Assembly: GCA_023910675.1 (NCBI GenBank) | Contig: JAAVWC010000017.1 | Coordinates: 1-64,000, forward strand | DNA: 64,000 nt | Direction: 5' to 3' | Source: Gemmatimonas sp. | GTDB taxonomy: Bacteria; Gemmatimonadota; Gemmatimonadetes; Gemmatimonadales; Gemmatimonadaceae | The notes under the pieces: model-generated | What the model saw: only the letters and a program-made list of their open reading frames with translations | Told to the model about the DNA's origin: nothing | Databases searched by the model: none | Position numbers and translations under genes: made by a program | Shown here: piece after piece, positions 1 to 64,000 of the stretch | Layout of the letters: the number at the start of each line of letters is the position of its first letter | Numbering within the stretch: the stretch's first letter is position 1

Positions 1-683
1 AATACCGCAAGATTTTCCGGCGGCTTTTCCTTCGTGGTGAGCACCGTGTACATCACCGCACTAAAGAACGCGAAGGCACCCACATAGAACGACAGTCGTA
101 CGGTCGTGGGAATCGTGCCGGGCGCACTGGCGGCCACACCGAACCAGTTCGTCAGCATCCACGGCATCGCCGACGCGATCACTGCACCGAGGCCGATGAA
201 CAGCGACTGCATGGCGAACCCGCGTGTGCGCTCATTGGCCGGCAACAGGTCGGCCACGAAGGCACGGAACGGCTCCATCGATACGTTGATCGACGCGTCG
301 AGAATCCAGAGCAGGCCGGCCGCCATCCATAGCGCGCTGCTGTTCGGCATGGCGATCAACGCCAGGGAACTGAGCACGGCCCCGATCATGAAGAATGGGC
401 GGCGCCGTCCCCACCGCGGCGACCACGTGCGGTCACTCAGATGGCCGATGATCGGCTGCACGATGAGCCCCGTGAGCGGAGCCGCCAGCCAGAGCATGGG
501 GATCTCGTCGGGCTTGGCCCCAAGGTATTCGTAGATGGCGCTCATGTTCGCCATCTGCAGTCCCCAGCCGAACTGAATGCCCAGGAACCCGAAACTCATG
601 TTCCAGATGGCCCAGAAGTTGGTCGGGGCACTGCTCGTGCGCGCCGCCGAAACGGCGGCGGACCCTGCGGCAGTAGCGCTCAT
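1..683 (-). CDS. MFS sugar transporter (GPH/SLC45-like), 3' end outside window
   Basis: Inner-membrane major facilitator protein, probably a sugar:cation symporter; only the N-terminal 227 codons are present. Translation starts at the ATG at 683 ([10 protein letters not shown]...), which overlaps the malQ stop as ATGA, so the two are translationally coupled. A short polar N-terminus is followed by hydrophobic helices, and an MFS motif-A-like loop ([16 protein letters not shown]) follows helix 2. It is clearly paralogous to the MFS protein at 21810-23174: both share the pattern FLGIQ/FFGIQ...NMS.IY.YLGA and GLIVQPIIG. Sitting after a glucanotransferase and near a SusCD pair suggests uptake of malto-oligosaccharides or glucose; the substrate is inferred only. 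Confidence 0.85.
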
Positions 684-2152
684 CGTTCGTAGGTAGTCGT
701 GAGCGCATGCAGCCGCTCGGTGAGTTGTGGCGCGAGCTGCGCCCACGTGAAGCGGAACCCCCAATTCCCAGCCTGTCGACCCGGCAAATTCATGCGCGCA
801 TCACTGCCAACGCCCAGCACATCCTGAAGCGGAATGAGCACCGTGTTCGCCACCGACGCCAGCGTGGCCCTGATCAGCACCCAGTGCATCTCCGTGCCGT
901 CGGTGTCGAGATAGCGACGCGCAAAATCCTTCTCGCGTGCCACCGCATCAGCGGCGCGGGTGGAGTCACCTTCGCCGGTCGACTGCCACCATCCCATCGT
1001 GGTATCGTTGTCGTGCGTGCCGGTATAGACCACCAGGTCGCGGTCGTAGCGGTGCGGAATGAAATTCGAATCCTGTCCGTCGAAGGCAAACTGGAGAATC
1101 GCCATGCCCGGATAGTGAAACTGCTCGCGCAGTGCCTCGACCTCCGGGGTGATGAGCCCAAGATTCTCCGCCACGATGGGCATGGGGCCGAGCGCGTTGG
1201 TGAGCGCTTCAAAGAGGGAGGCGCCCGGTCCCTTCACCCAGCGGCCATGCACGGCCGTCGGCGCATCGCCGGCAATCTCCCAATACGCTTCGAAGCCACG
1301 AAAGTGATCGAGGCGCACCAAATCGAACTGCTGCAGACTTGCCCGCATACGCGCAATCCACCACGCATAGCCGTCGTGCTGCATGCGTTCCCAGTCATAG
1401 AGCGGGTTGCCCCACAGCTGACCGGTTTCGCTGAAGTAATCAGGGGGCACGCCGGCCTGCACTTTGAGCGTGCCGTCGGAGTGCAGCAGAAACTGCGAGG
1501 GATTGGCCCACACATCGGCGGAGTCGTGCGCGACGTAAATGGGTACGTCGCCCATGAGCTTGATGCCGCGCGACCGGCACGCGTGCCGCAGTTGCGCATA
1601 TTGCTCGTAGAATACGAACTGCTGCTTGTACAGCCGCTCGATATCGGCGGCCAGCCGAACGCGCCACGCGTCGAGCCCCGCCGCATCGCGTTGCGCGGCA
1701 CCCGCCTCCCACTGCGGCCATGCGACCCCGCCATGCGCCTGCTTGAGCGCCATGAACAGCGCGTAGTCGGGAAGCCAATGCTGCTGCTCCGACACGAACC
1801 GTTGCATCGCACTGTCAAACGGCACCGTGTCGAGCCATGCCGCAAGCGCCGCGTGCTTGGCCGGGATGACCGCGCCGAAGTCGACCACCTGATCGTTGCC
1901 GCCGCTCGTCGGCGCGCCGTCGAAGCCCGGCACGTGAATGAGCAGCGGGTTGCCGGCGAACGCCGAGAAGCATTGATACGGCGAGTCACCGTAGCCGGTG
2001 GGACCCAGTGGCAGCACCTGCCAGATCTTCATGCCGGCATCGGCGAGCCACTGCACGAACCGGTGCGCATCGGGACCGAAGTCGCCAATGCCACCGGCGC
2101 TCGGAAGTGATGTAGGGTGCAGCAGGACACCGGCGGCGCGAGGGAACAACAT
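680..2152 (-). CDS. malQ: 4-alpha-glucanotransferase (amylomaltase, GH77)
   Basis: Cytoplasmic GH77 disproportionating enzyme that transfers alpha-1,4-glucan segments between malto-oligosaccharides and releases glucose. The 490-aa length matches the short Thermus-type amylomaltases rather than the ~690-aa E. coli type. Family signatures are clear: nucleophile D282 in VRLDHFRGF, acid/base E329 in VAENLG, and D381 in GTHDND, plus GDVPIYVAHDSADVW near residue 201. The frame is open further upstream, but homology begins at MLFPRAAGVLLHPTSLP, so the ATG at 2152 is chosen. The stop overlaps the start of the downstream MFS transporter. The preceding gene on the same strand ends 79 nt upstream, so all three may form one operon. 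Confidence 0.93.
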   Translation of the reverse strand: MLFPRAAGVLLHPTSLPSAGGIGDFGPDAHRFVQWLADAGMKIWQVLPLGPTGYGDSPYQCFSAFAGNPLLIHVPGFDGAPTSGGNDQVVDFGAVIPAKHAALAAWLDTVPFDSAMQRFVSEQQHWLPDYALFMALKQAHGGVAWPQWEAGAAQRDAAGLDAWRVRLAADIERLYKQQFVFYEQYAQLRHACRSRGIKLMGDVPIYVAHDSADVWANPSQFLLHSDGTLKVQAGVPPDYFSETGQLWGNPLYDWERMQHDGYAWWIARMRASLQQFDLVRLDHFRGFEAYWEIAGDAPTAVHGRWVKGPGASLFEALTNALGPMPIVAENLGLITPEVEALREQFHYPGMAILQFAFDGQDSNFIPHRYDRDLVVYTGTHDNDTTMGWWQSTGEGDSTRAADAVAREKDFARRYLDTDGTEMHWVLIRATLASVANTVLIPLQDVLGVGSDARMNLPGRQAGNWGFRFTWAQLAPQLTERLHALTTTYER

Positions 2153-2231
2153 GCGGGTGGTGATAGAGGGAAACAGAGCGCTGGGGCGCGTGTGACGGTG
2201 AAAACCAGCTGTCGCTACTGGCGGGGATACG

Positions 2232-4643
2232 TCATTGCGGAAGGCGAGCCCACACATACTGCACGGCGAGATCGGTCGTGCTCCACAACTGGACATCACC
2301 ACCGCTGCCATACCGCACGGCCTGCGGACGTCCATTGGGGAACTCGTAGCTCCACAACTCGCTGCGAAAGCCCGACGCCGAAACGGCATCGCGGACGCGC
2401 AAGGCGGCGTTGCGTAGCAGCTCCGCGCCCGCCGCATCCTGCGTCATCAACGGCAAATGACCGGCCACCCCGAGCAGAAAGAGATTCACTTCGCGCCCCC
2501 ATACGACGCGGGGGCCGTGATACGCATCATCGGCAAACGCCTTCCATACCGCCGGTGCCGCATACGCATCGTTCGCCACTACGGCACCGACCGCCGGCAC
2601 CAACAGTCCCTCCGGATAGTCACGGGCAAAGAGGGAGACATCGCGCAGCAGGGCAGCACGTCCGCGCCCGCTCACCCGCGCGGTCTTCATCAGCCCGTCG
2701 AGAAAAATTCGCGTGGCTGGATCGCTGTTGGCGACACCGATGCGCTCTCCCGCAGCATCCAGCGCGACCGCCAGGAATTCGATACCGTCACCACTGGGCG
2801 GGAAGGCGCGCCAGTAGGTACGGTCGGCGTCCGGCAGTGCACGCACGCGAGCAGCCACGCGAGCCTGCACCTCCGCCGGCGTCAGTCGGACGACAAACTC
2901 CCCGAGAGCGCCCTGCCACGTCCGAATGGCGGCAGTGAGTGTCGCACTGTCGCGTACATAGCGCGATAGCGTCGCGCTCCGCTGCAGCGCCGGCATGCGC
3001 GCGGTCTCCGTGACCGACACCACACCGAGCGTGCGCAATGCGCGCACAATGCGTTGCGTCGCTTGCAGTGCGTGGGGGATATACACGCCATTCACATCCA
3101 TCGCGAACTTGCCGTTCGCGTATCCGGCGCCGCTGTCGCGCCAGCTCTGCGAAAACCAGCGCGGCGCGCCGTCGAAGGCGTCCGCGGTCGCATCACGTGG
3201 CGCGAAGGCCACGAAGTTCGCCGTGACGGGATTGGCCGCGTACGGCGCACTGCGGTCGGCGACCACCGCGAGCACCGACAGCAGCAGCGATCGCCGCGTC
3301 TGCGCACCCTCACGACCCAGCAACCAGCGGCGCTTCCGCTCGGCGCTCACCCGTGGGTCGTCGAGATACCGCGCGGCCATGATGGGGAGCTGGTACTCAT
3401 CGTCCACCATATGGTAGTTCTCGCGCGTCGCGCGCCCGGCGCGCAGGCGCGCGATCGCCGCACGGCGCAGTGAGTCTGCGCGCACCGCGGGTACGCTGTC
3501 GGTGCGGCGCAGCAAAGCGACCGCTTCTGCCGCGGACTCGCGCAGCGCCTGACCGCCAAGTGCTTCCTCGTGGCTCACCTCACCACTCGCCGACAGCTTC
3601 CGCAGCGCGGCGGCGAGGACGAACTCGCTCATCTCGGGCCGCCAGATCGGCTGCATCATGAGCGCCGAGACCAGCATGTCACGCCCGAAGTAGGTGGCGT
3701 ACGTCGGGAGTCCGGCCATGAGCTTCTCGCGCGACGACAGCAGCTCGACACCCGTGATCTGCCGTTCGATCCACCGGGCGCGAGTCGCGTCCCCGTGTTG
3801 TTGCACGTCGCGCGCCCACGCCAGAAAATCGTCGGTGAAGATTTCCGCGCGCGTGAGCGGCGACAGCGTTCGCCCGGTACTGCTGATGGTCACGCGCATT
3901 CGCAGGGGCGTATCGGAGGATGCGCGGAGCACCCAGTGGCGCGCGTCCGCGGACGCGAGGGTCGTCCCGGACAGCGGGGTCACCGTGAGACGCAATGTGT
4001 CTCGGCCATCGAGCGACAGCTGCTCGATCGTCGCGCCCGCCGACGGTCCCGTGACGCGGACGTCGACCATGCGCAGCATGACCCGCTGCTCCAGCGCCGC
4101 CAGCGATCGTGCGCCGAGCGCGGTCAGGGCGGCGCGTTGCACCGTGGGCGATTGCCTGGCGAGCGTCGCGGTCAGTGCCACGAACTCGGCCAACGCATAG
4201 GGCGCCTCACTGAAGGCGCGGGTGTGCTCCTTGAAGTACTGCACGTCGCGTTCGATGCGCATGGAGCCGAGCACGAAGCGGCCGAGGTGCACCTCGGCGT
4301 CGCGGCTCTGCAGCTCGTAGCTCAGATACGAGGTGCGAGCACGTCGCCAGACGCGCGCGTCGGTGCCATCCCATTGCAGGTCGGCGGGGCGGTTGTCGGC
4401 GCGGCGGGCCGAGAAGCCAATGCTTTCGTTTTCGCCATTGGCGAGGAGGTGTACGGTCCGTCCCTCGCGCCGGTCGAGGTAAATCTGGAGGGTGTTGTTG
4501 GTCGCGTCGCGAAAGAACCGGGTGCTGTAGCCGGCATACGCGACGCTGTCGTCCAGTCCTTTCTCGGGAAACGTGAGGACGGGGGGCGAGGGCTGGCCGG
4601 CGGCTGCGACTTGGGCAACCAGGACGAACGCGAGAAAGCTCAC
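2232..4643 (-). CDS. Large secreted six-hairpin glycosidase-like protein
   Basis: About 803 aa if translated from the GTG at 4643, which gives a short hydrophobic leader (SFLAFVLVAQVAAAG) compatible with export. The body begins with a beta-rich region, then from about residue 260 an alpha-helical part containing LPTYATYFGRDMLVSA and WSTTDLAVQYVWARLP, reminiscent of (alpha/alpha)6-barrel glycosidases such as debranching-enzyme or GH15-like proteins. I cannot assign a family or the catalytic acids. It precedes malQ and the sugar MFS gene on the same strand and is divergent from SusC, so a role in periplasmic or surface alpha-glucan breakdown is plausible. The start is uncertain: the frame is open back to an ATG at 4901, which would overlap the SusC promoter region, and no strong Shine-Dalgarno sequence precedes the GTG. 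Confidence 0.7.
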   Translation of the reverse strand: MSFLAFVLVAQVAAAGQPSPPVLTFPEKGLDDSVAYAGYSTRFFRDATNNTLQIYLDRREGRTVHLLANGENESIGFSARRADNRPADLQWDGTDARVWRRARTSYLSYELQSRDAEVHLGRFVLGSMRIERDVQYFKEHTRAFSEAPYALAEFVALTATLARQSPTVQRAALTALGARSLAALEQRVMLRMVDVRVTGPSAGATIEQLSLDGRDTLRLTVTPLSGTTLASADARHWVLRASSDTPLRMRVTISSTGRTLSPLTRAEIFTDDFLAWARDVQQHGDATRARWIERQITGVELLSSREKLMAGLPTYATYFGRDMLVSALMMQPIWRPEMSEFVLAAALRKLSASGEVSHEEALGGQALRESAAEAVALLRRTDSVPAVRADSLRRAAIARLRAGRATRENYHMVDDEYQLPIMAARYLDDPRVSAERKRRWLLGREGAQTRRSLLLSVLAVVADRSAPYAANPVTANFVAFAPRDATADAFDGAPRWFSQSWRDSGAGYANGKFAMDVNGVYIPHALQATQRIVRALRTLGVVSVTETARMPALQRSATLSRYVRDSATLTAAIRTWQGALGEFVVRLTPAEVQARVAARVRALPDADRTYWRAFPPSGDGIEFLAVALDAAGERIGVANSDPATRIFLDGLMKTARVSGRGRAALLRDVSLFARDYPEGLLVPAVGAVVANDAYAAPAVWKAFADDAYHGPRVVWGREVNLFLLGVAGHLPLMTQDAAGAELLRNAALRVRDAVSASGFRSELWSYEFPNGRPQAVRYGSGGDVQLWSTTDLAVQYVWARLPQ

Positions 4644-4883
4644 GAGCAGCTCGTGCGGGGCACGGAGGAGAAGTACTTGATCCGAAACGACTTGGGCGGG
4701 CGCCGGGGAGATCGGCGGGCGTCGGGACGGGGAGGGGCGGTCGGGGAGAACGGGAGCGTCGGCGGCGTCGCAGCGGCGTGTAACGCGTGAAACAACCGAT
4801 AGTCGGAAACTCGCAATGGGAGCGCGTGGGCGCCAGCGCCGTTGAAAAACTCGGCGAAAAACGCCCTGAATCAAAAAAGAGTC

Positions 4884-4912
4884 TTGACAGTTCCCGCTCA
4901 CACTTGTTTCAT
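4884..4912 (+). promoter_or_regulatory. Candidate sigma70-type promoter for the SusCD block
   Basis: A perfect TTGACA at 4884-4889 is followed after 17 nt by TTTCAT (4907-4912), a 4/6 match to TATAAT. It lies about 250 nt upstream of the SusC start, in the 522-nt divergent gap (4644-5165) where nothing else is coded. The -35 box is strong and the -10 box is weak. Confidence 0.4.
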
Positions 4913-5085
4913 AGCGTTACACATCCCTTCCTACACGCGACTCACCCCCTTCCGGGTCGCGGGTCTTGCTCGACAAACCCGTCGTCGACTGGTCGTGCCC
5001 TTGGTGCGATTGGTTATCGGCGGACGAACCTCCCTCGGTTCACCCCACCCGCTGCGACCACCCTCCTTGTTCTATAGATGTAGTC

Positions 5086-5100
5086 CGGACCGACGGTCCG
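5086..5100 (+). promoter_or_regulatory. Small hairpin in the SusC 5' leader
   Basis: CGGACC and GGTCCG form a perfect 6-bp stem with a GAC loop, 65 nt before the SusC start codon. It could be an operator half-site pair or an RNA hairpin in the leader. No regulator family is recognised, and there is no U-tract, so it is not an obvious attenuator. Confidence 0.25.
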
Positions 5101-5151
5101 AATTGTATCTGACCAATGAGACCCACCAGGTCGCAGTCTTTACAGCCCCAT

Positions 5152-5156
5152 GGAGG
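5152..5156 (+). promoter_or_regulatory. Shine-Dalgarno site fixing the SusC start
   Basis: GGAGG lies 9 nt before the ATG at 5166. The frame is open for another 108 codons upstream, so this site together with the signal peptide that begins at 5166 decides the start. Confidence 0.8.
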
Positions 5157-5165
5157 CATCAGTTT

Positions 5166-8100
5166 ATGGCGGTAGGCGTCCGTTGGTTGGCCGCGGCAGC
5201 AGCGGGTACGCTGCTCTCGGCGAGCCAGGTCAGTGCCCAGCAAACGGGCAGAGTCTCTGGCCGCGTGGTTGACTCCGCGACTGCCGGTGTGCTCGCAAAT
5301 GCATCGGTCCAAGTCGTCGGGACACAGGTCGGCACCTACACGCGTAACGATGGCGGCTTCCTGCTGCCAGCCGTTCCGGCCGGCCAGCAGCGGCTTCGCG
5401 TGTCGCGCATCGGCTATTCGGCTAAGGAGGTCACGGTCACCGTGACGGCCAACGGCCAGGCCAGTGTGGAAGTCGCGCTGAACGCGATTGCCGCGCAGTT
5501 GACCGGGGTGGTCACGACCGGGTACGGCCAGCAGCGAAAGGAAGCGATCACGGGCGCTGTCGCGACCATCAAGGGTGCTGATGCCAACGTCGGCGTGATC
5601 CCCAATGCGACCGGTCTGCTCACGGGTCGTGTCGCCGGTGTGAACGTGGTGGCCAACAACGGTGAGCCGGGCGCTGGCGCCCAGATTCGTATTCGTGGTG
5701 GCACGTCCATTTCGGCCTCCAACGAGCCGCTGTACGTCATCGACGGCGTGCCCATTCAAAATGATCAGACGGAAGCCTCGGGCATCGGTATCGGCGGTGG
5801 CGCGGCGCTGGCGCGTAATCCGCTCAACATGCTCAACCCGAGCGACATCGCGAACATCACGGTCCTCAAGGACGCCTCGGCGACGGCCATTTACGGCTCT
5901 CGCGGCGCCAACGGCGTGGTGCTCATCGAAACGCGCCGCGGCGCGGCCGGTGTCTCGCAGGTCGAATACGAAACGTTCGTCGCCGCCGCGTCACCGTCGA
6001 ACACGCTCGACGTGCTCTCGGGCAACGAATACCGCTCGTTCGTGCAGGGGCTCGTCACCTCGGGCAAGCTCGCCCAGTCGGCGCTGACCAACCTCGGCAC
6101 CTCCAACACCGATTGGGAGAAGGAGCTCATGCGCTCCAGCTCCACCGTCAACCACAACCTCTCGTTCACGGGTGGTACGAACACGACGCAGTATCGCGCG
6201 TCGCTCAACTACCTCGATCAGAACGGCGTGGTGGTGTCGAACGGTTTCCGTCGCTTCCAGGGGCGCTTCAACGCGAACCACAGCGCGATCGACGGCAAGC
6301 TCCGCCTGAACTTCAACATGACGGCGTCCAAGGTGGACAACGACTACCTCCCGTTCGAAAACACGGGTGGCTTTGAAGGCGGCGTCTTCACCAACATGGT
6401 GATCTTCAACCCGACGCGTCCCATTACGACGACGACGAACGGCATCTCGTCGTTCTACGAAATCGGCCCGGGCCGTCAGTCGGTGCGCAACCCCGTCGCC
6501 ATCGCCGAACAGGTGGCCGACGTCGCCACCACCAACCGTACGCTCGGGAACATCCAGGCGTCGTACAGCCTGACCGACTACCTCACGGCCTCCGTGAACG
6601 TCGGCACCGACCGCACGAGCGGTGTCCGCAAGACGTATCTGCCGCGTGCCAGTGCCGTCGGCGCCGAGTGGAACGGTCGTGCGCGTCAGGTGAACCGTGC
6701 ACTCAGCAACAACACGTTGCAGTCGCTCCTCACCTTCGCGCCGCGTCTCTCCGAGTCGCAGGAAATCGAAGTGGTGGGCGGCTACGAATACACCGACTTC
6801 GACAACGGCGAGTTCGGTGCCGAAGGCCGCAACTACCTGACCGATGCGTTCAGCTTCAACAACCTCGGTGGCGGTGGCACGCTGGTGGCGCCCTTCTCGT
6901 TCCGCGAGCAGAGCCGCCTGGTCTCCTTCTTCGGTAAGGCCAATTACAGCTTCAAGGACCGCTACTTCCTCACCGGCGTGATTCGCCGCGACGGTTCGTC
7001 GCGTTTCGGTGCCGGCAACAAGTGGGCCGTCTTCCCGGCCTTCTCGGCTGGCTGGAAGATCAGCGACGAAAGCTGGATGCAGGGCAAGGGCTTCTCGAAC
7101 CTGCGTCTGCGCGCCGGCTACGGCTTGCAGGGTAACCAGGCCGTGTCGCCGTACGCCTCGCTCATCCTCCTCGAGCCCAACGACGGCGCGCGCTATCCGT
7201 TCGGCGACAACATCGTTACCGGTGTCGTGCCCACGCGGAACGAAAACCCGCTCCTCAAGTGGGAGCAGACGGCGCAGTACAACGTCGCGGCCGAATTCGG
7301 CTTCAAGGACAACAAGTATACCGGTACGCTCGAGTACTACCGCAAGAACACCAGCGACCTGCTCCTCACGGTCGCCGTGCCGCAGCCGGCGCTCGTGCCG
7401 ACGCGTCTCGAGAATGTCGGCAGCCTGCACAACACCGGTATCGAATTCAGCTTCGACGCCAACCTGCTCGACAAGAAGGATCGCTCGTTCAGCACTGGCA
7501 TCGTGGCCTCGATCGAACGCAACACGGTGGATGACCTCGGTGGCCGTTCGTTCATCACGACGTCGAGCGTCTCCGGTCAGGGTCAGTCGGGTAACACGGC
7601 GCAGCGCATCATCCCCGGCCAGCCGCTCGGCACGTTCTGGGGCCCGACGTTCGTGAACGTGAATGCCGAAGGCAAGCAGGTGTTCAAGAACTACGACGTC
7701 ACGCGCACCAACGGCGTGATCACGAGCCGCACGGAAAGCGGCACGACGACGTCGCCCGACGCCGACGACTTCGGCATCATCGGCGATGCCAACCCGGCCT
7801 TCAGCCTCGGCTGGCGCGGCAACCTGCGCTGGAACAAGTTCGACATGAGCTACCTGTGGCGCGGTGAGTTCGGCCGCGATGTCTTCAACAACACGGCGCT
7901 CGTGTACTCCACGCAGTCGGCGGTCCTCCAGGGGCGCAACTTCCTCCGTAGCGCCCTCGACCAGAAGGACGCGCTGACCGAGCCCGCCGTCTACTCGTCG
8001 CGCTGGATCGAAGACGGCTCGTTCTTCCGCCTCCAGAACGTGACGGTTGGCTACACGTTCAAGATCCCGGGAACCAAGGCGAACACGGCGCGCTTCTTCG

Positions 8101-8249
8101 TGTCGGGCGACAACCTGCTCCTCTTCACGCCGTACTCGGGATACGATCCTGAGGTGTTCGTCGATGCCGGCCTCGCGTCGCGCGGCGTCGATTATCTCGT
8201 TTACCCGCGTGCCCGGACGTTCACGTCGGGACTCCGCGTCCAGTTCTGA
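5166..8249 (+). CDS. SusC/RagA-family TonB-dependent outer-membrane receptor
   Basis: A 1027-aa outer-membrane transporter that, with its SusD partner, imports oligosaccharides or other large solutes using TonB energy. In order: signal peptide ending near SQVSAQQ (about residue 26), a carboxypeptidase-regulatory-like domain (GRVSGRVVDSATAGVL..., about residues 27-105), the SusC-type linker TTGYGQQRKEAITGAV, the plug (GLLTGRVAGVNVV, IRIRGGTSISASNEP, YVIDGVPI), then a long beta-barrel ending in an aromatic residue (LRVQF). Length is typical of the family. It is followed 26 nt downstream by SusD, the invariant arrangement of these pairs. The substrate is unknown; neighbouring malQ and trehalase genes favour an alpha-glucoside, while the downstream CRTAC1/haloperoxidase genes point to a less usual role. 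Confidence 0.95.
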   Translation: MAVGVRWLAAAAAGTLLSASQVSAQQTGRVSGRVVDSATAGVLANASVQVVGTQVGTYTRNDGGFLLPAVPAGQQRLRVSRIGYSAKEVTVTVTANGQASVEVALNAIAAQLTGVVTTGYGQQRKEAITGAVATIKGADANVGVIPNATGLLTGRVAGVNVVANNGEPGAGAQIRIRGGTSISASNEPLYVIDGVPIQNDQTEASGIGIGGGAALARNPLNMLNPSDIANITVLKDASATAIYGSRGANGVVLIETRRGAAGVSQVEYETFVAAASPSNTLDVLSGNEYRSFVQGLVTSGKLAQSALTNLGTSNTDWEKELMRSSSTVNHNLSFTGGTNTTQYRASLNYLDQNGVVVSNGFRRFQGRFNANHSAIDGKLRLNFNMTASKVDNDYLPFENTGGFEGGVFTNMVIFNPTRPITTTTNGISSFYEIGPGRQSVRNPVAIAEQVADVATTNRTLGNIQASYSLTDYLTASVNVGTDRTSGVRKTYLPRASAVGAEWNGRARQVNRALSNNTLQSLLTFAPRLSESQEIEVVGGYEYTDFDNGEFGAEGRNYLTDAFSFNNLGGGGTLVAPFSFREQSRLVSFFGKANYSFKDRYFLTGVIRRDGSSRFGAGNKWAVFPAFSAGWKISDESWMQGKGFSNLRLRAGYGLQGNQAVSPYASLILLEPNDGARYPFGDNIVTGVVPTRNENPLLKWEQTAQYNVAAEFGFKDNKYTGTLEYYRKNTSDLLLTVAVPQPALVPTRLENVGSLHNTGIEFSFDANLLDKKDRSFSTGIVASIERNTVDDLGGRSFITTSSVSGQGQSGNTAQRIIPGQPLGTFWGPTFVNVNAEGKQVFKNYDVTRTNGVITSRTESGTTTSPDADDFGIIGDANPAFSLGWRGNLRWNKFDMSYLWRGEFGRDVFNNTALVYSTQSAVLQGRNFLRSALDQKDALTEPAVYSSRWIEDGSFFRLQNVTVGYTFKIPGTKANTARFFVSGDNLLLFTPYSGYDPEVFVDAGLASRGVDYLVYPRARTFTSGLRVQF

Positions 8250-8275
8250 TCACTCCGGACGAAACCGAACCGACC

Positions 8276-9847
8276 ATGCGAAATTCACACAAGACCCGCT
8301 TCGCGTCGCTCTGGCGCGCCGGTCGCATCAGCGCCGCGTTGCTCGCGGCGCCCGCGACGGTATTTACGGTGCAGGGTTGCACCGACCTTGAAGAGTCCCC
8401 GACCAGCGCCATCACCCCCAATAACTTCTTCAAGAACAGCGACGAAGTCATTGGCGGGGTGGCCTCCGTGTACGCCGCGCTCCGCGGCACCATGTGGGGC
8501 TACTACAACCTGAGTCAGGTCTCGTCGGACGAAAACGTCGTCCCCACGCGCGGCTCCGACTGGTTCGACAACGGCCGCTGGCTCGATCTGTATCGCCACA
8601 CCTGGACGCCCACGTCCGGTTCCGGGCTCGAAGACATTTCGGGTGTGTGGAACGACCTGTTTGGCGGCGTGGCTCGTGCCAACGTCGTGCTGCAGGCGCT
8701 CGAGACGACCGAAGTGCCCGACAAGGCCGTCGTGCAGGCGGAAATGAAGGCGCTTCGCGCGTTCTACTACTACCTGCTCATGGACTTCTTCGGCGGCGTG
8801 CCCATCGTCACGACCACCGAAGTCAAGCCGCGTGAGCAGGCCACCCGCGCCCAGCTGTTTGCCTTCGTCGAGAAGGAACTCACCGATGCGCGCGCTGCGC
8901 TCCCCGATGCATGGCCGGCCGCCAACTACGGCCGCATGACGAAGGGTTCGGTCGACGCCATCCTCGCCAACATGTACGTCAACGCGCAGGTGTTCACGGG
9001 GACCGTCACTCCCACGGGCCTTACCCGTGGCGCCGCCAAGTGGACCGAAGCGGCAGCCGCAGCGGACCGCGTGCTCAACTCGGGACGCTACAGCCTTTCG
9101 GCCAACTGGCGTGCGAACTTCACGGCGACGAACGAAAACTCGCCGGAAAACATCTTCGTCATCCGTCACAGCACCAAGGTGCCGGGTATCGGCCTGACGT
9201 TCGTGATGCGTGGTCTGCACTACAACTCGTTCAGCGCCTCGCCGTGGAACGGGTTCGCCACCATCGCCACCACGTACAACTCGTTCGACGATGCCGACGA
9301 CCGCAAGAAGGTCTTCCTGGTCGGTCCGCAGGTCGACTTGCTTACGGGGGCGCCGATCAAGGACCGCGCGGGCAACCCGCTGGTCTTTACGCCGGAAATC
9401 CGCGACGTCTCGCAGGCCGGTGAAGGCGAAGGTGCCCGCATCTACAAATACCCCGTCGACCCAGCCTTCAACGGCGGTGACAACGGCAACGACTACGTGT
9501 ACTTCCGTCTCGCCGAAATGATGATGGTCAAGGCCGAGGCCCTGAACGAACTGGGGCAAACGCCGGCTGCTGTGGCGCTCGTGAACCAGGTGCGTGCCCG
9601 CGCCTTCACCCCCGCCAAGCCGCTGGCCACCTCGCTGTCGCAGGCGGAACTCCGCGACGCCATCTTCAACGAGCGTCTGTTCGAGTTCGTCGGCGAAGCC
9701 AAGCGTCGTCAGGACATGATCCGTGCCGGCACGTACACCAACGCCCGTTTGTTCAAGCAGGCGTCGGCGCCGTTCCGCATCCTCATGCCCATCCCGCAGA
9801 ACCAGATCGAAACCAACCCCCTGCTCAAGCAGAACCCCGGCTACTAA
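8276..9847 (+). CDS. SusD/RagB-family surface lipoprotein
   Basis: A 523-aa solute-binding lid of the SusC channel, anchored as a lipoprotein (lipobox TVQGC, acylated Cys35, after an unusually long N-terminus). SusD features include the early segment TSAITPNNFF, the helical TPR-like part around ALRAFYYYLLMDFFGGVPIV, and the C-terminal family signature FNERLFEFVGEAKRRQDMIR. It directly follows SusC and shares its transcript. A perfect hairpin 29 nt after the stop may end or attenuate the SusCD message before the next lipoprotein gene. Confidence 0.95.
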   Translation: MRNSHKTRFASLWRAGRISAALLAAPATVFTVQGCTDLEESPTSAITPNNFFKNSDEVIGGVASVYAALRGTMWGYYNLSQVSSDENVVPTRGSDWFDNGRWLDLYRHTWTPTSGSGLEDISGVWNDLFGGVARANVVLQALETTEVPDKAVVQAEMKALRAFYYYLLMDFFGGVPIVTTTEVKPREQATRAQLFAFVEKELTDARAALPDAWPAANYGRMTKGSVDAILANMYVNAQVFTGTVTPTGLTRGAAKWTEAAAAADRVLNSGRYSLSANWRANFTATNENSPENIFVIRHSTKVPGIGLTFVMRGLHYNSFSASPWNGFATIATTYNSFDDADDRKKVFLVGPQVDLLTGAPIKDRAGNPLVFTPEIRDVSQAGEGEGARIYKYPVDPAFNGGDNGNDYVYFRLAEMMMVKAEALNELGQTPAAVALVNQVRARAFTPAKPLATSLSQAELRDAIFNERLFEFVGEAKRRQDMIRAGTYTNARLFKQASAPFRILMPIPQNQIETNPLLKQNPGY

Positions 9848-9875
9848 GCTGGTGGGGTAGGTTCACGGTAGTTGT

Positions 9876-9909
9876 CACGGCCTGCGTTCGCGATCGAACG
9901 CAGGCCGTG
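9876..9909 (+). terminator. Perfect 15-bp hairpin after SusD
   Basis: CACGGCCTGCGTTCG and its exact complement flank a 4-nt loop (CGAT). It sits between SusD and the next gene. No T-tract follows, so it may act as an attenuator or RNA-stabilising stem rather than a full intrinsic terminator. Confidence 0.5.
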
Positions 9910-9937
9910 GCATTCGCGGTAGATATCCCCTCGAGAT

Positions 9938-12900
9938 GTGAAACACTTTTTTCCGCGCCTGCTTCCGGCGCTCCCGCTCCTGGCCCTCACGGCATGCGCT
10001 GAGTCCACCGCGCACCGTGCCGACGCCCCCGCGGTCGGTTCCACGTTGTTCACGCAGATGCCCTCCGACTACACCGGCATCCGGTTCACCAACCGCGTCG
10101 TGGACTCGCAGGAGCGCAACGTCTTCACCTACCGCAACTTCTACAACGGCGGCGGTGTCGCGATTGGCGACCTCAACGGCGACCAGCGCCCGGAAGTCAT
10201 CCTTACGTCCAATCAGGATGGCCCCTCGCTGTACCTGAACCAGGGGCAGTTCCGTTTTCGCGACATCACCAAGGACGCCGGCTTTCGCGATCAGCAGCCC
10301 TGGACCACCGGCGTCACGCTCGCCGACGTCAACGGCGACGGGAAACTGGACATCTACGTGAGTCACGCCGGCGACGGCGAGCCAGCGACCCGCGCCAATA
10401 CCCTCTGGATCAATCAGGGCAACGGGGCCGACTCGGTGCCGACCTTCAAGGAAATGGCGCGCCAATACGGCATCGCCGATGAAGGTTGGTCCACGCACGC
10501 CGCGTTCTTCGACTACGATCGCGACGGGGATCTCGATCTCTTCGTCATCAACAACTCGCCGCGTCCGGTCAACAGCTTCGGCCTGCGCAACACGCGCGCC
10601 GAGCGTCATCCGTACGGCGGGCACCATTTCTATCGCAACGACGGGGAGCGCTTCACCGAAGTCAGCGAAGCCACCGGGTTGTTCAGCGCCGAAATTGCCT
10701 TCGGACTGGGTATCGGCGTCGGCGACGTAAATCGCGACGGCTGGCCCGACGTCTACGTCTCGAATGACTTCTTCGAGCGCGATTATCTCTACCTCAATCA
10801 AAAAAACGGCACGTTCAAGGAAGTGCTCGATCAAGTCATGCCGGTGTCGAGCTACTTCTCCATGGGCATGGACATCGGCGACGTGGACAACGATGGCTGG
10901 CCCGACCTGTACACCACCGACATGATGCCGGAAGACGAATTCCGCATCAAGACGACGGCGATGTACGAAGGGTGGGACGTGTACATGGCCAAGGTGCGTG
11001 ATGGATACCATCACCAGCTCATGCGCAACATGCTGCAGCGCAACAACGGCGACGGCACCTTCAGCGACGTGGGCTATCTCACGCGCACCGCCGAAACCGA
11101 CTGGAGCTGGAGTGCGCTCATTGCGGATCTCGATCTCGATGGCCGCAAGGATGTGTACGTGACGAATGGCCTCGCGCGCGATGTGACGTCGCAGGACTAC
11201 GTCGCATTTCTTGCCGATCGTACCACGATGCAACGCGAGGCCAGCGGACCGCGCGTTGATTTCATGCGTCTCATCAACGCCATGAGTTCCACGCCCATCC
11301 CCGACTACGCATTCCGTAACGACGGGAACTGGGCCTTCAGCAATCAGGCGAAGTCATGGGGCCTCGATACCCCCAATATTTCGAGCGGCGCGGCCTACGG
11401 GGATCTCGACGGCGACGGCGTGCTCGATCTCGTCGTGAACAACGTGAACGCCGAGAGCTTCGTGTATCGCAACAATGCACGGACGCTCCTCAAGACCCGG
11501 CACTGGCTGCAGCTGCGGCTCACGGGCGAGGGGCGCAACAGCCACGCCGTGGGCGCGCGCGCGACGCTCTTCGCGGCGGGCGATCGCTACCTGCAGGAGC
11601 TGTATCCGGCGCGCGGCTTCCAGTCGAGCGTCGACTACGCGCTGTCGTTCGGGCTGGGCGAGCACGCCCGTGTCGATTCGCTCGTGGTGGAGTGGCCCAA
11701 CGGGACACGCACGGTACAGGCGAATATCGCCGCTGATACGACCATCACCATCGCGCAGACAGCCAATGCGCCGACGGCCGCACCGTTTGTCGCGCCTGCC
11801 GTAACGCCGCTGCTCGTCAACACGACCGCGGCGTCGGGACTCGCCTTCGCGCACGCCGAGAACGACTACGTTGACTTCGACCGCGAACGGCTCATCCCGC
11901 ACATGCTCTCCACCGACGGGCCGGCGATGGCCGTTGGTGATGTCAATGGCGACGGTCTCGACGACGTGTACCTGGGGGGCGCGAAAGAGCAGGCGGGAAA
12001 GCTCTTCGTACAATCGGCGGCGGGCACGTTCGCGCCGCTGACCAACGCCGCGTTCGATCTCGATGCGGCGTCGGAAGATGTCCACGCACTCTTCTTCGAC
12101 GCCGATCGCGACGGAGATCGCGACCTGTACGTCGTGAGCGGCGGCAATGAATTCAGCGAAGACAGTCCGGCGCTGCAAGATCGGCTCTATCTCAACGACG
12201 GACGTGGACGCTTCACGCGCGCGGCGAACGCCCTGCCGGCCACGCTCACCAGTGGGAGTGTGGTAACCGCAGGCGATATCGATGCCGACGGCGATCTCGA
12301 TCTCTTCGTGGGTGCCCGCAGTATCCCGTGGCGTTACGGAATCGACCCCAGCAGTCAATTGCTGCTGAACGATGGCCGCGGTCACTTCACCGATGTCGTG
12401 GCGAATGCGCCCGGGCTCAAGACCATCGGCATGGTCACCGACGCGCTCTGGCACGACATCGACGGCGATCGCAAGCTCGACCTCATCGTCGTCGGCGAAT
12501 GGATGCCCGTGGTGGTGTACCGAAACCGTGGTGCCGGAAAGTTCGAACGCCTCATGGCGAAGGGACTCGAGAAGAGCGACGGCTGGTGGACCCGCATTAT
12601 GGCCGCCGACCTCGATGGCGACGGGCGCAGCGAGTTCGTGCTTGGCAACTTCGGCCGCAATATCCGGCTGCACGCCAGCGCCGACGAGCCGCTCACCATG
12701 ATCGTGAAGGACTTCGACAAGAATGATTTCGTCGAACAGGTCATAGGTATGTACAACGGCGGCAAGCAGTATCCGCTGGTGCTGCGCGATGACCTCATCA
12801 AAGCGGTGCCGCCTTGGAAGGCACGCTTTCTCAACTTCAAGGATTACGCGCTCAAGACGCTCGACGATGTGGTGCCCATCGCCGAGCGCAGCGATGCGGT

Positions 12901-13291
12901 GGTGAAGCAGGCGTATCGTTTCGAAAGCGCCATTCTGCGGCGTGGCCCCGATGGCGCCTTTGCGTTCGAGCCGCTGCCGCTGGAGGCGCAGATGGCGCCG
13001 GTGTTCGGGTTGGCCATTCGTGATGTCAACGGCGACGATCGCCAGGACATTCTGCTCGCCGGCAACTTCGATGGCGTGAAGCCGGAGTTCGGACGTATGG
13101 CCGCCAGCGATGGCCTCGTGCTGCTTGGTGGTGACAAGGGTACGTTCACCGCGCTGCGACCGGCGGAGAGCGGATTCCGCGTACCAGGACAAACGCGTGG
13201 TATTGCTACGGTCCGTACCAAGCGCGGAGTCCAGGTGATCGTCGCCCGCAACAACGCTGCTCCTCTCGTTTTTTCCATGGGTCGCCCATGA
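9938..13291 (+). CDS. CRTAC1-like FG-GAP/VCBS lipoprotein with ASPIC/UnbV domain
   Basis: A 1117-aa exported protein starting at the GTG at 9938; the leader KHFFPRLLPALPLLALTAC carries a lipobox with Cys20. It is built from beta-propeller FG-GAP repeats with calcium-loop motifs (DVNGDGKLDIYV, DYDRDGDLDLFV, DVNRDGWPDVYV, DLDGDGVLDLVV), an ASPIC/UnbV-type segment in the middle (ELYPARGFQSSVDYALSFG...VVEWPNG), then a second propeller (DVNGDGLDDVYLGG). Such proteins bind calcium and usually act in surface adhesion or ligand binding; no catalytic residues are recognised. Its stop overlaps the next start (ATGA at 13288). A paralogue lies one gene downstream (14670-18058). Genes of this type often follow SusCD pairs in Bacteroidota and relatives, but the function is not established. 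Confidence 0.9.
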   Translation: MKHFFPRLLPALPLLALTACAESTAHRADAPAVGSTLFTQMPSDYTGIRFTNRVVDSQERNVFTYRNFYNGGGVAIGDLNGDQRPEVILTSNQDGPSLYLNQGQFRFRDITKDAGFRDQQPWTTGVTLADVNGDGKLDIYVSHAGDGEPATRANTLWINQGNGADSVPTFKEMARQYGIADEGWSTHAAFFDYDRDGDLDLFVINNSPRPVNSFGLRNTRAERHPYGGHHFYRNDGERFTEVSEATGLFSAEIAFGLGIGVGDVNRDGWPDVYVSNDFFERDYLYLNQKNGTFKEVLDQVMPVSSYFSMGMDIGDVDNDGWPDLYTTDMMPEDEFRIKTTAMYEGWDVYMAKVRDGYHHQLMRNMLQRNNGDGTFSDVGYLTRTAETDWSWSALIADLDLDGRKDVYVTNGLARDVTSQDYVAFLADRTTMQREASGPRVDFMRLINAMSSTPIPDYAFRNDGNWAFSNQAKSWGLDTPNISSGAAYGDLDGDGVLDLVVNNVNAESFVYRNNARTLLKTRHWLQLRLTGEGRNSHAVGARATLFAAGDRYLQELYPARGFQSSVDYALSFGLGEHARVDSLVVEWPNGTRTVQANIAADTTITIAQTANAPTAAPFVAPAVTPLLVNTTAASGLAFAHAENDYVDFDRERLIPHMLSTDGPAMAVGDVNGDGLDDVYLGGAKEQAGKLFVQSAAGTFAPLTNAAFDLDAASEDVHALFFDADRDGDRDLYVVSGGNEFSEDSPALQDRLYLNDGRGRFTRAANALPATLTSGSVVTAGDIDADGDLDLFVGARSIPWRYGIDPSSQLLLNDGRGHFTDVVANAPGLKTIGMVTDALWHDIDGDRKLDLIVVGEWMPVVVYRNRGAGKFERLMAKGLEKSDGWWTRIMAADLDGDGRSEFVLGNFGRNIRLHASADEPLTMIVKDFDKNDFVEQVIGMYNGGKQYPLVLRDDLIKAVPPWKARFLNFKDYALKTLDDVVPIAERSDAVVKQAYRFESAILRRGPDGAFAFEPLPLEAQMAPVFGLAIRDVNGDDRQDILLAGNFDGVKPEFGRMAASDGLVLLGGDKGTFTALRPAESGFRVPGQTRGIATVRTKRGVQVIVARNNAAPLVFSMGRP

Positions 13292-14673
13292 GTAACGCTA
13301 CGGTACGGTCATTCACGCGCGCCGTGCGCGGTATGCGCCTGGTGCGTACGAGCTGTGTCCTGCTGCTGGTGGCCGCCGGCTGTCAGTCGAAGCCAAGCGC
13401 ATCGCCGGAATCGCTCAACTCGGCGGAGCCACTGCACGAAGCCATGGGGCAGCTCACGAGCACCATGGTGTACGACATCTTCAGTCCGCCGCAGGCGAGC
13501 CGGGTGTACAGCTATGCGAGCATCGCTGGCTACGAGGCGCTGCGACAGAGCGACACCAGCTGGCGTTCGCTGGCCGTCCAGGTGCGCAGTATGCCCGCGG
13601 TTCCAGCGCCCGATCGCAGCAAGGAATATTCCTACGCCCTCGCCGGTGTGCGGGCGATGCTCACCGTGAGTCATCAGCTGACCTTCTCGCGCGAGCGCAT
13701 GGACTCCGTGCGCACCGCCATATCGCAGCGCTACGAGTCGTCGCTGCCCGCCGATGTGTATGCGCGCAGCATTGCCTATGGGGACACCGTCGCGCGTCAC
13801 GTACTGGCGTGGGCGAGCAAAGACAAGTTCAAGGAGTCGCGCGGACTCCCGAAGTTCAGCGTGACCCGGCAACCCGGACGATGGATTCCCACACCGCCAG
13901 CGTACATGGACGCGGTCGAGCCGAACTGGGGAACCGTGCTGCCGTTCGCCATGGACTCGGCGACCCAGTTCCGCCCGCCGGTACCCTTTGCGTTCGACTC
14001 TACCAAGGGCACGCCCTTCTACGCGCAGGCGCTCGAAGTGTACGACACCGGTCGCAATCTCACCGGAGAGCAGCGCGCCATTGCCGCCTTCTGGGATTGC
14101 AACCCGTACGTCATGAACGTGCAGGGCCACACCATGTTCGCCACCAAGAAGATCACGCCGGGCGGCCACTGGATGGGCATTGCCGGTATCGCCGCGCGCA
14201 AGGCCAACGCCACGGCACTGCAGACGGCCGATACTTACGTGCGCACGGCGATCGCGCTCGCCGACGGCTTCATTGCCGCGTGGGAAGAGAAGTTCCGGTC
14301 GGGCGTCATCCGCCCGGAAACCGTCATCAATGCGTACATCGACGAGAAATGGGCGCCACTGCTCCAGACGCCGCCATTCCCGGAGTATCCTAGCGGACAT
14401 AGCGTGATTTCGACGTCGGCCGCGCAGGTCCTCACGGCCATCTACGGTCAGAACTTCGCTTTCGCCGATTCGTCCGAAGTGCCGTACGGCATGCCGGTGC
14501 GTTCGTTTGCCAGCTTTGACGCTGCCGCAAACGAGGCCGCCATCAGCCGCCTGTACGGCGGCATTCACTATCGTCAGGCGATCGAAGAAGGACAGCGCCA
14601 GGGCAAGCAGGTTGGGCTCAATGTGGTGGCGCGTGTCATCACGAAGCCCGGGACGACTGTCGCCGGCCGGTGA
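13288..14673 (+). CDS. Vanadium-dependent haloperoxidase / PAP2-family lipoprotein
   Basis: A 461-aa exported protein with lipobox LVAAGC (Cys32; an alternative in-frame start at Met16 gives a more usual signal length). The vanadate/phosphate-binding signature of the acid phosphatase-haloperoxidase superfamily is complete in its core: KX6RP (K335, R342, P343), PSGH (P368-H371) and SRX5H (S420, R421, H427). The Asp usually found four residues after the last His is Ala here. The fold and residues support either vanadate peroxidase or phosphohydrolase chemistry; sequence alone does not decide. It is translationally coupled on both sides (ATGA in front, GTGA behind) between two CRTAC1-like genes, so the three products are probably made in fixed proportion at the cell surface. 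Confidence 0.88.
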   Translation: MSNATVRSFTRAVRGMRLVRTSCVLLLVAAGCQSKPSASPESLNSAEPLHEAMGQLTSTMVYDIFSPPQASRVYSYASIAGYEALRQSDTSWRSLAVQVRSMPAVPAPDRSKEYSYALAGVRAMLTVSHQLTFSRERMDSVRTAISQRYESSLPADVYARSIAYGDTVARHVLAWASKDKFKESRGLPKFSVTRQPGRWIPTPPAYMDAVEPNWGTVLPFAMDSATQFRPPVPFAFDSTKGTPFYAQALEVYDTGRNLTGEQRAIAAFWDCNPYVMNVQGHTMFATKKITPGGHWMGIAGIAARKANATALQTADTYVRTAIALADGFIAAWEEKFRSGVIRPETVINAYIDEKWAPLLQTPPFPEYPSGHSVISTSAAQVLTAIYGQNFAFADSSEVPYGMPVRSFASFDAAANEAAISRLYGGIHYRQAIEEGQRQGKQVGLNVVARVITKPGTTVAGR

Positions 14674-17600
14674 AGCTTTGGCGCGTAGGACCTCGTGTCT
14701 ACGGGGCCGTGCTGCTGGCGTTCACGTGCATAGCCATCGGCTGTACGGAGAAGGCCCCATCTGGTGACGCGGTGGCCACAGCTGCACCGTCGCCCGGTCC
14801 GCGCGCGTTCGAGTTGCTGCCGGCATCACGTACCGGCATCAACTTCGAAAACCGCCTGCCGGAATCGCCGGAGTTCAGCATTCTGAATTACCTCTACTAC
14901 TACAACGGCGGTGGTGTCGCCGTTGGCGATGTAGACGGTGACGGGAAGCCCGACGTGTACGTGTCGTCCAACCTCGACGGCAACAAGCTGTACCGCAATC
15001 GCGGCGACTTCCGCTTCGAAGACATCACCGACAAGGCCGGTGTGAGCGGACCGCCGGGATGGAAGACGGGCGTCTCCATGGCCGATGTGAATGGCGACGG
15101 CGCGCTCGACATCTACGTGTCGGCGGTGAACTACCTCACCATGCACGGCCGGAACGCGCTGTATATCAACAATGGCACCGGCGAATTCACGGACAGCACC
15201 GACGCGTACGGACTCGCCTTTTCCGGCTTCTCCACGCAGGCGCTCTTCTTCGACTACGATCGCGACGGCGACCTCGACCTCTATCTGCTCAATCACTCGG
15301 CGCACACCGAGCGGCAGATTGGTGTTGCGGCCCGTCGCGATGTGCGGCACCCTACGGCCGGCGACCGCCTCTATCGCAACGACGGCGCCCGCTTCACCGA
15401 TGTGAGTGCTGCCGCCGGTATCTTCGGTGGCGTGGAAGGGTACGGCCTCGGCGTCGTCGCCAGTGACGTGAACAGCGACGGCTGCATGGATCTGTATGTG
15501 GCCAATGATTTTCAGGAGAACGACTTTCTGTACCTGAACGACTGCCGCGGCCACTTCACCGAAGTCGGCACGTCGTCGTTCAGTCACACGACGCGCTTCT
15601 CCATGGGTGCCGACGCCGCCGACATGAACGATGATGGGCGTCCCGACCTCATGACGGTCGACATGCTCCCCGAGCAGGAATCCATCTTCAAGACGTCGGC
15701 CAGCTACGAAGGATGGAATCTCTTCGATATGCGGTTGCGCGCCGGCTACTCGGTGCAATACCCGCGCAATGCGCTGCAGCTCAACCGCGGCGATGGATCG
15801 TTCGCCGAGATCGGATTGCTCGCCGGTGTGGCGGCGAGTGACTGGAGCTGGGGGCCGCTCTTCGCGGACCTCGACAACGACGGGCGCAAGGATCTGTTCA
15901 TCACGAACGGCATTTACCGTCGTCCGAACGATCTCGACTACATCAATTACATCGGGAACGAAGCAGCACAGGCGGCACTCGCGCGCGGTGTCACGCGGGC
16001 GGAGAATCAGGAGCTGCTCAAGCGGATGCCGCAGATTCCGCTCCCCAATCATGCCTATCGCAACGAGGGGGGACTTCGGTTCACCAACATGGCCGAAGCG
16101 TGGGGGTTGGGCGACAAGGGCTTCTCGAATGGGTCGGTGTACGCCGATCTCGACGATGATGGCGCACTCGACCTGGTCGTGAATCGCATCAATGCTCCGC
16201 TGGCCGTCTACCGCAGTCGCATGCGGGAGCTACCCAACGCCGGTCATTACCTGCAGGTCAAACTTGTCGGCAATACGCGGAACACCGACGGAATTGGCAC
16301 GAAAGTCATTGCCGTGACCGGGACGCATCGCCAACTGCTGGAGCAGCAGCCGGTGCGTGGCTTCCAGTCGAGCGTCGACCGGCGGCTGCATTTCGGATTC
16401 GGCACACAGACGACCGCCGACTCGCTCATCGTTATCTGGCCCGATGCCCGCTATCAGGTCTTGACCGGTGTGGCGCTCGATCGCGCCATCACGGTGCATC
16501 AGGACAGCGCTACGGGCACGTGGCAGTATCCGCGCGCCACGGTTCCCACGGTACTCGATGTGGCCCCGCTGCTGCGGGCGGCGCGTGTGCACGTCGAGAA
16601 CGATTTCCTCGACTACAATCGCGAGCCGCTCATGCCCCACGTGGTGTCGGCGGAAGGGCCGGCGCTGGCGGTGGGCGATGTGAATGGCGACGGCCTCGAC
16701 GACGTATACGTTGGCGGCGCCAAGTGGCAGCGTGGTTCGTTGCTCGTGCAGCAGCCCAATGGACAGTTCCGGGAGTCGAGCGTCGCGACATTGGCCGCCG
16801 ACAGTGTGGCCGAAGATGTCGACGCATTGTTCTTCGACGCCGATAATGATCGCGATCTCGACTTGTACGTCGTGAGTGCCGGCAACGAGTTCTGGCGCGA
16901 GTTCGACGCACTCGATGACCGGCTCTATCTCAACGATGGTCGCGGTAGCTTTACGCGTTCAACGACGGCGCTTCCGGCGGGTTTCCGCGAAAACGGGAGT
17001 GTCGTCACGGCGGGTGACTTCGACGGCGACGGCGATCAGGATCTTTTTGTCGGGACTCGCGTCGTTGCCCGCGAATACGGTCGCACCCCGCAAAGTCACT
17101 TGCTGCAGAATGACGGATTCGGGGCGCTTTACCGACGTCACCGACGCGATGGCCAAGGGATTGAGCGAGGCCGGTCTGGTCACCGATGCCAAGTGGCTCG
17201 ATGTCGATGGCGACAAGGCGCTGGATCTGGTGGTCGTCGGTGAGTGGATGCCGGTGCGCGTCTGGTACAATGCCAAGGGGCGCCTCGAAGAGCGCGCCGC
17301 CGTGTCGGGCTTTGTCGGCACGGAGGGGTGGTGGAACAGTGTGACCGTTGCCGATCTCAACCACGACGGCGCTCCCGATCTGGTGCTTGGCAATGTGGGG
17401 CTGAACACCCTCCTCAAGGCCAGTGCCAACGAACCGGTGCAGATGTACGTGCATGACTTCACCGGCACCGGCAGCACCAAGCAGATCATCACCCGCTACG
17501 TCGGTGGCACGTCGTATCCCCTCGCTGGCCGCGATGAACTGGTGAAGCTCATGCCCGCCATTCGTGCCAAATACCCGTCGTTTGCGTCCTTCGGGGCTAG

Positions 17601-18058
17601 TCGACTCGAGGACATTTTCGACAAGGGCGGAGATCGCCAAGGCCGCGCGCCGCGACACACATCGGTTCGAGAGTGCGGTGGCGATGAACGATGGTCGTGG
17701 ACACTTCACGGTGACCACGCTGCCTGTCGAGGCGCAATTCTCGATCGTGTTCGCGTCGCTCGTCTTCGACGCGAATGGGGACACGCACCCGGATATTCTG
17801 CTCGCCGGCAATCAGTACGGTGTGCCGCCGGTGCTCGGTCGCTACGACGCCTCGCGTGGGACGTTGCTGCTTGGCGACGGTCGAGGCGGCTTTCGTGCCG
17901 CCGACCCCTCGCAGGCTATTCCGCTCGACGGACAGATCCGGGGGCTCGCGTTCGTCATCCGCGGCACGAAAGCCCCTCTGCTGGCAGTCGCACGGAACAA
18001 TGCGACGTTGCAACTTCTGTCGTCCGCTCGATTCACTCCTCTCACGCCATCCAGATGA
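14670..18058 (+). pseudogene. Second CRTAC1-like lipoprotein, interrupted by two +1 frameshifts
   Basis: The GTG start at 14670 overlaps the previous stop. The leader has candidate lipoboxes (AFTC20, AIGC25). The first 815 or so codons read cleanly as FG-GAP repeats (DVDGDGKPDVYV, DYDRDGDLDLYL) and an ASPIC/UnbV segment (EQQPVRGFQSSVDRRLHFG). An extra G in the GGGG run at 17121-17124 shifts the frame, and a second extra G at 17625-17627 shifts it again; alignment with the intact paralogue at 9938-13291 locates both. Removing them restores a 1128-aa protein ending at 18058, whose stop overlaps the symporter start. As read, the product ends at 17243. Both changes are in G homopolymers, so this could be a real double lesion or a base-calling error. 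Confidence 0.85.
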
Positions 18059-19779
18059 CCCAGCTGACCACCATCGACTATGTCGTGATGGCCATCTACT
18101 TCGTCGTCGTCCTCGGCATTGGCTGGGTACTGCGGCGCAAGATGCGCACCTCGACGGATTTTTTCCTGTCAGGTCGGTCGCTCCCTCCCTGGGTGACCGG
18201 TCTCGCGTTCCTGTCGGCGAACCTGGGTGCGCAGGAAGTGATCGGCATGGGGGCGTCGGGTGCCAAGTATGGCATTGCCACGGCGCACTTCTACTGGATT
18301 GGCGCCATTCCGGCCATGGTGTTCGTGGGCATCTTCATGATGCCGTTCTACTACGGCTCGAAGGCACGTTCGGTCCCCGAGTATCTCAAGCTCCGCTTCG
18401 ACGAAAAGACGCGCACCTTCAACGCGTTGGGCTTCGCGGCGATGACGGTGTTTTCGAGCGGCGTCTCCATGTACGCCATGGGCAAATTGCTCAACCTGCT
18501 CCTGGGTTGGGACTTCGACACCAGCATCCTGGTGTCGGCGGTCATCGTGCTCGCGTACGTGACGCTCGGTGGCCTCACGAGCGCGATCTACAACGAAGTG
18601 CTGCAGTTCTTCATGATCGTGTTCGGATTCGCGCCGCTGGTGTGGGTGGGGCTCAGGCAGGTGGGCGGATGGGACGGGCTCACCGGCAAGCTTGCGGCGG
18701 CCGCCACGCAGCGCGGATTGCCGGAGTACGCCTACACGAACGTGTGGCAGGGAATGGGGTCGGCAACGACCAACTCCATCGGTATCGAGTGGTTCGGCAT
18801 GGTGATGGGCCTCGGCTTCGTGTTGTCGTTCGGCTACTGGTGCACCGACTTTCTGGTGGTGCAGCGCGCGATGGCCGCGGACAGCATGACCGCCGCACGG
18901 CGTACCCCGCTCATTGCCGCCGTGCCCAAAATGCTCTTCCCGTTCCTCGTGATCGTGCCCGGCATGATTGCGTTGGCCATGGGTGACAACATCATTCCGG
19001 CCAAGCTCACCGCGGCGGGGATGCCGCTACTCGACACCAATGGCAACGTGGTGCTCGACTACGACCTGGCCACGCCCATGATGTTGGTGAAGCTCTTCCC
19101 CACTGGCATGCTGGGGTTGGGCCTCACGGCACTGATCGCGTCGTTCATGTCGGGCATGGCCGGCAACGTCACCGCGTTCAATACCGTGTGGACGTACGAC
19201 ATCTATCAGGCGCACATCAAGAAGACCGGTACCGACGAACACTATCTGTGGATGGGGCGTGTCGCGACGGTGGGCGGTATCGCGCTGTCGGTAGCCGCCG
19301 CATATGTCGCGGGTGCCTTCAACAACATCATGGAGTTCCTGCAGCTCGTCTTCGCCTTCGTGAACGCGCCGCTCTTTGCGACGTTCGCGCTGGGGATGTT
19401 CTGGAAGCGCAGCACGGGACACGGTGCGTTCTGGGGCCTCGTAGCGGGCACGGTCGCCCCGGCCATTCACCACGGCATTTCGCTGGCCAACGGCGCGGAA
19501 ATTGGCGTAAAGGGCGGCTTCTTCGGGGTGCTGCTCAACTACCCCAGCGAAATGGCGCAGACCTTCTGGACCGCCATTGCGGCGTTCACGACCTGCTTCG
19601 TCGTCACGATCGTGGTGAGTTTCGCGACCGCGCCACGTCGCGAAACAGAACTCGAGGGGCTGGTGTTCTCGCTCACGCCCAAGCCGAAAGATGATGCCCG
19701 TGTGTGGTACGAGAAGCCCAGTGTGTTTGCCGTCGTCGTCATGGTGGCGATGATCGGCTTGAATGTCACCTTCTTCTGA
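18055..19779 (+). CDS. Sodium/solute symporter (SSS family, SGLT-like)
   Basis: A 574-aa inner-membrane protein with about 14 hydrophobic helices. It begins MTQLTTIDYVVMAIYFVVVLG and carries the SSS hallmarks SGRSLPPWVTGLAFLSANLGA (split here as helix 2) and YVTLGGLTSAIYNEVLQ. The arrangement resembles bacterial Na+/sugar cotransporters. The ATG at 18055 overlaps the stop of the CRTAC1-like gene, so it is the last member of the coupled run and presumably takes up the small product released by the surface proteins. A small membrane protein follows 15 nt downstream. The substrate (sugar, inositol or other) is not determined by sequence. Confidence 0.9.
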   Translation: MTQLTTIDYVVMAIYFVVVLGIGWVLRRKMRTSTDFFLSGRSLPPWVTGLAFLSANLGAQEVIGMGASGAKYGIATAHFYWIGAIPAMVFVGIFMMPFYYGSKARSVPEYLKLRFDEKTRTFNALGFAAMTVFSSGVSMYAMGKLLNLLLGWDFDTSILVSAVIVLAYVTLGGLTSAIYNEVLQFFMIVFGFAPLVWVGLRQVGGWDGLTGKLAAAATQRGLPEYAYTNVWQGMGSATTNSIGIEWFGMVMGLGFVLSFGYWCTDFLVVQRAMAADSMTAARRTPLIAAVPKMLFPFLVIVPGMIALAMGDNIIPAKLTAAGMPLLDTNGNVVLDYDLATPMMLVKLFPTGMLGLGLTALIASFMSGMAGNVTAFNTVWTYDIYQAHIKKTGTDEHYLWMGRVATVGGIALSVAAAYVAGAFNNIMEFLQLVFAFVNAPLFATFALGMFWKRSTGHGAFWGLVAGTVAPAIHHGISLANGAEIGVKGGFFGVLLNYPSEMAQTFWTAIAAFTTCFVVTIVVSFATAPRRETELEGLVFSLTPKPKDDARVWYEKPSVFAVVVMVAMIGLNVTFF

Positions 19780-19794
19780 CCCGGGACAACGACG

Positions 19795-20010
19795 ATGAGT
19801 GGTGGAGCCTCTATGGATCTTCGTTTGCCGATCGGCGGACTGTTCCTGGCGTTGGGCGCGATTCTGGGCGTGTACGGCCTCATCACCAACGGCGACACGG
19901 CCATGTACGAGCGCAGCGGTGGCCTCAACATCAACCTGGTGTGGGGCGGGGTGATGTTGGTGTTTGGCAGCATCTTCTACGGGCTGGCGCAGCGCGCCGC
20001 CCGTCGCTGA
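19795..20010 (+). CDS. Small two-helix membrane protein
   Basis: A 71-aa hypothetical protein with two hydrophobic stretches (GGLFLALGAILGVYGLI and LVWGGVMLVFGSIFYGLA) separated by a short polar turn, and a basic C-terminus. A GGTGGAG Shine-Dalgarno-like site at 19801-19807 favours the inner ATG at 19813 (65 aa) over the ATG at 19795. It directly follows the symporter on the same strand, suggesting an accessory subunit, but no family function is known to me. Confidence 0.65.
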   Translation: MSGGASMDLRLPIGGLFLALGAILGVYGLITNGDTAMYERSGGLNINLVWGGVMLVFGSIFYGLAQRAARR

Positions 20011-20022
20011 CCTGCGCCGGCG

Positions 20023-20655
20023 TTAGCGTTCGTGCGCCGGTCCACGCCGCAGGCGGAATTCGCGGTCGATCAGCCAGTGCGCCTGATCGGCCTGCGGCGC
20101 GATGAGTCGATGCTCGATGCCCAGCACGGTATCGATGAACGGCTCCCAGATGTCGCGGTTGCGCGCCATGCGACGCTCGTGCGTGTCCGTGTGCGTGGCT
20201 TCGAGAAAGACGCGCACATCGAGGCCGTCGAGCATGAGCACGTAGGTGCCTTCGACGATGAGAACCTGCGTACCGGCAAAGGTGCGCGTTTCCGCATCGA
20301 ACCGGTTCTCCGGATAGTTCACCAGCGGTGCCGTCACCGTACCGCCGATACGAAACGCCGCGATGTGTTCGCCGATGCGTGCCAGCTGGACCTCCTGCGG
20401 GCCAACCGTGCCGATGTCGCGCACGCGTGCTTCGTGATTGGTGCGCGGCGGACGGACGAAGTAGTTGTCCTGATTGATGAACGCCGTCGGCACACCACGC
20501 GCATTCAGCATCGTCGACAGCTGCATGGCCGCAGTGCTCTTGCCGCTCCCCGATTCACCGGCCACGCCGATGACGAGCGGCGCCCCCTGCAGCCGGCCCT
20601 CTTCGTCCAGCCCGTCGATCAGTGCAGCCACCGCGCTCCCGCTCAGCGTGTCCAT
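20023..20655 (-). CDS. Uridine kinase-like P-loop kinase
   Basis: A 210-aa cytoplasmic P-loop enzyme of the uridine kinase/phosphoribulokinase group. The Walker A motif GESGSGKST spans residues 33-41; a Walker-B-like segment TQVLIVEGTYVLML follows, and RMARNRDIWEP resembles the lid region. The start codon overlaps the end of the glycosidase-like gene by 13 nt, so the two are co-transcribed. In this sugar locus it may phosphorylate a sugar or a nucleoside; uridine kinase activity is only family inference. It converges with the small membrane protein gene, with 12 nt between the stops and no visible terminator. Confidence 0.75.
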   Translation of the reverse strand: MDTLSGSAVAALIDGLDEEGRLQGAPLVIGVAGESGSGKSTAAMQLSTMLNARGVPTAFINQDNYFVRPPRTNHEARVRDIGTVGPQEVQLARIGEHIAAFRIGGTVTAPLVNYPENRFDAETRTFAGTQVLIVEGTYVLMLDGLDVRVFLEATHTDTHERRMARNRDIWEPFIDTVLGIEHRLIAPQADQAHWLIDREFRLRRGPAHER

Positions 20656-21800
20656 GGCAACTCCGGTGTGTCGAGCCGCTGTGCGACATCCATGAGCACA
20701 AAACCGGTAGCGGTGTACGCCATGCCGGTCGTGCCCAGCGCGAGCCCGGTCTCTCCGTGGAAGTACTCCTCGAAGGCGAAGTCCGTGAGCGTCGCCAGAT
20801 GAGCCGCCGTGAGGTCGTACAGACGCTGCGCGTCGGCGTGGCGGCCATGCCGCGCGAACGCGATGCCAAGCCACCCGAGCCACACGGGCCAAATGCCGCC
20901 ATTGTGGTACTCGTGCGGGCGATTGCGAAAGTCGTGCAGATGATAGCCGGCGAGCGCGGGCCACTCGTCGTCGCCTTCCTGAATGACGGGCGAGAACGCG
21001 GGCGGCAGGGTGGCGTGCGCGAGGTACGTATCGCGCAGCGCATCAAGCACGGCGTCGGATCGCGACGGAATCAAGTTCGCCGCCGCGAGCAGGGCGCACG
21101 CGGCAAGATCGACATGTTCGTCGGTGCGCACCGGAGAAATCGCGGCCACGGGAAACCGTCGTGTGCCACCGTAGCGCCACGCGCCGGACGGCCAGAACCG
21201 TTCGTCGATCGTCGCTGCAATGTGCGACGACTTCTCCAGCCAGTCAGCTCGATTCGCCACGCGGGCGAGAACCACCAGCGCCATGGCACGCAGCACCTGA
21301 TCGTACAGGATGTAGCCGTCGAACGGATACTCGTCCGCCCAGTTTCCGCCGGCAGGGACATACAACAGATGGCGTCCGTTGTATTCGATGCCATTCAGCA
21401 ACGCCACGGTACGCTCCACGGACACCGCGAAATCGTCGTAGGTCGCGTACCCGGTGCTGCACACAACTCCCACCGCGTACAGGTACCAGGTGGCCGAGTC
21501 GAAGCGCGGCGCGAGCGTGCCAAAACTCACGTGATAGGTCCCGGCTGCGTCGCGCCGGAAGTTCGACGCGATCTGTCCTTCCGGGCCCTGGAGGTCGCGC
21601 AGCTGTTCGAGGGTGCGCAACAACCCGGTCGTGATCGTGGCGTCGTGCACCGCGACACCAGCCAATCCCGCCATGATCGCATCGCGTGCGAAAATGGCCG
21701 CATAGTTCGCTACGCTGCTGCGTGAGGCGCGGATGCCAATCGGCGTCGCGAGCTCATGCAGCAGCGAGATGGATTCGTTGAACGGAAGTTCGTCCTTCAT
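20643..21800 (-). CDS. (alpha/alpha)6-barrel glycosidase-like protein
   Basis: A 385-aa protein without a signal peptide. Helical repeats and motifs such as NYAAIFARDAIMAGLAG, WADEYPFDGYILYDQVLRA, PEGQIASNF and EYHNGGIWPVWLGWLG are typical of six-hairpin glycosidases (neutral invertase GH100 or amylo-1,6-glucosidase type). I cannot fix the family or substrate. It is divergent from the MFS sugar transporter with only 9 nt between the two start codons, and it overlaps the kinase gene downstream. Together they look like an import-hydrolyse-phosphorylate route for a disaccharide. No Shine-Dalgarno sequence precedes this ATG. Confidence 0.75.
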   Translation of the reverse strand: MKDELPFNESISLLHELATPIGIRASRSSVANYAAIFARDAIMAGLAGVAVHDATITTGLLRTLEQLRDLQGPEGQIASNFRRDAAGTYHVSFGTLAPRFDSATWYLYAVGVVCSTGYATYDDFAVSVERTVALLNGIEYNGRHLLYVPAGGNWADEYPFDGYILYDQVLRAMALVVLARVANRADWLEKSSHIAATIDERFWPSGAWRYGGTRRFPVAAISPVRTDEHVDLAACALLAAANLIPSRSDAVLDALRDTYLAHATLPPAFSPVIQEGDDEWPALAGYHLHDFRNRPHEYHNGGIWPVWLGWLGIAFARHGRHADAQRLYDLTAAHLATLTDFAFEEYFHGETGLALGTTGMAYTATGFVLMDVAQRLDTPELPWTR

Positions 21801-21809
21801 GGAGAATCG

Positions 21810-23174
21810 ATGGCCAGTACAGTGACTGCGGTGCCGACGTCGGCGCCTCTCACCAGCGCCCCAACGCGTCCACATCTGTCGTTCATGTCCATCGTGAACA
21901 TGAACGTTGGCTTCTTCGGAATCCAGTACAGCTTTGGGCTGCAGCAGAGCAACATGAGCCCGATCTACCGGTATCTGGGGGCGGACGAGGCCAGTCTGCC
22001 GCTGCTGTATCTGGCAGGGCCGGTCACGGGACTCATCGTGCAGCCCATCATCGGGGCCATGAGCGACCGGACGCTGAGTCCCCGCGGACGACGCACCCCC
22101 TACTTCCTGATCGGGGCGCTCCTCTGCTCCATCTCGCTGCTCGCGATGCCCTTCAGTCGGTCGCTCTGGATGGCGGCCGGAATCCTGTGGATCCTCGACG
22201 CGGCGAACAACATCACCATGGAGCCGTACCGGGCGTACGTGTCGGACCGGCTCGACGATGCCCAGACGTCGCTGGGGTTCCTCACACAAAGTGCCTTTAC
22301 GGGACTGGGGCAAACCCTCTCGTACATCACGCCGTCGCTGCTCGTTTTCCTCGGCATGAACCGCGATGCCGTGAACGACCGCGGGATTCCCAACATCACC
22401 ATGCTGGCGTTCCTCATGGGGGCCATCTTCTCCATCAGCTCCATCCTGTGGTCGCTGCGCAGGGTCCCCGAGTTGCCTCTCACCGCCACTGAACGGCGCC
22501 AGATCGAAGCCATGCCTCGTGGAATCGGGCACACGTTGCGCGAGATTTTCGAGGCGTTCCGCGACATGCCCACCACCATGCGGCAGATGGCGGTCATGAA
22601 GTTCTTCCAGTGGTACGCCATGTTCTGCTACTGGATTTACATCGCGCCGGCACTCGCGCTCACGCTGTTCGGCACCAAAGACGCGACATCGGCCGGCTTC
22701 CGCGAGGCCGGACTCGTGACGGGGCAGGTGGGTGCCTTCTACAACTTCATCGCCTTCGTCTCGGCGTTTGCCATGGTGCCGATCACGCGGCGTATCGGTG
22801 CCAAGTGGATGCACGTCATCGCCCTCGTGGCGGCGTCGGTATCGATGATGGCCATTCCGGCGATCACCAGCCGCACGCTGCTCTTCGTCCCCATGCTTGG
22901 CATTGGACTCGCCTGGGGCAGCATGATGGGGAATCCCTACGTGATGCTGTCGGATTCCATCCCCAAGCATCGTGTTGGGGTGTACATGGGGGTGTTCAAC
23001 ATGTTCATCGTCATCCCCATGCTCATCCAGAATCTCACACTGCCACTCTTCTACGATTCGCTGCTGGGGAGTAACCCCGCCACCGTCATCCGTCTCGCGG
23101 GGGCCATGCTGGGATGCGCGGCGGTGGCGTGCGCCTTCGTCACGGTCAAGAAGCCGGGGACGGCTGCATCATGA
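21810..23174 (+). CDS. MFS sugar transporter (GPH/SLC45-like)
   Basis: A 454-aa inner-membrane transporter with 12 predicted helices, probably a sugar:H+ symporter. The ATG at 21810 is preceded by GGAGAA (21801-21806) and aligns with the start of the paralogue at the window edge. An MFS motif-A-like loop reads GAMSDRTLSPRGRRTPY. Its stop overlaps the start of the trehalase gene (ATGA at 23171), so uptake and trehalose hydrolysis are coupled. The likely substrates are trehalose-derived glucose or a disaccharide handled by the divergent glycosidase; this is inference from context. Confidence 0.88.
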   Translation: MASTVTAVPTSAPLTSAPTRPHLSFMSIVNMNVGFFGIQYSFGLQQSNMSPIYRYLGADEASLPLLYLAGPVTGLIVQPIIGAMSDRTLSPRGRRTPYFLIGALLCSISLLAMPFSRSLWMAAGILWILDAANNITMEPYRAYVSDRLDDAQTSLGFLTQSAFTGLGQTLSYITPSLLVFLGMNRDAVNDRGIPNITMLAFLMGAIFSISSILWSLRRVPELPLTATERRQIEAMPRGIGHTLREIFEAFRDMPTTMRQMAVMKFFQWYAMFCYWIYIAPALALTLFGTKDATSAGFREAGLVTGQVGAFYNFIAFVSAFAMVPITRRIGAKWMHVIALVAASVSMMAIPAITSRTLLFVPMLGIGLAWGSMMGNPYVMLSDSIPKHRVGVYMGVFNMFIVIPMLIQNLTLPLFYDSLLGSNPATVIRLAGAMLGCAAVACAFVTVKKPGTAAS

Positions 23175-24814
23175 CCACGCGGCGCGGCGCGCTGGCGCCC
23201 CTCACCATGGTGATGCTCGCGGCATGCTCGACCGCCGAGCCGCCGCGGACGACCACCGCGGGCGCCGATAGTGCAACGCGTGCACTCGCCGTGACGCCAT
23301 ACGATCCCGCCCGCGATCTGGGCGGGTTGTTCGTCGATGCCCAAATGATGAACGTCTATCCTGATTCGAAAACGCTCGTGGATGCCACGCCCAAACGCGA
23401 TCCGCAGGCCATTGCCAACGCGTACAACGTGGAAAAGGGAAATCGGAACTTCTCCCTGAAGAAATTCATGGCGCGCGAGTTTACGGCACCCGGTGCACCA
23501 GATGTTGCGGCCTCCGCGGCAAAGAAGCGCACCATGGAAGAGCACATCGACGATTTGTGGCCCGTGCTCACACGTCAGGCCGATGTCAGTGATCCCCGTT
23601 CGTCGCTGTTGCCGCTGCCCAAGCCGTACATCGTGCCCGGCGGGCGGTTCCGCGAGGTGTACTACTGGGACTCGTACTTCACCATGCTCGGACTGGTCGA
23701 AAGCGGGCGGACCGCGCAGATGGGGCAGATGCTCGACAACTTCGCGCATCTCATTCGCACGGTGGGGCATATCCCCAACGGCAATCGCAGCTACTATCTG
23801 AGTCGCAGTCAGCCGCCGTACTTTGCGGCCATGGTCGGTCGATACGCGGCGGCAGCAGACAGCTCGGCCGCCACGGCATATCTCGGTGCGATCGAGGCAG
23901 AGCATCGCTTCTGGATGGCTGGAGCCGATACACTCACGCCGGGCAACGCGCACCGGCGTGTGGTGCGTCTTGCCGATGGGAGCGTCCTCAATCGCTACTG
24001 GGACGATCGCCCCGAACCGCGTCCCGAATCGTTCAAGGAAGATTTCACCATCGCGCAGTCGCTCCCCGAGCAATCGCGCGAAGCGTTCTATCGGAACGTG
24101 CGCGCCGCGGCAGAGAGCGGGTGGGATTTTTCGAGCCGATGGATGCGCAATGCCAAGTCGTTGGCTTCACTCGAGACAACCGACCTCGCGCCCGTCGATC
24201 TCAACAGCCTGATGTACCACGCCGAACGCACGATTGCGGCACTTCGCCGTCGCCGTGACCAGCGCGGCGACGCCACGGTGGCAAAGCAATTCGAGGCGAT
24301 GGCAGCAGCGCGGAAGGCGGCCATGCAAGCGCACATGTGGGATGCTGCGAGCGGCTTCTTCTACGACGTACGCTGGCGCAGCAACGAGCGCGTCACCGAC
24401 CGTCCCTCCATGGCCGCAGCGGCGCCGCTGTACTTTGGCATCGCCACGGCCGAACAGGGCGCGCAGGTCGCGGCCCGTCTGCAGAAAGACTTTCTCAAGC
24501 CCGGTGGATTCACCACCACCCTCATTAAATCAGGGCAGCAATGGGACGCGCCCAATGGCTGGCCGCCGTTGCAATGGCTTGCCATCGAAGGCGTGCGCAG
24601 ATACGGGCACACCGCGCTCGCCGACTCCGCGTCGCAGCGTTGGCTCGCGCTCAATCGCAAAGTGTACGATGCCACTGGCAAGCTCACCGAGAAGTACGAT
24701 GTGTGGGATCTGTCCAAGCCCGCCGGTGGTGGCGAGTACCCCACGCAGGACGGTTTCGGCTGGACCAACGGTGTCGCCCTCACGCTGTCTCGCGCGACGC
24801 GCGCTCCGCGCTGA
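23171..24814 (+). CDS. treA: Trehalase (GH37), exported lipoprotein
   Basis: A 547-aa alpha,alpha-trehalase that splits trehalose into two glucose units. Both family signatures are present: PGGRFREVYYWDSYF (residues 156-170) and QWDAPNGWPP (about 457-466). The probable catalytic Asp lies in ESGWDFSSRW and the catalytic base in LTEKYDVWD. Unlike periplasmic TreA it carries a lipobox (VMLAAC, Cys19), so it is probably membrane-anchored outside the cytoplasm. It is translationally coupled to the MFS sugar transporter, which would import the glucose. The final residues after GVALTLSR are short and basic; otherwise full length. Confidence 0.93.
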   Translation: MTTRRGALAPLTMVMLAACSTAEPPRTTTAGADSATRALAVTPYDPARDLGGLFVDAQMMNVYPDSKTLVDATPKRDPQAIANAYNVEKGNRNFSLKKFMAREFTAPGAPDVAASAAKKRTMEEHIDDLWPVLTRQADVSDPRSSLLPLPKPYIVPGGRFREVYYWDSYFTMLGLVESGRTAQMGQMLDNFAHLIRTVGHIPNGNRSYYLSRSQPPYFAAMVGRYAAAADSSAATAYLGAIEAEHRFWMAGADTLTPGNAHRRVVRLADGSVLNRYWDDRPEPRPESFKEDFTIAQSLPEQSREAFYRNVRAAAESGWDFSSRWMRNAKSLASLETTDLAPVDLNSLMYHAERTIAALRRRRDQRGDATVAKQFEAMAAARKAAMQAHMWDAASGFFYDVRWRSNERVTDRPSMAAAAPLYFGIATAEQGAQVAARLQKDFLKPGGFTTTLIKSGQQWDAPNGWPPLQWLAIEGVRRYGHTALADSASQRWLALNRKVYDATGKLTEKYDVWDLSKPAGGGEYPTQDGFGWTNGVALTLSRATRAPR

Positions 24815-24958
24815 GCATCGGTCCGGGCACCACGCACCATTCAAAACATCCGACGCAAAGCCGAAGCGCGAGTCGCTGTCTCCAAGAGCGTTAACGACTT
24901 CGGGAATTGTCAGCGGGTTCGGTGATGCTCCCTGCACACCTCCAACAGGAGACAGTGC

Positions 24959-26155
24959 ATGGACGCAGCGTTGCAAATCGATCACCAGGCGATCGACGTA
25001 CCTTAATCCCCCAATGGCGAGCCCGGTATCGTCGTCCGGGCCATACTCTCCGTCAGCGGCACCGCGCCGTCGGGCCATACACGCGCGCCCTTGGCGTTAT
25101 CGTTCGTGCTCGATCGCAGTGGCTCCATGGCGTTCGACAAAATCGAAGCCGCCAAAATGGCAACGTCGCGCGCGCTCGAACGTTTACACCCGGACGACGT
25201 GGTCTCGGTGGTCACCTTCGATCACATCGTCGAGTGTCTTGCCGCTCCGGCACGTCGTGCACAGCAGGCTGGTCTCATGGCCAGCCTTCAGGAGATCGAC
25301 GCGCGTGGCGGCACCAATCTCAGTGGTGGATGGTTGCGTGGCCGACAGGACATGCAGGCCGCGCAGGGGATGATTAGTGATCTCGCGGGCTCGTCACGTC
25401 GGATTCTGCGGCTGACCGATGGACACGCGAACGCCGGCATCACCGAGCCCGCAACGCTCATCGAGCTCGCGCGGTTGGCACGTGCGCAAGGCATCACGAC
25501 CACCACCATCGGCATCGGCGAAGGCTATGACGACGCCCTCCTGCGCGCGATGGCCGACGCCGGTGGCGGTAGCACGTGGTACATCGAACATCCCGATCAG
25601 TCGCACGATGTCCTGGCGGCCGAGATCGGCGATCTCCTCTCCGTGTCCGCGCAGGGCGTAACGGTTTCCCTCGACTTGCATGAGGCCGTACAGATCTTCG
25701 TCACGCACTCGGACTGGCCGACGCATCTCTCAGCGGCAGGACGCGTGCATTTCGATCTGGGCGATCTCTACGCGGCCGAACCCAAGCCACTCCTGGTCGA
25801 GCTGTTCGTACCCGCGCACCAGCTCGAAACCCTCAGCGCCACGAGCACACCGCTCGCTACGCTCACGGTGCAGGGAAACGTCATCACCGCGTCGGGCTGT
25901 GTGGAATTTCGCACGGTGCACCTGCCCATCGCGTCGACGCTCGAGGGGCAGCAGTTGGTGGTACCGGAAATCGAACACGCGGTACTCCTCGCGCGGACCG
26001 CCAAGGCGCGCGAAGCCGCCGCACGCTACCAGCGCGAGGGCGATGCAGGCTCGGCTGAGCGAGTCATGCGCGAGGCGACGAGTGTGTTGGAAAGCAGTCC
26101 ACTCGCGTCCGACATGAAGTACTCCATCGGCGGACCGCCCGGACGCGTAGTGCGT
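24959..26155 (+). pseudogene. VWA-domain protein with early nonsense codon and no own stop
   Basis: The original start is probably the ATG at 24959, preceded by AGGAG at 24948-24952. Codon 16 is TAA (25004-25006), after which the same frame continues as a von Willebrand factor A domain with a full MIDAS: DRSGSM, GGTNLSGG and LTDGHAN. A single T-to-A change in a TTA codon would explain the stop. The C-terminus is also abnormal: no stop occurs and the frame runs into the start of the TonB receptor gene at 26273, so the end given is approximate. Reinitiation at the TTG at 25091 is possible but has no clear ribosome site. Intact relatives are secreted or cytoplasmic metal-binding proteins of unclear role. 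Confidence 0.65.
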
Positions 26156-26272
26156 TTTGTAGTCTGGATTAGCGGTCCAATGTCCTTTCTTGAGTCTCGG
26201 CCCAATCCGATGAATGTTTTCGCATCTCCCTGTCCGCTGGGGGATCCCAATCCCTTCATCGGAGAGTCCCGC

Positions 26273-28877
26273 ATGCGACGTGTTTGGAGCCGGTCGGTAG
26301 TTCGCGCAGTTATGACAGGAGTTGTCGGTCTCGCAGTACTGACCGGTGGCGCGTCCGCAGCGGTGGCGCAAGCCACCGGTACGCTGGAAGGGAAAGTCAC
26401 CGTCAGTGGCAGCGGTGAAGCGTTGCAAGGGGCGTCCGTCGGCGTGGTTGGCACACAAGACGGTTCCATTACCCGCGCCGACGGCACGTTCCGCTTTTCG
26501 CTCCGTGCCGGCACGTACGAGTTGCGCGTCCGCATGCTCGGCTACGCCGGAAAAACTGCGAGCATAACGGTGAGCGCAGGCGGGCGGGTCACCCAGAAGT
26601 TTGTGCTCGACAAGTCGAGCACGCAGCTCGAAGCCGTGGCCGTGACCGGCTCACGCGGCGGCGCGCGAACCGTCGTCAGCAGCCCCGTGCCTGTTGACGT
26701 CATCAACAGTTCAGAGCTCCGGTCGACGGGGCGGGTGGAGACCGCGCAAATGCTGCAAGCCGCGGCGCCATCGCTCAACGGCGGTCGATCTCAATGCGAT
26801 TCCAGCATCGATGATCGATCGCATTGAAATTCTGCGTGATGGTGCCGCGGCGCAGTACGGCTCCGATGCCATCGCCGGCGTCATCAACATCATTCTGAAG
26901 GGCGCGTCCGCCGGTGGGGCGTCGGTGCAAGCCGGCCAGTTCAATACCGACGTCGAGGGACTTGGCAAGCGCAATGACGGCGGCAATATCGCCGCCAGCG
27001 CCGACCAAGGGTACTCGTGGGGCAACGGCAGCTATGTGCACGCTGGTATCGAGTGGCGGAACCGCGCCATGACCAACCGTGCCTTCAACGATCCACGCCT
27101 GCAGTATCTCGCCGGTGACCCCCGCGAATCGACGGCGCGACGCGATACGCATTGGTCCGGAGATGCTGCCACGGCCGACGTCGTCGGCATGATCAACGCC
27201 TCGCAGAACATCAGCGAGAACCTGCAGCTCAATGGCTTCGGATCCTTCGGCCGGCGTGATGGTCGCTCGACGGGCTTCTTCCGTCGCCCGCTGCAAAACA
27301 CGCAGGTGGTGGCGAGGATCCACCCGAACGGGTTCCTCCCCAACATCGAAAGCAACATCGATGACTTCTCCTTCGGTGTCGGTGCCAAGGGCACAGCCAA
27401 GGGATGGGACTGGGACCTCAGCCAGGTCTACGGCAACAACGCGTTCCAGTTCATCGTGTCCAACTCGAACAACGCATCGCTGGGCCTCAATAGCCCGACG
27501 TTGTTCGATGCCGGGACGCTCGGCTTCGGCCAGGCGCTCACTAATTTCGACGTGACGCGCGAAGTCCGTGTGGGCGGCAAGCCGGTGCGTCTGTCGAGCG
27601 GCGCCGAACTTCGGTGGGAGAGCTACTCCATCAAGGCGGGCGAAGAGGCGTCCTATCTGAACGGTCGCGTGCCCGTTCTCGACGCCAACGGGACGCCCAT
27701 TCGCAACGCGGCCGGCAACACCACGATTGCACTCGTCGGATCACAGGTGTTCCCTGGCTTCTCGCCGGCCGATGCCACCGACCAGTCGCGGACTGCGACG
27801 GCGGCGTATTTGGACGTCGAAAGTGACTTGACCAAGAAGTGGCTGGTGGGCGCTGCGGCACGCTTCGAGAACTTCAGCGATTTCGGTTCGCAGGCGACGG
27901 GAAAGATCACTACGCGATTTGCGCCCACTGAGAAGTTCGCCATTCGCGGCGCCGCATCGACGGGCTTCCGGGCGCCGTCGCTGCAGCAGAGCTTCTTCAC
28001 CTCGACGGCGACCACGTTCGTCAACGGGCTGCCCGTGAACATCAAGACGCTCCCCGTCGCCAGTCGCGAAGCGCGGCTGCTTGGAGCGCGTGAACTCAAG
28101 CCCGAGAACTCGGTCAATCTCAGCGCCGGTATCACGCTGCAGCCGAGCAAGAATCTCACCGTGACCGCCGACTACTACGATATCGCGATCACCGATCGTA
28201 TCGTGCTGTCGGAGAACTTCATTGGTACCGGTATCGTGAATTTCTTTGCGCAGAACGGCTTCACGGGCCTTGGAGGCGGCCGCTACTTCACGAACGCCAT
28301 CAACACCAAAACCAATGGTCTCGACGTCGTGGCCAACTACGGTCTCGATTTGAAGGCCAATGGCGTGATGCGCTTTACCGCGGGCTACAACCAGAACAAG
28401 ACCCGCGTGACCAAGGTGGTGGTCAACACGCCGGCGCAGCTCGGAAATCTCAACGAAACCCTGTTCGGACGCGCCGAGCGCGGACGCATCGAGGTTGGTC
28501 AGCCGCGCAACAATCTGGTGCTCAGTGGCAGCTACGAGCGCGGAAAGCTCGGCCTCAATCTCCGCGGACAGCGTTTCGGTGAGGTGACCGGTCGTCAGCA
28601 GCTTGCCACGGGAACAGCGCTGCAAGTCCCCGACGTCGAACTCGGCGCGAAGTTCATCACCGACGTGAGCGCGTCATACAAGCTGCTCAAGCGTGCCACC
28701 CTCTCGGTTGGCGCTGACAACGTGTTCGATGTCTATCCGGACGCGATCACCGACCTCGGCAACGTGGCCACGAACTACAGCGGCCAGGGCACCTTCGGCG
28801 TGTTCCGCTATTCCGGCCTCTCGCCGTTCGGCTTCAACGGCCGCTTCCTGTTCGCGCGAGTGGCGTACTCGCTGTAA
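26273..28877 (+). pseudogene. TonB-dependent receptor with an internal deletion and frameshift
   Basis: The ATG at 26273 has GGAGAG 6 nt upstream and opens a signal peptide (GVVGLAVLTGGASAAVAQA), a carboxypeptidase-regulatory-like domain and the start of a plug (VTGSRGGARTVVSSPVPVDV). At about 26779-26783 the frame jumps from ...QAAAPSLN directly to TAVDLNAIPASMIDRIEI. In relatives some 40-50 residues, including the conserved ATLRGL core of the plug, stand between these segments. The barrel then continues to 28877, ending in the aromatic-rich FLFARVAYSL. The sequence at the joint, CTCAAC against TCAACG, allows a microhomology deletion. The product as read is truncated at about 180 residues, so the receptor is probably dead. 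Confidence 0.8.
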
Positions 28878-28891
28878 AGCCGCAGTTCCCC

Positions 28892-29713
28892 CGCCCCTGC
28901 CGTCTGTGTGGCTGCCGTCTGCGTGCTCGGCGTGATCCCGCGGCACCGCGCCGAGACGGCAGACGGCAGGAGCCCAGACCGCAGGCGCGGGGGAACGGCG
29001 GAGACTCCTGTGCCCCTGCGGTCTGTGTGGCTGCCGTCTGCGTACTCGGCGTGATCCCGCCGCACCGCGCCGAGACGGCGGACGGCAGGAGCCCAGACGG
29101 CAGGCGCGGGGGAACGGCGGAGACTCCTGTGCCCCTGCTGTCTGTGTGGCTGCCGTCTGCGTTCTCGGCGTGATCCCGCGGCATCGCGCCGAGACGGCGG
29201 ACGGCAGGAGCCCAGACCGCAGGCGCGGGGGAACGGCGGAGACTCCTGTGCCCCTGCCGTCTGTGTGGCTGCCGTCTGCGTACTCGGCGCGATCCCGCGG
29301 CACCGCGCCGAGACGGCAGACGGCAGGAGCCCAGACCGCAGGGGCGGGGGAACGGCGGAGACTCCTGCGCCCCTGCCGTCTGTGTGGCTGCCGTCTGCAT
29401 TCTCGGCGTGAACCCGCCGGCATCGCGCCGAGACGGCGGACGGCAGGAGCCCAGACCGCAGGCGCGGGGGAACGGCGGAGACTCCTGCGCCCCTGCCGTC
29501 TGTGTGGCTGCCGTCTGCATTCTCGGCGTGAACCCGCCGCATCGCGCCGAGACGGCGGACGGCAGGAGCCCAGACCGCAGGCGCGGGGGAACGGCGGAGA
29601 CTCCTGTGCCCCTGCCGTCTGTGTGGCTGCCGTCTGCGTTCTCGGCGCGAATTCGCGGCATCGCGCCGAGACGGCGGACGGCAGGAGCCCAGACGGCAGG
29701 CGCGGGGGAACGG
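28892..29713. repeat. Array of seven ~119-bp palindromic repeats
   Basis: The landmark CTGTGTGG recurs at 28904, 29023, 29142, 29261, 29380, 29500 and 29619, a spacing of 119, 119, 119, 119, 120 and 119 bp. Each unit is itself an imperfect palindrome: a left arm like CTGCCGTCTGCGTTCTCGGC pairs with a right arm like GCCGAGACGGCGGACGGCAG, and an outer pair of arms (CCTGCCGTCTG with CAGACCGCAGG) extends it to about 100 nt. Units differ by scattered substitutions. The array fills the gap between the convergent TonB receptor remnant and the NUDIX gene. Because 119 is not a multiple of 3 and the units contain no stops in several frames, long open frames here are spurious. Confidence 0.95.
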
Positions 29714-29721
29714 CTTCCTGT

Positions 29722-30120
29722 TCAGCGCCCCGACAGAAGGAATTTCACCAATACCAAATCGCTCGGCGCCAGCGGCAATTGCAGCAGCGACGTCGCGCTT
29801 CCCCAATGCAGTGCATCGTGCTCCAGGCACTCGGGCGCTCCATCGATCGTGGTTGGTACGAAGACAATCAGAAACCGTGATGCCGCATCGGCGATTTCGA
29901 GTAACGGCTCACCCACGTGCAGGACGCGCACCCCAAGCTCTTCGCGCAACTCGCGACGCGTGGCCTCGAGATCATTCTCCCCCGGCTCGCATTTGCCACC
30001 GGGAAACTCCCAGAGGCCACCGTGCTGCTTGTGGGCTGGACGCAGACAGACCAGCCACTCCCGTCCCGTGTCGCTACGCCGGCCTACCACCGCCGCGACC
30101 ACGCGTATGCGTTTGGTCAT
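29722..30120 (-). CDS. MutT/NUDIX hydrolase
   Basis: A 132-aa cytoplasmic NUDIX pyrophosphohydrolase, likely acting on oxidised or non-canonical (d)NTPs such as 8-oxo-dGTP. The Nudix box is perfect: G42-X5-E48-X7-R56-E57-L58-X-E60-E61-X-G63-V64. The core is preceded by RPAHKQHGGLWEFPGG, typical of the MutT type. The ATG at 30120 is chosen; a TTG two codons upstream (30126) is possible. It is the last gene of the minus-strand nucleoside ABC operon, 20 nt after the MFS gene, and ends next to the palindromic array. Pairing with nucleoside uptake suggests nucleotide-pool cleaning. Confidence 0.9.
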   Translation of the reverse strand: MTKRIRVVAAVVGRRSDTGREWLVCLRPAHKQHGGLWEFPGGKCEPGENDLEATRRELREELGVRVLHVGEPLLEIADAASRFLIVFVPTTIDGAPECLEHDALHWGSATSLLQLPLAPSDLVLVKFLLSGR

Positions 30121-30140
30121 GAGCAAGCCAGTCGCGCAGG

Positions 30141-31394
30141 TTACGACGCGGGTGTCGGCGCCTTGCGAGGCGCGTATCGCTCGAGGTCACGCCCCATGAG
30201 CAGCGTGGCCAGCACCACCGTCGCGCTGATCCAGAACGGGCTCTGCTTGCCGAACGTGTCGAACGCCACGCCGAGCACGATGGGGAACACCACGCGCGTG
30301 ATGCCACCGAATGTCTGCTGCACACCCATGTACAATCCGCGTTCCGCGCTGCTCACGACGCGTGACAACATGGCCGTCACGCACGGGAAGGTGAAGGCGG
30401 TGCCCAGCGGCAACATGCCTACGGAAAGCGCGAGTAGCGGGAGGTTGGGCGACACCGACAACCCTATCAGTCCTGCCGCCAGGAACAGCAGCCCCGCGCG
30501 ACTGAGGCGTGGTTCGCCTATCCGGTCGACAAGCTTGCCGAGCATCAACGCGCGCACCAGCACGCTGAGTACGCCGATGTACATGAAGAAATAGCCGATG
30601 GTCGCTTCGGTCACGCCAAAGCGGTACGCGAGGAAGAGCGCAAGAATGGCGGTCGTTCCCTGAAAGGCACCAATGGCCAACGCGTATATCAGAATGAGGC
30701 GCGACGCCGCGTCGCTGGGATGACTCACCACGCGCATGACCGCTTCACGCGATCCCTTGGGCTTGGCCTTGCCGGTTTCTCCACCCGGCTTGCGGATTTC
30801 GGTGAGATAGCGCGACGCGAAGATCATGTTCACGACGCACAGCCCCGCCGCCACGAGTCCCGGCGTGTTCTTGCTGAACAGCTGCACCCAGCTGCCGATG
30901 ACCGGCCCCAGTGCCACACCGGCATTCGTGGCCGCCGAAAGCCACCCGAGGCTCTTCGCGCGGTCTTCTGGGCGCGTGGCGTCGGCGACATATGCCTGAA
31001 TGACACTCACCGTACCGCCGCCAGCGCCTTGTACGATGCGCGACAGAAAGAGCAGCCACAGGCTGTCCGCGTAGGCGAAGACCACGTACGCCACCGCGCT
31101 GGCCCCCAGTCCGACCATGAGCGCCGGACGGCGCCCGTACTTGTCGCTGAAACGTCCCCATATCGGCGCGCTGATGAGTTGCGCCACGCTGAACGAACTC
31201 ACGAGCAGCCCAACCACCGCGCCACCGGCGCCGAGCGTTTTCGCGTAGAAAGGCAGGAGCGGCAGAATCATCAACAGCCCCAGCATGTCGATGAACGCGG
31301 TCACCATGAGCACGACGAGCTTACCGAAGGCGGATTTCCCGTCGTCCGTTGGATGCTCGTCGGTGTGGTGCGATGGCGCGCTGCTGATGCTCAC
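30141..31394 (-). CDS. MFS transporter (DHA1/TetA-like)
   Basis: A 417-aa inner-membrane protein with 12 helices, GTG start at 31394. Motif A reads GRFSDKYGRRPAL and motif C-like glycines occur in NAGVALGPVIGSW, both typical of drug:H+ antiporters. It lies 9 nt after the second nucleoside ABC permease and 20 nt before the NUDIX gene on the same strand, so it is part of that operon. Export of a nucleoside or antibiotic analogue is possible; the substrate is unknown. Confidence 0.85.
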   Translation of the reverse strand: MSISSAPSHHTDEHPTDDGKSAFGKLVVLMVTAFIDMLGLLMILPLLPFYAKTLGAGGAVVGLLVSSFSVAQLISAPIWGRFSDKYGRRPALMVGLGASAVAYVVFAYADSLWLLFLSRIVQGAGGGTVSVIQAYVADATRPEDRAKSLGWLSAATNAGVALGPVIGSWVQLFSKNTPGLVAAGLCVVNMIFASRYLTEIRKPGGETGKAKPKGSREAVMRVVSHPSDAASRLILIYALAIGAFQGTTAILALFLAYRFGVTEATIGYFFMYIGVLSVLVRALMLGKLVDRIGEPRLSRAGLLFLAAGLIGLSVSPNLPLLALSVGMLPLGTAFTFPCVTAMLSRVVSSAERGLYMGVQQTFGGITRVVFPIVLGVAFDTFGKQSPFWISATVVLATLLMGRDLERYAPRKAPTPAS

Positions 31395-31403
31395 GAGATA
31401 GGG

Positions 31404-32282
31404 TTATTCGGTCTTTCCAAGCGCGGCTGGCGCAACACTGCGTCCCACCACACCTGCGAGGGCAACGATCGTGAGCACGTACGGGATCATCTCCACGAAC
31501 TGACTCGGTACCAGCTGTGCGCCCTGCAGCTGAATCTGCAACGTCTCGGCTCCGGCGAACAGCAGGCACGCGACACCTACGCGCACTGGCTCCCAGCGGC
31601 CGAAGATGACAGCGGCCAACGCAATGAAGCCACGCCCCGCGGTCATGCCATCGGTGAACTGATGCTGATCGAGGGCCAGGTAGGCGCCACCCAGGCTGGC
31701 CAACGCGCCGCCAATGTAGAGCCCCTTGAGGCGCAACGCGTTCACTGGCACGCCGAGTGTCGCGGCCGCTTCGGGCTTTTCCCCGACCGCGCGCGCGCGC
31801 AGCCCGAACGGCGTGCGGTACAGCACCCACCCCAGCGTCGGCAGCGCCGCCAGGCCAATCCACACGACCGGATTGAGGAAGCTCGACAACATCGCGTTGC
31901 CGACCCCTTCACCGCCAAACCCCGGTACGCGCGGCGAGTTGCTGGAGCTGTCGAATACCAGCCGAAGGAAGTACCGAGTGCTTGCGGCGACGATGAGGTT
32001 GATCGCTACACCCACCACCACCTGATTCGCCTTGAAGCGAATCGTCGCCACGGCGATCACACTCGTCATGATCGCACCGGCCGCCAGCGCGCCCAGCAGA
32101 CCGGCCCATGCGCTATTGCCGTAGTAACTCCCCAGTGCCGCACCAAATGCGCCGGAGAGCATGAGTCCCTCGAGGCCGAGCGCAATCACGCCAACACGCT
32201 CCGACATGACCCCACCGGCTGCGGCGAGCAAATAGGGCACAGCAATACGAATGGTTTGCAGGATGAATGCGATGAGCATCAT
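31404..32282 (-). CDS. Nucleoside-type ABC transporter permease (second subunit)
   Basis: A 292-aa inner-membrane permease of the branched permease group (BPD_transp_2), resembling NupQ/YufQ. It starts MMLIAFILQTIRIAVPYLLA and contains the family stretch MSERVGVIALGLEGLMLSG, followed by about eight further hydrophobic helices. The ATG overlaps the stop of the upstream permease. With the neighbouring BMP protein and double ATPase it forms a complete ABC importer, by family knowledge most likely for purine or other nucleosides. Confidence 0.9.
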   Translation of the reverse strand: MMLIAFILQTIRIAVPYLLAAAGGVMSERVGVIALGLEGLMLSGAFGAALGSYYGNSAWAGLLGALAAGAIMTSVIAVATIRFKANQVVVGVAINLIVAASTRYFLRLVFDSSSNSPRVPGFGGEGVGNAMLSSFLNPVVWIGLAALPTLGWVLYRTPFGLRARAVGEKPEAAATLGVPVNALRLKGLYIGGALASLGGAYLALDQHQFTDGMTAGRGFIALAAVIFGRWEPVRVGVACLLFAGAETLQIQLQGAQLVPSQFVEMIPYVLTIVALAGVVGRSVAPAALGKTE

Positions 32283-33400
32283 ACCGGCGCCCCCTGCGCA
32301 TTGCCCGTCTTCGTGCGCGACGCGGTCACGCTTGCTGCGGCGGCGCGCAGCTGCTTCTGTACTTCGGGGACGGCAGTCGCGACCGATAGAATCACGGCCG
32401 CCGTGAGAATGTCGGTCAGCTGCTTGGGCACGATCGCATTTACCGCGAGCCCACCCTGCGACAACGTGCCGAAGAGCAACGCCGCCGCCAGAATGCCGAA
32501 CGGGTGGTTGCGGCCCACGAGCGCCACGGCAATGCCCAGGAAGCCGGCGCCACCGGCAAAGCCTTCTTCGTAGTAGCCCTTGTAGCCGAGGACGAAGTTC
32601 ACGCCGCCGAGCCCCGCCAACGCCCCGGAAATGGCCATGGACACCAGCAGGACACGCGGCACCTTCACACCGGCGTATTCCGCCGCTTCGGGCTGCAGGC
32701 CCACCGCGCGGAGTTCATAGCCACCGCGCGTACGAAACAGATACCACCACGCCGCGACGGCGGCCGCGATGGCAAAGAGCACGGTGAAGTTCACGGCGCT
32801 GCCTCGAAACATCGCAAAGGCGTCGGCCAGTCGCGGCACATTGCCCACCGTGATATCCGGCGTGCGCAGCGTTTCTGGCAAGTGCAGCTTGGCCGACACG
32901 ATCCAGTTGAGCAGGGCAAGCACGATGAAGTTGAGCATGATCGTCACGATCACCTCACTCGCTCCGAAGCGGGCGCGCAGTGCGCCGGGGAGTGCGCCCA
33001 CGAGTGCGCCCACGAGCATCGCCGCTACGACGCAGAGCGGCACGGCCAGCAGCGCGGGTACCGACGACGGCAGCAGTAGCCCCAACAGCGCGGCGCCGAA
33101 GCCGCCAGCCGCCAGCTGCCCTTCGGCACCGACATTGAACAGCCCTGCACGCCCTGCTAGCGCGAAGGCCAGCCCGGTGCAGGTGAGTGTCGTGGCTTTG
33201 TAGAGCACCTGCCCGATGCCGTACGCGTTGCCCCACGTTCCCTTGACCAGCAGCGTCCACACCGCCGCGGGCGATTCGCCAAACGACAGAATGAGCAGGT
33301 CGCCCAGCACTGCCGCGAGCGCGAGCGCCACCAGCGGCGGCAACAGCGCGTCCAGCCAGCGGGTGCGATGCATCGATGGCAGACTCATGGTCGCACTCAT
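32279..33400 (-). CDS. Nucleoside-type ABC transporter permease (first subunit)
   Basis: A 373-aa permease resembling NupP/YufP, starting at the ATG at 33400 (MSATMSLPSMHRTRW), which overlaps the ATPase stop as ATGA. The family core GRAGLFNVGAEGQLAAGGF and ALPGALRARFGASEVIVTIM (cytoplasmic coupling region) is clear, with about ten helices. Its stop in turn overlaps the next permease start, so stoichiometry of the complex is likely controlled by coupling. Confidence 0.92.
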   Translation of the reverse strand: MSATMSLPSMHRTRWLDALLPPLVALALAAVLGDLLILSFGESPAAVWTLLVKGTWGNAYGIGQVLYKATTLTCTGLAFALAGRAGLFNVGAEGQLAAGGFGAALLGLLLPSSVPALLAVPLCVVAAMLVGALVGALPGALRARFGASEVIVTIMLNFIVLALLNWIVSAKLHLPETLRTPDITVGNVPRLADAFAMFRGSAVNFTVLFAIAAAVAAWWYLFRTRGGYELRAVGLQPEAAEYAGVKVPRVLLVSMAISGALAGLGGVNFVLGYKGYYEEGFAGGAGFLGIAVALVGRNHPFGILAAALLFGTLSQGGLAVNAIVPKQLTDILTAAVILSVATAVPEVQKQLRAAAASVTASRTKTGNAQGAPV

Positions 33401-34956
33401 GCCGCAGCTCCCGTCATGAACGGTCCGAGCAGTTCCGCCGAGCACTCGGCCGCCGGCAAGACGGTCACAAACCGGCCGCCATACATGACCGCAATGCGAT
33501 CGGAGAGCGCGAGCACTTCGGGTAAATCGGCACTGACCAGCAGAATGCCTTTGCCTGCGTTGCGCGCCGCACGCAGCTGTTCGTGGATGAACTCGATGGC
33601 ACCAACGTCGACGCCGCGCGTGGGCTGTGCCGCAAGGAGTACACTGAACGGACGCCCCATTTCCCGCGCAATTACGATCTTTTGCTGATTGCCGCCGGAC
33701 AGGGCACGCGCCGGCAGCGATGCGATGGGCGGACGGATGTCGAAGCGTTGCACCTGCTCGTTCGCGTTGGCCGCGATGCGCGCGAGATCGAGCCCCGCGC
33801 GCGAGGAGAAGTGGTGTTGGCGCCCGAGAATGAGGTTGTCGGCAATCGAATAGTCGAGCACGAGGCCACGACGGTGCCGGTCTTCGGGAATGTGCGACAG
33901 CCCCCGGTCGGCGCGTTCACGTACGGAGAGTGTCGTGAAATCCTGTGCCGCCACCTCGATACGCCCCTGCTGGACGGCACGCAGGCCGGCGATCGCCTCG
34001 AGCAATTCAGTCTGCCCGTTCCCTTCGACGCCAGCAATGCCCACGATCTCGCCCGGCATGATCTCGAACGAGACATCGTTCACCGCGACCGTACCACGAT
34101 CGGAGCGTGCGCGCAGCCCCTGAACGCGCAACACCGGCGTGCCCCCCGCTGCAGTTGCCGGAGCGCGCGTCGCCTCACGCGCACCACCGACGGCATCGAG
34201 ATGCAGATTCACGTCGCGCCCCACCATGGCGCGCGCGATCTCCCGCGGCGTCACGCCCTGCGTGGGAAACTGCGAGACGGTCGTGCCCGCGCGCATCACG
34301 GTGATGTTGTCCGAAATCGCGATGACTTCGTCGAGCTTGTGCGTGATGAGTACGACCGTTCCGCCGTCATCGCGCAGCGTGCGCAACACCGTCCACAGCT
34401 CCTGCACTTCCGGCGGCGACAATACGGCGGTGGGCTCGTCGAGGATGAGCACCTTCGCGCCGCGATAGAGCGCCTTGAGAATCTCGACGCGCTGGGCTTC
34501 GCCAACACTCAGGTCGGCAATGCGCGCGCGCGGATCGACGTGAAGCCCGCTCGTGCGGCCAAGGGACTCGACTTCCGTTACGGCACGGTGCAGGTCGATC
34601 GTCATGCCGTCGGTGGGCTCTGACCCCAGCACCACATTCTCGGCGACGGTCAACGTTGGGACGAGCATGAAGTGCTGGTGCACCATGCCCACGCCCGCCG
34701 CGATGGCCTCCTGCGTCGTCCATCCCTGCACGTCACGGCCGAAGACCTCGACGGTGCCGGCATCGGGGGCATACAGGCCCGCCAGCACCCGCATGAGTGT
34801 GCTCTTGCCGGCACCGTTCTCGCCAACGAGCGCGTGAATTTCGCCGCGCTGTACTTCGAGGGTGGCGTCCCGGTTGGCGACGACGGCGCCGAATGTTTTC
34901 ACGACGCCCCGCAGGCGAATGGCCGGCGATGTCGTCGACGCAGGCGCCTGGCTCAT
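33397..34956 (-). CDS. ABC transporter ATPase with two nucleotide-binding domains
   Basis: A 519-aa cytoplasmic ATPase of the RbsA/NupO type. Domain 1 has a proper Walker A (GENGAGKST), Q-loop, signature LSVGEAQRVEI and Walker B VLILDEPTAVLSP. Domain 2 has a degenerate Walker A (GVEGNGQTE) and signature LSGGNQQKIVI, as usual for this subfamily, where only one site is fully active. The ATG at 34956 overlaps the BMP gene stop (ATGA). It drives the two permeases encoded downstream. Confidence 0.93.
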   Translation of the reverse strand: MSQAPASTTSPAIRLRGVVKTFGAVVANRDATLEVQRGEIHALVGENGAGKSTLMRVLAGLYAPDAGTVEVFGRDVQGWTTQEAIAAGVGMVHQHFMLVPTLTVAENVVLGSEPTDGMTIDLHRAVTEVESLGRTSGLHVDPRARIADLSVGEAQRVEILKALYRGAKVLILDEPTAVLSPPEVQELWTVLRTLRDDGGTVVLITHKLDEVIAISDNITVMRAGTTVSQFPTQGVTPREIARAMVGRDVNLHLDAVGGAREATRAPATAAGGTPVLRVQGLRARSDRGTVAVNDVSFEIMPGEIVGIAGVEGNGQTELLEAIAGLRAVQQGRIEVAAQDFTTLSVRERADRGLSHIPEDRHRRGLVLDYSIADNLILGRQHHFSSRAGLDLARIAANANEQVQRFDIRPPIASLPARALSGGNQQKIVIAREMGRPFSVLLAAQPTRGVDVGAIEFIHEQLRAARNAGKGILLVSADLPEVLALSDRIAVMYGGRFVTVLPAAECSAELLGPFMTGAAA

Positions 34957-36002
34957 TGCTTGGCCCCGCGCGTCGACGGCACCACGATGCGACCGGCGAT
35001 GATCTCGGCGGTGAGCGCGTCGAGTCGGGCTCGCACGTCGGGCGGAATGAGCGTGCGGTTGTTGTCGTCGTAGATGTACCCCACGCCGTTCTCCGCGAGA
35101 CCGAACTGCTGAATGCCACCGGTGAATAGATTGTCTTTCACCGACTTCACTGCGGCCACCACCGACGCATCGATCCCCTTCACCATGCTCGTGAGCACAT
35201 AGCCCGGCGCTTCGTTGTATTGATCGGCATCCACGCCGATGGCAAGCTTGCCGGTCGTGCGCGCCGCTTCGAAGACGCCCAGTCCCGTCGAGCCGGAGGC
35301 GTGGAAAATGACATTCACGCCCTGATTGTACATCGAGAGCGCCATCTCCTTGCCACGCCCCGGATTGCGAAACGCTTCGGGGGTGACGCCGGCGTAGTTC
35401 ACGATGACCTCGCAGTCGGGGCACACGTGCGTCACCCCCGCGCGATACCCAGCCTCAAACTTGTGAATGAGCGCGATATCCATGCCGCCCACGAAGCCCA
35501 CCTTCTTGCTCTTCCCCACCAGCGCGGCGAGGGCGCCCACCAGAAACGACCCTTCTTCTTCGCGGAACTTGAGCGCGCGCAAATTGCTCGGCAGCGGCAG
35601 TGGGTTTCCCACGGAGTCGAGCGGGACCGACATATCGACGTCGGCAAAGCGCACGTTGGGATATTCCTTCGCCAGCGCGAGCACATCATCGGTGAAGATG
35701 AAGCCCACCCCGATCACGAGGTCCATCCCTTCGGCCGCGAGCAACCGGAGGCCGGCTTCACGATCGGAGCCTTCACCCGGCTCGATGTAGGTGACGCGCG
35801 CGCCAAGTTCTTTCTGCGCACGTTCGCCCCCCAGATAGGCGCCGTCGTTGAACGACTTGTCACCGCGTCCGCCGACATCGAAAACGATGCCGACGTCGAG
35901 GCCTTCGGAGGTGTCTGCGACCGTGGCCCCGGAGGGGCGGACCGTCAGCAGGGCGAGATGGGCGAGGACGAGCGCCCCGATCAAGGAGAGGGTGCGGCGC
36001 AT
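34953..36002 (-). CDS. BMP-family nucleoside-binding protein
   Basis: A 349-aa periplasmic substrate-binding protein of the BMP/PnrA family. It starts at the ATG at 36002 with a Sec signal (RRTLSLIGALVLAHLALLTV); no lipobox Cys is visible, unlike many Gram-positive members. Family motifs include VGIVFDVGGRGDKSFND, VGFVGGMDIALIHKFEAGY, VIFHASGSTGLGVFEAA and GVDADQ. By family knowledge it binds purine nucleosides. It is the first gene of a six-gene operon running to 29722. The upstream 96 nt before the shared hairpin at 36099 would hold its promoter; none is obvious. Confidence 0.92.
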   Translation of the reverse strand: MRRTLSLIGALVLAHLALLTVRPSGATVADTSEGLDVGIVFDVGGRGDKSFNDGAYLGGERAQKELGARVTYIEPGEGSDREAGLRLLAAEGMDLVIGVGFIFTDDVLALAKEYPNVRFADVDMSVPLDSVGNPLPLPSNLRALKFREEEGSFLVGALAALVGKSKKVGFVGGMDIALIHKFEAGYRAGVTHVCPDCEVIVNYAGVTPEAFRNPGRGKEMALSMYNQGVNVIFHASGSTGLGVFEAARTTGKLAIGVDADQYNEAPGYVLTSMVKGIDASVVAAVKSVKDNLFTGGIQQFGLAENGVGYIYDDNNRTLIPPDVRARLDALTAEIIAGRIVVPSTRGAKQ

Positions 36003-36098
36003 GGCCACGAAGGTTCGCCGTCTGGCCCTCTCACCGGAAGGGCTTGCGGGCTGGGGAAATGCGATGGGCGCCCGGCTCCCCGCAGCCGCCCGGTAACA

Positions 36099-36129
36099 CA
36101 AAGGGCCACGGAGATCCCGTGGCCCTTTG
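36099..36129 (-). terminator. Intrinsic terminator after the secreted repeat-protein gene
   Basis: A 13-bp perfect stem (CAAAGGGCCACGG and its complement) with a 5-nt loop, 21 nt past the stop of the 36150-37658 gene. On the minus strand it ends CCCTTTGTGTT, a modest U-rich tail. Confidence 0.75.
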
Positions 36130-36149
36130 CTCCATCCGACAGCCGCCCA

Positions 36150-37658
36150 TTACTTGATGGGCTTGTACCGGTAGGCGTAGATCCCCGGCGCGGACGCCTT
36201 GAGTTCGACGTTCTTGCGATCACCCTTCTTGAGGGCGCCCGATGGCGCCGTCGCCGTCCCAACCACCGTGCCCGCCTGGTCGAGGAACTCGGCCGTCACC
36301 GTGTACGACCCCGTCGGCGCAATCTGCTCGAGCGCGAGCGTCAGCGTCGCCTCGCTGGCGCCACGCGAGAAGCCCGCCACCTCGACCTTGACCGGCAACG
36401 CCTCGGCGAGCGTCTGGTACTTCACCAGCGAATCCGTCCACGCCTTCTTCTCGGCGGGGAGCTTCACATTCTTCGCAAGCCCCTGCGACGCGTAGGCGAA
36501 CATCATCCAGCCATCGTAGTTGTTGGGGTCGAGCGCCACCAACTTCGCGCTCGGGCCGAACATGTCCTTGAAACGGTCCTTCGCGTACAGTGAGGCGGCC
36601 ACGTTGCGCAGCCCGTCGCGGCTGTTCGGATTCCGCTCGACGGAGGCTTCGAACAGCTTGAGCGCGTCGTCCGTGCGGTTGGCACGGGTCGCCACGACGC
36701 CGCCGACGGCCAGCACGATGTCGCTGTGCTTGCTGGGGTTGGCGATCATGTCGGCGTACACCGAGGGCAGGTTGGCCGTGTCCTTGGCCAGTGTGAGCGC
36801 TTCCGCCCAGTTGTTGAAGTGGTTGGCCACATCCGGGCTGTCCGGCGTGGCGGCAATGAGCGCCTTGAAGTAACCGGCCGCCTCGCGCGCCTGCGCCTGC
36901 TGGTCTGCGCCCTGTGCCGCAGACGCCAGTTCGAGCGACGTCATGGCCATGTAGTACATCGAGCCGTTCTTGAGCTCACGGTACGACGTGTCCGCGCCCG
37001 AACGATCGACGACGTGCTTCCAATGCATCATCGCGCCCTTCTTGTCGTTCCGCTGATTCGCCACATTGGCGAGCACGTAATGCGCGTACGGGCCGTCGCT
37101 CATCAGCATCGAGCGCTTGGCGTAATACTCGGCCGAATCGAGCTTGCCCGCGCTCGACGCCGAGAGGGCCGCCTGCGTCTGCGCCAGCCACAGCTCGTTC
37201 TGCCGCTGCGCCTTGATGTCGGCTTCACACGCGGGCGCGGCGGCGACGATCGCCTTGTAGGCGGCGTCGATCGCGATCACGAGGTCGATCGGGTCGGTCG
37301 GAGCGCTCACGAAGCCCAGCGTGCTGCGAACCGGAGCCGCCGGGATGCCGGGCTCGATCGCCCACATCTTGAGCACTTCGCTGAGCATGAACTGGTAGCC
37401 CGTGGCGTTCTTCGCATAACGCTCCGGCTTCGTATCCAGCTCCTTGATCATCTGCGTGAGCAGCTTCTTGCGCTGCTCGGGGGCGGTCGCCGCCTTGGCC
37501 TGCTGGAAGCTGAGCGACTGAAGCGCCAGCTCCTTGGGCTGATTCACGTCGATCGTACAGGTGGCCGACACACCGCCGGGCTGAGCGGTAAGCGTCGCGG
37601 GAAGTGCGCCGGTGAACGACACAGCCGCCACGGCACCTGCCATGAACGTCAAACGCAT
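36150..37658 (-). CDS. Secreted TPR-like repeat protein of unknown function
   Basis: A 502-aa protein with a signal peptide (MRLTFMAGAVAAVSFTGALP...) starting at the ATG at 37658 behind a clear AGGAG site. Helical, TPR-like repeats occupy roughly residues 40-400 (for example RTDDALKLFEASVERNPNSR and YYAKRSMLMSDGPYAHYVLA), followed by a beta-rich C-terminal domain ending in GIYAYRYKPIK. TPR proteins scaffold other proteins; no catalytic motif is seen. It is monocistronic: a terminator follows and nadB lies divergently upstream with a 96-nt gap. I do not recognise a named family. Confidence 0.8.
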   Translation of the reverse strand: MRLTFMAGAVAAVSFTGALPATLTAQPGGVSATCTIDVNQPKELALQSLSFQQAKAATAPEQRKKLLTQMIKELDTKPERYAKNATGYQFMLSEVLKMWAIEPGIPAAPVRSTLGFVSAPTDPIDLVIAIDAAYKAIVAAAPACEADIKAQRQNELWLAQTQAALSASSAGKLDSAEYYAKRSMLMSDGPYAHYVLANVANQRNDKKGAMMHWKHVVDRSGADTSYRELKNGSMYYMAMTSLELASAAQGADQQAQAREAAGYFKALIAATPDSPDVANHFNNWAEALTLAKDTANLPSVYADMIANPSKHSDIVLAVGGVVATRANRTDDALKLFEASVERNPNSRDGLRNVAASLYAKDRFKDMFGPSAKLVALDPNNYDGWMMFAYASQGLAKNVKLPAEKKAWTDSLVKYQTLAEALPVKVEVAGFSRGASEATLTLALEQIAPTGSYTVTAEFLDQAGTVVGTATAPSGALKKGDRKNVELKASAPGIYAYRYKPIK

Positions 37659-37754
37659 GACGTCTCCTAAAAGCGAAAAGATGCTGAGAGAAAGTGGCCG
37701 GAGCTCTGGCCAGGGGTTCAGTTGGGGACCCGATGTCCTTTACTTGAAACTACT

Positions 37755-39278
37755 ATGACCAAACGGATCCGCACCCGGTTCCTGGTGATTGGCAGCGGAG
37801 TGGCTGGTTTGCACACGGCGTGGCGGGCCTCGGCCCACGGCCCCGTGACCGTGCTCACCAAGCGCACGCTGTTCGACTCTGCCACGGCATACGCACAGGG
37901 CGGCATCGCCGCTGCGCTCGGGGCCGGGGATAGCCCCGAACTGCATCGGGAGGACACCTTGGCCGCCGGGGCCGCCCTGTGTGATCGTGAGGCGGTCCAG
38001 GTGCTGGTCGAGGAGGGACCGGCCCGTGTGCGGGAGCTGCAGGCCGCCGGCGCCCGTTTCGATCTCGACCCGGACGGCGATTTCAAGCTGGGGAAAGAGG
38101 CCGCCCACTCCCGCCACCGCATTGTCCACGCCCACGGCGACCAGACGGGGGCGGAGGTGGCTCGGACGCTCGTCGCCAAGGTTCGGGAATCGTCGGCCAT
38201 CACGGTACACGAGACCGCCCGCGTCCTCGATCTGCTCTTGGTAGAGGACGAATCCGGGGTGCAGTGCGCTGGGGTACGGGTCTCCATCGCAGGCATGCCC
38301 GTGGAAATCGTCGCCGACGCCACGGTGCTCGCCACGGGCGGCTGCGGGCAGATTTTCCGCTATACGACCAATCCGCAGGTCGCCACCGGTGACGGCTTTG
38401 CCATGGCACACCGAGCGGGTGCCCGGCTGGCGGACATGGAGTTCGTGCAGTTCCACCCGACCGCCCTCGACACCCCGGAAAACCCGCTGGCGCTCATTTC
38501 CGAGGCGGTGCGTGGCGAAGGGGCTATCCTGCTCAATGGGCGTGGCCAGCGGTTCATGCCAAGCCGTCACAAGCTCGCCGAATTGGCCCCGCGCGATGTG
38601 GTGGCCCGGGAAATCTTCCGGGAGCAGCAGGCGCACGGACGGGTCTTTCTCGACGCGACCAAATTGGGGGAGGAGTTCCTGACCCGATTCCCGGGGATCA
38701 CGGTGCTTTGCCGTGCTCGCGGCATCGACCCCCGCTTCGAGCCCATCCCCGTCACGCCGGCCGCGCACTACATGATGGGCGGGGTCATGACAGACCTGGC
38801 GGGTCGCTCCAGTGTCCCCCGACTGTACGCGGTGGGGGAAGTGGCGCGGACCGGGGTGCATGGTGCCAACCGCCTGGCGTCGAACTCCCTCCTCGAGGGG
38901 CTCGTGTTTGCCGAGCGGGTCGCCCGCGATATGGTGCAGACCCCGGAAGAGCTCGCCGAGCCGGAGCTTGCTCCCTGGGATGTCCCGCCGCTCGCCGACC
39001 GCGGCGCCGCACAGGTGGCCGCCGACGAAATCCGGCAGATCATGTGGGATCACGCCAGCATCGCCCGCACCGCTCCGGGACTCCGGCGCTGCCTCAACGC
39101 CCTCCAGCGGGTGGGTGAGCGGCTTCCGCCTGGTGCCACCGAAGAGCGCAACCTGCTTACGACCGCCACCCTCGTGGCCGAAGCATCCCTCCTGCGCAAG
39201 GAGTCGCGGGGAGGGCACTTCCGGAGCGATTTTCCAAAGACCCGCCGGAAATGGCAGGGGCGCCACATCACCTGGTGA
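37755..39278 (+). CDS. nadB: L-aspartate oxidase
   Basis: A 507-aa FAD enzyme oxidising L-aspartate to iminoaspartate, the first step of de novo NAD synthesis. The dinucleotide-binding motif GSGVAG sits at residues 13-18, followed by AYAQGGIAAAL, HPTALDTPENPLALISEA, GQRFMPSRHKLAELAPRD and HGANRLASNSLLEG, all typical of NadB and the fumarate reductase flavoprotein superfamily. The ATG at 37755 fits the FAD-domain start; no Shine-Dalgarno sequence is visible, so the mRNA may be short-leadered. nadA follows after 69 nt and nadC overlaps nadA. Confidence 0.95.
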   Translation: MTKRIRTRFLVIGSGVAGLHTAWRASAHGPVTVLTKRTLFDSATAYAQGGIAAALGAGDSPELHREDTLAAGAALCDREAVQVLVEEGPARVRELQAAGARFDLDPDGDFKLGKEAAHSRHRIVHAHGDQTGAEVARTLVAKVRESSAITVHETARVLDLLLVEDESGVQCAGVRVSIAGMPVEIVADATVLATGGCGQIFRYTTNPQVATGDGFAMAHRAGARLADMEFVQFHPTALDTPENPLALISEAVRGEGAILLNGRGQRFMPSRHKLAELAPRDVVAREIFREQQAHGRVFLDATKLGEEFLTRFPGITVLCRARGIDPRFEPIPVTPAAHYMMGGVMTDLAGRSSVPRLYAVGEVARTGVHGANRLASNSLLEGLVFAERVARDMVQTPEELAEPELAPWDVPPLADRGAAQVAADEIRQIMWDHASIARTAPGLRRCLNALQRVGERLPPGATEERNLLTTATLVAEASLLRKESRGGHFRSDFPKTRRKWQGRHITW

Positions 39279-39347
39279 GTGCCGGGCACGTGACCCCGCG
39301 CCGTCTGCCGATCCTGCGACACTTTGCTTCCTGCATTCTCTCCCAGC

Positions 39348-40358
39348 ATGACCGTCCTCGAAGCTCACTACGATCCCGCGCTCGCGGCTGAAATCCGCGC
39401 CCTCGCCAAGGCGAAAAACGCGGTCATTCTCGCGCACAACTACGAGCGTCCCGAAATTCAGGACGTGGCCGACTATGTGGGCGACTCGCTCGGACTCTCG
39501 CGCGAAGCGGCCAAGACCGAAGCCGATGTCATCGTCTTCTGCGGCGTGCACTTCATGGCGGAAACCGCCGCGATCCTGTCGCCACAGAAAACCGTGCTGC
39601 TTCCCGATCTCGCCGCCGGTTGCTCGCTGGCCAGCACCATCGATGCGGACCAACTGCGCGCATGGAAGGCCGAGCATCCGGGCGCGGTGGTCGTCGCCTA
39701 CGTCAACACGACCGCCGCAGTGAAAGCGGAGAGCGATTACTGCTGCACCTCGGGTAATGCCGTCGAAGTGATCAACGCGATTCCCGCCGACCAAGAGATT
39801 CTGTTCCTCCCCGACATGTTCCTCGGCGCGCATGTCCGCCGCGAAACCAAGCGGGAGAACATTCACGTGTGGATGGGCGAGTGTCATGTGCATGCGGGCA
39901 TCGATCCCGAGCATATCACACGGACACGCGCGCAGCACCCCGGCGCGGAGTTCCTCATTCACCCCGAGTGCGGCTGCGCCACGTCGGTGGTGGAGGCGAT
40001 GAGTGCCGGCGCGGTCGACAAGGAGAACGCGCACATTCTCTCCACCGAGGGGATGATCAAGCGTCCGTCGCAGACCACGCAGGACACGTTCATCGTGGCC
40101 ACCGAGATCGGGATTCTGCACCGGTTGCGCCGTGAGAATCCCACCAAGCACTTCATTGCGGCCAATGACCGCGCGCAGTGCTCGTACATGAAGGTCACGA
40201 CGCTCCCCAAGGTGCGCGATGCGCTGCAGTATATGCAGCACCGCATTACCGTCCCCGAGGAAATGGCCGCGCGTGCGCGGACGGCGATCGCGCGCATGGT
40301 GAGCATCGGCGGAAATGCCGGCGTCAGCCCCTTCGGCCCAGAGGCCCCTGGCGAATGA
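39348..40358 (+). CDS. nadA: Quinolinate synthase
   Basis: A 336-aa [4Fe-4S] enzyme condensing iminoaspartate with dihydroxyacetone phosphate to quinolinate. Three Cys match the cluster ligands of the family by context: C92 (AAGCSLAS), C179 (MGECHVHAG) and C278 (RAQCSYMKVTT). Other hallmarks are ILAHNYERPEIQDVADYVGD and HPECGCA. The start is the ATG at 39348, which gives the family N-terminus. Its stop overlaps the nadC start (ATGA). Confidence 0.96.
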   Translation: MTVLEAHYDPALAAEIRALAKAKNAVILAHNYERPEIQDVADYVGDSLGLSREAAKTEADVIVFCGVHFMAETAAILSPQKTVLLPDLAAGCSLASTIDADQLRAWKAEHPGAVVVAYVNTTAAVKAESDYCCTSGNAVEVINAIPADQEILFLPDMFLGAHVRRETKRENIHVWMGECHVHAGIDPEHITRTRAQHPGAEFLIHPECGCATSVVEAMSAGAVDKENAHILSTEGMIKRPSQTTQDTFIVATEIGILHRLRRENPTKHFIAANDRAQCSYMKVTTLPKVRDALQYMQHRITVPEEMAARARTAIARMVSIGGNAGVSPFGPEAPGE

Positions 40359-41314
40359 GCTCTTTCCACCCGCCGCTCCGCCCGACGCCGCCAACGTCGC
40401 ACATGGCCGTGGCCCCGCGGACGATTACCCCGCTCGATACACGCGCGGTAACTGTGTCACCGCTCGCGTTTCCACTCAGTGCCGATGAAACGGCCGCGCG
40501 CGTGCGGGTGGCATTGCAGGAAGACGAAGCGTTCAACGACATCTCCACGCTCGCGACGGTGGTCAGCACGCGCCACGTGCGCTGCTCGATCGTCGCGCGA
40601 CGTGACGGGGTGATCGCCGGCATTCCGCTGGCGGTCGACGCGTTCCGTCAGCTCGATGCCAACGTCACCATTCGCATCGAAGCCGAAGACGGCACGCGCG
40701 TGAAAGCCGGTGACACGGTCATGGCGCTCACGGGACACGCGCGCGGCATGTTGTCCGCTGAGCGCACCGCGCTGAACTATCTGCAGCATCTCTCGGGAAT
40801 CGCGACGTTGACGTACCGCTTCACCGACGCGGTGAAGGGCACGGGGGCGCTGATTCTGGACACCCGCAAAACCACGCCGGGGTGGCGCTCGCTCGAGAAG
40901 TACGCGGTGCGTGCCGGTGGAGGCACCAACCACCGCCTCGATCTGCGCAGCGGGGTGCTCATCAAGGACAATCACCTCGCGGCCATTGGGGGCGACATGG
41001 CGATGGCCGTCGCCCGTGCGCGTGCGCTCGCGCTGACCGGCACGCCCGTGCAGGTCGAATGCGATACGATCGCGCAGGTCGACGCCGCCGTTGCCGCCGG
41101 TGCCGATTGGGTCCTGCTCGACAACATGTCGCTCGATCAGCTGCGTGAGGCGGTCTCGCGCTGCCGTGGGCGTGTCGTCACGGAGGCCTCGGGTGGTGTC
41201 TCGCTCGATACCGTCCGCGCCATTGCCGAAACGGGTGTCGATCGCATTTCCATCGGAGCGCTGACGCACTCTGCGCCGGCGCTCGACCTCGCTCTCGACT
41301 TCGACGGCTTGTGA
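40355..41314 (+). CDS. nadC: Nicotinate-nucleotide pyrophosphorylase (QPRTase)
   Basis: A 319-aa type II phosphoribosyltransferase converting quinolinate and PRPP to nicotinate mononucleotide. Diagnostic segments are DTRKTTPGWRSLEKYAVRAG, GGGTNHRLDLRSGVLIKDNH, VQVECDT, VLLDNMS and TEASGGV. The ATG at 40355 overlaps the nadA stop; the first ~35 residues are Pro/Thr-rich and look unconserved, so an inner start at MAVAPRTITP (residue 17) is possible. The stop is overlapped by a GTG that could start the next gene. Confidence 0.95.
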   Translation: MSSFHPPLRPTPPTSHMAVAPRTITPLDTRAVTVSPLAFPLSADETAARVRVALQEDEAFNDISTLATVVSTRHVRCSIVARRDGVIAGIPLAVDAFRQLDANVTIRIEAEDGTRVKAGDTVMALTGHARGMLSAERTALNYLQHLSGIATLTYRFTDAVKGTGALILDTRKTTPGWRSLEKYAVRAGGGTNHRLDLRSGVLIKDNHLAAIGGDMAMAVARARALALTGTPVQVECDTIAQVDAAVAAGADWVLLDNMSLDQLREAVSRCRGRVVTEASGGVSLDTVRAIAETGVDRISIGALTHSAPALDLALDFDGL

Positions 41315-41334
41315 AACGGACGGAGTCTCCTGCC

Positions 41335-42276
41335 ATGCCTGTCAAACTCCCTCCGCCAACCGAACGCGCGTCCCGTATTCTGCTCGAAGGGATCGTCGAT
41401 TATGCCGGACTCTTTCCGCCGGCTTCCCTCGACATTCCGAAGGCGGTGCGCAACTTCGCGCATTACCGCGCCGGCGGGTCGGGCTGGATGTTGGGGCGGT
41501 TTATCTGCCCGGCCTCACGGCTCGATGCTTTCTCCGCCAGTGCAGATCCGCTACTGCCGCGCGACGCCGGCGCCATCCCGTGGCGGTTGTCGGTCACGGG
41601 TACCGGTGATGTCGAGGCCGATCTCGCGGCCATCGCAGCCTTCAACGAGCGACATCGGGTTTGCTTCGAAGAATGCGGGGCCAAGGTCGACGCCTACGAG
41701 GTGAAGGTCACATCGGTTCAGGAAATCGTCTCGCTGCACGAGCAGCTGCCGGCGTCCCTCGCGGTGTACTTCGAAGTGCCGCTCGACGCGACCGTCGATG
41801 TGCTGGTGCAGGCCATCGCGAGTACGGGGCGCCGCGCCAAGATGCGCACCGGCGGCACGGTGGCCGACGCCTTCCCGCCCGCCGCCGCGATCGTGCGCTT
41901 CCTGCGTGCCCTCGTGACGCACGACGTGGTTGCCAAAGCCACCGCAGGATTGCATCACCCGTTGTGCGGTGCGTACCGGCTCACATACGAACCCGACGCG
42001 GCGACGGCACGCATGTTCGGCATGCTCAACGTACTGCTCGCGGCTGCCGTGATCGCCAAGGGCGGCAGCGATGAAGACGCGCTCCTGCTCCTCAACGAAT
42101 CCAACGCCGCATCCATCGAATTCAATGACATCCATGTGGCCTGGCATGGTCCGTACGGGATCATCACGATCAGTCGCGCGCTGCTGCAACAGGTGCGCGA
42201 ACGCATGCTGGTGAGCATCGGCTCCTGCTCCTTCACCGAACCCGTCGACGAAAACCGTGCAATGGGCTGGATCTGA
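41335..42276 (+). CDS. Conserved protein of unknown function, coupled to nadC
   Basis: A 313-aa soluble protein without signal or membrane segments. The ATG at 41335 has GGAG 9 nt upstream; an overlapping GTG at 41311 (321 aa) is the alternative. The N-terminus LLEGIVDYAGLFPPASLDI and the segment HHPLCGAYRLTYEPDAATAR look like conserved blocks, with an alternating alpha/beta pattern in between. I do not recognise the family. Its position directly behind nadBAC and in front of fumarylacetoacetase suggests amino-acid or pyridine metabolism, but this is context only. Confidence 0.8.
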   Translation: MPVKLPPPTERASRILLEGIVDYAGLFPPASLDIPKAVRNFAHYRAGGSGWMLGRFICPASRLDAFSASADPLLPRDAGAIPWRLSVTGTGDVEADLAAIAAFNERHRVCFEECGAKVDAYEVKVTSVQEIVSLHEQLPASLAVYFEVPLDATVDVLVQAIASTGRRAKMRTGGTVADAFPPAAAIVRFLRALVTHDVVAKATAGLHHPLCGAYRLTYEPDAATARMFGMLNVLLAAAVIAKGGSDEDALLLLNESNAASIEFNDIHVAWHGPYGIITISRALLQQVRERMLVSIGSCSFTEPVDENRAMGWI

Positions 42277-42298
42277 CGTGCCTCTCACCGCCAACAGC

Positions 42299-43630
42299 AT
42301 GAACGCCTCCGCTCCAACTCGCAGCTGGGTGACCAGCGCCAATGGGCACCCTGATTTCTCGCTGCAGAATGTGCCGTTCGGCGTGTTCCGCCGGGCCCAC
42401 AGCACCGAAGCGCCGCGGGTTGGCGTGGCCATCGGCGACGACATTCTCGACCTCGCCGCCTGTCAGGCGGCCGGCCTGTTTGATGGAGGCGATCCCGAGA
42501 TACGCGATGTCCTTCAGCGCGCCGCCCGCGCCTGCGCCTCACCCTCGCTCAATGCACTGATGGCGCTCGGGAGTGCGGCGCGTCGCGCGTTGCGCACCGC
42601 CGTGCTCGAACTGCTGCGCGACGGCGCGTCGGCCCATGGTCGTCAGACGGCGCAGTATGCGCTCGTATCGCAGCGCGACGCGGAGCTGTTTCTGCCGGTG
42701 CAGGTGGGCGACTACACCGACTTCTATGCGTCGGTGCACCACGCCACCAACGTGGGCGCCATGTTTCGTCCCGACAATCCGCTGCTCCCCAACTACAAGT
42801 GGGTGCCCATTGGGTATCACGGACGCGCGTCGAGTATCGTGCCGTCGGGGACCGCAGTGCGGCGGCCATCGGGGCAACGGAAAGGGCCCAATGACGCCGA
42901 GCCCTCGGTGGGGCCCTCGCGCTCACTCGATTACGAGTTGGAGCTCGGCGCGTTCGTCGGGACCGGCAATGCACTGGGCGACACGATCGCCATCGCGGAT
43001 GCCGAAGCGCATCTGTGGGGACTCTGTCTGCTGAACGATTGGTCGGCACGCGACATCCAGGCCTGGGAGTATCAACCGCTCGGCCCGTTTCTCGCCAAGA
43101 ACTTTGCGAGTACGATCAGTCCGTGGGTGGTCACACTGGAAGCGCTCGAGCCGTTCCGTGCGCCGCTGGCACCGCGCGCCGAGGGTGATCCCGCTCCACT
43201 GCCCTATCTCACGGCGGCATCCGATCGTGCGCAGGGCGGCTTTGCTCTCACCGTGGAAGTCTGGTTACGAACGCCGCGCATGCGCGAGGCCAACGAACCG
43301 GCGGTGAGAATTTCGCAGGGGAGTGCGCTCGATCTGTACTGGAGTTTTGCCCAGATGCTCACACACCACGCGAGCACTGGCTGCAACCTGCGTTCGGGCG
43401 ATCTGTTGGGGAGCGGCACGATCTCGGGCGCGTCGGTTGACAGTCGTGGTTGTCTGCTCGAGTTGACGTCGCGAGGGGCCGAGCCCATTACGCTGCCCAA
43501 TGGAGAGACCCGCGGCTTTCTGGCCGATGGCGACGAGGTCATCATGACGGCGTATGCCGAGCGTGACGGCGTGGGACGAATTGGCTTCGGGCATTGCTCG
43601 GGGCAGATTCTCGCCAGTGTGACGGGTTGA
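42299..43630 (+). CDS. fahA: Fumarylacetoacetase
   Basis: A 443-aa cytoplasmic hydrolase for the last step of tyrosine/homogentisate breakdown, giving fumarate and acetoacetate. The N-terminal FAA domain (FSLQNVPFGVFRRA) is followed by the catalytic core: DYTDFYASVHHATNVGAMFR carries the active-site His and metal ligands, then PIGYHGRASSIVPSGT, ELELGAFVG, LLNDWSARDIQAWEYQPLGP and GDEVIMTAYAERDG. Length matches eukaryotic-type FAH. The ATG at 42299 is used; a GTG at 42278 is possible. No other tyrosine-degradation gene is in the window. Confidence 0.95.
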   Translation: MNASAPTRSWVTSANGHPDFSLQNVPFGVFRRAHSTEAPRVGVAIGDDILDLAACQAAGLFDGGDPEIRDVLQRAARACASPSLNALMALGSAARRALRTAVLELLRDGASAHGRQTAQYALVSQRDAELFLPVQVGDYTDFYASVHHATNVGAMFRPDNPLLPNYKWVPIGYHGRASSIVPSGTAVRRPSGQRKGPNDAEPSVGPSRSLDYELELGAFVGTGNALGDTIAIADAEAHLWGLCLLNDWSARDIQAWEYQPLGPFLAKNFASTISPWVVTLEALEPFRAPLAPRAEGDPAPLPYLTAASDRAQGGFALTVEVWLRTPRMREANEPAVRISQGSALDLYWSFAQMLTHHASTGCNLRSGDLLGSGTISGASVDSRGCLLELTSRGAEPITLPNGETRGFLADGDEVIMTAYAERDGVGRIGFGHCSGQILASVTG

Positions 43631-43664
43631 GGAACCCCCGCTACGCGCTGGTTCTTTGTTCCGC

Positions 43665-45065
43665 ATGATGTCAGATCTATTGTTCGCGCGATCGCAGATG
43701 GCGATGTCGCTGGCGTTCCACATCGTCTTTGCCGTGGTCGGCATCGGCATGCCAGCGCTCATGGTCATTGCGGAGTGGCGCTGGCTCAAGACGCGTGATC
43801 CGGTGTTACTGGAGTTGGCCAAGCGATGGGCGAAGGGGACAGCCATTCTCTTTGCCGTCGGTGCCGTGTCGGGCACGGTGCTCAGCTTCGAACTTGGATT
43901 GCTGTGGCCCACGTTCATGGAGCATGCCGGTGCCGTCATCGGCATGCCGTTCTCGCTCGAAGGGTTTGCGTTCTTCACGGAAGCCATCTTTCTTGGCATA
44001 TACCTGTATGCGTGGAAGCGCATTCCGCCGCGCGCGCACTTGGCGGCGGGCGTGGTCGTGGCGGTCAGTGGCGCGCTGAGCGGCGCCTTCGTGGTGTGCG
44101 CGAATGCGTGGATGAACGCCCCCGCCGGGTTCGACATGGTGAATGGGCAAGTGACCAACGTCGATCCGTTCGCGGCGATGTTCAATGCGGCGGCGCCATC
44201 GCAGATCGTGCACATGACGCTTGCCGCCTTTGCGGCGACGGGTTTCGCAGTGGCCGGCGTACACGCGTTGGCGCTCTGGCGTGGCACGCTGCATCGCGCC
44301 TTCCATCGTGCGGCGCTGCAGATCGCGCTCATGATCGGCTTGCCCGCAGCGGTGGTGCAACCACTCAGCGGTGACTGGAGTGCGCGCGACGTCGCTGAAC
44401 GTCAGCCGGTGAAGCTGGCCGCGATGGAAGGGCACCTGCGCACGGGCCCCGCGGCGTTCGTCATTGGTGGATGGCCCAACGAAGCCACGCTCGAGCACCG
44501 CGGCGCCATCGAAATTCCCGGCGCCATCTCATTACTGTTGCACGGTGATCCCAACGCGGTCGTACCGGGCGTGGAGAGTGTACCGGCCGAGGATCGTCCG
44601 CCGCTGGGCATCGTGCACTTGGCGTTTCAGATCATGGTCGGCTGCGGCTCCATCATGGCGGCGCTCGCACTGTTCGGTGCGTTTCGCTGGTGGCAGCGCA
44701 AGCGCGGACGGGGCGTGGCGCTCCCCGACGACCGGCGGTTTCTGCTCGCGATCATGCTTGCGTCGCCGCTCGGGTTCATTGCGCTCGAGGCCGGATGGAC
44801 GGTGACCGAAGTCGGACGTCAGCCATGGATCGTGCAAGGCGTGTTGCGGACCGCCGAAGCGGTAACGCCGATGCCGGGCCTCGGCGTCACGTTCACCTTG
44901 TTCACCGCGTTGTACATCGGCTTGGCCATCACCGTGCTCTTCCTGCTCTGGCGTCAGATCCTCAAGACGGGGGTAACCCCCGCACCACTGGGGCTGACCA
45001 ATGAACTGCCGATTGCGTTGCGCGTGACCGGCGCGCATCAGGGCCCGAGCACCAACGCGCCGTGA
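43665..45065 (+). CDS. cydA: Cytochrome bd-type quinol oxidase subunit I (short Q-loop form)
   Basis: A 466-aa inner-membrane subunit that binds quinol and haems b558, b595 and d. The likely haem ligand His is in AFHIVFAVVGIG (helix 1), with another in QIVHMTLAAFAATGF. The family motif GWTVTEVGRQPWIVQGVLRT is intact. The periplasmic Q-loop is short, as in the cyanide-insensitive CioA-like branch. Start: ATG 43665 (or 43668). cydB overlaps its stop (GTGA at 45062). Expected to support respiration at low oxygen or under respiratory stress. Confidence 0.93.
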   Translation: MMSDLLFARSQMAMSLAFHIVFAVVGIGMPALMVIAEWRWLKTRDPVLLELAKRWAKGTAILFAVGAVSGTVLSFELGLLWPTFMEHAGAVIGMPFSLEGFAFFTEAIFLGIYLYAWKRIPPRAHLAAGVVVAVSGALSGAFVVCANAWMNAPAGFDMVNGQVTNVDPFAAMFNAAAPSQIVHMTLAAFAATGFAVAGVHALALWRGTLHRAFHRAALQIALMIGLPAAVVQPLSGDWSARDVAERQPVKLAAMEGHLRTGPAAFVIGGWPNEATLEHRGAIEIPGAISLLLHGDPNAVVPGVESVPAEDRPPLGIVHLAFQIMVGCGSIMAALALFGAFRWWQRKRGRGVALPDDRRFLLAIMLASPLGFIALEAGWTVTEVGRQPWIVQGVLRTAEAVTPMPGLGVTFTLFTALYIGLAITVLFLLWRQILKTGVTPAPLGLTNELPIALRVTGAHQGPSTNAP

Positions 45066-46123
45066 GTCCCACGGATATCACGTGGACGCTGCCGCACATC
45101 GTGGCGGGAGTCATGGTGCTGTCGCTGAATGCGTACGTGCTGCTCGGCGGCGCGGATTTTGGCGGTGGCGTGTGGGATCTCGTTGCTCGCGGGCAGCGCC
45201 GCGATGAACAGCGCGCGCTCATTGCCAACGCCATCGGACCCATCTGGGAAGCCAACCACGTCTGGCTCATTCTCGTGGTGGTGTTGCTCTTCACCTGCTT
45301 CCCCAAGGCGTTCGCGCACCTCTCCACCGAGTTGCACGTTCCCATCACGATCATGCTGGTGGGAATCGTCTTGCGAGGGTCCGCGTTCACCTTTCGCACC
45401 TACGACAGCAAGCAGGACACCGTGCAGCGCCGCTGGGGACGCATCTTTTCCATGGCCAGCTTGCTCACGCCGATCATTCTTGGGGTGTGCCTCGGGACCG
45501 TGGCCAGTGGTGCGGTCCCCATGCGCACGGCGCAGGAGGCCGCGGCGCTGACCTTCATGCAGCGCTTCATCAACCCGTGGTGCGCGTCGCCCTTCCCGTG
45601 GGCGGTCGGGCTGCTCACGCTCATGCTCTTCGCCTTTCTGGCGGCGAGCTATTTGACCGTCGAAGCCCCCGACGACGCGCTCCGCGATCTCTTTCGCCGC
45701 CGCGCCCAGCAGGCGCAACTCGCGCTGCTGTTGACCGCCGCCGCCACCCTGCTCGTGGCGCGCGTGGAAAATCCGCTCCTCTTCAGTGGGCTTACCCGCG
45801 GCACCACCGCATTGGCCATGCATGGCGTGACCGCGTTGGCCGCAGCGCTGTCGCTCTGGGCATTGGGGACTCGTCGCTTTCAGGTGGCACGGTTGGCGGC
45901 CGCGGCACAGGCCAGCTTCATCCTGTGGGGATGGGCCTGGACGCAATTCCCCTGGATTCTCCCCCCGGATCGCACCATTACGTCCCTCGCGGCGCCGCAC
46001 GTCACGCTCCAGCTCACCGTCGGAGCGCTCGCCATCGGGACCGCCATTCTGCTGCCCAGCTTCGTGTACCTGTTCCGGATCTTCAAGAGCGGCGAAACCG
46101 CGTTCGGAAACGAGCAGGTCTAG
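45062..46123 (+). CDS. cydB: Cytochrome bd-type quinol oxidase subunit II
   Basis: A 353-aa inner-membrane partner of CydA, GTG start overlapping the cydA stop. Typical features are the N-terminal GGADFGGGVWDLVARG, the segment GPIWEANHVWLILVVVLLF, and about eight hydrophobic helices ending with LPSFVYLFRIFKSGET. No small CydX-type gene follows. A response-regulator gene lies 47 nt downstream on the same strand and could belong to the same transcript. Confidence 0.94.
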   Translation: MSPTDITWTLPHIVAGVMVLSLNAYVLLGGADFGGGVWDLVARGQRRDEQRALIANAIGPIWEANHVWLILVVVLLFTCFPKAFAHLSTELHVPITIMLVGIVLRGSAFTFRTYDSKQDTVQRRWGRIFSMASLLTPIILGVCLGTVASGAVPMRTAQEAAALTFMQRFINPWCASPFPWAVGLLTLMLFAFLAASYLTVEAPDDALRDLFRRRAQQAQLALLLTAAATLLVARVENPLLFSGLTRGTTALAMHGVTALAAALSLWALGTRRFQVARLAAAAQASFILWGWAWTQFPWILPPDRTITSLAAPHVTLQLTVGALAIGTAILLPSFVYLFRIFKSGETAFGNEQV

Positions 46124-46170
46124 CCCGCGAGGGCTTTCCGGAACTTGGGTCCACGTCGTAATTTTCCGCT

Positions 46171-46866
46171 ATGCGTCCTGACCTCATCCGCGTGGTTCTC
46201 GTCGACGACCATCAGATCGTCCGCTCCGGTCTGAAAGCCGTACTGTCGACCGCCAAGGACATCACCGTCGTTGGCGAGGGTGGGTCCGGCAAGGATGCCC
46301 TCGTGCTGGCCGAACGGCTCGATCCGCACGTGATCGTGATGGACCTCTCCATGCCCGACATGGATGGGCTCACGGCCACCCGTGAGCTGCAGAAGGCCAA
46401 CGCCGCGCGTGTGCAGCGCTCCGACGAACCGCCAACGCGTCGTGTGTTGGTGCTCACCATGCACACCGAAGATGAGCATCTGGTCGCGCTTCTCGAAGCG
46501 GGCGCGGGCGGGTACCTGCTCAAGTCGGTCGCCGATCGCGAACTGGTCGACGCGGTGCGCACCGTGGCCGCCGGTGATGTGTACGTGCAGCCCACCGCCG
46601 CCCGCGCACTCGCGCGCGGCCTCGCCAAGCGCGACGGCAACGCCGAAGAGCGCACGCGCTTCGAGAAGCTCACCGATCGCGAACAGGTCGTGCTGAAAAT
46701 GGTCGCCGAGGGCTATACGGCGCCGGAAATCGGTGAGCATCTCACCATATCGCCCAAGACGGTCGACACGTACAAGCAGCGCATTGGCGAGAAGCTCGGC
46801 CTCACGCACCGCACCGACTACGTGAAGTTCGCGCTCAAGCTCGGTCTGCTCAAACACGAAGTCTGA
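46171..46866 (+). CDS. NarL/FixJ-type response regulator
   Basis: A 231-aa DNA-binding regulator. The receiver domain has the acidic pair D12/D13 (VLVDDHQIV), phospho-acceptor D58 (VIVMDLSMPDMDG), the conserved Thr in VLTMHTEDEH and Lys in GGYLLKS. A LuxR-type helix-turn-helix follows at about residues 165-225 (KLTDREQVVLKMVAEGY ... ISPKTVDTYKQRI). No histidine kinase is adjacent, so the partner is elsewhere. Proximity to cydAB suggests, but does not show, control of respiration. It converges with the acyl-CoA dehydrogenase gene, leaving only 4 nt between the stops. Confidence 0.93.
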   Translation: MRPDLIRVVLVDDHQIVRSGLKAVLSTAKDITVVGEGGSGKDALVLAERLDPHVIVMDLSMPDMDGLTATRELQKANAARVQRSDEPPTRRVLVLTMHTEDEHLVALLEAGAGGYLLKSVADRELVDAVRTVAAGDVYVQPTAARALARGLAKRDGNAEERTRFEKLTDREQVVLKMVAEGYTAPEIGEHLTISPKTVDTYKQRIGEKLGLTHRTDYVKFALKLGLLKHEV

Positions 46867-46870
46867 CGGC

Positions 46871-48727
46871 TTACCGCGTGGGTTCCACGGCGCGCGCCTG
46901 TTCATCGCGCGTCAGGCTCCACGAAGGCAGCGGCGGTACGGCCACATCGAGCAAGGCATCGCTCGAGGCGTAGCCATGTTCGGCACGGACACGCTGCGCA
47001 ATGGAACGGCGAAGCGCATCAATCTGCTCGCCCGCGTCGCTGTCGAGCTCCACACGCAGCGCGCGGAAGCGGCGTCCGCTCTGCACGCAGAAGAGCTCCG
47101 TGAGCGCAATCTCGCGCACACAGGCATCCGCCCCACGCTCCTCGATGAGCGTCTGCGTGCGTGAGATGGTCGTGGCGCGCGCATAGAGTTCGATCGCCAT
47201 GTCGGCTAGGCGCTCCACCACCAGCTGTCGCTGCAGAATCTCTTTCTTGTGCGTCGTAACGGCCTGCTGCGTGGCCTTGGCGAGCTCTGCCACGTGCTTC
47301 TCGACGTACGTCGCATGCGTCTTGAGCAGCGGATGCAGCGTCATCTGAAAACGCTCGCGCTTGCCGAACGCACTGGCCACACGATCGGCCGCAAAACTGG
47401 AGACGAGCACCCAGTTCTGAATCGGGTTCTTGAGCGCGCCGGCAATTTCCTTGAGCGCTTCGGCGGGACCTTGAATCCCGTTCAGCCCAACGAACAGGCG
47501 CAGGATTTCATTGGCCCCTTCGAAAATGCGATTGATGCGCGCATCGCGCAGGTACCGCTCGTACGGCCACGGCTTCACGAACCCGCGACCACCGGCCAGC
47601 TGTACCAGTTCGTCGGAGCATCGCCATACCAATTCGCTCGCAAACACCTTGATGCACGCGGCTTCGAGTGAGGCATCGACGTGGTCCGTGTCGAGCGCCG
47701 CGGCGAGTGCGCCGACCATGGCGTCTGCGGCGTAGGTCTCGCTCGCCATGGTGGCCATCTTGCGCTGCGTGATCTCGAAGCTCGCCAGCCTGTCGCCGAA
47801 CTGGGTGCGGGCTTCCGCGTAGCGCGTAAACTCCCCCAGTAACTTCTTGCACGCTGACGTGCACCCCGACGCGAGCGAGAGGCGTCCCGCGTTGAGTGCA
47901 TTCACGGCCACGCGAAAGCCTTTCCCGACTTCGCCGAGCACATGGTCGTCGGGGACGAAGAGATTCTCGAACACCAACTCGGCTTGCGTCGACGCGCGAA
48001 TGCCCAGCTTGCGAATCGTGCCATCCACACGGAATCCGGGCATGTCGGGACGCACGAGGAACGCCGTGGGACGCATGACCGTCTCGCCGTTCCGCTGCAC
48101 CGGCGTCTGCGCGAACGTCGCGATCACGCCCGCGCGCTGTCCATTGCCGATCCAGTGCTTCCGACCATTCACGACCCAGCCCGTATTGTCCGCACTGCGT
48201 TCGACGCGCGTGACGATATGCTGTGCGTCGGAACCGGTTTCCGGCTCCGTCAACGCGTAGGCGGCGAGCGTTTCACCGCGCGCCAGTCCCGGCAGATAGC
48301 GCGCCTTCTGCACATCGTTGCCTGCGATCACGATGGCTTTGCTGCCAAGACCACAGTGCACGCCAATGAGCACACCGAGCGACGCATCGATGGACGCGAC
48401 CGCACCGAAGACGCGGGCGTACGCACTCGCCGACAGGCCGAGTCCCCCGTACGTCTTGGGAATGGTCAACGCGAGCAGGCCTGCCTTGGCGAATGCCTGC
48501 ACCACCGCCTCGTCGATGCTCTCCTGCTCGTCAAAGCGCGTCGGATCGATCAGCCCTGAGGCGACCATGGCATTGACCGCATCCACGAGGCGCTGCACGG
48601 TGCGCGCTTCATCAGGATCGCGCGCATCGAGCGTGGCCGGATACGGAAAGAGCAACGACTCGTTGATGTCCCCCGCGAACAGCTCACGCAGGAACGACGG
48701 CTTGGCAGGAACAGCGACGGACGACAT
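46871..48727 (-). CDS. Long-form acyl-CoA dehydrogenase (VLCAD/ACAD9-like)
   Basis: A 618-aa FAD enzyme for fatty acyl-CoA alpha,beta-dehydrogenation. It is longer than the ~380-aa standard form because of a C-terminal helical extension of about 200 residues, as in mitochondrial VLCAD and ACAD9. Signatures: PKTYGGLGLSASAYARVFG, AYALTEPETGSDAQHI, KHWIGNG, KLGIRASTQAELVFENLFVP and RINRIFEGANEILRLFVG, where the Glu after Phe is the likely catalytic base. The ATG at 48727 (MSSVAVPAKPSFLRELF) is chosen. Its promoter region contains the terminator of the upstream gene. Confidence 0.92.
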   Translation of the reverse strand: MSSVAVPAKPSFLRELFAGDINESLLFPYPATLDARDPDEARTVQRLVDAVNAMVASGLIDPTRFDEQESIDEAVVQAFAKAGLLALTIPKTYGGLGLSASAYARVFGAVASIDASLGVLIGVHCGLGSKAIVIAGNDVQKARYLPGLARGETLAAYALTEPETGSDAQHIVTRVERSADNTGWVVNGRKHWIGNGQRAGVIATFAQTPVQRNGETVMRPTAFLVRPDMPGFRVDGTIRKLGIRASTQAELVFENLFVPDDHVLGEVGKGFRVAVNALNAGRLSLASGCTSACKKLLGEFTRYAEARTQFGDRLASFEITQRKMATMASETYAADAMVGALAAALDTDHVDASLEAACIKVFASELVWRCSDELVQLAGGRGFVKPWPYERYLRDARINRIFEGANEILRLFVGLNGIQGPAEALKEIAGALKNPIQNWVLVSSFAADRVASAFGKRERFQMTLHPLLKTHATYVEKHVAELAKATQQAVTTHKKEILQRQLVVERLADMAIELYARATTISRTQTLIEERGADACVREIALTELFCVQSGRRFRALRVELDSDAGEQIDALRRSIAQRVRAEHGYASSDALLDVAVPPLPSWSLTRDEQARAVEPTR

Positions 48728-48768
48728 GACGGGATGCTCGGAATGGCTGGACGCCGGGGGGAAACGTC

Positions 48769-48800
48769 GAGGAGTCCCCATCGTGAGACGGGGACTCCTC
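48769..48800 (-). terminator. Terminator after the Ig-repeat lipoprotein gene
   Basis: GAGGAGTCCCC and its exact complement form an 11-bp stem around a 10-nt loop, 17 nt past the stop at 48818. On the minus strand the sequence after the stem is GACGTTT, a weak U-tail. Confidence 0.65.
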
Positions 48801-48817
48801 AATTTATCACACGGGGA

Positions 48818-50569
48818 TCAGCGCTTGAGAGCCGCAGGCGGTGGCGATGTGGCTCCCACCGTCGGCGCCGTGACGGTCACCGTGACCGTACTGACCTTGC
48901 CTTGCGCCTGACCCGTCGCGCTGTTGAGTGCCTGCAGCGTGATCGTAGCGGTACCCACCTGCAGGCCCGTCACAGCCACCTGCGCCGTCGAGGTCGTGGA
49001 CGGCACGTTGGCCACGTCGGGCCTACTGCTGCGGACGTCCACGGCCCTGTTGCGAAGAATGGTGCCCGCCGCGTCGCGCAGCTCGATGGCGAACGGCAGC
49101 GTGCTGCCGCGCGCGATCGAGAACGTCGCCGACACGATGATCGAGTCGACCGGGATCTGCTGGATGATGATGGAGGCTTGGCTCGCCCGGTTTTCAGCGG
49201 TCGCCGAGATCACGACGGTGCCTGCCGAGATCGTCGTGACGAGTCCGTCGCTGTTCACGGTAGCGCGTGCCGGATCGCTCGTGAGCCATTCCACCGGGCG
49301 ATCCGTCACGTCGACGCCGGCCGAGTCGGTGACCGTCGCGCGGAGCTGGACTGTCCGCCCTTCGGTGACGGTCGCCTGCAACGGGGTTACCGCAACGGTC
49401 GCCACCGGGACGCGCGTCACCGAGAGCGTCACTGTATCGCTCACGCCTTCCGAGCTGGCGATGATGCGGGCGGTGCCGAGGGTGAGCCCGGTGACGATGC
49501 CAACCTGCGAGACCTGAACCACCGTGGGGGTATTGGTGCTCCAGGTGACAATGCGGCCCGTGGGAATCTGCACGTTCGCAGAGTCGAGCAGCAGCAGGCC
49601 GAAGGACCGCGGGACACCGAGGCGGAGCGAGCCCACGCGCGGCGAAATGATGACCTTGTCGATGCGGGGATCCACGGCTTCGACGGTCGCCGTGCAACGG
49701 ATCTGCGGATTCTCGATGGGTGAGGCGGTGATCGTCGCCCGTCCTGCCCGTCGGGTCGTCACAAATCCCGAATTCGATACGATCGCGACGGTTTCGTTGT
49801 CGCTCGTCCAGCTGATGGCACGGCCGAGCGTCGGCAGCGGGTTGTTGGCGGTATCCCGCAACGCCAGCACCGGCTGCGCGCTCTGCCCAACCGTCACCTT
49901 GCTGTTCAACGGGGTCAGGCTGCACGCGCCAATGGGGATCTCTGTCACGAGGATGCCGGCGCTCCCGACCGTCTGGTCCGACTCTGCCGTAATGACCACC
50001 GGTCCTCCCGCAGCAATCGCCGTGAGCGAACCGTTCTGGTCGACCGATACAATGGAGGAGTTGCTCGAGCTCCAGCGGAACGTCCGCCCCGTGATGATGA
50101 CGTTCTGGTTGTTGCGCGCGACGGCTACCAGCTGGCGGGTATTGGTGCGGCGCAGCGTGAGCGTGTTCGGCGTGACGGTCACCGACGCCGCCTGTTCCGG
50201 TGTGACGGTGACCGGGACCGACGCACTCTTGCCGTCGGCGGTGGCGGAGACCGTGGCGTTCCCTACCCCCACGGCGATCACACTGCCTTCCGTGGTGACG
50301 GTGACGACTGCCGAGTTACTCGACGAGAAATTCACCTTCTTGCTGCGGATCGAGTTGCCGTCGCAGTTGAAGGCCGTGCCGACGATCGTGGCGGCGCTGT
50401 TCACCGGCAGCGTCAGTGACGCCGGCGCCGCACTCACCGTGCAGGCGGTGGGCGGCTTGAGATCGAGGCACGCCGTCGTGGCACCGAGCACGGCCACAAG
50501 CAGTGCGGCGCTCACCCGACGGGCTCCCAACGCAGGGGAGAAAGACACAATGCGGTCTGCGGCCAACAT
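48818..50569 (-). CDS. Big_2-type Ig-repeat surface lipoprotein
   Basis: A 583-aa exported protein starting at the ATG at 50569 behind a GGAG site. The lipobox is ATTAC followed by LDL. It consists of about five to six bacterial Ig-like (Big_2/BID_2) repeats of ~85 residues; each carries the pattern W.S.N..V..V...G.V.....G.ATI.A, for example FSSSNSAVVTVTTEGSVIAV, WTSDNETVAIVSNSGFVTT and WLTSDPARATVNSDGLVTTI. Such proteins serve as adhesins or cell-surface scaffolds. A structured ~200-nt leader precedes the gene, and a terminator follows. Monocistronic. Confidence 0.88.
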   Translation of the reverse strand: MLAADRIVSFSPALGARRVSAALLVAVLGATTACLDLKPPTACTVSAAPASLTLPVNSAATIVGTAFNCDGNSIRSKKVNFSSSNSAVVTVTTEGSVIAVGVGNATVSATADGKSASVPVTVTPEQAASVTVTPNTLTLRRTNTRQLVAVARNNQNVIITGRTFRWSSSNSSIVSVDQNGSLTAIAAGGPVVITAESDQTVGSAGILVTEIPIGACSLTPLNSKVTVGQSAQPVLALRDTANNPLPTLGRAISWTSDNETVAIVSNSGFVTTRRAGRATITASPIENPQIRCTATVEAVDPRIDKVIISPRVGSLRLGVPRSFGLLLLDSANVQIPTGRIVTWSTNTPTVVQVSQVGIVTGLTLGTARIIASSEGVSDTVTLSVTRVPVATVAVTPLQATVTEGRTVQLRATVTDSAGVDVTDRPVEWLTSDPARATVNSDGLVTTISAGTVVISATAENRASQASIIIQQIPVDSIIVSATFSIARGSTLPFAIELRDAAGTILRNRAVDVRSSRPDVANVPSTTSTAQVAVTGLQVGTATITLQALNSATGQAQGKVSTVTVTVTAPTVGATSPPPAALKR

Positions 50570-50602
50570 GCAGCTCCGTCCTGGAAACAAAGAGTGAAGT
50601 GC

Positions 50603-50722
50603 GGCCGACCCATGCGGGTCAGCCGGGTGGTACCAACTAGAGGACGCCTCCCCGTCGGCAGCCGTAACCGTTACGCCACGGGCACGTCGGGGCTCAAGGC
50701 ATGCTCCTTCAAGCTGACGGGG
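50603..50722 (-). promoter_or_regulatory. Structured 5' leader, candidate cis-regulatory RNA
   Basis: On the minus strand, a long-range CCCCGTC/GACGGGG pair (50716-50722 with 50650-50656) encloses further stems: CGTAA-CGG-TTACG and AAGG-AGCATG-CCTT. Near the gene a 9-bp hairpin (50603-50624) with an ATGC-complement loop has a G-U wobble that would be a C-A mismatch on the other strand, which favours RNA on the minus strand. A U-rich stretch follows it, then the ribosome site. A competing CCCCGAC copy could pair with the same partner. I could not match it to a known riboswitch class. Confidence 0.35.
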
Positions 50723-50876
50723 CGTTCGCCTGCGGGCAAGCACGGACACAACAGCGGCTGCAAGACTCCGGCCGGGACAACGAGGCTCATGCGGCTCACC
50801 CTCCTCGCTTCTCCGATCTGCGTGGGAGAATCGAGACGGAGAGGCCGAGATGGCGAGAGGCCAGCCCGGATAGGCG

Positions 50877-50946
50877 GTGAGAGTCGAGTAACGCAGCAGC
50901 GAGAGGCGAGGTCTGGCCTCTCGCTGCTGCGTTACTCGACTCTCAC
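50877..50946. repeat. Perfect 30-bp inverted repeat (palindromic element)
   Basis: The arms at 50877-50906 and 50917-50946 are exact complements around a 10-nt loop whose outer bases also pair. Imperfect pairing extends outward (GATAGG with CCTATC). It lies between divergent genes, not next to a stop codon, and has no T-tract, so it resembles a dispersed palindromic element more than a terminator. Confidence 0.9.
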
Positions 50947-50980
50947 TCCTATCAAAGGCTCGGCTCTCGACTCTCAACTT

Positions 50981-51057
50981 CTCAACTTCTCAGTCTTGAG
51001 TCTGGAGACTGAGATCTCGAGCGCCGAGCGCCGAGCGCCGGCCGAGCGCCGAGCGCC
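50981..51057. repeat. Short direct and inverted repeats before the glycosyltransferase gene
   Basis: CTCAGTCT/AGACTGAG (50989-50996 with 51006-51013) form an 8-bp stem. The heptamer GAGCGCC then occurs three times at 51019, 51026 and 51033 and twice more at 51044 and 51051. CTCAACTT is also tandemly repeated just before. Together with the adjacent palindrome it makes a repeat-rich spacer with no coding potential. Confidence 0.8.
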
Positions 51058-51079
51058 GCTTCAACTCGTGCTCTCCCCC

Positions 51080-52697
51080 ATGCAACTTACGCACGTCATG
51101 GAAAACGCTGCGCCTTCTCTCCCCCGGCAGGAACGGACCACGCAGTGGCTGCTGGTCGCCGGCTGGATCGTTGGAGCCGCACTGCTCCGGTTGCTCCTGT
51201 CGGCGTTCGTCCCGTTGCTCCCCGACGAGACCTATTACTGGGAATGGACGCGCCGGCTCGAAGGGGGCTATTTCGATCATCCGCCGGGCATCGCCCTCCT
51301 CATCACGCTGGGCGTCGAGCTCTTCGGCAACACGCTCGCGGGTGTCCGGGCTGGGCCGGCCATCGCCGCGCTGGTCACGCATGGGGCCGCAGGTGATCTG
51401 CGCGTGGCAACTCGCCGGGCGAGGCGCGCCGGGCGCTACCGCCGCCCGTCGGGCCGCGATGCTCATGGCGCTGCTCCCCATTGCCACCCTCGGCCTCGTA
51501 CTCGCCACCCCCGACGCCGCGCTCTTCGCCACGGCCATGGTCGCCCTATTGGCCGTCGAACGGGCGCTGGCGCATCCCGTCCGGTCACTCGCGAGCTTCG
51601 CCTGGTGGGTGGTCGCCGGCGTCGCGCTCGGCGGCGCGTTCTTGTCCAAATACACCGCGGTCCTATTGCCCATGGGGCTCGTGGTCGCGTGCCTCGTGCA
51701 CCCCGCGCTTCGCCGGCGCTATCTCGATGCCGGTCCGTGGGTGGCCAGCGCCATCGCCCTTACGCTTTTTGCCCCAGTGGTGGTCTGGAACGCCCTCAAT
51801 AACTGGATCTCGTTCCGCTTTCAGCTTGGGCATGGGTTCAATGCCGCCGCCCGCGGCAACCCGCTCTCGCGTGAACTCGAAATGATCGGCGGCCAGATCG
51901 GGCTGGCATCACCGATTCTCTTCGGATTGCTGGCGATGGTCGTATGGTGGGCCCTGCGCGACGGCTGGGCCGCGCGCCATACGGCGCAGCCCACCGACAC
52001 CAGCGTGCGCCGCTTCGCCTTCGCGGTCATCTCCGTGGCGCCACTGGCGTTCTTTGCCGTGAGTGCCTGGCGCCGTCCCGTCGAAGCCAACTGGTCCGCC
52101 ATGATTTACCCCGGCGCCATGATGCTGCTCGCCACCAGCGAGCAGTCCACCGTGCGCAGGGTGTGGTGGCGACGTGGCCTGGCGTTCGCTGCGGTGCTGC
52201 TGGCCATCGTTGGCGTCCAGGCGTTCACGCCCGTGCTGCCCGTGGCGCCGCGCAAAGACCCCATCGCCCGCGCCCACGGATGGACGACGCTCGCTGCCGC
52301 CATGCAGACCGCCCGCCAAGACCCGTTTCTCGACGGGACGGTGGACCGGTGGGTGGCGGCCGATCGCTATCAGGATGCCTCCGAGTTGGCATTCCATCTT
52401 CCCGATCAGCCGATGGTGTTTGCCCTCAACCTTGGTGGTCGCACGAACCAGTATGACCTGTGGCCCAACGCCTGGCAGAAAGTGCGCCCGGGCGATGGAC
52501 TCGTCGTGGCCTTCGATGCCGACGCCAAGGGCGATTCGCTCGCGCGCGTGGTCGGCTCGTGGTTCACGGAGACAAAACAGGGCGCGCTCGTCGTGCTCCG
52601 TCGTCAGAGCGGCGAAGTCGGCACACGCCGTGTGTGGTTGTATCGCATTGCGCGTGATGTTCCGCGCGCGAGCCCCACGCACCCGCCTCAGTCGTGA
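51080..52697 (+). pseudogene. ArnT/GT39-type membrane glycosyltransferase with one frameshift
   Basis: The ATG at 51080 (or 51098) opens a PMT/ArnT-like protein with the family acidic loop LLPDETYYWEW and YFDHPPGIALLITLG in the first periplasmic loop. At the GGGG run 51383-51386 the frame shifts by one; the correct continuation ICAWQLAGRGAPGATAARRA runs on through about ten helices to 52697. Dropping one G gives an intact 538-aa protein. Family members transfer sugars from polyprenyl phosphate to protein or lipid A. The stop overlaps crcB. As with the CRTAC1-like gene, the lesion is one extra base in a G run, so this may be a sequence error. Confidence 0.8.
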
Positions 52698-53077
52698 ACG
52701 GCACGCCGACACTCGCCACCGTCACGGCGGTCGCCATCGGTGGCGCCGCCGGAAGTGTGCTGCGCTATCTCGCCACGCTCCTCATGACACCAGCCACTGC
52801 GGCCTTTCCTCTGGCGACGCTGCTCATCAACGTGGCGGGATCCTTCCTGCTTGGCCTGCTCAGCAGACTCTTCGACGCCCCCGACAGCAATCAACTATTA
52901 CGCCTCGCGCTCACCACGGGGCTGTGTGGTGGCTTCACCACCTTCTCCACCTTCAGCGCCGAAACCCTCCTGTTGTTGCAGCAGGGACGCACCGGTCGCG
53001 CCGTCGCCTACATCGCGCTTTCGCTCACACTCGGTCTCGGCGCTGCGGCGCTCGGCCTCACTGTCGGTCGCAAATAG
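52694..53077 (+). CDS. crcB: Fluoride channel CrcB/Fluc
   Basis: A 127-aa four-helix inner-membrane protein that exports fluoride as an antiparallel dimer. Family motifs GGAAGSVLRY (residues 16-25), NVAGSFLLGLL and GLCGGFTTFSTFSAE are intact. GTG start at 52694 overlaps the stop of the glycosyltransferase gene (GTGA). No fluoride riboswitch is seen in front of it, as expected for an internal operon gene. It is followed after 21 nt by a peptidase gene. Confidence 0.95.
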   Translation: MNGTPTLATVTAVAIGGAAGSVLRYLATLLMTPATAAFPLATLLINVAGSFLLGLLSRLFDAPDSNQLLRLALTTGLCGGFTTFSTFSAETLLLLQQGRTGRAVAYIALSLTLGLGAAALGLTVGRK

Positions 53078-53098
53078 CCCTCACCCACCGCCTCTCTC

Positions 53099-54496
53099 AT
53101 GTCCCGAATTCCGGATGATCTCGCGCAGTATTGCGATGCGCACGACGCACGCGCGCTCGACGAACTCTTCGACTTCCTGCGCATTCCTTCGGTCTCGGCA
53201 CGTTCGGAGCACAAAGCCGACTGCGCGGCGGCCGCACAGTTCGTCGCCGACGCGCTCACCCGCATCGGCTTCGACGCCACGCTCGAAGCCACGCCGGGAC
53301 ATCCCATTGTCGTCGGTGAGTGGCGCAAGGCACCAGCGGGCGCGCCGACGCTGCTCATCTACGGCCACTACGACGTGCAGCCCGCCGAGCCGCTGGAGTT
53401 GTGGACCTCACCGGCGTTCGAGCCCACGCTCCGCGGCGGCCGCATTTACGCGCGCGGCTCCGTCGACGACAAGGGGCAGCTCTACCTGCACATCAAGGCG
53501 CTCGAAGCGCATCTCGCGGCACGCGGGACGCTGCCGGTCAACGTCATCGTGCTCGCCGAAGGCGAAGAAGAAGTCGGCAGTGTGAACCTCGAGCTGTTCC
53601 TCGATCGCGAGAAGGCACGTCTGGCGTGCGACGCCGTCGTCATTTCCGACAGCACCATGTTCGCGCCCGGTATTCCCAGCATTCTTTCGTCGCTGCGCGG
53701 CATGGCGTATCTCGAAATCAACGTGCGCGGCGCCAACGGTGACTTGCACAGCGGCATGTACGGTGGTGCCGTCGTGAATCCCGCTATGGCCTTGGCGCGC
53801 ATTCTCGCCACCATGCACGACGATACCGGGCGCATCGCCATTCCCGGCTTCTACGACGACGTACGCCCATTCCCCGAACATGTGCGCGCGCAGATGCGCA
53901 CGCTGCCGTTCAGCGATGACGCCCTGATGCACGAAGTCGGCGTCACGGGATTGGGCGGAGAACCCGGCTATACGACGCTCGAGCGCCTCTGGACGCGCCC
54001 CACGTGCGAAGTGAATGGGTTACTCAGCGGCTACACCGGCGAAGGCGCAAAAACCGTCCTCCCCGCCGTCTCCATGGCGAAGGTGAGCTTCCGTCTCGTG
54101 CCCGACCAGGAACCCGAGAAGATCGCCGAGCTGGTGCAGGATCACGTCGATCGCGTCGCGCCCCCTGGTGTCACGGTCATGGTGGAGCATCTGCATGGCG
54201 GCAAACCGTGGCGCGCCGACTTGCAGGGGCCGATCATCGACGCCGGTAAAGCAGCACTCGAAGCCGCATTCGGACGCGAGCCCGTGATTACCGGCGAAGG
54301 CGGCAGCATTCCCGTGGTCGGCGACTTCGAGCGCATTCTCGGCGCGCCCGTCCTCCTCATGGGCTTCGGCCTTCCCGGCGAAAACGCGCACGCCCCCAAC
54401 GAGTGGATCAGCCACGAGAATTACCAGCTCGGCATCCGCGCCGCAGCGGTGTTGTACGAAGAATTCGGCGTGCGCGCCACGAAGCACGGCGCTTAA
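53099..54496 (+). CDS. M20-family metallopeptidase (dipeptidase/carboxypeptidase)
   Basis: A 465-aa cytoplasmic dizinc peptidase. The zinc and catalytic residues are in place: H90 and D92 (YGHYDVQP), bridging D123 (ARGSVDDKGQ), catalytic base E156 and ligand E157 (EGEEEVGS), D184-type Asp in VISDSTMF, and His in NAHAPNEWI. A dimerisation domain begins near MAYLEINVRGANGDLHSGMY. Relatives act on dipeptides or N-acylated amino acids. It probably shares a transcript with crcB and ends at a strong bidirectional terminator. Confidence 0.93.
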   Translation: MSRIPDDLAQYCDAHDARALDELFDFLRIPSVSARSEHKADCAAAAQFVADALTRIGFDATLEATPGHPIVVGEWRKAPAGAPTLLIYGHYDVQPAEPLELWTSPAFEPTLRGGRIYARGSVDDKGQLYLHIKALEAHLAARGTLPVNVIVLAEGEEEVGSVNLELFLDREKARLACDAVVISDSTMFAPGIPSILSSLRGMAYLEINVRGANGDLHSGMYGGAVVNPAMALARILATMHDDTGRIAIPGFYDDVRPFPEHVRAQMRTLPFSDDALMHEVGVTGLGGEPGYTTLERLWTRPTCEVNGLLSGYTGEGAKTVLPAVSMAKVSFRLVPDQEPEKIAELVQDHVDRVAPPGVTVMVEHLHGGKPWRADLQGPIIDAGKAALEAAFGREPVITGEGGSIPVVGDFERILGAPVLLMGFGLPGENAHAPNEWISHENYQLGIRAAAVLYEEFGVRATKHGA

Positions 54497-54509
54497 GCCG
54501 AACCCGCTG

Positions 54510-54557
54510 CCCAAACACAAAACCCGGAACTGATCAGTTCCGGGTTTTGTGTTTGGG
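54510..54557. terminator. Bidirectional terminator, perfect 48-nt palindrome
   Basis: A perfectly self-complementary 48-mer centred on TGATCA: an inner GC-rich stem (CCCGGAACTGA/TCAGTTCCGGG) is followed by TTTTGTGTTT on both strands. It sits between the convergent peptidase and binding-protein genes and would stop both transcripts. Confidence 0.92.
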
Positions 54558-54581
54558 TAATGTGGTGAAGGTCGAACGCGC

Positions 54582-55013
54582 TTACTTGACGTCGACCACC
54601 TTCACGCCGGCCGTGGACGCACTCGCGCTCACATAGCCAATGGCGCCCGGGTTCGCCTTCACATACGCGATCACATCATCGTCGCTCGCCTTGGCGGCCG
54701 GCGGCACGTCCTTGCCCGAGAAGATCTGCTGCTGCCAGTACGTCTCGACCGCAGGCACCGGACGGTTGAGCACCGCCTTGCTGAACGCGGCGCGCACCGG
54801 GCTCGACTTGGCGAGATCGACCGGCTGGGCGGCCGTGCCGTTGGGAAACTTGGACGACTGCTTGAGGAACAGCTTTGCGGCCACATCGGCCGTCAGCCCC
54901 GACGTGCTATTCGCACCGTTCACGATCACCTTGAAATCCTGCGCCATGGCCGGGGCGGCAGTGGCCACGAGAGCCACCAGCGAGAGCGCCATCATCTTCA
55001 ACGAAGTCTTCAT
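54582..55013 (-). CDS. Small phosphate-binding-like periplasmic protein
   Basis: A 143-aa exported protein (signal MKTSLKMMALSLVALVATAA, cleaved near AMAQ) resembling one lobe of PstS-type phosphate-binding proteins: VIVNGANSTSGLTADVAAKL, FLKQSSKFPNG, WQQQIFSGKD and NPGAIGYVSASAS. It is too short to be a complete two-lobe binding protein. It starts 12 nt after the porin stop, with its ribosome site GAGG overlapping that stop, so the two are one operon. A decayed duplicate lies at 56395-56709. A sensory or porin-associated role is possible given the nearby chemoreceptors. Confidence 0.85.
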   Translation of the reverse strand: MKTSLKMMALSLVALVATAAPAMAQDFKVIVNGANSTSGLTADVAAKLFLKQSSKFPNGTAAQPVDLAKSSPVRAAFSKAVLNRPVPAVETYWQQQIFSGKDVPPAAKASDDDVIAYVKANPGAIGYVSASASTAGVKVVDVK

Positions 55014-55024
55014 GTTAAGGATCC

Positions 55025-56149
55025 TCAGAACGACGTCGCGACAGACGCGATCCAGTAGTTGGTGGCACGAGACGGGTTGATGCGGACGGTATTGCCTTCG
55101 ACCGTCGTGGGAGCCACAAAGGCATCGTACGTGTACCCGTTCCGCCAACGATGCTCAAACTTGAAGACGGTTCCGGCGGCACCAAAGAGGTTGACGGCAG
55201 CGCCAGTCTCGCGCACGGAGGGAATGTCCGTGTTGAGGCGGGTGTCCGTGAAGAAAACGCGCTGCGTCTGCCGAATATGCTCACCCGCAAGGTGAATGCG
55301 CGGGTGCAACTTCGCGACTGCTTGGACATACCGACTCTTCAGATCTGCGCCCGGAGATTCACCCGATTCCCGGAAGTGTTCAGCGCGCAACACACCAAAG
55401 CTGCGATCGATCTGCCCAGAGTACGCCACAAAGTTCCGGAACCCGGTTTGCGTGGGCGTCCGGCGCTCGTACTTGTTGGCAAAGACGCCAAGGCGGACGC
55501 CACCAGGGGCATCGAGATAACCCTGTGCGCCAATCATGTTGTGCGCCCGCGACGACCGAACCGTGAGCTCCGTGGATGTCGCGCGGACCGACCGGTTCTC
55601 ACTGGCGCCGAAGTGCGCGTGACCTTCCACCGCGAACCCCTTCGCCAGATCACGACGGCCGGTGACCAGCACACCGTCCACGGCGTCAAAAGCGTCGCCG
55701 CTGATCTCGAACGGCTGACGGAAGAACGGCAAGACGGTACCGATGTATCGGACTTCGTTCGTCAAGCCGCGGGGCAACGGCGTCCGCCCCACTTTGGTCG
55801 TAATCGCGCCCGCCCGATGCTGCCAGTAGGCCATCTGCGTCGTGACGTCATTCAAGACGCCAGCCAAGGGCGACGAGCCCAGTCGGCGATTGAGCAACTG
55901 CACCACAAAGGCATCATTCGGCGCCATCTGATAGCGGAACTGCAACGTCATGACGCGATAGTCCACCGTGCCTTCTTTGGGAATGCCCAGCACGGGAAGA
56001 TCGTTGCTCTTGCCGTACCCGGCATTGAGCGACGCGTGAATCGTCAGGCGTTCTTCGAGCGACTGCGCCGACAGCACGCGCGCTCCGGATAGTAAGGCAC
56101 CTGCGGCGATGACGCTCAGAATGCAGCGACGAGAAAAAGAAGTGTACAA
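55025..56149 (-). CDS. Outer-membrane porin-like beta-barrel protein
   Basis: A 374-aa protein with TTG start at 56149, supported by GGAG about 6 nt upstream and a signal peptide (ILSVIAAGALLSGARVLSAQ). Alternating hydrophobic strands with aromatic girdles fill the rest, and it ends in the outer-membrane signature ...WIASVATSF with terminal Phe. It resembles porins that accompany small PstS-like proteins in proteobacterial operons. The product of the next gene is likely its periplasmic partner. A fragmentary copy lies at 56720-56980. Confidence 0.8.
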   Translation of the reverse strand: MYTSFSRRCILSVIAAGALLSGARVLSAQSLEERLTIHASLNAGYGKSNDLPVLGIPKEGTVDYRVMTLQFRYQMAPNDAFVVQLLNRRLGSSPLAGVLNDVTTQMAYWQHRAGAITTKVGRTPLPRGLTNEVRYIGTVLPFFRQPFEISGDAFDAVDGVLVTGRRDLAKGFAVEGHAHFGASENRSVRATSTELTVRSSRAHNMIGAQGYLDAPGGVRLGVFANKYERRTPTQTGFRNFVAYSGQIDRSFGVLRAEHFRESGESPGADLKSRYVQAVAKLHPRIHLAGEHIRQTQRVFFTDTRLNTDIPSVRETGAAVNLFGAAGTVFKFEHRWRNGYTYDAFVAPTTVEGNTVRINPSRATNYWIASVATSF

Positions 56150-56394
56150 GGAATCTCCAGCAGGCCGGTGTATAAGGTTGGTACCTCGCGATAACCGATT
56201 CGCAGAGTTCTGGGCCGAACGACGCCCCCTCAGCGATTGCTCTGGGTTTCGGCATCTTCACGGAGTTTCTGTAGTGACAATCACGACTGGTTTATCACAG
56301 CCATGTAACGGCATTGAAGAAATCTCGCGGTCCTATTGCAAAAAGCGACGGACATCCTGTGTGATGCCCGCTGCTTGGTGATTCGGAGGCGCGA
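56150..56394. other. Intergenic region upstream of the porin operon
   Basis: 245 nt without coding potential between the porin start and the binding-protein pseudogene. It must hold the porin promoter; TTATAC near 56165-56172 on the minus strand could be a -10 element, but I see no convincing -35 box. Nothing else is recognised. Confidence 0.4.
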
Positions 56395-56709
56395 CTACTT
56401 GACGTCGACCACCTTCACGCCGGCTGTGGACGCAGTCGCGCTCACCTAGCCAATGGCGCCCGGGTTCCCCTTCACATACGCGATCACATCATCGTCGCTC
56501 ACCTTGGCACGATCGGCCGGCTGGGCCGCCGTGCCGTTAGGGAACTTGGGCGACTGCTTGAGGAACAGCTTCGCGGCCACCACGGCCGACAGATCCGCCG
56601 TGCTGTTCGCGCTGTTCACGATCACCGGGAAATCCTGCGCCATGGCCGGCACGGCGGTGGCCACAATGGCCACCAGCGCGAGCGTTACGCTCTTGAAGAT
56701 TCGCGTCAT
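56395..56709 (-). pseudogene. Degenerate duplicate of the phosphate-binding-like gene
   Basis: From the ATG at 56709 it matches the 54582-55013 gene closely (signal TLALVAIVATAVPAMAQDF, then VIVNSANSTADLSAVVAAKL). It lacks about 40 internal residues: the text jumps from AAQPADRAK straight to VSDDDVIAYVKG. The conserved GAIGY has become GAIG followed by TAG at 56446-56448, after which the frame still reads VSATASTAGVKVVDVK to the old stop at 56395. So there is a deletion plus a nonsense mutation. Confidence 0.88.
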
Positions 56710-56719
56710 GGCGTGATCC

Positions 56720-56980
56720 TCAGAACGTGAACGCGACGGACGCCAACGCGAAGTACGTCTGCGCCTTGGGCGCGAGGTGCGCTACCAGCGGCGGCACCGT
56801 GGGCGGAATCACCGACGGAAAGTGCTGATGCCCGTCGCCGTCGGCAACCGCGCGATCCTTGTCAGAAATCTAGTGGCCGAACTGCAGCGCAATGATGCGA
56901 TAGTCCGACGTACCATCCCGCGCGCCGGCGAAGGCCGGGGCGAGGAGAATGGTCAGCCCCGAGAGACCGCAGACCATATG
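56720..56980 (-). pseudogene. Fragmented duplicate of the porin gene
   Basis: Only pieces remain. A part near 56870-56915 reads DGTSDYRIIALQFGH then TAG, matching GTVDYRVMTLQFRY of the intact porin. A C-terminal piece reads QTYFALASVAFTF then TGA at 56720-56722, matching the porin terminus. The spacing TGAGGATC to the following ATG mirrors the intact porin-binding protein junction. Most of the barrel is deleted; the upstream limit is approximate. Confidence 0.7.
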
Positions 56981-57020
56981 TCGAGAAGACAATTCAAACT
57001 CTCTTCGAATAACAAAACTG

Positions 57021-58713
57021 CAGCCGGGCGTCGCAGGCGACGACGCCCGGCGGAGACGTCAAAACGAGCCGAGCACGTCGTCAGACGCGTCATTCATCGT
57101 CGAACGGGATGAGCGCGGTCGCACTCACCGGGAAGACATCGTCACTCTTGGCCGCGGCCCCCGCTGTTGCACGGCTGACAGACTTTGCCTTCGCCGGTAC
57201 GCGCTTCCCACGAGATGCGGCCGGCGCCGCACTCGGTGCAGTCACCGCACGACGCGTCGGCGTCTGGTGGTGGTGGTGCTGCTGCTGCTGACGGGGCGCC
57301 GCGTGACCGCGGTCACCCACATCGAACTGCGACGCCAATTCCTGCATTTCCGACGCTTGCGCTGACAATTCTGCCGCCGCGCTCGCCGACTCTTCCGCAT
57401 TCGCAGCGGTCCGCTGCGTCAGGCTACTGATCTGCGACATGGCGGACGTGACTTCGGCGAGCTCACGCTCCTGCTCCACCGCACCTTCGGCAATGTTGTT
57501 CATAATGGTCGTCGCACGCTGCACGCCCGTCCGGATTTCCTCGAGGCGACGCTTCACGCTTTCGTTGAGCTGCACGCCCGTCTCCGCCTTCGCCACCGAC
57601 TCCTCGATGAGCGTGGCGGTATTGCGCGACGCTTCCGACGCCCGGATGGCGAGGCTGCGCACTTCGTCGGCGACCACCGCGAAGCCCTTGCCTGCATCAC
57701 CGGCACGCGCCGCTTCGACGGCCGCGTTGAGCGCCAGCAGGTTCGTCTGGAACGCGATCTCGTCGATCGTCTTCACGATCTTGGCCGTCGAGTCGGCGGA
57801 GCGCTTGATCTCGGCCACCGCATCGGCCAGCGCCGTCATGCGTTCCACGCCCTGCTCGGTCGTCTGCGTCGCCTTGTCCATGGCGGCGCGGGCTTCGGCG
57901 GCATCGGCCGCGTTGGCCTTCGTGCGCTCCTCGACCACCGTGATGCGATTCGACACCTGATCGATGGCGCCGGCCTGATCGGCGGCACCGCTCGCCAGTT
58001 CCTGGCTGCCGTCACCGATTTCACGCGCCGCCGAGTTCACCTGGCTGATGGCCGTCGTAAGCGAGGCGAACACTTCGGCGATGTTTTCGAGCGCGAGGTT
58101 GAGCGATTCCTTGATCGCCGCATGCTCGCCCGCATAGTTGCCACGCACCCGCGCCGAGAGATCCTTGGCCGCGACGCGCGCCAGCACGTCCTTCGCTTCC
58201 GTGATCGGCTCGATGACCGCGTCGAGCATCACGTTGGTGCCCGTGATGAGCTCCGCGTACGCACCGCGGAACTGCTCCGGGTTGCCGCGCTTGGAAAGAT
58301 CGCCGTACTTCGCCGCTTCGATCACGGTGGCGATTTCGCCCGTCACGCCCTGCAGTGTTGCGGTGGCGCCGTTGATGCTGCGCGACAGGACGTCGTGTTC
58401 GCTGCGCACTTCGACCTTGGCGGAAAGATCGCCGTTGGCGAGGCGGTCGGCCGCATGTGCGACGCCGCCGATGTACGCGATCATTCCGCGAAACGCTTCA
58501 GCGAGCTCGCCGATTTCGTCCTTGCTTTCGATGTCGACCTGCAGGTCAATCTTGCCGCGCGCAATGTCACGCCCGGTATCGGACAGCTGGCGCATGGCGC
58601 TGATCACGCTCGTGAGCGTTCCCCAGGCGAGCACACCGAGCGCGGCCAATGCCACGACGAGCACGCCGGTGGTGACCGCCAACGTTGTACTCTGCACCTT
58701 GTCGGCGCTCGCA
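57021..58713. repeat. Direct repeat copy A (chemoreceptor signalling half plus terminator)
   Basis: About 1.69 kb nearly identical to 59474-61165, with only a few substitutions seen by eye (for example TTCATAATGG against TTCATGATGG near 57500, and GCTTTCGAT against GCTCTCGAT near 58530) and one inserted A near 57093. It covers the terminator hairpin, the HAMP and signalling domains, and stops abruptly at codons just after the second membrane helix region. Confidence 0.93.
57023..57051 (-). terminator. Terminator of the first chemoreceptor gene
   Basis: GCCGGGCGTCG and its exact complement form an 11-bp stem with a 7-nt loop, 39 nt past the shortened stop. On the minus strand it is followed by TGCAGTTTTGTT. 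A second copy lies at 59476-59504. Confidence 0.85.
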
Positions 58714-59210
58714 TTGGAGTCGGCAACGCCCTTCTGTCGGGCGTTGATCTGATCCGTCAGCGACTTGGACAAGGCGGCGTACTTCTCCTTCATGGCGGTC
58801 ATGCCGCCCATGAGATCTTCCGTGGAGCCCGTGATCATGCCGATGCTCGTGCTCTTCGCCTGTTCCGTATACGCCTTGAACAAGGCGATGGTGGCCTGTT
58901 CTTCCGTACGATTCACCGTCGGATTCGACGACAGTGAGTCGCCCGTCGCGGTAAAGGCCTTGACGATCGTGTCCGCCTGTGAGACGGCGGCGGTGTCGCT
59001 CGCACCCACCGCGTCAAGAAGCGCCCGCTGATAGCTCTCGAGCAGGGCGAACTGCGCCCGCGTAAGATCGAGCGCCGGCGAGCGCCCCTTGCGGATGGAA
59101 ACCACCTCGGCCTGTGCATAATGGGTAATGCCGAGCGTGGTCAGAAAACCCACCGCAGCGACAACGGGGAGAGCCAGAATCTTGGCTCGCAGAGACAGAG
59201 AACGGAACAT
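57090..59210 (-). CDS. Methyl-accepting chemotaxis protein, copy 1 (C-terminal tail lost)
   Basis: A 706-aa transducer: N-terminal membrane helix ([17 protein letters not shown]), ~150-residue periplasmic helical sensor, second helix ([20 protein letters not shown]), HAMP region and a long cytoplasmic coiled coil whose hairpin tip [20 protein letters not shown] contacts CheA/CheW. The tail contains [10 protein letters not shown]. An extra A relative to copy 2 converts ...[15 protein letters not shown] into ...PFDDE-stop, removing the acidic/aromatic end that could be a CheR/CheB tether. Start ATG 59210. The sensor half differs from copy 2, so the ligands may differ. A sigma28-like promoter lies upstream. 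Confidence 0.93.
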
Positions 59211-59280
59211 GGAATGGTCGGAAAGAGAACAGCGAATCACGCGAATTGGGCTTAGTCGCCCGCGAGAGCCACATGAGGTG

Positions 59281-59307
59281 GTATCGGGCTCCGCGCATTG
59301 ATCTTTA
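59281..59307 (-). promoter_or_regulatory. Sigma28 (FliA)-type promoter of chemoreceptor copy 1
   Basis: On the minus strand TAAA, then 15 nt, then CCCGATAC, matching the consensus TAAA-N15-GCCGATAA closely. It lies about 70 nt before the ATG at 59210 and is conserved in front of copy 2 with the same spacing. Confidence 0.75.
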
Positions 59308-59345
59308 GGAATGCGTCATTATCGTCACATTTCCGGCACGACGTG

Positions 59346-59386
59346 TCACAGCTGTTGCGCGTCGAACGGGCTGTTCAGAGCCCGTC
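59346..59386. repeat. Relic of the rho 3' end between the chemoreceptor genes
   Basis: 41 nt match 61893-61933, which covers the last codons, stop and downstream bases of rho, with only three mismatches. No rho gene is attached here. It marks the edge of a past tandem duplication that carried the rho 3' end together with the chemoreceptor. About 30-60 nt further on (near 59427-59455), GTGGCCGGACTGC also resembles the porin remnant GTGGCCGAACTGC. The rest of the 301-nt gap holds only the promoter and the copy-2 terminator. Confidence 0.8.
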
Positions 59387-59473
59387 CTTGCGGTGCAACA
59401 GCTGCGTGACCACGCGATCCATGTCCGAAATCCTGTGGCCGGACTGCGGTAAACATGTTCCGTCTTGGGAAGA

Positions 59474-61165
59474 CAGCCGGGCGTCGCAGGCGACGACGCC
59501 CGGCGGAGACGTCAAAACGAGCCGAGCACGTCGTCAGACGCGTCATCATCGTCGAACGGGATGAGCGCGGTCGCACTCACCGGGAAGACATCGTCACTCT
59601 TGGCCGCGGCCCCCGCTGTTGCACGGCTGACAGACTTTGCCTTCGCCGGTACGCGCTTCCCACGAGATGCGGCCGGCGCCGCACTCGGTGCAGTCACCGC
59701 ACGACGCGTCGGCGTCTGGTGGTGGTGGTGCTGCTGCTGCTGACGGGGCGCCGCGTGACCGCGGTCACCCACATCGAACTGCGACGCCAATTCCTGCATT
59801 TCCGACGCTTGCGCTGACAATTCTGCCGCCGCGCTCGCCGACTCTTCCGCATTCGCAGCGGTCCGCTGCGTCAGGCTACTGATCTGCGACATGGCGGACG
59901 TGACTTCGGCGAGCTCACGCTCCTGCTCCACCGCACCTTCGGCAATGTTGTTCATGATGGTCGTCGCACGCTGCACGCCCGTCCGGATTTCCTCGAGGCG
60001 ACGCTTCACGCTTTCGTTGAGCTGCACGCCCGTCTCCGCCTTCGCCACCGACTCCTCGATGAGCGTGGCGGTATTGCGCGACGCTTCCGACGCCCGGATG
60101 GCGAGGCTGCGCACTTCGTCGGCGACCACCGCGAAGCCCTTGCCTGCATCACCGGCACGCGCCGCTTCGACGGCCGCGTTGAGCGCCAGCAGGTTCGTCT
60201 GGAACGCGATCTCGTCGATCGTCTTCACGATCTTGGCCGTCGAGTCGGCGGAGCGCTTGATCTCGGCCACCGCATCGGCCAGCGCCGTCATGCGTTCCAC
60301 GCCCTGCTCGGTCGTCTGCGTCGCCTTGTCCATGGCGGCGCGGGCTTCGGCGGCATCGGCCGCGTTGGCCTTCGTGCGCTCCTCGACCACCGTGATGCGA
60401 TTCGACACCTGATCGATGGCGCCGGCCTGATCGGCGGCACCGCTCGCCAGTTCCTGGCTGCCGTCACCGATTTCACGCGCCGCCGAGTTCACCTGGCTGA
60501 TGGCCGTCGTAAGCGAGGCGAACACTTCGGCGATGTTTTCGAGCGCGAGGTTGAGCGATTCCTTGATCGCCGCATGCTCGCCCGCATAGTTGCCACGCAC
60601 CCGCGCCGAGAGATCCTTGGCCGCGACGCGCGCCAGCACGTCCTTCGCTTCCGTGATCGGCTCGATGACCGCGTCGAGCATCACGTTGGTGCCCGTGATG
60701 AGCTCCGCGTACGCACCGCGGAACTGCTCCGGGTTGCCGCGCTTGGAAAGATCGCCGTACTTCGCCGCTTCGATCACGGTGGCGATTTCGCCCGTCACGC
60801 CCTGCAGTGTTGCGGTGGCGCCGTTGATGCTGCGCGACAGGACGTCGTGTTCGCTGCGCACTTCGACCTTGGCGGAAAGATCGCCGTTGGCGAGGCGGTC
60901 GGCCGCATGTGCGACGCCGCCGATGTACGCGATCATTCCGCGAAACGCTTCAGCGAGCTCGCCGATTTCGTCCTTGCTCTCGATGTCGACCTGCAGGTCA
61001 ATCTTGCCGCGCGCAATGTCACGCCCGGTATCGGACAGCTGGCGCATGGCGCTGATCACGCTCGTGAGCGTTCCCCAGGCGAGCACACCGAGCGCGGCCA
61101 ATGCCACGACGAGCACGCCGGTGGTGACCGCCAGCGTTGTGCTCTGCACCTTGTCGGCGCTCGCA
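59474..61165. repeat. Direct repeat copy B (chemoreceptor signalling half plus terminator)
   Basis: Partner of 57021-58713 at an offset of 2452-2453 bp. The encoded HAMP and signalling domains are identical in protein sequence by eye, while the sensor halves upstream have drifted. This pattern suggests gene conversion or a very recent partial duplication. Confidence 0.93.
59476..59504 (-). terminator. Terminator of the second chemoreceptor gene
   Basis: Same 11-bp stem and 7-nt loop as at 57023-57051, 8 nt past the stop at 59512. The following minus-strand sequence (TGTCTTCCC) is less U-rich than in the other copy. Confidence 0.75.
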
Positions 61166-61674
61166 AACGCATCGGCAATGCCCCTCTGGCGGGCGGCAAT
61201 CTGCTCGCTCAGTGACTTGGACAAACCAGCATACTTTTCTTTGACGCCCGTCATGCCGCCCATGAGATCTTCCATGGAGCCCGAGATCATACCGGCACTC
61301 ATGTTTTTGGCCTGCTTCGCGTACGCCACGAAGGCGGCGACCGTCGCCTTGGCTGAGTCGGCGTTCTCCACCGGGTTGGCAGCCAGCGAGTCGCCCTTGG
61401 CGGTAAACGCCTTGACAAGGGTGTCGGCCAGCGAAATAGCGGCTGTATCGCTCGCCCCCACGGCGTCACGCAGCGCGCGATGATAGCTCTCGAGCAGCGC
61501 AAACTGCGACTGGGTGAGTGCAAGCGCCGGTGAGTGCTCCGTGCGAATGGAGACAAGTTCGGCTTGAGCACGACGGCCCAGAACCACGCTCGTGCCGAGG
61601 GTGGTCAGAAACCCGACCGCGGCGACAACGGGCAGAGCCAAAATCTTGGCTCGCAGAGACAGAGTACGGAACAT
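59512..61674 (-). CDS. Methyl-accepting chemotaxis protein, copy 2 (full length)
   Basis: A 720-aa transducer with the same architecture as copy 1: membrane helix near residues 8-30, periplasmic helical sensor, second helix near 190, HAMP and signalling coiled coil with tip [20 protein letters not shown]. It keeps the C-terminal end [13 protein letters not shown], whose acidic-aromatic character resembles receptor tails that tether methylation enzymes. The sensor differs from copy 1 (for example [20 protein letters not shown] against [16 protein letters not shown]). Start ATG 61674. It lies behind rho, separated by a terminator, and has its own sigma28-like promoter. Confidence 0.95.
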
Positions 61675-61740
61675 AGAGATCGGCAAGGGACTGCGAATTA
61701 CGCGATTTGGACTTCGTCGCCCAATAGTGCCACACGGAGA

Positions 61741-61768
61741 GGTATCGGACGCCGCCCGGCGATCTTTA
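61741..61768 (-). promoter_or_regulatory. Sigma28 (FliA)-type promoter of chemoreceptor copy 2
   Basis: On the minus strand TAAA, 15 nt, then TCCGATAC, close to TAAA-N15-GCCGATAA. It starts about 67 nt before the ATG at 61674. The same element precedes copy 1. Confidence 0.75.
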
Positions 61769-61853
61769 GGAATTCGGCGTCATCGTCACACTCCCGGCAC
61801 ATGCGTCACGCCGGAGACTCATTCATGGGCGGCTCCGGAATCCAGCAAAGAAA

Positions 61854-61887
61854 ACGCGGGGCCTGAAACCTGTTTCAGGCCCCGCGT
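61854..61887 (-). terminator. Intrinsic terminator of rho
   Basis: A 16-bp perfect stem (ACGCGGGGCCTGAAAC and its complement) followed on the minus strand by TTTTCTTT, a clear U-tract, 35 nt past the rho stop. Confidence 0.93.
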
Positions 61888-61921
61888 CTGAATCACAGTT
61901 GTTGCGTGTCGAACGGGCGGT

Positions 61922-64000
<2,079 letters not shown>

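Follow-up and report, generated by a model that had tools for sequence, protein, structure and literature searches.

Sus-type loci for the utilisation of alpha-glucans combine a SusC/SusD pair with enzymes of families GH13, GH97, GH65 and GH77, and the described SusCD systems transport glycans and peptides. To our knowledge, the classic Sus locus contains neither a pair of CRTAC1-like proteins nor a haloperoxidase. In the BtuB-BtuG complex for vitamin B12 uptake, a TonB transporter is partnered by a beta-propeller lipoprotein (available text of PMC10404256). The iodide uptake of the marine flavobacterium Arenibacter C-21 depends on O2, Ca2+ and glucose, the last of which is replaceable by a source of peroxide, and the genome of this strain has at least five homologues of the vanadium iodoperoxidase (VIPO) of Zobellia galactanivorans; no gene is assigned to the uptake in the available text of that report (PMC5064120). 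The literature searched, which left most subscription journals outside, contained no published description of SusCD combined with CRTAC1 and a haloperoxidase, and stated no purpose for Zobellia-type iodoperoxidases in such loci or for bacterial CRTAC1 proteins. We found that VIPO-type enzymes and bacterial CRTAC1 proteins are regularly encoded beside SusCD importers in Gemmatimonadota and Bacteroidota, in part in alpha-glucoside loci, and because of this recurring arrangement the purpose of both families can be put to test.

The window (64,000 nucleotides of contig JAAVWC010000017.1 of a Gemmatimonas sp.) was analysed by Pfam and NCBIfam profile searches, from which the domains of its ORFs were assigned (Table 1). 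The genes for SusC, SusD, CRTAC1-A, a PAP2/haloperoxidase, CRTAC1-B and a Na+ symporter stand in line between 5166 and 19779. The gap between SusC and SusD is 26 bases, and the ORF list of the window holds no gene between the symporter stop at 19779 and position 20010. The initial annotation had described four consecutive overlapping genes right behind SusC/SusD, three of them encoding likely lipoproteins. All three overlaps were recovered by direct reading (ATGA at 13288–13291, GTGA at 14670–14673 and ATGA at 18055–18058), and lipoboxes were recognised by eye in CRTAC1-A (LTAC), the haloperoxidase (AAGC) and CRTAC1-B (AIGC), as well as in SusD and the downstream trehalase (LAAC). The adjacent SusC and SusD genes together with the carbohydrate-active enzymes GH77, GH37 and GH100-like mark the region as a predicted SusCD utilisation locus (PUL). 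It resembles Sus-type alpha-glucan loci in having SusCD along with alpha-glucoside enzymes and transporters, but differs from them in its constant CRTAC1 pair and haloperoxidase.

Table 1. Predicted genes of the SusCD-haloperoxidase locus and its flanks in the window.
Feature	Position	Strand	Evidence and remarks
GH77 4-alpha-glucanotransferase (MalQ)	680..2437	-	PF02446 E 7.9e-166
Divergent gene, conserved, without Pfam/NCBIfam match (ORF)	2232..4901	-	adjoins SusC in several relatives
SusC/RagA TonB-linked outer-membrane transporter	5166..8249	+	TIGR04056 E 1.5e-204; ORF open from 4842
SusD/RagB lipoprotein	8276..9847	+	SusD_RagB PF07980 E 9.4e-33; lipobox VQGC
CRTAC1-like double-propeller lipoprotein A	9938..13291	+	UnbV_ASPIC E 1.3e-19 and FG-GAP repeats
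Vanadium-haloperoxidase/PAP2 lipoprotein, Zobellia iodoperoxidase (VIPO) type	13288..14673	+	PAP2 E 4.6e-10; 4cit/4usz E 4.6e-141
CRTAC1-like lipoprotein B, two frame breaks	14670..18058	+	UnbV_ASPIC E 8.7e-20 (first piece)
SSS symporter, nearest solved relatives SGLT1 and vSGLT	18055..19779	+	SSF PF00474 E 4.2e-56; 7sl8, 2xq2
PRK/uridine-kinase family kinase (as ORF; the gene probably starts near 20680)	20023..20964	-	PF00485 E 6.8e-12
GH100-like alpha-glycosidase (likely start 21800 within ORF 20643-22970)	20643..21800	-	PF12899 E 4.2e-11
SUC1/SLC45-type MFS disaccharide transporter	21756..23174	+	8bb6 SUC1 E 1.9e-20
GH37 trehalase, lipoprotein	23171..24814	+	PF01204 E 1.9e-145; overlaps MFS gene by ATGA

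The CRTAC1-like proteins contain the UnbV_ASPIC domain above the family cut-off and were assigned to the CRTAC1 fold. Compared with murine CRTAC1 (PDB 9etn) of the CRTAC1/ASPIC-UnbV family, the window protein has an extra second propeller (622–1117) and a lipid anchor. BtuG, a single propeller of seven blades, covers the barrel in the manner of SusD, whereas the window encodes SusD itself and a CRTAC1 that combines two propellers with the ASPIC domain. In the window, CRTAC1-B is split over more than one ORF: its frame stays open between 14670 and about 17121, the coding sequence continues one frame on, and after a further break at about 17.5 kb it ends in ORF 17564–18058. The ORFs were called as 14670–17243 and 17564–18058, the first piece carrying about 40 residues beyond the break. 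The relatives examined, L033 at 97% identity among them, carry CRTAC1-B as one open frame. The breaks, which the initial annotation had not noted, are therefore confined to this draft assembly and represent either sequencing error or recent decay. The symporter belongs to the SSF family and matched the structures 7sl8 (E 1.4e-57) and 2xq2 (E 7.6e-56). Among N64, Q69, E88 and Q428, which we take to be the sugar-contact positions of vSGLT, N64 and Q428 are kept, E88 is changed to Y and Q69 to E.

Residues 19–449 of the haloperoxidase matched the crystallised Zobellia enzyme VIPO1 over its full length, and VIPO1 likewise has a lipobox-like N-terminus. The motifs K335-x6-R342P, PSGH (368–371) and SRLYGGIH (420–427) were found, and K335, R342, S369, G370, H371, R421 and H427 are invariant across nine aligned orthologues; this set matches K, R, S, G, H, R and H, presumably the vanadate-site residues of VIPO1. 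In a 70-row FastTree tree, the window enzyme and VIPO1 fell on the same 50-row side, VIPO1 forking with L155 and L158 (91%) and not with the window enzyme. A 98% identical copy of VIPO1 in genome G198 also stands behind three CRTAC1 genes. The window enzyme is 47% identical to this copy, its halide use is a prediction, and its locus differs in having the SGLT-type symporter, trehalase and GH100-like genes alongside. With an iodoperoxidase as its nearest relative of known structure, the predicted enzyme is more likely to act by oxidation than as a phosphatase. The vanadate/phosphate-type site proposed earlier was supported in part, but sequence by itself does not reveal which activity the enzyme has. 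The residues do not indicate which halide is used, since the Rhodopirellula VHPO, linked to VIPO-like sequences, turned out to be a chloro/bromoperoxidase (available text of PMC12871659). The acidic residues following the lipobox averaged 1.08 in haloperoxidases versus 2.71 in SusD (crude detector, SusD n = 7); unlike in SusD, these residues lend no support to surface export of the haloperoxidase.

The gene order was followed in 23 Gemmatimonadota loci, those outside the testable counts ending at contig edges. CRTAC1-A was found upstream of the haloperoxidase in 22/22 testable loci, SusCD upstream of CRTAC1-A in 19/19, and CRTAC1-B downstream in 20/20, in some of them behind one or two other genes. 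Four weaker Gemmatimonadota homologues (L049–L052) showed no CRTAC1 match. The 4-base overlap of CRTAC1-A with the haloperoxidase was kept in eight of nine relatives (L033–L041, the exception being L039), and that of CRTAC1-B with the symporter in all five close relatives worked out (L033 and L035–L038); in L055 and G457, which are more distant, the start of the symporter seemingly lies about 100–180 bases further on. These overlaps are kept more than expected by chance. The conserved, partly overlapping series of genes predicted to encode SusC/SusD, CRTAC1-A, haloperoxidase, CRTAC1-B and an SGLT-type symporter is shown by these comparisons, and it adjoins genes that by sequence encode a lipoprotein trehalase, a SUC1-type transporter, a GH100-like glycosidase and MalQ.

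The arrangement extends to Bacteroidota and to one Rhodothermaceae locus. Among the best 60 of 93 Cytophagales matches (41 of 118 genomes, an even draw including the anchor genome), CRTAC1 stood upstream in the same-strand run in 40 loci, and SusC was found in at least 15; genes in these samples were longest-ORF calls labelled by blastp, and the SusC/SusD counts are lower bounds. In Flavobacteriaceae, where 75 matches came from 74 of 199 genomes, 18 of 20 loci picked by hand down the list had CRTAC1 upstream, including the G198 locus (L213). A Rhodothermaceae locus (L078) also had the VIPO-type enzyme and CRTAC1 beside SusCD. The main CRTAC1 cluster occurred in 40 of the best 80 of 580 related loci, many of which lie on short contigs, and SusC, SusD, CRTAC1 and haloperoxidase were in order in 10/10 genomes chosen among good matches and not as a sample. 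The initial annotation had named a lack of conserved synteny as evidence against its proposal; the order SusC-SusD-CRTAC1-haloperoxidase instead recurs in both phyla.

The flanks of the window locus carry alpha-glucoside genes (4-alpha-glucanotransferase, lipoprotein trehalase, GH100-like glycosidase and sucrose-type transporter), which are partly common to flavobacterial loci. The kinase is 38% identical over 197 residues to that of the flavobacterial locus L226, the GH100-like gene product is 32% identical to its L226 homologue (best PDB match alkaline invertase, E 7e-8), and the MFS transporter is 44% identical to an L228 homologue. In the 199 Flavobacteriaceae, 8/9 close GH100-like homologues lay <5 kb from a VIPO gene on the same strand (7/8 after dropping the query's own genome). 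In 37 Gemmatimonadaceae, the module was present in 7/7 genomes with trehalase versus 3/30 without (Fisher p 1.2e-5, kinship ignored). GH97 or GH13 genes are present in the loci of some relatives, other loci carry GH97, GH65, GH13, GH31, maltose phosphorylase or GlpF/K/D, and the only LacI gene identified is in a Bacteroidota locus. Not every locus shows the link to sugar: the core stands without recognised sugar genes in most of the Cytophagales sample, as only 10 of its 40 CRTAC1 loci had such a gene in the same run (in three of them a ROK gene alone) and trehalase was within the region in 1/60, the anchor genome. The large ligand suggested earlier is not supported: the neighbouring genes indicate alpha-glucosides, and several of these (trehalose, sucrose-type, maltose) are small. 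The initial annotation had not mentioned these sugar-catabolic neighbours.

We tentatively favour, with slightly less than even confidence, a Sus-type alpha-glucoside uptake locus that is constantly accompanied by the haloperoxidase and the propeller lipoproteins and in which the peroxidase oxidises halide. SusCD would carry trehalose-, sucrose- or maltose-like alpha-glucosides through the outer membrane with TonB energy, and the calcium-propeller lipoproteins may sit with SusCD and hold the ligand or the complex, by analogy with BtuG capping BtuB. The symporter would receive its glucose from the lipoprotein trehalase, and disaccharide would enter through the MFS transporter. Held in the envelope by its lipid anchor, the haloperoxidase might oxidise halide (iodide in the best-studied relative) using H2O2 made around sugar oxidation, in line with the needs of iodide uptake in Arenibacter C-21; no peroxide-producing oxidase was found among the annotated window ORFs. 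The loci that lack sugar genes or CRTAC1 in Cytophagales, the few acidic residues behind the lipobox, the changed E88 and Q69 positions of the symporter and the metallophosphatase-domain gene in flavobacterial loci also weigh against this reading. Halide oxidation would clear peroxide at the import site, and the hypohalous acid produced might act against competitors or prey cells. A fairly unlikely extension is that a TonB-driven SusCD import machine includes bacterial VIPO-type iodoperoxidases and CRTAC1 propellers as dedicated subunits. This membrane complex would couple sugar uptake, calcium and peroxide/halide chemistry, either to feed on the trehalose, sucrose and glucosyl-glycerol that leak from phototroph cells damaged in this way, or to acquire halide at the cost of sugar.

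It is rather unlikely that the enzyme is a phosphatase, whose PAP2-type site would bind phosphate and dephosphorylate a sugar or polyol phosphate, either imported or attached to the surface, before uptake (e.g. glucosyl-glycerol phosphate polymers). In this superfamily vanadate and phosphate share a site, and the PAP2 match, the GlpF/GlpK/GlpD-type genes with an alpha-1,2-glucosidase in several Cytophagales loci, and a calcineurin-like metallophosphatase-domain gene on the opposite strand in 7/20 flavobacterial loci are in line with it. However, the nearest full-length solved relative is an iodoperoxidase whose residue set is kept, and the neighbour clusters annotated, a part of all clusters, included no glycerophosphodiesterase family. 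Halide acquisition, with iodide or bromide oxidised at the cell surface, the oxidised or protein-bound halogen imported by SusCD and CRTAC1, and sugar supplying the peroxide, appears improbable. The sugar (or peroxide source), oxygen and calcium needs of Arenibacter C-21, the three CRTAC1 genes adjoining VIPO1 in the Zobellia-like G198 and the 30/40 Cytophagales CRTAC1-VIPO loci without a recognised sugar gene agree with it, but the substrates of described SusCD systems and the strong link to sugar genes seen in some of the loci argue against it, and the lineage of the window need not encounter much iodide.

It is very improbable that the ligand itself (a phenolic or glycan) is halogenated or oxidised by the enzyme and thereby made ready for uptake by SusCD, a reading akin to the surface oxidation proposed in the initial annotation. 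The genes of enzyme and importer do lie near each other, and one locus (L065) has an amidase and a glyoxalase/dioxygenase-superfamily gene between CRTAC1 and haloperoxidase, but the annotated recurring catabolic clusters act on plain alpha-glucosides or glycerol, and nothing in our analysis linked the enzyme to the imported ligand. There is also little likelihood that CRTAC1 and the haloperoxidase form a unit of their own that merely travels with SusCD loci, as might be read from the 20/60 Cytophagales VIPO-like genes that have no CRTAC1 in their run and from the methyltransferases annotated as neighbours of one such type. Against this, the solo label required 10 changes on the tree versus 17.5 in shuffles (0/500 as low), a contrast inflated by near-copies. 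Furthermore, the order and the 4-base overlaps in Gemmatimonadota were kept over about 40% protein divergence, and the order was kept across phyla.

The gene series behind the SusC/SusD pair very probably belongs to a Sus-type alpha-glucoside locus in which CRTAC1-like (ASPIC/UnbV) propeller lipoproteins and an enzyme of the vanadium iodoperoxidase (VIPO) type are regular partners. The ORF list, the Pfam and NCBIfam scans and the bases read at the junctions bore out the gene set and the four-base overlaps of the initial annotation, and the lipoboxes of CRTAC1-A, the haloperoxidase and CRTAC1-B agree with its three likely lipoproteins. It had missed that CRTAC1-B is broken twice in the draft, being open to ~17121 and continuing in the +1 frame and, from 17564, in the third frame. 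In the relatives checked, including one at 97% identity, the gene is a single open frame. Both breaks lie inside ~450 bases (17100-17564) that are unbroken in these relatives, and reflect either sequencing error or recent decay. The own genome, an assembly of 52 contigs with 84.87% completeness, shows two ASPIC/UnbV domains, both of them in this locus. A conserved gene divergent from SusC (2232-4901, minus strand) gave no match in the Pfam or NCBIfam scans and by eye resembles a glycogen-debranching-type helical glycosidase.

Genes of the module and of its flanks in the window
Gene	Position	Strand	Basis	Remark
SusC	5166-8249	+	ORF list, Pfam/NCBIfam scans	
SusD	8276-9847	+	ORF list, Pfam/NCBIfam scans	lipobox
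CRTAC1-like A	9938-13291	+	ORF list, Pfam/NCBIfam scans	lipobox
PAP2/haloperoxidase	13288-14673	+	ORF list, Pfam/NCBIfam scans	lipobox
CRTAC1-like B	14670-18058	+	ORF list, Pfam/NCBIfam scans	lipobox
SSS symporter	18055-19779	+	ORF list, Pfam/NCBIfam scans	
4-alpha-glucanotransferase				flank
PRK-family kinase				flank
GH100-like glycosidase	20643-21800	-		flank
SUC1-type transporter				flank
GH37 trehalase				flank; downstream; lipobox; overlaps transporter gene by ATGA

Some haloperoxidase match was found in 31 of the 61 genomes of the relatives' set, ten of which, the own included, have a full-length copy at ≥59% identity and one (G045) a partial copy at a contig end; over the phylum, 19/298 genomes had a match at E ≤1e-100. 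The synteny proposed earlier (SusC-SusD-ASPIC/UnbV-haloperoxidase) was recovered in the 23 Gemmatimonadota loci inspected (L033-L042, L055 and 12 more) as far as their contigs reach. When loci ending at contig ends were left out, CRTAC1-A lay upstream of the haloperoxidase in 22/22, CRTAC1-B downstream in 20/20, in some behind an intervening GH97, GH13 or small plug-domain gene, and SusC-SusD upstream of CRTAC1-A in 19/19. Eight of nine relatives share the four-base overlap of CRTAC1-A with the haloperoxidase (exception L039), and 5/5 close relatives share that of CRTAC1-B with the symporter; the latter overlap is apparently absent from L055 and G457, which are more distant. CRTAC1-like genes also adjoin more distant haloperoxidases of the order (6/6 loci, L043-L048), and the four weaker homologues L049-L052 had no CRTAC1-like neighbour. 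Directly behind the haloperoxidase of L041, a short opposite-strand gene (3401-3982) encodes little beyond a SusC plug domain and looks like a lipoprotein without barrel; similar short matches occur in L039, L056, G447, G511, G612, G614 and G627, and such genes sit before CRTAC1-B or the contig end.

The pairing of CRTAC1 with the haloperoxidase extended to Bacteroidota. Among 118 Cytophagales genomes drawn evenly, 41 carried VIPO-like genes (E ≤1e-40; 93 matches), and in the best 60 of these matches CRTAC1 lay upstream in the same-strand run in 40 loci, directly upstream in 33, with SusC recognised within the run in at least 15. A VIPO gene at E ≤1e-150 was present in 74/199 Flavobacteriaceae genomes, and one to three CRTAC1 genes stood directly upstream in 18 of the 20 loci opened. 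On a 70-row tree the label for VIPO-like genes without CRTAC1 in their run took 10 changes versus 17.5 in shuffles, which suggests either an ancient pairing or a small number of regains.

The best solved relative of the window haloperoxidase was 4cit/4usz (E 4.6e-141, residues 19-449), the remaining PDB matches being at E 5.6e-6 or worse. These entries, deposited as vanadium-dependent haloperoxidase, are the iodoperoxidase VIPO1 of Zobellia galactanivorans; PMC5064120 names 4USZ as the Zobellia iodoperoxidase. Residues K335, R342, S369, G370, H371, R421 and H427 of the window enzyme are invariant across nine orthologues. Y274 and F364, both present in the window enzyme, align with VIPO1 Y263 and F353, residues reported to have been mutated there; the L040 orthologue has F for Y274. 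The G198 genome, probably a Zobellia, holds a 98% copy of VIPO1, 47% identical to the window enzyme, directly behind three CRTAC1 genes, and thus a near-copy of a characterised enzyme stands in a like neighbourhood. The residues do not tell substrate choice, since a Rhodopirellula enzyme linked to VIPO-like sequences turned out to be a chloro/bromoperoxidase (PMC12871659).

The flanks of the window carry several sugar genes. The GH100-like glycosidase scored 29.9 of 550 bits, far under the cut-off, against the NCBIfam glucosylglycerate hydrolase. Taken together, the flavobacterial loci L226-L229 hold GH100-like, kinase and transporter homologues (32%, 38% and 44% identical to those of the window) behind the haloperoxidase, and two of these loci add a further glycosidase gene, a GH37-type trehalase in L228 and a GH97 gene in L226. 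GH100-like matches occurred in 19 flavobacterial genomes, nine close (≥54% identity) and ten distant. Of the close genes, 8/9 (7/8 minus the query genome) share the strand of a VIPO gene at a distance of less than 5 kb, and none of the distant ones do; one of the nine genomes, G285, had no VIPO at E ≤1e-150. Among 37 Gemmatimonadaceae of the relatives' set, the module was present in 7/7 genomes with trehalase versus 3/30 without (Fisher p 1.2e-5, which ignores kinship), and both lay on one contig, ~10 kb or less apart, in 5/5 testable genomes, G017 and G035 being left out as their contigs end first. A search of the G005 genome found no trehalase; all that stands behind its transporter gene is a short match to the trehalase C-terminus (L036, 1558-1653), which looks like gene loss.

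Elsewhere, the core gene set is regular and the sugar genes are variable. Some Gemmatimonadota loci have GH97 or GH13 genes, and some Cytophagales loci an alpha-1,2-glucosidase (7fe3, E 4e-231) or oligo-1,6-glucosidase, maltose phosphorylase, GH31, LacI, sugar kinases and GlpF/GlpK/GlpD-type genes. The sugar link is not universal, since in the best 60 of 93 Cytophagales matches only 10/40 CRTAC1 loci had a sugar gene in the same run, three (L201, L208, L211) with a ROK gene only and six loci with two or more kinds, and 0/20 loci without CRTAC1 had one.

Gene order, families, active-site residues and linkage are what was observed. From these we infer that SusCD would import alpha-glucosides, the propeller lipoproteins working together with it; that the lipoprotein trehalase, SGLT-type symporter and SUC1-type carrier would complete sugar use; and that the haloperoxidase would make hypohalous acid from local peroxide and halide, which would guard the import site and damage neighbours. 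This whole chain of import, propeller help and peroxide/halide chemistry is tentative, at slightly under even chances. The enzyme may work as a phosphatase, or may modify the ligand itself, as the initial annotation had suggested for a large ligand before uptake; the module may serve halide uptake; or haloperoxidase and CRTAC1 may have no working link with the importer. The sole physiological lead is Arenibacter C-21, whose iodide uptake depends on glucose, oxygen and calcium, with peroxide able to replace glucose; a membrane glucose oxidase plus haloperoxidase was proposed, and the genome has at least five VIPO homologues (PMC5064120). The Zobellia vIPO3 gene was higher on fresh Ascophyllum than on alginate, which PMC9296495 discusses alongside algal defence, with no link to a locus in the passages covered; the response fits a peroxide/halogen role. 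Each protein family in the module is already known; a literature search, outside which most subscription journals lie, found no published account of the SusCD, CRTAC1 and haloperoxidase combination.

Other genes recur around the enzyme. In 16/20 flavobacterial loci (L213-L232) the gene after the haloperoxidase encodes a ~300-aa protein, all copies falling into a single BLAST cluster; it is GyrI-like by Pfam in the one flavobacterial copy scanned and has no Pfam match in its L088 relative. In 7/20 (L213-L217, L219, L221) a large gene on the opposite strand lies near the module; the scanned L120 copy assigns it a calcineurin-like phosphoesterase domain. In 11 loci (e.g. L084, L101, L128) the VIPO-like gene has a different setting, with an FAD amine oxidase before and a globin behind, near a GntP permease (Pfam, one representative of each family); this oxidase is a possible peroxide source.
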